IMG/VR virus record: IMGVR_UViG_3300020400_000045
Location: 1-22,614 of that record
Direction: 5' to 3' (one strand)
DNA length: 22,614 nucleotides
Source: a virus
Shown here: positions 1 to 22,614 of the stretch, piece after piece
How positions within the stretch are numbered: the stretch's first letter is position 1
Layout of the letters: each line of letters starts with the position of its first letter
Translations under genes and position numbers: made by a program
The notes under the pieces: model-generated
Told to the model about the DNA's origin: nothing
Databases searched by the model: none
The model's input: only the letters and a program-made list of their open reading frames with translations

Positions 1-11
1 AATTAAGTGCG
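1..11. repeat. Left copy of an 11-base inverted repeat shared by the two promoter regions
   Basis: AATTAAGTGCG here is the exact reverse complement of CGCACTTAATT at 6539-6549. Both copies lie just upstream of a late-promoter-like octamer, 14 and 5 bases away respectively. The window begins at this copy, so its full extent is unknown. It may be a control site, the remnant of a duplicated intergenic block, or chance. Confidence 0.4.
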
Positions 12-25
12 CCTAAAATTGTGCC

Positions 26-33
26 TATAAATA
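26..33 (+). promoter_or_regulatory. T4-type late promoter (TATAAATA)
   Basis: A perfect TATAAATA octamer, the consensus -10 element of T4 late promoters, which in T4 is read by host RNA polymerase carrying the sigma-like gp55 and the coactivator gp33. By the usual T4 spacing transcription would begin near position 39. That leaves a leader of about 39 bases before the ATG at 78. It lies just ahead of a run of five tightly packed baseplate genes, where a late promoter is expected. The motif is seen directly; its activity is inferred from T4. Confidence 0.75.
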
Positions 34-77
34 TAGTTAAAGTATACGAAATTTTACTATGGAAAGCAACCTTTAAT

Positions 78-911
78 ATGGCAAAAAAAACACTAGGTGG
101 TATCATAAAGAACGTAGGACAAGGCATATTCAATCGTACGTTGGGCAGATTAATGGGTGCAGGTATTTCCACGGACAACAGAATGGTTCAAGCGAGGGCC
201 AAATGGTCCGGACGGAATGATAAAAAAGACTGGCGTGTTAGATTGCAAGTACCACAAGGGCCACTGCGTGATTTTTTTGATTTTGAAAATAATCCTATTA
301 TGAAGCCTCTGTCAGACTCAGATGGAATGTTCTGGCCATTAACACCAATGATGCAGATACAACATACATCAAATTATAATGCTCTTGCAATGACACACAG
401 CAACTTTCCACACCAGGCATACAACCAATCGCAGATAGAATCGATGAACATAATTGGAGAATTCCCAGTGCAGAATTATGAAGATGCAAAACACTGGGTG
501 GCAACAGTACACTTCTTAAGGACAGCAACAAAAATGTTCTTTGGGCAGGATGGCGGCACAGGACTAAAAGGAAACCCGCCACCGATATTGCACCTTTCAG
601 GTTATGGTGACCACATGTTCCAAAAAGTGCCAGTTGTGTTAAATTCGTTTAACGTGGAACTAAGGCAAGGCATTGATTATATTTCAACGAAGCAAAACCC
701 GTCACCCTATGTAACTCCAAGAACAAGACAACGTGCAGGATTGGCTCCTATAGACGAAGATGAGTCTCAGACTTGGGCTCCAACACTTTCAAATATTTCT
801 GTATTGATTACTCCAATATATTCTAGAGATAGTGTGAAAAATTTCTCAATGAAAAAATTCGTGCGTGGAGAACTTAATGGAAGTAGAGACAATGAGGTAG
901 GATTTATCTAA
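78..911 (+). CDS. 48: Baseplate tail-tube cap/initiator protein, gp48/gp54 type
   Basis: A structural protein of 277 residues, probably the factor that sits on top of the baseplate hub and starts or caps polymerisation of the tail tube. The sequence resembles marine T4-like proteins annotated as gp48: a basic, glycine-rich N-terminus (MAKKTLGGIIKNVG), then WSGRNDKKDWRVRL, FWPLTPMMQIQHTSNYNALA, VATVHFLRTATKMFFG, PPPILHLSGYGDHMF and, near the end, VLITPIYSRDSVKNFSM. It is somewhat shorter than T4 gp48 (364) and gp54 (320). I chose ATG at 78 over an in-frame GTG at 21, because 21 lies upstream of the late-promoter box and would be outside the transcript. A weak GGAAAG (61-66) precedes the start. 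It ends in TAATG, overlapping the next gene by one base. Gp48 and gp54 are related in role, and I cannot be certain which this is. Confidence 0.7.
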   Translation: MAKKTLGGIIKNVGQGIFNRTLGRLMGAGISTDNRMVQARAKWSGRNDKKDWRVRLQVPQGPLRDFFDFENNPIMKPLSDSDGMFWPLTPMMQIQHTSNYNALAMTHSNFPHQAYNQSQIESMNIIGEFPVQNYEDAKHWVATVHFLRTATKMFFGQDGGTGLKGNPPPILHLSGYGDHMFQKVPVVLNSFNVELRQGIDYISTKQNPSPYVTPRTRQRAGLAPIDEDESQTWAPTLSNISVLITPIYSRDSVKNFSMKKFVRGELNGSRDNEVGFI

Positions 912-1210
912 TGGCAACTTATTCAAACACCTCACCATATTTTGAAACCGACATGAAATCAACATACCTAGATGTCTTGAACCCTAGAACTCTAACAGCG
1001 GAGGACGACGATCAAAGTTACACAGTGGAAAGAACATACGCATACAGACCAGATCTACTTGCGTATGACCTATATGGTTCTCCGAGACTATGGTGGGTGT
1101 TTGCACAACGTAATCCAGACCAGATAGAAGACCCTATATATGATTTCCGACCAGGGGTGACTATTCAATTGCCTAAGAAGGAGAACGTAATAAAAGATCT
1201 AGGACTGTAA
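911..1210 (+). CDS. 53: Baseplate wedge protein gp53-like, short form
   Basis: A 99-residue protein that I assign to the gp53 baseplate wedge family. In T4, gp53 joins late in wedge assembly and clamps neighbouring wedges around the hub. The diagnostic stretch is residues 46-65 (RPDLLAYDLYGSPRLWWVFA), which matches the T4 pattern of RPEELANAIYG followed by P-x-L-Y-W-V. It is followed by DPIYDFRPGVTIQLP, a LysM-like ending. T4 gp53 has 196 residues, so this form is about half the length and retains mainly the core motif. AGGA at 899-902 lies eight bases before the ATG. The start overlaps the previous stop (TAATG), and the next gene begins one base after its own stop. The tight packing between cap and hub genes supports a baseplate role. 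Confidence 0.75.
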   Translation: MATYSNTSPYFETDMKSTYLDVLNPRTLTAEDDDQSYTVERTYAYRPDLLAYDLYGSPRLWWVFAQRNPDQIEDPIYDFRPGVTIQLPKKENVIKDLGL

Positions 1211-1211
1211 A

Positions 1212-3353
1212 ATGAAGCAAAAAGATTATAATGTAAGCAACTACGCCTACACCAATACCGCAAAAGAAAACACAACAACAAAAAATAAAATTGACGAATC
1301 GAGGATAGTACCAAACGCCCTCTTCAAATATGCTAGTTATAACACACTATTCACGCTGAGTGCTTTGACACAGGCAGAGTTAGAAAATCCTGAAACACTA
1401 CTGAAAGGTGGCATTCACGATATCATTGCAAGGAGCGGTGGTATAGGAAATCCAAACCCAACAGACAATTTAAGTGCCGAAAACAAAGGACAGATAAAAT
1501 CAGAATTGGGACAGCAGGCATTAGGCGATGCACGTGAAAATTTAAAAAGAGGACGTGATCTTTATTTTTCAAAAGTTGAAATGATTAATGTACCCGGCCT
1601 AAACGAAAGAAGACGTAGCACTTCAGTTACTAACATCAGCATGACAATTCAAGAGCCGTTGGGTATAAGCCTGCTTGATAAAATGCGTGGTGCGGCGGCA
1701 AATTGCAACTACCTAGATCACATTAGTGCACCGTACATGCTTACAATGGAGTTCAAAGGTTATGACGAATTTGGAAAACTGATATCAGAAAGAGACCAGA
1801 AGAGCCTCACTAGGAAAATACCTATCAAGATTACAAACATGGAGTTGGACGTAAATCAAGGTGGAACAACTTATCAAGTTACAGCCATTCCTTACAATGA
1901 ACATGGATTTCTTAATCACTTCGTGTATCTTCGTTCATCGGGCACGATCAAGAGGGGTAATACATTACAGGAAACTATGAACAGTCTTGCAGACCTATTG
2001 AACAAGCAGGCGGAAGATGAAAAGAACCAACAGTTGGTCGAAATTGCTGACACATACGAAATAGTGGTAGACAAATTTTTTGATGGCAAGGAAGTGTTCT
2101 CAGATAAAAGAGTGGGAGACATACCGGTAGGCCCCAACCAGAAAAAACCAGATCATCTAAGGGCCGCTCAGGTTAAATCTAACGACAATGTCCTTACTAT
2201 TATAACCGAGTTAATGAAATCTTTAAGGATGTTTTCTGATAACGAAGGGCTCGATGCATTCAAACAGAGAATTGAAACTGCAGAAGGCGATGACATGTAT
2301 TTCGATTATTTTATGATAGAATCAAGTGTTGTGCCGGATTCAGAGCAGTTTGACAGGATTAGAGGAAAGCATCCAAAAAAAATTACATTCAATATAGTGC
2401 CCTACAAAATACACGCCTATGCACTAGCGGAGCCTGGCGCCAGTACTGGAAAATATTTTGGTCCTTATGTTCGGAAAGAATACAATTACATTTTCACAGG
2501 TGATAACGTAGATATATTGGACTTGGACATAAAATACAAGGTTGCTTATTTTCAATCCAAATTAAAAGACATCGAAGGAAAAGGATCGGGTGATGTGTTT
2601 TCAAAAAACAATACCGAGTCAAGGGACGTAGAAAAGGTCGTTCCTGGCACTGCAGACAATTTCGCTGATCCGCCTTACATATATCAGTCTGAAGTAGGAA
2701 ATGCAAAAAGTATTACTTCCGGTGTCAACAAAGGATCAACAACTGCTTTAGATCAGAGGCTCGACGCATTGTCAAATCCACAAGCAGACATGGTAGTCTT
2801 AAACATGACTATATTGGGAGACCCGGCCTACTTGGGACAGTCACAATTTATTCCAACCACTGCGAAAAAGGATGTACTAGAGGCAAATAAAAAAAAATTA
2901 TCATTTTCTGCAGGAAACAGGAGTATTTGGAACGCAATATTTGGCAATTACAACTTGGGATTTGGTGATGCGGTTGTTAAACTTAATTTCAGAACTCCCA
3001 CAGATGTCGATGACGTCACAGGTGTATACGAACTTGCCAAAGATGAACAGATAGCATTCTCTGGATTGTATAGAGTGCACCAAGTTACAAATAGTTTCGA
3101 GGATGGACAGTTTACGCAGACTCTTACGATGACAAGATTTAAAAACCAAGGAAACAAACCTTACGTCCCTCAAGGTAAAAAATATGTAAAATTCAATATC
3201 CATAACAACTATGGACCTCAAATTGGTGGTGGTCTCGTTGAAACAGGTGAATATGTAAATGAGGTTTCTTTAGTAAAAGATAAGTTCAAGTCTTACGTAG
3301 AGGGCAAGATAGCCTTGTTGAAATCAAAATTTAATATAGGAAGGCTGTCATAA
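1212..3353 (+). CDS. Large baseplate hub-type structural protein, possible gp27 counterpart
   Basis: A 713-residue protein that resembles a large virion protein seen between gp53 and gp5 in marine T4-like phages. I infer a hub role like that of T4 gp27 (391 residues), the trimeric ring that holds the spike, from its position directly before the gp5-type spike gene. Recognisable segments are a beta-rich block near 140-240 (EPLGISLLDKMRGAAANC; from Y167, YLDHISAPYMLTMEFKGYDE; IPYNEHGF from 226), YNYIFTGDNVDILDLDIKY from 424, ILGDPAYLGQSQFIP, and a C-terminal FSGLYRVHQVTNSFEDGQFT followed by TQTLTMTRFKNQ. No signal peptide, membrane helix or catalytic motif is evident. AGGA at 1201-1204 gives good seven-base spacing. 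The last base of its stop is the first of the next start. Structural identity is fairly safe; equivalence to gp27 is inference. Confidence 0.6.
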   Translation: MKQKDYNVSNYAYTNTAKENTTTKNKIDESRIVPNALFKYASYNTLFTLSALTQAELENPETLLKGGIHDIIARSGGIGNPNPTDNLSAENKGQIKSELGQQALGDARENLKRGRDLYFSKVEMINVPGLNERRRSTSVTNISMTIQEPLGISLLDKMRGAAANCNYLDHISAPYMLTMEFKGYDEFGKLISERDQKSLTRKIPIKITNMELDVNQGGTTYQVTAIPYNEHGFLNHFVYLRSSGTIKRGNTLQETMNSLADLLNKQAEDEKNQQLVEIADTYEIVVDKFFDGKEVFSDKRVGDIPVGPNQKKPDHLRAAQVKSNDNVLTIITELMKSLRMFSDNEGLDAFKQRIETAEGDDMYFDYFMIESSVVPDSEQFDRIRGKHPKKITFNIVPYKIHAYALAEPGASTGKYFGPYVRKEYNYIFTGDNVDILDLDIKYKVAYFQSKLKDIEGKGSGDVFSKNNTESRDVEKVVPGTADNFADPPYIYQSEVGNAKSITSGVNKGSTTALDQRLDALSNPQADMVVLNMTILGDPAYLGQSQFIPTTAKKDVLEANKKKLSFSAGNRSIWNAIFGNYNLGFGDAVVKLNFRTPTDVDDVTGVYELAKDEQIAFSGLYRVHQVTNSFEDGQFTQTLTMTRFKNQGNKPYVPQGKKYVKFNIHNNYGPQIGGGLVETGEYVNEVSLVKDKFKSYVEGKIALLKSKFNIGRLS

Positions 3354-6106
3354 TGTCAGGATTACACAATTATCTTAAAGGTGACGCTTCAACACCCAAG
3401 GCACCCACAACCAACGAAGATTGGGGATCCTTATCACCTGGTCCCTATGTTGGAATAGTAAAGGCCAACAATGACCCTTTACGGGCAGGTAGACTTAAAG
3501 TTTTTATACCATCATTGAAAGGAAACGTCAGCACAGATTTTGATGGATTGATAGACTGTGACTACCTATCTCCATTCTACGGCAACAAAGGACTGAGACA
3601 CGTCAAGCCTGGCAACAAGCACACCGATTCACAGTTCTCATATGGATTCTGGGCAGTGCCACCTGACCTAGAGACCAGGGTACTTGTGATATTCGCAGAA
3701 GGCAAGATGGAAGAAGCGTTTTGGATAGGGTGTGTACAAGAACCTTTAACAAATCACATGACACCTGGTATAGCATCATCACAGCAAGTAACAGATGAAC
3801 TGGGAGGTAACACTTTAGAAGAATATGGATCATTGAATTTACCTGCTGGAGAAGTCAACAGATACGTTGACGTTGATCAAAATAATTACACCACAAAAGG
3901 CAAACCTGTCCACCCATTAGCAGACACCTTAATGAAACAGGGTCTGAGTTCGGATAATATAAGAGGAAACACTACTTCGTCAGCACAGCGTGAATCACCC
4001 AGCCAAGTTTTTGGTTTGAGCACACCGGGTAGGCTGAACCCAGGAGCAACACCCACGAAAATAGGTGCAAATGACTCTGAAGAAGAAGCAATAGTAGATA
4101 GACTGACTGGCCACACTTTTGTCATGGACGATGGTGCTGAGGATGGTTCTAACCAATTAACAAGATTACGTACTTCGTCTGGTCATCAATTGTTGATGCA
4201 TGACTCCGAAGGCATTGTGTACATTGCCAACGGATCTGGAAACGCTTGGATAGAGATGAACAGCGATGGCAGGATTGATATCTATTCTGGTGTGGGCGGA
4301 ATAAACATGAGGACACAGGGGGACTTTAACTTACACGCAGATGCAAATATAAACATGCACGCCGGACAGTCGATACGTATGTCAGCGCCAGGTTCAGACG
4401 ATGTGTTTTACTCTGCCGATGACATATCGGTCAAGAAAGGTCAGAAAAGCACCGCCGACATCAAGGTACCAAGGAGACCAGGAGAGATATACTTGTCAAC
4501 GGATTATCTGCAGACTATGGCAGATAAAGGATTATTCACAAGTTCACAGAATGGACAGATTTCAATGTACAGCAAGGGCGGTATGTTTTCATATACGGAT
4601 GGCCAGATATTGGCAGGTGCGGGAGGACAGATACACTTGGCCGGCGCACAGGTACACTTCAATTCGATAGGAGCGAGTAAGGAATGGGGACCGCATTGGT
4701 TGACTCCAGAAAAAGTAGGCATGGAACCGAGGCTAGAAGGAGATGTGGAATTGGCTAAAAAAGGAATAGAACCTTTGCGTCCTTTCACAAAACAGACAAA
4801 GACAACAGTACACAGATTCATCACACACGAACCAGTTCCGAGATTCAAGGGATTCTCCACAGATGGTGCATTGCCAAGTCTTGATCCAACAGATGACCAG
4901 ATGGATACAAAAATGTGGTCCAAGTTGTCTCGTACGCCAGGAACAACGGAATACACAGAACAGAGAAATAGATTATCAAGCAACGAAACCATTAGGTTGG
5001 GTCAGTTTCAGGCTGACGCAGAGAGAGTATTACGACAGAAAATGGGTACTTCTACTAGTGGGACAGACGCTAGAAAGATACTACAAGAATTTGGAAAAGA
5101 TTACGACAAAATGTTTAACATTGAAAGCATGATGAAAGGCAAATGGGATAAGGCAAACAGTATCAGTCAAAAACTTGGAGACTTCAATATATCAGACAGT
5201 GTCAACAGCGTGGTCAACAACACGACTAAAAAATTAGCAGATCAAGTTATAGATACAGTCACAGGTTCAAAAGCGGCGGAAATGTTCAAGGATAACGTGT
5301 TTGTTAACCAGGCAGGTGAACTTTTTGCTCTTGGCGGAGGTGCAGACTTCTCTAAACTTGCGGCCGGCAATGTCAAAGGGTTTGCGACAGATGTTGGTTC
5401 TAAAGCATTGGCCAATGTGGCAAACGAAGCCTTCAAGAAAAATGTTGTAGGAAACTTGACCAAAAAAGCAATAGGTGTTGACAAGTTCGGAAACACAATA
5501 TACAGCAGGACAGGAATACTGCCTGCAAAAATTGGAAACATAGATGTTTCAGGTATAGTAGGAAACATTAACATTGCCAACCTTGCATCAATAGGTGATC
5601 TTAAAGCAACCACCAACGTTTTCAAGAACGTGGTAGCAGGACAGGTTACTTCAGCGGTGACACAGACAGCAATATCGGCCGTCAAATCACAAGCCTCATC
5701 TTTCATTACTGGTCTACTAGGAAAAAGTACAGCACGAGAATTGGCTCGTACAGGTGGAGTGAATGCTATGAGTAGTCTTGGACTAAAAATTGGGTCGACG
5801 GCCCTACCGAAATTTCTCGGCGGTAAAACAATTTCTACAGCATTAAGCAGTATAGGTAAAAGTGCAGTGGGCAAATTTTTCAGTTCGGGATTTAGTTTTA
5901 GTGACGTAAGACTAAAAGAACAAATAAGGTTTGTTGGCAAATCACCAACAGGAATAAACATATATTCATTTAAATATAAACAACTGCCCGGAAGGTATAT
6001 TGGTGTTATGGCACAGGAGGTACCATGGGCAAGGCATATGACAGACACCGGTTACTATGCTGTTGATTACAGCAAGGTGGATGTAAAATTTAGGAGGTTA
6101 CAGTAA
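3353..6106 (+). CDS. 5: Gp5-type baseplate central spike with C-terminal S74 domain, no lysozyme domain
   Basis: A 917-residue spike protein that should sit under the hub as a trimer and pierce the envelope. Residues about 31-133 are the gp5/VgrG OB-fold (GPYVGIVKANNDPLRAGRLK, then FIPSLKG, and FAEGKMEEAFWIGCV). A linker follows with IRGNTTSSAQRESPSQVFGL. From about 276 (SGHQLLMHDSEG) short repeating strands such as INMHAGQSIRM look like the gp5/VgrG beta-helix, to about 440. Residues about 600-849 are rich in Ala, Gly, Ser, Val and Ile. Residues 850-917 are an S74 intramolecular chaperone (SDVRLKEQI, GINIYSFKY, GVMAQEV, VDYSKV). Its likely catalytic pair is Ser850 and Lys855, with cleavage just before Ser850. 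T4 gp5 has a lysozyme of about 160 residues between OB-fold and helix; here the gap is shorter and shows no such domain. AGGAAGG (3338-3344) precedes the start. Confidence 0.85.
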   Translation: MSGLHNYLKGDASTPKAPTTNEDWGSLSPGPYVGIVKANNDPLRAGRLKVFIPSLKGNVSTDFDGLIDCDYLSPFYGNKGLRHVKPGNKHTDSQFSYGFWAVPPDLETRVLVIFAEGKMEEAFWIGCVQEPLTNHMTPGIASSQQVTDELGGNTLEEYGSLNLPAGEVNRYVDVDQNNYTTKGKPVHPLADTLMKQGLSSDNIRGNTTSSAQRESPSQVFGLSTPGRLNPGATPTKIGANDSEEEAIVDRLTGHTFVMDDGAEDGSNQLTRLRTSSGHQLLMHDSEGIVYIANGSGNAWIEMNSDGRIDIYSGVGGINMRTQGDFNLHADANINMHAGQSIRMSAPGSDDVFYSADDISVKKGQKSTADIKVPRRPGEIYLSTDYLQTMADKGLFTSSQNGQISMYSKGGMFSYTDGQILAGAGGQIHLAGAQVHFNSIGASKEWGPHWLTPEKVGMEPRLEGDVELAKKGIEPLRPFTKQTKTTVHRFITHEPVPRFKGFSTDGALPSLDPTDDQMDTKMWSKLSRTPGTTEYTEQRNRLSSNETIRLGQFQADAERVLRQKMGTSTSGTDARKILQEFGKDYDKMFNIESMMKGKWDKANSISQKLGDFNISDSVNSVVNNTTKKLADQVIDTVTGSKAAEMFKDNVFVNQAGELFALGGGADFSKLAAGNVKGFATDVGSKALANVANEAFKKNVVGNLTKKAIGVDKFGNTIYSRTGILPAKIGNIDVSGIVGNINIANLASIGDLKATTNVFKNVVAGQVTSAVTQTAISAVKSQASSFITGLLGKSTARELARTGGVNAMSSLGLKIGSTALPKFLGGKTISTALSSIGKSAVGKFFSSGFSFSDVRLKEQIRFVGKSPTGINIYSFKYKQLPGRYIGVMAQEVPWARHMTDTGYYAVDYSKVDVKFRRLQ
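5900..6103 (+). other. Peptidase_S74 / intramolecular chaperone domain of the spike
   Basis: Codons 850-917 of the spike gene encode a compact S74 domain. The order SD-x-RLK (S850, K855), then GINIYSFKY, IGVMAQEV and a terminal VDYSKV matches the family found at the ends of phage spikes and fibres. In characterised members the domain trimerises, helps the upstream beta-structure fold, and is cut off just before the serine. Both catalytic residues are present, so removal of the last 68 residues is expected. Confidence 0.8.
6092..6098 (+). promoter_or_regulatory. Strong ribosome binding site of the gp25 gene
   Basis: AGGAGGT, a near-perfect Shine-Dalgarno, lies seven bases before the ATG at 6106 and inside the end of the spike gene. 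It is the strongest such site in the window. Together with the TAATG overlap it should give high, coupled translation of gp25. Confidence 0.8.
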
Positions 6107-6534
6107 TGGCATATGGTAGTTCAGGATCCGGATCTGGAGGTGGAGGAGATCTAAAAGACAAGCAGGTGGCTTTTAAAGGCTTTAGCAGTCGTTCAGATAA
6201 GACTAATTTCAAACTTTACGATTTCGAAGTAGCCAAACAGGATTTGATCAATAGGCTTTCGATACGTAAAGGTGAGCGTGTTGAGAATCCAGAATTTGGA
6301 ACTATCATATATGATGCGATATTTGAACCATTTACAGAATCACTTAAAGAAGCAATTCTCGACGACATTACAGCAAATCTTAATGCAGATCCACGTATAT
6401 CAACTGAGGACATAACCGTATCCGAAGCAGAACAAGGCATATCAGTACAGGCTACAATAACATACGTGCCATTGAACATCACCGAAAAACTTAACTTCAA
6501 TTTCGATGAAAACTCCTTGTTGCGCCTATCTTAA
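6106..6534 (+). CDS. 25: Baseplate wedge protein gp25
   Basis: A 142-residue member of the GPW/gp25 family (T4 gp25 has 132), a conserved sheath-initiator wedge protein of contractile tails and type VI secretion systems (TssE). In T4 it binds the gp6-gp53 wedge and templates the first sheath ring. The N-terminus is an unusual flexible Ser/Gly run (SSGSGSGGGG). The family core follows at about 40-80: KLYDFEVAKQDLINRL, IRKGERVENPEFGTIIYDAI and FEPF, where the ERVENPEFG-type strand is the family signature, and the C-terminal half is the expected alpha/beta domain. It overlaps the spike gene by one base and closes the first transcription unit. It is followed by a 42-base gap with a new promoter-like box, so gp6 is under separate control. 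Confidence 0.92.
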   Translation: MAYGSSGSGSGGGGDLKDKQVAFKGFSSRSDKTNFKLYDFEVAKQDLINRLSIRKGERVENPEFGTIIYDAIFEPFTESLKEAILDDITANLNADPRISTEDITVSEAEQGISVQATITYVPLNITEKLNFNFDENSLLRLS

Positions 6535-6538
6535 TATA

Positions 6539-6549
6539 CGCACTTAATT
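6539..6549. repeat. Right copy of the 11-base inverted repeat
   Basis: CGCACTTAATT, reverse complement of positions 1-11, lies in the gap after gp25 and ends five bases before the CATAAATA box. It does not form an obvious hairpin with flanking bases, so I do not call it a terminator. Confidence 0.4.
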
Positions 6550-6554
6550 TAATA

Positions 6555-6562
6555 CATAAATA
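6555..6562 (+). promoter_or_regulatory. Probable late promoter (CATAAATA) for gp6 and the giant gene
   Basis: CATAAATA differs from the T4 late consensus only at the first base. It sits in the only internal intergenic gap of the window, between gp25 and gp6. With normal T4 spacing the transcript would start near 6568, only about nine bases before the gp6 ATG. I saw no other match to ATAAATA between genes. Confidence 0.6.
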
Positions 6563-6576
6563 TCCATACAAACAGT

Positions 6577-9500
6577 ATGGCCACAACAGACAGACAGAAC
6601 AGATTATTAGTAGCGGAAGATTGGCAGAAGATCTACCAGTCATTCCAACAGGCAGATTTTAAAAGTTACGACTTTGAAACCTTACGTAGAACAATGGTGG
6701 CGTACCTGCGTGAAAACTATCCAGATGATTTCAATGATTTTGTTGAAAGTTCGGAATATGTGGCTCTCATAGACCTGATAGCCTACATTGCTCAGGCTTT
6801 AAGTTTCAGAGTTGACCTGAATGCAAGAGAAAATTTCCTTGAGACAGCAGAGAGAAGAAATTCAGTTTTACGTTTAGCACGTCTAATTAATTACAACGCA
6901 AAAAGGAATAAGCCGGCAACAGGACTTTTAAAAATTAATTCTATATCAACCACGCAAGATGTTGTAGATAGTTCAGGTGTCAATTTAGCAAACCAAACGA
7001 TCAACTGGAACGACTCAGCAAACAGTAATTATCGAGAGCAGTTCGTTGCAATTTTGAACGCGGCAAATCAAACAGGACAACTTTTTGGCAATCCAAGAGA
7101 GTCAGGACCGATCGGCGGAATAAACACAGAGGTTTACACATTAAGTTCTAATCAGATAGATCTACCTTTGTTCAAGTATGTTAAGACAGTGGGCGGTATA
7201 TCCAGGCAGTTTGAAATTGTACCAAGCACTATTGCTAATTCGGATTCAATTTATGAATCAGATCCAATACCAGGGACAGGGCTAACTTATACGTATAGGA
7301 CCGATGGCGGAGGAGACAGTTCTAACAACACCGGTTTTTTCTTTTTATTCAAGCAAGGATCAATGCAGTACGCAGATTTCAATGTGGATACAGCAATAAC
7401 AAATTATGTAAGGTCAATTGCTGTTAACAACATAAATGATTCTGATGTATGGTTATATAAATTAGATCAGTTTGGACAGGTTGCAGAAAAATGGACGCAG
7501 GTACCTTCCCTCTCGGGGAACAACGCAATTTACAATTCTCTGTCAGCATCAGAGAGAAACACTTACAATGTTGTTACTAAGGCAGACGACGCAATTGATC
7601 TTGTGTTTGGTGATGGAAACTTTTCCAATCTACCACTTGGTTCATTTAGAACATACCACAGGGTGAGTGATAATGTGAAATACGCGATAACACCTGCGGA
7701 TATGGCAAGTGTTTCATTTTCAGTGCCTTATACAGATGCCAATGGAGCACAACAGACACTGGCATTGTCGGTTGGATTGAAATCATCGGTTTACAATTCG
7801 GCGGCGGCAGAGTCTAATGCATCAATAAAAGAAAAAGCATCACAAGTTTATTATTCGCAAAACAGAATGATTACAGCAGAGGACTATCAAGTAGTGCCTC
7901 TTTCAGCATCACAGGAGATAGTTAAAGTGAGGTCTGTGAATAGGACAGCATCAGGAATATCAAGGGCAAAAGAAATTTTGGATCCAACTGGCGCCTATTC
8001 AAATGTAAGTGTGTTTGCAGATGATGGTATTCTATACAGGGAAGAATCAACTCAACAGTTCACTTTTACCTTCAACAACAGGAGTGATATACAACAAGTT
8101 ATAGATAGTAGTGTTGAAGCAAAACTAAAACAGGCTTACTCGCGCCACTTTTATTATTTTAAATACGGTACAAAAGATCTTAGTACATTAACAGCAACAT
8201 GGAATTCGTCTACTACTGGCACTAATACCAACACAGGATATTTTGCTGGTAGTGGTGGAGGTGCACTTTCAATAGGTGACTTTGCAACTTCTAACTTTAA
8301 ATTTGCCAAAACAGGTGCGATTATAAAATTTACTTCGCCAGACACTAGAGGATTTCTTAACAATTCGCTTGTTACAGCCGGTACAGACGATGCACAAGAT
8401 AGGAAATGGGCCAAAATAGGCGCTGTGGACGGCGACGGTGCAAACAGCGGAGTAGGAAATCTCGAATCTGGACTAGGTCCCGTCACGCTCAGTAGCATAA
8501 TACCTGACGGTGCAGTTGTAAATGCTGTTATACCAAATCTGTCGACATCATTTTTAGAATCACTTGAACTTGATATTATTGACAGGATAGAAGCGTTTGA
8601 AGAATTTGGTCTGAGATACGATGTAGATTCAGAATCATACAAAGTAATTACTTCTACAAATTTAAGCACGAGCTCTGTGTTTAGCCTAGATAACACAGGA
8701 GACACATCAGGTACCAACCTAGATGCAAGTTGGTGGTTCAAATTTACAAATGACGGAAACACTTACACAGTGACATACAGGAAACTAGATTATATTTTTG
8801 AGTCGGAGTCTCAAAATAAATTCCATTTTGACACTGAAGAAAAAATTTATGATTACAAGACAGGTAAGACTGTAAAAGATGTTGTAAAAATATTAAAAAC
8901 AAATTCGCTTGTATCAACAGGCAACAGTATAGGATATCCAATCACGTGGCAGGTAACTGACACAGTCACAGAAGCAGACGGATATAGAGATAACAGAAAA
9001 GTCAAAGTTGGCTTTTTTGATGATGACGACGACGGTGTAGTTGATAATCCTGATATATTCGACATCATAGTTGAACCAACTTTATCAGTGTCAACAAAAT
9101 TTGTTTTCTTTGAGAAATATATTTCTTATGACAACATAGAAAGATTCAGGCCCTATTCAACAACAAATTTTGTGGTCACGGAAAAAGAAGCAAATATCAA
9201 TTTGAACACCAGCACATACACAGATGGACAGTTGTTCTATTTTTATGCGTCTGATGAGGATGTCATAAAGAAATACAGTTCTACTACAAACACCTTGTCC
9301 ACTACCACAGACTATCTTGCAAGGAAGGGCAGAAGATCATTGAACTTTCAGTACAAACACCACGCAGGACAAGAGACAAGAATAGATCCGAGTGTATCCA
9401 ACATAGTCGATGTCTATCTTTTAGAAAGGACATATGATAATCTATACAGAATTTGGCTTCAAGACGGAGGCACTATGCCTAGCACGTCAACCTCAGACCA

Positions 9501-10074
9501 ACTTAGGATCAATTACTCCGGTACGCTTAATCCTTTGAAATCACTTTCGGATCAAATTGTTTATCATCCGGTAAAATATAAAATTCTTTTTGGTAGCAAA
9601 GCGGCCGAGGAACTGCAGGCAACATTCAAGGTTGTTAAGAATCCAAAAACCAATATCACTGACGCAGTAATCAAAACACGGGTCATAGCCGCAATAAACG
9701 AATTTTTTGCGTTAGATAACTGGGATTTCGGAGATTCATTTTATTTCACGGAACTAGCCGCCTTTATACACAATCAATTGGCGCCTGATTTATTAACGGC
9801 AGTAATTGTTCCAAACCAATCCGGACAGAGTTTTGGGTCTCTGTTCCAGATAGATTCAGCGTCAGACGAAATTTTCATCAGTGGGGCCACCGTTGGTGAT
9901 GTATCAATCATAAGTGCATTAGGAGCCAACCAATTGGCGGCCTCTGGCACAGTTGTGACATCTACATCAACTGCCACAAGCAATAATAATACTTCAACAT
10001 CAGGTTCGACGGTATCAGGCTCTACTACATCAGGATCGGGATCAAGTTCCGGCAGTAGTGGGGCAGGATATTAA
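6577..10074 (+). CDS. 6: Baseplate wedge protein gp6, long marine form
   Basis: Gp6 forms the inner ring that ties the baseplate wedges together around the hub. This one has 1,165 residues against 660 in T4. The N-terminus is clear: LLVAEDWQKIYQSF, YDFETLRRTMVAYLRENYP, DFVESSEYVALIDLIAYIAQ, and LNARENFLETAERRNS. VFGDGNFSNLPLGSFR near 340 and MITAEDYQVVPLSA near 430 are further family blocks. The C-terminal domain also matches: WDFGDSFYFTELAAFIHNQL and FGSLFQIDSASDEIFISGAT. The extra length lies mainly between about 480 and 990; it includes an acidic loop DDDDDGVVDNPD (815-826) like a calcium-binding loop. The last 45 or so residues are almost all Ser, Thr, Gly and Asn, a probable flexible tail. 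No Shine-Dalgarno precedes the ATG, and the predicted leader is very short. It overlaps the next gene by one base (TAATG). Confidence 0.93.
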   Translation: MATTDRQNRLLVAEDWQKIYQSFQQADFKSYDFETLRRTMVAYLRENYPDDFNDFVESSEYVALIDLIAYIAQALSFRVDLNARENFLETAERRNSVLRLARLINYNAKRNKPATGLLKINSISTTQDVVDSSGVNLANQTINWNDSANSNYREQFVAILNAANQTGQLFGNPRESGPIGGINTEVYTLSSNQIDLPLFKYVKTVGGISRQFEIVPSTIANSDSIYESDPIPGTGLTYTYRTDGGGDSSNNTGFFFLFKQGSMQYADFNVDTAITNYVRSIAVNNINDSDVWLYKLDQFGQVAEKWTQVPSLSGNNAIYNSLSASERNTYNVVTKADDAIDLVFGDGNFSNLPLGSFRTYHRVSDNVKYAITPADMASVSFSVPYTDANGAQQTLALSVGLKSSVYNSAAAESNASIKEKASQVYYSQNRMITAEDYQVVPLSASQEIVKVRSVNRTASGISRAKEILDPTGAYSNVSVFADDGILYREESTQQFTFTFNNRSDIQQVIDSSVEAKLKQAYSRHFYYFKYGTKDLSTLTATWNSSTTGTNTNTGYFAGSGGGALSIGDFATSNFKFAKTGAIIKFTSPDTRGFLNNSLVTAGTDDAQDRKWAKIGAVDGDGANSGVGNLESGLGPVTLSSIIPDGAVVNAVIPNLSTSFLESLELDIIDRIEAFEEFGLRYDVDSESYKVITSTNLSTSSVFSLDNTGDTSGTNLDASWWFKFTNDGNTYTVTYRKLDYIFESESQNKFHFDTEEKIYDYKTGKTVKDVVKILKTNSLVSTGNSIGYPITWQVTDTVTEADGYRDNRKVKVGFFDDDDDGVVDNPDIFDIIVEPTLSVSTKFVFFEKYISYDNIERFRPYSTTNFVVTEKEANINLNTSTYTDGQLFYFYASDEDVIKKYSSTTNTLSTTTDYLARKGRRSLNFQYKHHAGQETRIDPSVSNIVDVYLLERTYDNLYRIWLQDGGTMPSTSTSDQLRINYSGTLNPLKSLSDQIVYHPVKYKILFGSKAAEELQATFKVVKNPKTNITDAVIKTRVIAAINEFFALDNWDFGDSFYFTELAAFIHNQLAPDLLTAVIVPNQSGQSFGSLFQIDSASDEIFISGATVGDVSIISALGANQLAASGTVVTSTSTATSNNNTSTSGSTVSGSTTSGSGSSSGSSGAGY

Positions 10075-13000
10075 TGGCCGATAACATTACAAACTCATTA
10101 TCAAATAACGAAGTAGTCAAGCAAGGCAACAACGAGTACAGGCGTACAGTACAACAACTACCTGCTTTTTACAGGACAGATTCAAATCAAAGATTCCTAT
10201 CAAGCACCGTTGACCCATTTGTGCAGAAAGGCGCTCTAGAAAGACTAGATGGTTACATAGGCAGACAGGACGCATACACTAGGGGTGTAAATGATAGATA
10301 CATCAATGCAACAAGCAGAGACAGATATGCATATCAACTCGAGCCTGCTGTAACATACACTAACAGAGATACCACATCTGTGAATCCAGAGGATCAAGTC
10401 AGATTTACAGGAACATATGATGACTACATCAACCAAATAAAATATTTTGGAGGCCTTGTTAATAATCATGACAGATTAAACAAGGAACGTGTTTACAGTT
10501 GGAATCCTGCCATAGACTATGATAAATTAATCAATTATAGGGAATACTACTGGATTCCAGAAGGCCCAGGATCTATACAAATTGATTCGGTAGGACCATC
10601 CGCAGTTGCGGAGTATAAGGTTGAAAATTTGGCACAAGGAGCCTACAACTTTTCTCACAGGGAAAATGAAAACAATCCAACCCTAACGCTGTACAGAGGC
10701 AACACATACAAATTCAATGTCAATGCTAAAGGACATCCTTTTTACATAATGACTGAGCCATACAAAGATGGTTCCACTGATTTATTTTATAAATCAGGTG
10801 TTACAAACGCTGGCGCGGTCTATGGCACCGTGACCTTTACAGTGCCTAAAGATGCTCCAGATATACTCTACTATCAATGTGGCAACCACAATGCCATGGG
10901 TGGTATACTTCAGATAAAAGATATCACTGCAACAACGGAAATTAATCCGGCCGACGACATAATTGGGGCAAAGAATTACAGTCTTAGGACTTTAGACCTA
11001 TCCAATGGTATGAAAATTAAATTTACAAATAGTCTTGTAGGCGCAGATTACAAAGATAAAGAATATTATGTTGAAGGTGTAGGAGATGCTATCACCCTGA
11101 CCGATGTCGAAGACATGATTACACCTGGCAGTTATTCAACAGAATCTACTGTACTGTATGATGCTGTTGGTTATGACACAAGGCCCTACGCAAAATCATT
11201 CTACACACCAGACAATCAGGATTACATTACAATTAAGAGGGACTCTCGTGACCAGAATGCTTGGTCTAGATACAACAGATGGTTCCATAGGGAGGTCATC
11301 GAGGAAACTGCTAGAGTAGGAGGTTTCACTCCCACACTAGATGAAAACAGTAGGGCAAAAAGACCAATTATTGAATTTGATTCAGGTTTGGCATTGTACA
11401 ACCACGGAACAGTTGCTAAAAAATCAGTAACATTGCTGGACACAGTTACAACTGATGCGTTCAGCACAGTGGTAAAACAGACTGGTTATATTATTGACGG
11501 CTTGCCTTTAGAAGATGGCATGAGGGTAGTGTTCACAGCAGACACAGATAGCACTGTCAAGAATAAGATATACACTGTGAACTTTGTGACTGCAGGTGAT
11601 TCAACACAGGTCATATCATTGACAGAAGCCACAGATAGCACAGCATCTGCTGACGACAGTATCTTTATTGAATTTGGTTTAACTAACCAAGGTAAAACAT
11701 TACATTATGACGGTGTGACGGGTTCATGGAAAGAATCACAACAAAAAACTGGAGTAAATCAACAGCCTTTATTCAGTATGTTTGATAACGATCATACAAG
11801 TTTCGATGATGCTACAAAATATCCTAACAGTTCATTTGTGGGTGCAAGTGTGTTCAAATTTTCAACGTCAGATACGGCAACAACAGACACAGTCTTAGGA
11901 ATTAAAGTCAAATACAACACTGTAAACAATGTTGGAGATATAGTATTTGAATCGGATCATACAAGTGGTACATTCACTTATAAATCAGGAAAAACTACGT
12001 TAACTAAAAATCTCGCAGAAGGACATTTGCATTACACAACAAGTAAAACAACACACAACAACAAAAGTGCATGGGTCGAAAGGACAAACCTAAGCAAACA
12101 AAGAGTAGTAAGGACATTTACAGTAGGGAGTACAGAGAAAAAATTGTTTCCTATAGATTGCTTTGACAAATCTGCAAACATAAGTGATCTCGAAGTTTCG
12201 GTTTTAGTAAATGGAGAAAGAAAAACACTCTTAACAGATTTCACATTGGTAAATGGAACAAAAAACAAATATGTTAAATTTAATAAAGATCAAAACACAA
12301 ACGATCAAATAAGGCTGGCTGTGTACAGTGCTAATGATAAGGTAGAAGCGAAAGGTATCTATGAGGTTCCTGAAAACTTATCAACCAATAGTAGCAACGA
12401 CAAATTGGGAACATTCACGTATGGGCAAATCCTCAGACACGTAAGGGACATATTTGATAAGAATACAAGTCTCGTTGGTTCTGTCCCGGGTGCTACTAAT
12501 TTGAGAGATAATCCAGATGCAAGATTACTAGGCGGAACGATACATCAACACGAAGGTCCGCTTATGCCTGCTATATTTGGTCTCATAGATCAAGAAAGTA
12601 ATTTAATCAACGCCATAGAATACACTACTCAGGAGTATGAAAAATGGTATGATTCATTTTTAACTCACGCCGTAGGCACTGCTTACGAAGGAGTTGCCGC
12701 AGATAGGGTTGACGAAATAATAGCCAGCATTACGCAAGGCAGAAATTCATCTTTCCCGTTTTTCAATGAGGACATGTTGGGACATGGAGAAAATGTCACT
12801 ACAAGGTCTTACACTGTACAAGGATCATCACAGACCGAATATGCTATAGATTCTATGCATGACATTACAAAATCTAGCAACAGGGCGGTATACGTTTATC
12901 TTAATGACGTCCAATTACTTTTAGGGAGCCATTACACATTCAGCACCACAGATGACAGTGTCAATATCACAGCCACACTGGCCGAGGGAGATAAGATTGT

Positions 13001-16000
13001 AATCAAAGACTATGCAGACACTAAAGGCAGTTACATGCCTGTATCACCAACCAAATTGGGAATATATCCTAAGTACACTCCAGAACTTTTTACCGATGAC
13101 ACGTATATCACTAGTACTTCAGTAATACGTAAACACGATGGTTCTATTATAAAAGCATATGGAGATGAAAGAGATTCTCTTATATTAGAATTAGAAAAAA
13201 GAATTTATAACAACCTTAAGACAAATTATGACAACACTTTGCTACAGATCAACGATATCATGCCAAGTGCTTTCACATCTACCGAATATAAGTTAAGTGA
13301 AGTTGACAGCGTGATGGCTTCTGATTTTTATTCGTGGGCAGGACGTGGTAATGTTCAATACATTAACAACACTACATTCGTAGAAGGTTCGCCGTTCACG
13401 TACAACTACGCTCTTTCAACTTCTAAAAAGACAGGCGACAAATTGCCTGGATATTGGAGAGCAATTTACAAATTTTACTATGATACAGATGCTCCTCACG
13501 TGAGACCATGGGAGATGTTAGGTCATTCAGAGAAACCGTCGGATTGGGACGATACATATGGCCCTGCACCATACACTTCTGGCAACAATGTTCTATGGAA
13601 TAAGATTGCAGGTGAATCAGGTAGGTATGGAAAGCCTACTATAAATGATTATCTACCGGTTGATGCTTCGGGTAATTTACTTGACCCTTTACAGATAGGA
13701 CTTGTAAAAGATTTAGACATAGCAGGAAGGTCAACAGGTTGGAAGTTTGGTGACCAAGCGCCTGCTGAAACCGCCTGGAGGAGATCTTCATCATATCCAT
13801 TTACGGTGATCAAAACTTTAGCACTGACAAAACCTGCAAAATTTTTCAGTAACTTTTTCGATAATTCCAGGTTAACAACAAATGTAGCCGGAAACCAAAT
13901 TGATAAGGACACTGGCATACGTGCTACGCTTGGCTCTGCCAAATATCACCTCGAAACGGAAACAGACAATAAAACAGGAGTGACAACCACGTATCTTACT
14001 GCAGGATATCAACCGTTGATTGTAAACTATCTGATATCGAGAAATCTCGATGCAAAAACATTTTATTATGACAAGATGAAAAATTTAAAAGTTCAGTTGG
14101 CTTACAAACTTGGAGGATTTACAGACAAAGAAAATTTAAAAATACTTACAGATTCTGTATCTCCTGGATCAACGTCGGGATCCAAATTTATTCCAGACGA
14201 AAACTATAAGATTTTATTTAGAACATCAAATCCGGTAAACAGTTTTGAATACTCGGGTGTGTTGATAGAAGCAAATACGGATACAACAACAAAGACTGAC
14301 GGATCAACAGTTACAAATGTAGGCGGATATAAGGTACTAGGGTATTCGAAAGCCAAACCTTTCTTTAAGTTTTACTATCCTATAAAAAATACAAATCCAT
14401 CGCCTGTATCTGTGGAGGGTTCAATTGAAGTCAAAAAATATGAAAGTTATCATGAGCAAGTGCAAACTGTGCCTTATGGTCATGTATTCAATACTATACA
14501 GGATGTAGCAGATTTTCTTTTTGGTTACGGACATTACCTAGAAGATCAAGGATTTAAATTTAATAAATTTTCAAATGAACTCAAAGAAACATTGAATTGG
14601 ACCAATGCGGTAAGAGAATTTCTGTTTTGGACTACACAAAAATGGACTCCTGGGTCAGCAGTAACAGTTTCTCCGGCCGCTGATGGATTCGAATTAGATA
14701 CCACAGACAGTATTGTTGGCAGAATGAAGAACCAAGCAGGTGATTACTCTATACTTGATTCTGGCGGAAGAAAAATTGATATCAGAGAATTATCAACTAA
14801 AAGATTAGGAAAAACTTTTGAATTAGCAATCAAATCACCGGACGTAGGATTGTACAATATTGCACTTAACACAGTCCAGAAAGAACACATTCTTCTTTTT
14901 GACAACAAAACTGTGTTCTCTGATATTATTTACGAGCCGTACACAGGTTTCAGACAGCAAAGACTCAAATTAGTAGGATGGAAAACAGCAGGATGGAATG
15001 GTGATTACTATGCACCAGGTTTTGTGTTTGATGCGGCTCAGGTAACTTACTGGTCTGCAAATACAGATTACAGGATTGGGGATTCAGTTGAATACCAAGG
15101 CAAATTCTACGTGGCGAAATCAAATCATAATTCTGGTGGCAAGTTTGAAACAGAATCTTGGACATTAAAAACTGATAAGCCAGCACCACAACTTATACCT
15201 AACTTCGAATACAAAATTTCTCAATTTAATGATTTTTATGACCTCGAAACAAACAACTTTGATGAATCACAGCAAAAATTAGCACAGCGATTAATCGGTT
15301 ACAAATCTAGGGATTACTTAGAAAATTTATTTGTCAATGACGTGTCTCAATACAAATTCTACCATGGATTTATTAAAGAAAAAGGAACACAGAACGCAAT
15401 AGATAAACTTTTAAAGGCAAAGTATGAGGGAGAAGACATAGATTTACAACTTTATCCAGAATGGATGATAAGGACCGGAAATATCGGTAACACAGATTCA
15501 ACGGAAAGTATTCAAATTATTTTGCCTGAAGCCGAAATTAGAAGCGATCCACAGAGCATTGAACTACTAGAAACCACAAATGACACTGCGGACTATTCGA
15601 GGTCTAAAGGCGTAGCAAAAGAAAATCTGTTTTACAAACCTGTTGAGTACGATACCTCTTCGACTTTTAGTCAACTTGATTACACAAAGCAAGGAGTTGA
15701 CAAAGAGTCCGCTCAGGTATACAAGACTGCAGGATATCCTCAATTGGAGCAGGTACAACATACAGCATTCAATATTACAGACCTGTTTAATTTAGACGTA
15801 TCAAGGGTGAAATCCAGTGAACTTATTTGGGTTGCAAATAAATCAAATAAAGACTGGGACGTATTTAGATTAACAGCAGGAGATTTCAAAATTTCTACTG
15901 TAAGGACTGTAAACAGTGCCACTCAGTTAGAAATTGTGTTCACAGGGTCACATGGTTTGTCCCAAGGTACACAGACAACAGAACCAGACTATTTTGCTAT

Positions 16001-19000
16001 CAGCAACAGTGAAGAAGAGACGATGAACGGGGTGCATCAAGTGTCCAGTGTAATAGATCATAAGACTGTTGTAATAGATTATGAGGGGAACACTGCTTTT
16101 ATTCCCGCTTTGGATGATGGATCTACATCAGATAGTTACGGAAATATTTACAAATTTGTGTCTGTCAGATTTGATAGCATGGACAACGTAAATGATAGAT
16201 TAAATTATTCTGTGTACAAAGACAGAGATGACAGTATAGAACTGGAAGGTGATAAAGTTTTTGCGGACAACGACACTTCCAATTTATGGCGTGTGTATGA
16301 AAAGCAAGATCCTTACACATTGCAAACAATACTATCACCAGACACTGCTACGGCCGGACAGGAATTTGGACACCGTGTAGTGGCACGTAATGATGGTAGA
16401 ACTATCGTTGCGTCTAGTCCAGGGAAAGGCCAAGGAACAGTTAACTTCCTATTCAGGTCTATAGCATCTGCAGGAAACATATTTAGGAATCAATCATCTG
16501 TAACAACTACTGTTGGAAATGATACCACAGGAAGACTTGGCGAGTCATTATCAATGAGTACCGATGAAAATTTTGTTGTTGCTGGTGCGCCTTATGCCAA
16601 CTCGATAGGATCAGATGGAAGTACAAGGTTTGCGGATGCAGGTGCAATAAAAATATTCTTATGGGATCCAGACACATTCAAATATGGAACACTAGTGACG
16701 AGAAGACCACCAACAGACGCGGCATCTCAAAACTTTGGTTGGGCACACAAAATTGCTGAGCCTGGCTCGAGTTCAACTAGAAGCACTCCAACGAAATACA
16801 TGTTTGTTTCTTCGCCTGGTTTGACATCAGATAAGGGTAGAGTATACATGTACGAATGGGGAATAGGTGCTGACGGCTCAACATATGACACTTGGACTCA
16901 ATGTGCAACAATAGATTCACCAGAGGGAGGCTCAGGACAGAGGTTTGGACATAGATTGGAAATTAACGATAATGGTGACATACTGGCAGTAAGTTCACTT
17001 GCTCCAGGCAACGCAGGAAAAGTTGACATATTTGTAAGATCATCTCAGTCAAACGATGACAGCGTAACACATTCTTTCACACACATGCAAACACTTACAG
17101 GAGTATCAGCAGATGGGTCAAGTTTGAACACACAATTCGGCGATTCAATTGCTATGAGTAAAGATGGAACAATGTTGGTTATAGGTGCACCGGGCGTTGA
17201 CAAAGTTGGACAAGATGACGGTGGTGCTGTATACACATACAAATGGAACGCAGACGGGTCTACAAACACTTACACATTACAACAGACTATCGAAGCACCT
17301 GATCCTCAAGGCAACATGAGATTTGGTACATCGTTGAGTATAAATCAGTCAGGTACTAGGTTAGTCATTGGTGCTGACAATTTCTCAAGTACAAGAGAGA
17401 TGAAATTAGACAATGGCGAAACAACTTTTGACCTACAAGACACAACTTTTATTGACATAAACAAAGGATCTGGTAGTGCTTACACTGCCACGATGTACAA
17501 CACTAAATTTGCAATTGATGACAGGTTAGTGACAGACAGTGTTACTGAGCATGACAAGTTTGGAAAAGGCGTATGTGCAATAGACGACACAATAATTGTT
17601 GGAGCACCTAGCGACGATGGCAATGTAACCTCCGATGGAAGTACAAGAGTACAAAATGATGGCACAGTATCCTGTTTTGACTTGTCAGTTTCTGGTCAGT
17701 ATGCATGGAAGAATATAACAACAGAGACACCTTTGATGGACATTGAAAAAGCAGGACATGTATTTGACTTTAACAATAAGTCTAAACAAATAAGAGATCA
17801 TTATGACCTTTACGATCCAGTCAAAGGACGTATTTTAGGAATCGCTGATAGGGAAATAGGTTACAAAACGATGTGGGATCCTGCGGCCTACAATACTGGT
17901 GAAGAGTCCACTCAAAAAACACCGTGGGGTGCAGAACACATAGGTGAGGTATGGTGGGATTTATCAACAGTGAAATGGCTCTGGTATGAGCAAGACACAC
18001 AGGAATACAAATTTAATCACTGGGGACAGAAATTTCCAGGCTCAAGAATAGACATTTACGAATGGACGGAATCTCCTGTGCTACCTAGCGTTTGGAACAC
18101 TAGATCAGGCACACAACAAGGAGTAAAAGAAGGCATTTCTGGAGTGGCGGCATACTTTGATGATTCGAGATATAATGTTGTAAGGAAATATAATTCTGCT
18201 GTTGATAGATTTGTCAACGTGTACTATTTCTGGGTAAGAAACAGATCAACAGTTCCTATGAACAGTGTTGTGCCTAGGAAAAACAGCACTGCATTTGTTA
18301 GAAATATAATAGATTCACCCCAAAATTTCTCGTACAAATATTATTCAATCACGGACACAAACAAACTTATTATCAATAATATAGGTGGTCTCGTAAACAG
18401 CGACATAGTATTGAACGTTGATATAAGGACCAATACGTTTGAAGGAGATTCACACTCGGTATGGAAACTGGCAAGGGAAGGTGACAAGGATTGGAGACCG
18501 GGATTACAAATAGAAACACGTTGGTGGGATTCATTGACAGGTAAAAATACTGCAGGTGACAAAGTGCCAGATATCAATCTAGGATTGAACAGGAGATATG
18601 GAAACAATATAAGGCCTAGACAAAGTTGGTATGTTAACAGATTTGATGCTTTAAAAGAATTAATAGATTATGCAAATACTGTTTTGAAGAAACATCAGTT
18701 GGTTGGAACAATTAATTTAGAAAACCTGAACAGTAAAGATCCAGAGCCTACTGCACAGAGTTTGTTGTGGGACGCATCTGTAGACACATACGCAGAATTA
18801 ACATACATAGACACCAAAGATCTTTCAGGCACAGTTAACTATCTTGTGAAGGCAGACGAGACCGCTAATAATTTCTGGGCAATATACAAATGGGATGGCA
18901 CAGAATGGTCACGTACGAAACTGCAGACTTACAACACAGGATCTTATTGGAGTTACGTAGACTGGTATGGTACAGATCCTGCCATACACGAAATGATCCA

Positions 19001-22000
19001 CAGTGAAAAGACACCTATTGACAAGCAGGTAACATTCCAATACGAATTGGACACATTGGACCTGCCGATAGGCAAACACGTCAAGGTAACCAACAGCGAC
19101 ACAGGTGGTTGGAAACTATTCATGAAAACGGCCACAGGATGGGCCAATGTTGGAACGGAAAATGGCACGATCAGACTCAGCACGAAGTTGTATGATTATT
19201 CACAGGACGCAACAGGATTTGCTGGATCAGACAACTTTGATGATAATTTCTTTGACCAAGAGCCTTCAACGGAAACTAGAAAAATCTTAACAGCACTACG
19301 AGATGACCTGTTTATCAACGAACTAGCACTAGAATACAACACACTGTTCTTCACAGGATTAAGAAAAGTTCTAGAAGAACAAACATACGTAGACTGGATG
19401 TTTAAGACTTCATTTATCAATGTAAAAAACTCCGTAAGGAAATTAGATCAGAGAAAGACATACACAATTGGTACAGACAATTGGATCGAAAGTTATATAA
19501 ATGAAGTCAAACCATTCCACACAAAGATCAGAGAATACAAGTTAGGTTATACAAACATTGAAACGCAGGATGGAATCTACACAGACTTTGACAATCCTAC
19601 ATTCTATGATTCAGAAACGGGCAAAATTAGGTCATTAAACGTTGACCTTGACAGTGATAAACTTACTGAATTCCCATATCAGATGTGGCACGACTACCAC
19701 AAAAAGTATGTGCAGTCAATCACAGTCACACATGGTGGTTCGGGATACCAGGAAGTACCAACGGTCACAGTGCTTGGAGGAACGATAGGTTCTACAGGAC
19801 CATTCCAGATTCAGGCAACAAGTTCGTCGGGACCTACAAGTGGCCAGTTTGGTTACTACTATCCGTTGTTTACAAGCGAGAAGCAGGCGCAGATTTATGA
19901 TTCTCAAAATGGTGGATCAGGCACAACTAAAACCTACAACTTTGATGGATACTCGGGCAATTTTTATGGGCCAAATTCTTCTACGATAGAATCGTCAAGT
20001 TCCAAATCCGGAGTGTTCAAGATGTATGTTACGCCTACAAACACAGCGGCGACAGCCACAGCAACCATACAGAATGGTGCGGTCACAAGGATCACAGTGA
20101 CAGGGGTTGGTGCGAACTACAACACCACACCTGTTGTGATTATTTCCGGTGGACGTACAGACGGCACAACACCAACTGACACGGCCAAGGCATACGCAAA
20201 TTTAAACAACGACCTTGTAAGGGATATAGACACGACTATCAAATTCGATAGGGTGTCAAGCACATCAAGGGTACAAGACTGGGCGGCTTCAACTGCATAC
20301 GCATACAATGATTTAATAAGACACAACAACCAACTATACAAGGTTACAAAAGCATTCACGTCAACAACTGATTTTGATGACAACACAGCAGATCTTTACA
20401 AGGTGTATGGAGATGAAACTGGTCTTACAGCGGCAGACAGGACTAAAGGTTTCTACACTCCAGGCACTGGAATGCCTGGCAACGAACTTGATCAGGTAAT
20501 GACCGGTATAGACTATGGTGGAACTATGGTCACAGGACTGCTGTTTAATCAGAGCCAAGGATGGGACAGATCAGGTTGGTACGATTTTCCATGGGATCAA
20601 TATGGAAGTTCTAGGATCAAGGCATTCAGAGCGGATGGTACAGCCAACACTTTTACATTTGACACTGCTCCTTCTAGTTCAGAAGTGTTCCAAGTGTACA
20701 TCACAGAGGATGACAGCACTAGAAGAAAACTTTCAGATGTCGTGAGGGGCGATGGTTCAACGGTTCAATTGCCGATTGGTGGATTAAGTATAACACCGAA
20801 TGCAAACGCATTAGTAGAGTTCATACCTTTCGATGACGATGGTGTGCTTACACCAACAGATGACAGGACACTAGATTCTATAGTCAAAGGAGGACTATTT
20901 GGTTCAGCATTAGGTCATGCACCTAGCGATCTAATACTTGAAGGTGACGACTTCTTGTCGCCAGATACAAGTTACGCACCCGAAGAGACTGTGCCGGGAC
21001 AACTGTTTGACACCGTTGACATAAAGGTTTACACGTCACCAGAGTCGGGTGTGCCATTTATTACAGAAAAAATTTACAGAGGAAATGGAAGTACAACTAC
21101 GTTCTCCATAGGAGATCACCCAGGAACACTAGCATCAGTTACAGTGAGTGTAGATGGTGTAGTTAAAAAATTAACAACTGATTACACAATTGATGTTGCA
21201 AACAAAACAATTACATTTGGATCTGCACCTGCTAACAACAGTGTAATATCAACTAGAGTTTTTGCAATATCAGGTGACAATTATAGGGTACTAGACACAT
21301 TTGTTGGTGATAATGCCACAGCATCTTTCACCACATCATCAAGAAGTGAATTTAATCTTGACTCTACTGTGTCAGACATTTTTGTAACACAGGACGGTGT
21401 ACCAAGGACAGATTTTACACGAACCATAAGTGCAAACACTGTCACAATTACTTTTAGTGCACCAGTGCCACCGACAGGTGCTTTTATACAAGTTGCGGGA
21501 TTCAACAAGTCAGCAACTTCTCCGACAAGGAGTTTTGCAAGTATTAGGAATCAAGAATTGACTTATGCAAGTGGAACGAACAGATACACATTGACATATC
21601 CGCCAGGATCGATAGGTCCATTCTCAGGATTGACAATAGTAGAATTAAACGGAAGAGTGTTGAGAGGTCCAGACAACACTTATTATTTGGGTGACGGAAG
21701 CACATACACATACGGAGTTGCATCAGGATTGCTTGATGATTCAACGGTGGATCCTCCAAAAACTATCTCCAGTGCCAGCCAAGTGCAGGTATTTGTAAAT
21801 GGTATACAAAAAGATCTAAACACTCATTACACTGTTGATATAGGAAATCAAAACGTAAATTTTGTGACTGCGTCTGTGCCAACATCGTCAGATGTGATAT
21901 GCATATCGACCTTAGTTGACAATCAGTATTTCAATGAAGGCACAGACATCATACTAGTCCCAAGTGCAATCACTTCGCCTTACTCATTATCAGCCGGTGA

Positions 22001-22614
22001 CAAGATTTCGGTTACAACATTCAATAACGCTTTGGGGATGAAACAGAGAAGAGAAGTGCTTGAGGGAAGAACAGGCGGAGTCTTTAAACTGAGATTTGAT
22101 ACATTGAATGCCGCTTACACATACGTGTGGTTGAACGGAGAACAATTGACATCAGGTGTGGACTACCTCGTGAATGGCAACACAATAACAGTATCAGGCA
22201 AAACGATCACAACAAGTGATAGACTTGACGTGATGTACTTTGCATTAGATTCTGCCACTGGTGCAACAGGATTTAGGATATTCAAAGACATGTTGAACAG
22301 GACGTTCTACAAACGTATATCCAAGACTGCAACAACAAAAATAACAATAGATATGACGGAAGGCGATAAAACAATCACAGTTGCCGACGGGTCAGTATTG
22401 CCAGAACCAAAAGATATAATAAGTTCAGATGGTTCTACTGTGCAGTCGATTATACCGGGCGTCATCTTCGTAGACAAAGAGAGAATAGAGTATTTTACCA
22501 AGACCAACAATATTTTAGGTAGACTAAAACGTGGAACACTTGGAACAGGAATTAAGGATCATGGATCAGGCACTGAAGTGGTAGATGCGTCTGGTACTCA
22601 AACCATCCCTTATG
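10074..22614 (+). CDS. Giant multi-domain baseplate/tail protein at the gene 7 position (3' end outside window)
   Basis: The frame runs 4,180 codons without a stop that I can find and is cut by the window edge. The ATG overlaps the gp6 stop, with AGGA (10065-10068) five bases upstream. It resembles giant marine T4-like virion proteins. Modules in order: N-terminal block (QLPAFYRTDSNQRFL, LERLDGYIGR); cupredoxin-like domain, about 176-281; FHRE and RAKRPIIEFDSGLALYNHG, 403-450; tail-fibre-like beta modules, 678-756 and 911-981; CBM5/12-like, 1660-1698; FYHGFIKEKGTQNAIDKLL, 1762 onward, which parallels the FYSTKGIEASYKFLFKVLY segment of T4 gp7; seven FG-GAP repeats, about 2098-2545; split GGSGY repeat, 3213-3360; second CBM-like, 3403-3446; tandem beta modules, 3518 to about 4060; and ERIEYF with RLKRGTLGTG near 4140. 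Position and the KGT segment suggest a gp7-type wedge protein with added adhesin modules. Structural role is likely; the gp7 equivalence is inference. Confidence 0.8.
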   Translation, partial: MADNITNSLSNNEVVKQGNNEYRRTVQQLPAFYRTDSNQRFLSSTVDPFVQKGALERLDGYIGRQDAYTRGVNDRYINATSRDRYAYQLEPAVTYTNRDTTSVNPEDQVRFTGTYDDYINQIKYFGGLVNNHDRLNKERVYSWNPAIDYDKLINYREYYWIPEGPGSIQIDSVGPSAVAEYKVENLAQGAYNFSHRENENNPTLTLYRGNTYKFNVNAKGHPFYIMTEPYKDGSTDLFYKSGVTNAGAVYGTVTFTVPKDAPDILYYQCGNHNAMGGILQIKDITATTEINPADDIIGAKNYSLRTLDLSNGMKIKFTNSLVGADYKDKEYYVEGVGDAITLTDVEDMITPGSYSTESTVLYDAVGYDTRPYAKSFYTPDNQDYITIKRDSRDQNAWSRYNRWFHREVIEETARVGGFTPTLDENSRAKRPIIEFDSGLALYNHGTVAKKSVTLLDTVTTDAFSTVVKQTGYIIDGLPLEDGMRVVFTADTDSTVKNKIYTVNFVTAGDSTQVISLTEATDSTASADDSIFIEFGLTNQGKTLHYDGVTGSWKESQQKTGVNQQPLFSMFDNDHTSFDDATKYPNSSFVGASVFKFSTSDTATTDTVLGIKVKYNTVNNVGDIVFESDHTSGTFTYKSGKTTLTKNLAEGHLHYTTSKTTHNNKSAWVERTNLSKQRVVRTFTVGSTEKKLFPIDCFDKSANISDLEVSVLVNGERKTLLTDFTLVNGTKNKYVKFNKDQNTNDQIRLAVYSANDKVEAKGIYEVPENLSTNSSNDKLGTFTYGQILRHVRDIFDKNTSLVGSVPGATNLRDNPDARLLGGTIHQHEGPLMPAIFGLIDQESNLINAIEYTTQEYEKWYDSFLTHAVGTAYEGVAADRVDEIIASITQGRNSSFPFFNEDMLGHGENVTTRSYTVQGSSQTEYAIDSMHDITKSSNRAVYVYLNDVQLLLGSHYTFSTTDDSVNITATLAEGDKIVIKDYADTKGSYMPVSPTKLGIYPKYTPELFTDDTYITSTSVIRKHDGSIIKAYGDERDSLILELEKRIYNNLKTNYDNTLLQINDIMPSAFTSTEYKLSEVDSVMASDFYSWAGRGNVQYINNTTFVEGSPFTYNYALSTSKKTGDKLPGYWRAIYKFYYDTDAPHVRPWEMLGHSEKPSDWDDTYGPAPYTSGNNVLWNKIAGESGRYGKPTINDYLPVDASGNLLDPLQIGLVKDLDIAGRSTGWKFGDQAPAETAWRRSSSYPFTVIKTLALTKPAKFFSNFFDNSRLTTNVAGNQIDKDTGIRATLGSAKYHLETETDNKTGVTTTYLTAGYQPLIVNYLISRNLDAKTFYYDKMKNLKVQLAYKLGGFTDKENLKILTDSVSPGSTSGSKFIPDENYKILFRTSNPVNSFEYSGVLIEANTDTTTKTDGSTVTNVGGYKVLGYSKAKPFFKFYYPIKNTNPSPVSVEGSIEVKKYESYHEQVQTVPYGHVFNTIQDVADFLFGYGHYLEDQGFKFNKFSNELKETLNWTNAVREFLFWTTQKWTPGSAVTVSPAADGFELDTTDSIVGRMKNQAGDYSILDSGGRKIDIRELSTKRLGKTFELAIKSPDVGLYNIALNTVQKEHILLFDNKTVFSDIIYEPYTGFRQQRLKLVGWKTAGWNGDYYAPGFVFDAAQVTYWSANTDYRIGDSVEYQGKFYVAKSNHNSGGKFETESWTLKTDKPAPQLIPNFEYKISQFNDFYDLETNNFDESQQKLAQRLIGYKSRDYLENLFVNDVSQYKFYHGFIKEKGTQNAIDKLLKAKYEGEDIDLQLYPEWMIRTGNIGNTDSTESIQIILPEAEIRSDPQSIELLETTNDTADYSRSKGVAKENLFYKPVEYDTSSTFSQLDYTKQGVDKESAQVYKTAGYPQLEQVQHTAFNITDLFNLDVSRVKSSELIWVANKSNKDWDVFRLTAGDFKISTVRTVNSATQLEIVFTGSHGLSQGTQTTEPDYFAISNSEEETMNGVHQVSSVIDHKTVVIDYEGNTAFIPALDDGSTSDSYGNIYKFVSVRFDSMDNVNDRLNYSVYKDRDDSIELEGDKVFADNDTSNLWRVYEKQDPYTLQTILSPDTATAGQEFGHRVVARNDGRTIVASSPGKGQGTVNFLFRSIASAGNIFRNQSSVTTTVGNDTTGRLGESLSMSTDENFVVAGAPYANSIGSDGSTRFADAGAIKIFLWDPDTFKYGTLVTRRPPTDAASQNFGWAHKIAEPGSSSTRSTPTKYMFVSSPGLTSDKGRVYMYEWGIGADGSTYDTWTQCATIDSPEGGSGQRFGHRLEINDNGDILAVSSLAPGNAGKVDIFVRSSQSNDDSVTHSFTHMQTLTGVSADGSSLNTQFGDSIAMSKDGTMLVIGAPGVDKVGQDDGGAVYTYKWNADGSTNTYTLQQTIEAPDPQGNMRFGTSLSINQSGTRLVIGADNFSSTREMKLDNGETTFDLQDTTFIDINKGSGSAYTATMYNTKFAIDDRLVTDSVTEHDKFGKGVCAIDDTIIVGAPSDDGNVTSDGSTRVQNDGTVSCFDLSVSGQYAWKNITTETPLMDIEKAGHVFDFNNKSKQIRDHYDLYDPVKGRILGIADREIGYKTMWDPAAYNTGEESTQKTPWGAEHIGEVWWDLSTVKWLWYEQDTQEYKFNHWGQKFPGSRIDIYEWTESPVLPSVWNTRSGTQQGVKEGISGVAAYFDDSRYNVVRKYNSAVDRFVNVYYFWVRNRSTVPMNSVVPRKNSTAFVRNIIDSPQNFSYKYYSITDTNKLIINNIGGLVNSDIVLNVDIRTNTFEGDSHSVWKLAREGDKDWRPGLQIETRWWDSLTGKNTAGDKVPDINLGLNRRYGNNIRPRQSWYVNRFDALKELIDYANTVLKKHQLVGTINLENLNSKDPEPTAQSLLWDASVDTYAELTYIDTKDLSGTVNYLVKADETANNFWAIYKWDGTEWSRTKLQTYNTGSYWSYVDWYGTDPAIHEMIHSEKTPIDKQVTFQYELDTLDLPIGKHVKVTNSDTGGWKLFMKTATGWANVGTENGTIRLSTKLYDYSQDATGFAGSDNFDDNFFDQEPSTETRKILTALRDDLFINELALEYNTLFFTGLRKVLEEQTYVDWMFKTSFINVKNSVRKLDQRKTYTIGTDNWIESYINEVKPFHTKIREYKLGYTNIETQDGIYTDFDNPTFYDSETGKIRSLNVDLDSDKLTEFPYQMWHDYHKKYVQSITVTHGGSGYQEVPTVTVLGGTIGSTGPFQIQATSSSGPTSGQFGYYYPLFTSEKQAQIYDSQNGGSGTTKTYNFDGYSGNFYGPNSSTIESSSSKSGVFKMYVTPTNTAATATATIQNGAVTRITVTGVGANYNTTPVVIISGGRTDGTTPTDTAKAYANLNNDLVRDIDTTIKFDRVSSTSRVQDWAASTAYAYNDLIRHNNQLYKVTKAFTSTTDFDDNTADLYKVYGDETGLTAADRTKGFYTPGTGMPGNELDQVMTGIDYGGTMVTGLLFNQSQGWDRSGWYDFPWDQYGSSRIKAFRADGTANTFTFDTAPSSSEVFQVYITEDDSTRRKLSDVVRGDGSTVQLPIGGLSITPNANALVEFIPFDDDGVLTPTDDRTLDSIVKGGLFGSALGHAPSDLILEGDDFLSPDTSYAPEETVPGQLFDTVDIKVYTSPESGVPFITEKIYRGNGSTTTFSIGDHPGTLASVTVSVDGVVKKLTTDYTIDVANKTITFGSAPANNSVISTRVFAISGDNYRVLDTFVGDNATASFTTSSRSEFNLDSTVSDIFVTQDGVPRTDFTRTISANTVTITFSAPVPPTGAFIQVAGFNKSATSPTRSFASIRNQELTYASGTNRYTLTYPPGSIGPFSGLTIVELNGRVLRGPDNTYYLGDGSTYTYGVASGLLDDSTVDPPKTISSASQVQVFVNGIQKDLNTHYTVDIGNQNVNFVTASVPTSSDVICISTLVDNQYFNEGTDIILVPSAITSPYSLSAGDKISVTTFNNALGMKQRREVLEGRTGGVFKLRFDTLNAAYTYVWLNGEQLTSGVDYLVNGNTITVSGKTITTSDRLDVMYFALDSATGATGFRIFKDMLNRTFYKRISKTATTKITIDMTEGDKTITVADGSVLPEPKDIISSDGSTVQSIIPGVIFVDKERIEYFTKTNNILGRLKRGTLGTGIKDHGSGTEVVDASGTQTIPY
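10600..10920 (+). other. Cupredoxin-like domain in the giant protein
   Basis: Residues about 176-281 read as a Greek-key beta-sandwich: LTLYRGNTYKFNVNAKGHPF, then YGTVTFTVPKDAPDILYYQC and GNHNAMGGILQI. This is the cupredoxin pattern, with a His in the GHPF turn (H221) and a terminal C-x2-H-x2-M loop (C269, H272, M275). All four type-1 copper ligand types are present. The methionine is closer to the histidine than in plastocyanin or pseudoazurin, so copper binding is uncertain; the fold is the safer claim. Confidence 0.6.
15048..15167 (+). other. CBM5/12-like carbohydrate-binding module, first copy
   Basis: Residues from Y1659/W1660 read YWSANTDYRIGDSVEYQGKF followed by YVAKSNHNSGGKFETESWTL. 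The arrangement W-x4-Y-x2-GD-x-V-x-Y-x-G-x2-Y-x-A, with a closing Trp, is that of small chitin/cellulose-binding modules of the CBM5/12 (ChiC-type) group. In phage tail proteins such modules are thought to bind surface polysaccharide. Residue pattern is seen; binding is inferred. Confidence 0.6.
16350..17700 (+). repeat. Seven FG-GAP-like repeats, probably one seven-bladed beta-propeller
   Basis: Seven repeat units start at residues 2098 (EFGHRVVARNDGRTIVASSP), 2155 (LGESLSMSTDENFVVAGAPY), 2221 (FGWAHKIAEPG), 2291 (FGHRLEINDNGDILAVSS), 2355 (FGDSIAMSKDGTMLVIGAPG), 2417 (FGTSLSINQSGTRLVIGA) and 2496 (FGKGVCAIDDTIIVGAPS). Spacings are 57-79 residues. Most units also have a closing strand such as GAVYTYKW, GRVYMYEWG or GKVDIFVR. 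This is the FG-GAP_2 / integrin-alpha-like pattern, and seven copies match a closed propeller. The second unit has LG in place of FG. Confidence 0.8.
19710..20152 (+). repeat. Split GGSGY-type beta repeat with an inserted module
   Basis: Residues 3213 onward read VQSITVTHGGSGYQEVPTVT and V-x-GG. The second half of the same repeat, AVTRITVTGVGANYNTTPVV then ISGG, appears only about 110 residues later. Between them lies a module with FGYYYPLFTSEKQAQIYDSQ and KTYNFDGYSGNFYGPNS, rich in Tyr, Gly and Ser. The flanks are a recognisable repeat of phage and bacterial surface proteins (ITVT-x-GGSGY-x-x-x-P-x-V). The insertion is unassigned. Confidence 0.55.
20277..20411 (+). other. CBM5/12-like carbohydrate-binding module, second copy
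   Basis: Residues from W3403 read WAASTAYAYNDLIRHNNQLY then KVTKAFTSTTDFDD. The W-x4-A-Y-x3-D-x-I-x2-N-x2-Y-K-V arrangement repeats that of the module near residue 1660, with Asn-Asn in place of the Gly turn and no closing Trp. It is therefore a more diverged copy. It lies between the split GGSGY repeat and the tandem beta modules. Confidence 0.5.
20620..22255 (+). repeat. Tandem tail-fibre-like beta modules in the giant protein
   Basis: At least five related units follow one another. Each has a GDGST- or GNGST-type opening, an F-T-F or T-F-S-I strand, a V-x-V-x-x-(D/N)G-V/I turn, a DYT- or HYT-like strand, and an ITF-x-x-AP-type strand before a polar end. Clear examples are RGNGSTTTFSIGDHPGTLAS with VSVDGVVKKLTTDYTID; SDIFVTQDGVPRTDFTR with VTITFSAPVPPTG; QVQVFVNGIQKDLNTHYTVD; and YVWLNGEQLTSGVDYLVNG. 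Two earlier relatives occur near residues 678-756 (VLVNGERKTLLTDFTLVNG) and 911-981 (VYLNDVQLLLGSHYTFS). This type of repeat is common in tail-fibre and adhesin stalks. Confidence 0.65.

Follow-up and report, generated by a model that had tools for sequence, protein, structure and literature searches.

A gp5-type central spike with a short C-terminal S74 domain, probably a self-removed cap, in a viral baseplate cluster

The central spike protein gp5 of phage T4 combines an OB fold with a beta-helix and carries a lysozyme between the two. During maturation it is cut between Ser351 and Ala352 (PMC3004832), a site between lysozyme and helix and not near its C-terminus. For RaK2 and CBB a C-terminal lysozyme in gp5 has already been described (PMC3622015, PMC5259590), while in phage A-1(L) peptidase and endoglucanase activity were assigned to the hub, and the relevant passages of PMC10966104 describe the spike without an enzyme. 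Self-cleaving S74 domains are classically found on fibres, appendages or a transcription factor, whereas the protein described here is a cell-puncturing spike. The GA-1 neck appendage (PDB 3gud; name from PMC8326128), endosialidases and MyRF share the same SD...K dyad at the cut, and in MyRF a C-terminal coiled coil drives trimerisation and is required for cleavage (PMC8326128). Small S74 domains have been noted in group 2 jumbo phages, in a passage of PMC7824862 that does not name gp5, and a 'chaperone of endosialidase' in T4-like alphaproteobacterial phages, in a passage of PMC10783043 that does not name the protein. A description of S74 on a gp5 spike was not found in the open-access literature searched; PMC11058221 and PMC11450229 contain both terms, and the 'S74' of PMC7909554 refers to a page.

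The window, by which we mean the whole stretch of 22,614 nucleotides that was analysed, is a 22.6-kb virus record with a T4-type baseplate cluster. Comparison with Pfam and PHROGs gave the gene order gp53 (PF11246), a virion structural protein (phrog_11190, called hub from its position only), the gp5 gene, gp25 (PF04965), a gp6-like wedge protein (phrog_10646) and the start of a giant gene. The gp5 gene is a real open reading frame of 917 codons, with its ATG at 3353 and a stop codon ending at 6106, and it has a start/stop codon overlap with its neighbour on either side. The features are as follows.

3353..6106, + strand: gp5/VgrG-type central spike (phrog_13211, 'baseplate hub subunit and tail lysozyme', E 2.8e-40), member of a baseplate cluster with gp53, gp25 and a gp6-like gene
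3437..3742, + strand: OB-fold domain, residues ~29-130 (PF04717 at 97-128; alignment with PA5oct, RaK2 and Atu_ph07)
3743..4177, + strand: connector, residues 131-275, at the place of the T4 lysozyme, without an enzyme match (collinear in PA5oct, Atu_ph07 and RaK2)
4178..4672, + strand: predicted beta-helix, residues ~276-440 (DUF2345 below cut-off; Foldseek on the full model)
4823..4834, + strand: T-H-E-P motif, residues 491-494, invariant, closing the core (minimal relatives extend little beyond it)
4895..5332, + strand: helical domain, residues ~515-660 (AlphaFold2 model of 497-668)
5333..5899, + strand: variable, cationic segment rich in Gly/Ala/Ser, residues 661-849, with the aromatic tail KFFSSGFSF at its end
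5897..5902, + strand: predicted self-cleavage site F849/S850 (Phe or Trp before Ser in 86 of 88 gp5s; 3gud begins at the equivalent Ser)
5900..6103, + strand: short S74 domain, residues 850-917 (PF13884; Ser850 at 5900-5902, Lys855 at 5915-5917)
6106..6534, + strand: gp25, baseplate wedge (PF04965), start codon overlapping the gp5 stop

The nearest named relatives of the spike are gp5s of jumbo phages, namely those of PA5oct (33% over residues 30-499), Atu_ph07 (36%) and RaK2 (33%), and we infer that the phage of the window is itself a jumbo phage. Relatives also occur among MAGs and single cells from Pelagibacter, SAR-type sea bacteria and similar groups; the phage is probably marine. The giant open reading frame at 10074-22613 is still open after at least 4180 aa and has FG-GAP_2 and CBM_5_12 matches, together with a T7 tail-fibre N-terminal match below the cut-off. 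At this place PA5oct has an 11.6-kb gene.

Judged by sequence, the protein is a gp5/VgrG-type central spike with a core common to jumbo-phage gp5s. The OB domain (PF04717) was matched at 23.8 bits, exactly the Pfam cut-off of 23.8, and the beta-helix-type DUF2345 at residues 315-437 with 26.7 bits, below its cut-off of 30.7. Foldseek with the full-length model returned VgrG and contractile (eCIS) spikes as best matches, which are weak (E 2.4e-3 or worse), and since the model is poor (mean pLDDT 43.4) it supports 'spike-like' at most. The gp5s of PA5oct, SCTP-2, Atu_ph07 and RaK2 share the OB fold, the connector, the beginning of the predicted beta-helix and a HEP/FEP-like core end with the window spike, and their genes likewise have gp53 upstream. 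They differ from it behind the core, and no S74 match was found in any of the four. The gp5s of PA5oct and SCTP-2 stop after the core and have no enzyme match anywhere in the protein, whereas those of RaK2 and Vibrio 2.275 carry a lysozyme past the helix plus an M23 match below the cut-off, which in RaK2 precedes the terminal lysozyme. Atu_ph07 gp5 (L003, 5905-8502) ends in a trypsin-like peptidase domain (PF13365, residues 700-849), an unusual cargo for a spike.

The original prediction stated that no lysozyme lies between OB fold and helix, and this was borne out. Phage_lysozyme (Pfam) has no match there, and the connector of about 140 residues aligns collinearly to PA5oct, Atu_ph07 and RaK2, which have no enzyme at this place, without an enzyme-sized insert. 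A muramidase fold hidden in residues 134-275, which had been named as one finding that would overturn the claim, was not found and is ruled out by the collinear, enzyme-free relatives together with a model that is mostly strand and coil. The weight given to this absence as a novelty with respect to T4 did not survive, because all five named jumbo relatives examined are likewise without a lysozyme match at the T4 position. Since the jumbo relatives carry enzymes past the helix or none at all, the T4 arrangement is not the right yardstick for this family.

Wall-opening enzymes were also sought elsewhere in the genomes of relatives. In larger relative records of 48-139 kb, which may all be fragments, Phage_lysozyme and SLT gave no match in 15 of 15, and M23, M15_4, NlpC/P60 and Amidase_2 none in 14 of 14. 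As a control, Phage_lysozyme matched in four of the five named jumbo genomes, and six lysin families had matching controls; for GH19 no control matched, and that search is uninformative. PAAR matched in none of 14 larger relative records and in two of four named genomes.

Between the core and S74 lie about 350 residues of helical and low-complexity sequence. AlphaFold2 predicted residues 497-668 as all-helical (mean pLDDT 76.9). This helical domain is conserved (every row of its alignment has E533) and gave no convincing fold match. The variable segment that follows (661-849) has a net charge of +14.

The C-terminus of the spike matches Peptidase_S74 (PF13884, residues 850-890). With the whole protein the score was 19.5 bits, below the cut-off of 22; on the tail alone (25.4 bits) and in the genome search (24.3 bits) it was above the cut-off. 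The Ser-Lys dyad, Ser850 and Lys855, is present at the N-terminus of the domain. In an alignment of 56 rows (the window and 55 distinct complete homologues) S850, D851, R853 and K855 are found in 55, the one row without them being L022, which has no S74. Of 122 distinct S74 tails, 121 have SDxRxK; the remaining one, L273, still has Ser and Lys. These patterns argue that S74 in the spike is not a chance match and uphold the earlier reading of an S74 C-terminus with both residues intact. All 27 diverse S74 tails tested matched PF13884 at E 0.01. When the S74 profile was searched against the PDB, the only match at E 0.1 was the neck appendage domain 3gud (E 0.0076), covering residues 1-70 of its 129-residue chain, and residue 1 of that chain is a Ser, the equivalent of Ser850. 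The spike therefore has the same N-terminal half of the domain as 3gud in 68 residues instead of 129, and the distance from Ser to chain end is 68 aa in 97 of 121 S74 tails. From this it follows that the C-terminal coiled coil of classical trimerising ICA/CIMCD S74 domains is missing here; the trimer of the spike itself would stand in for it. Twelve of 14 larger relative records contain one S74 match each, in open frames of 802-917 aa, and the two records without a match are those of the S74-less spikes L103 and L099.

To place the domain in its family we used a window-seeded scan of viral contigs, from which the best 80 of 273 related stretches were taken. A wider set comprised 170 distinct complete gp5-core proteins, contig-truncated ORFs having been dropped. 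They came from the window scan (best 80 of 273), from scans with L092 (best 80 of at least 561), L093 (65 of 65) and the L096 tail (best 80 of 173), from a genome scan (8 loci) and from named phages, so that frequencies among the 170 describe seeded scans and are not population estimates. S74 is present in 88 and absent from 82, the latter consisting of 60 extended spikes and of 22 minimal ones that stop soon after THEP. Among the minimal spikes are those of PA5oct and SCTP-2 as well as L093, L179 and L182, whose genes are split. Fourteen S74-less loci were checked for the gene behind gp5: it is gp25 in 13, whereas in L093 a 330-aa ORF stands between the two. In L093 (9986-12493) and L179-L182 the gene is split into a 504-aa core and a separate 330-aa ORF with the helical domain.

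A FastTree phylogeny of the core was built from 158 of the 170 rows, leaving out rows identical in core and state as well as far rows other than L002 and L003. On this tree there are at least nine changes between presence and absence of S74, eight of them forced by starred branches. The four tip classes change 21 times, although long branches make single placements unsure. On the evidence of this tree, S74-less and S74-bearing tips are repeatedly exchanged on a shared core. In 60 sampled pairs with a core pS of 0.15-0.6, pN/pS was 0.19 in the core, 0.33 in the helical domain, 0.42 in the variable segment and 0.18 in S74. Synonymous divergence was lower in S74 than in the core (median pS 0.30 vs 0.52; e.g. 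L019, L020 and L021), which suggests that S74 DNA spread recently or by recombination; for the same reason, the conservation of S74 is partly to be read as recent shared ancestry or recombination.

The residues in front of the conserved Ser are highly biased. Among the 88 distinct complete S74 gp5s Ser is preceded by F in 78, by W in 8 and by L in 2, compared with F or W at 3.5% (60/1720) of random upstream positions. The same residue type ends many spikes that have no S74: among the 60 extended S74-less gp5s 37 terminate in F and one in W (38 of 51 after setting aside nine far or enzyme-bearing relatives), and none of the 22 minimal spikes terminates in either. Of the 22 extended S74-less spikes not ending in F or W, nine are those far or enzyme-bearing relatives and 13 are not. 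An aromatic pair occurs in the last 14 residues of 75/88 S74 forms (counted before Ser), of 39/60 extended S74-less spikes and of 0/22 minimal ones, and in 3% of other 14-mers of the extension. The commonest end before Ser is FKF|S (23/86) and the commonest S74-less end is FRF (25/40), the class 'FFend' being partly defined by its own ending; S74-less extended spikes often end in ...SFFRF. These ends are alike in kind, as seen from VRSFFSGFKF|SD in the S74-bearing L123 and AVRSFFRF in the S74-less L103, and the predicted mature end in the window is ...GKFFSSGFSF. Mean charge per 18 residues is +1.73 in S74 precursors and +2.22 in S74-less ends, against +0.59 in random 18-mers. The hydrophobic moment is 0.50 in S74-less ends, a modest 0.32 in the 18 residues before the cut and 0.25 at random. 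The class 'FFend' also enters these charge and moment figures and the tip classes of the tree, whereas the counts of last residues and of aromatic pairs are free of that bias.

A close relative, L022, has neither S74 nor a remnant of it before gp25. It stops two residues before the cut position, ending in AIGSLF where the S74-bearing L019 reads AIASVFGF|SDER, and its core groups with those of the S74-bearing L019 and L021 at forks with supports of 87 and 94, which are unstarred. Phe is also common before Ser outside complete gp5s, namely in 26 of 39 S74 tails, two of them truncated gp5s, so part of the Phe signal may be the peptidase's own preference. (Two of 38 S74 tails classed as 'other', L249 and L277, are such truncated gp5s.) Minimal spikes such as L129, L132, L164 and L177 have a common GGRDKDDIA-like C-terminal tail, and 17 of the 22 end in Ala; the longer L116 and L122 have a GGRDKDDIA-like tail after an FF helix.

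A cut at F849|S850 is the best explanation of this comparative pattern, and we regard it as very likely. Release of S74 after the predicted cut is likely too, if by a little less. Because the predicted mature ends resemble natural S74-less ends, the simplest reading is that S74 was fused to, and is removed from, a functional C-terminus. S74 is thus probably a removable cap, with F849 as the mature C-terminus.

S74 is not restricted to spikes. Among 201 S74-bearing ORFs, 154 have a gp5 core, two are truncated gp5s and 45 are other proteins. Of 15 non-gp5 hosts compared with PHROGs, three (L089, L265 and L273) match DNA-ejection families well beyond S74, L096 matches a tail protein, L253 and L311 match phrog_6121 beyond the tail, and nine have tail-only matches. 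The same short S74 ends a hub-like tail protein (phrog_350) in L096 (2456-4702), L235 and L236. The 387-aa gene after the hub-like protein of L096 resembles a short S74-less gp5, by eye only. On the DNA-ejection proteins (phrog_598, phrog_4287) and on L096, S74 is close in sequence and equal in length to that of the spike, and Phe usually stands before Ser. Two Pelagibacteraceae contigs (L097, 1-258; L098, 3-272) start with an S74 tail fragment beside bacterial-looking genes, possibly a provirus edge or an assembly edge.

Our model starts from a gene product that would form the trimeric central spike of a contractile tail. S74 would fold last, and the assembled trimer would position Ser850 and Lys855, so that the chain would cut itself between F849 and S850; this coupling of cleavage to trimer assembly is our inference. 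S74 would then depart, and the remaining tip would end in ...GKFFSSGFSF, resembling the terminus that is written straight into the gene of many S74-less relatives (...SAVRSFFRF). The domain would accordingly act as an assembly-coupled removable cap that covers a sticky tip until the spike is built, and the exposed tip would probably contact or disturb the cell envelope on contraction. Taken as a whole, a trimeric spike with a self-cut S74 cap and a bared aromatic tip with an envelope role is the reading that we consider probable. Its weakest step is envelope contact by the bared tail, which on its own we put forward tentatively, as somewhat doubtful.

A different reading accepts the same cut: S74 cuts itself off but is mainly a classical folding chaperone, and the aromatic tail serves trimer packing alone, without a part to play at the envelope. 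We give this almost an even chance; it shares the cut with the cap model, and the two probabilities are not exclusive. In its favour are the role documented for S74 in phage fibres (PMC8326128; PMC7824862) and the endosialidase precedent, and hydrophobic C-terminal helices could conceivably cap a trimer. However, in classical proteins the beta-helix adjoins S74 (PMC8326128), whereas here some 350 residues separate the two; the domain also lacks the coiled coil, and the tails are cationic. Moreover, some spikes combine this core and this type of tail without S74, which argues that in those phages S74 is dispensable for the core. The short domain without a trimerising coiled coil could also be taken as a fossil or structural cap that stays uncut and forms the actual spike tip. 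This is improbable, given that Ser and Lys are kept in 122 of 122 distinct tails, that pN/pS of S74 is 0.18 and that many S74-less homologues end in the very residue type that precedes the predicted cut.

Enzymes behind the helix in relatives raise the question of whether the extension hides a cell-wall hydrolase, for instance in the helical domain at 515-660. RaK2 and Vibrio 2.275 carry their lysozyme after the helix, with M23 below the cut-off, L094 has a VgrG3-like C-terminal domain and L227 a GH19 domain after the helix, and the helical domain is conserved around its invariant E533. Yet there is no hydrolase among the Pfam, PDB-sequence and fold matches listed, which are all weak, and neither the minimal nor the ~590-aa relatives match the helical domain. 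We therefore dropped a known enzyme as an identity for this domain, which is no proof of a new fold, and consider a hidden hydrolase slightly more improbable than an uncut cap. Most improbable of all is the capture of the C-terminal module from a DNA-ejection protein of podophages. The spike S74 is 56-62% identical to 11 of 14 aligned non-gp5 S74 tails (38-49% to the other three), some of whose hosts are DNA-ejection proteins. When the last 310 residues were searched against phage records, ten matched; in nine of them the match lay in small proteins, at their S74-bearing end or close to it, and the tenth was unannotated. Mae-JY35 aligns to spike residues 708-916 at E 9e-7. This similarity is gone once S74 is removed: in a comparison with three small S74 proteins, among them L089, which matches phrog_598, the linker without S74 gave E 0.026 or worse and S74 alone E 1e-15. 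No homology to the spike was thus detected upstream of S74 in the three proteins tested, which speaks against placing the spike among podophage DNA-ejection proteins (phrog_598/4287). At the level of sequence capture is rejected, S74 alone being held in common.

The S74-bearing spike is not rare in the viral contigs searched, where the domain was found in 54 of 55 distinct complete homologues among the best 80 of 273 related stretches. The family thus amounts to a natural experiment on the purpose of a contractile-spike tip, since on one and the same core it offers cell-wall enzymes, nothing, a bare aromatic tail, or a similar tail under a cap that would cut itself off. A bolder and, in our estimate, unlikely generalisation makes the short S74 a removable cap, used generally, for phage parts that have to enter or traverse the bacterial envelope (spike tips, hub and DNA-ejection proteins). 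The assembly-timed cut of S74 would bare a C-terminus, both cationic and aromatic, for insertion into the envelope, and in a large group of marine T4-superfamily phages this end would do the work of PAAR caps or tip enzymes. If the cap model is true, S74 processing extends to a cell-puncturing device, and a single expressed protein would suffice to test when the spike matures and what its tip does.
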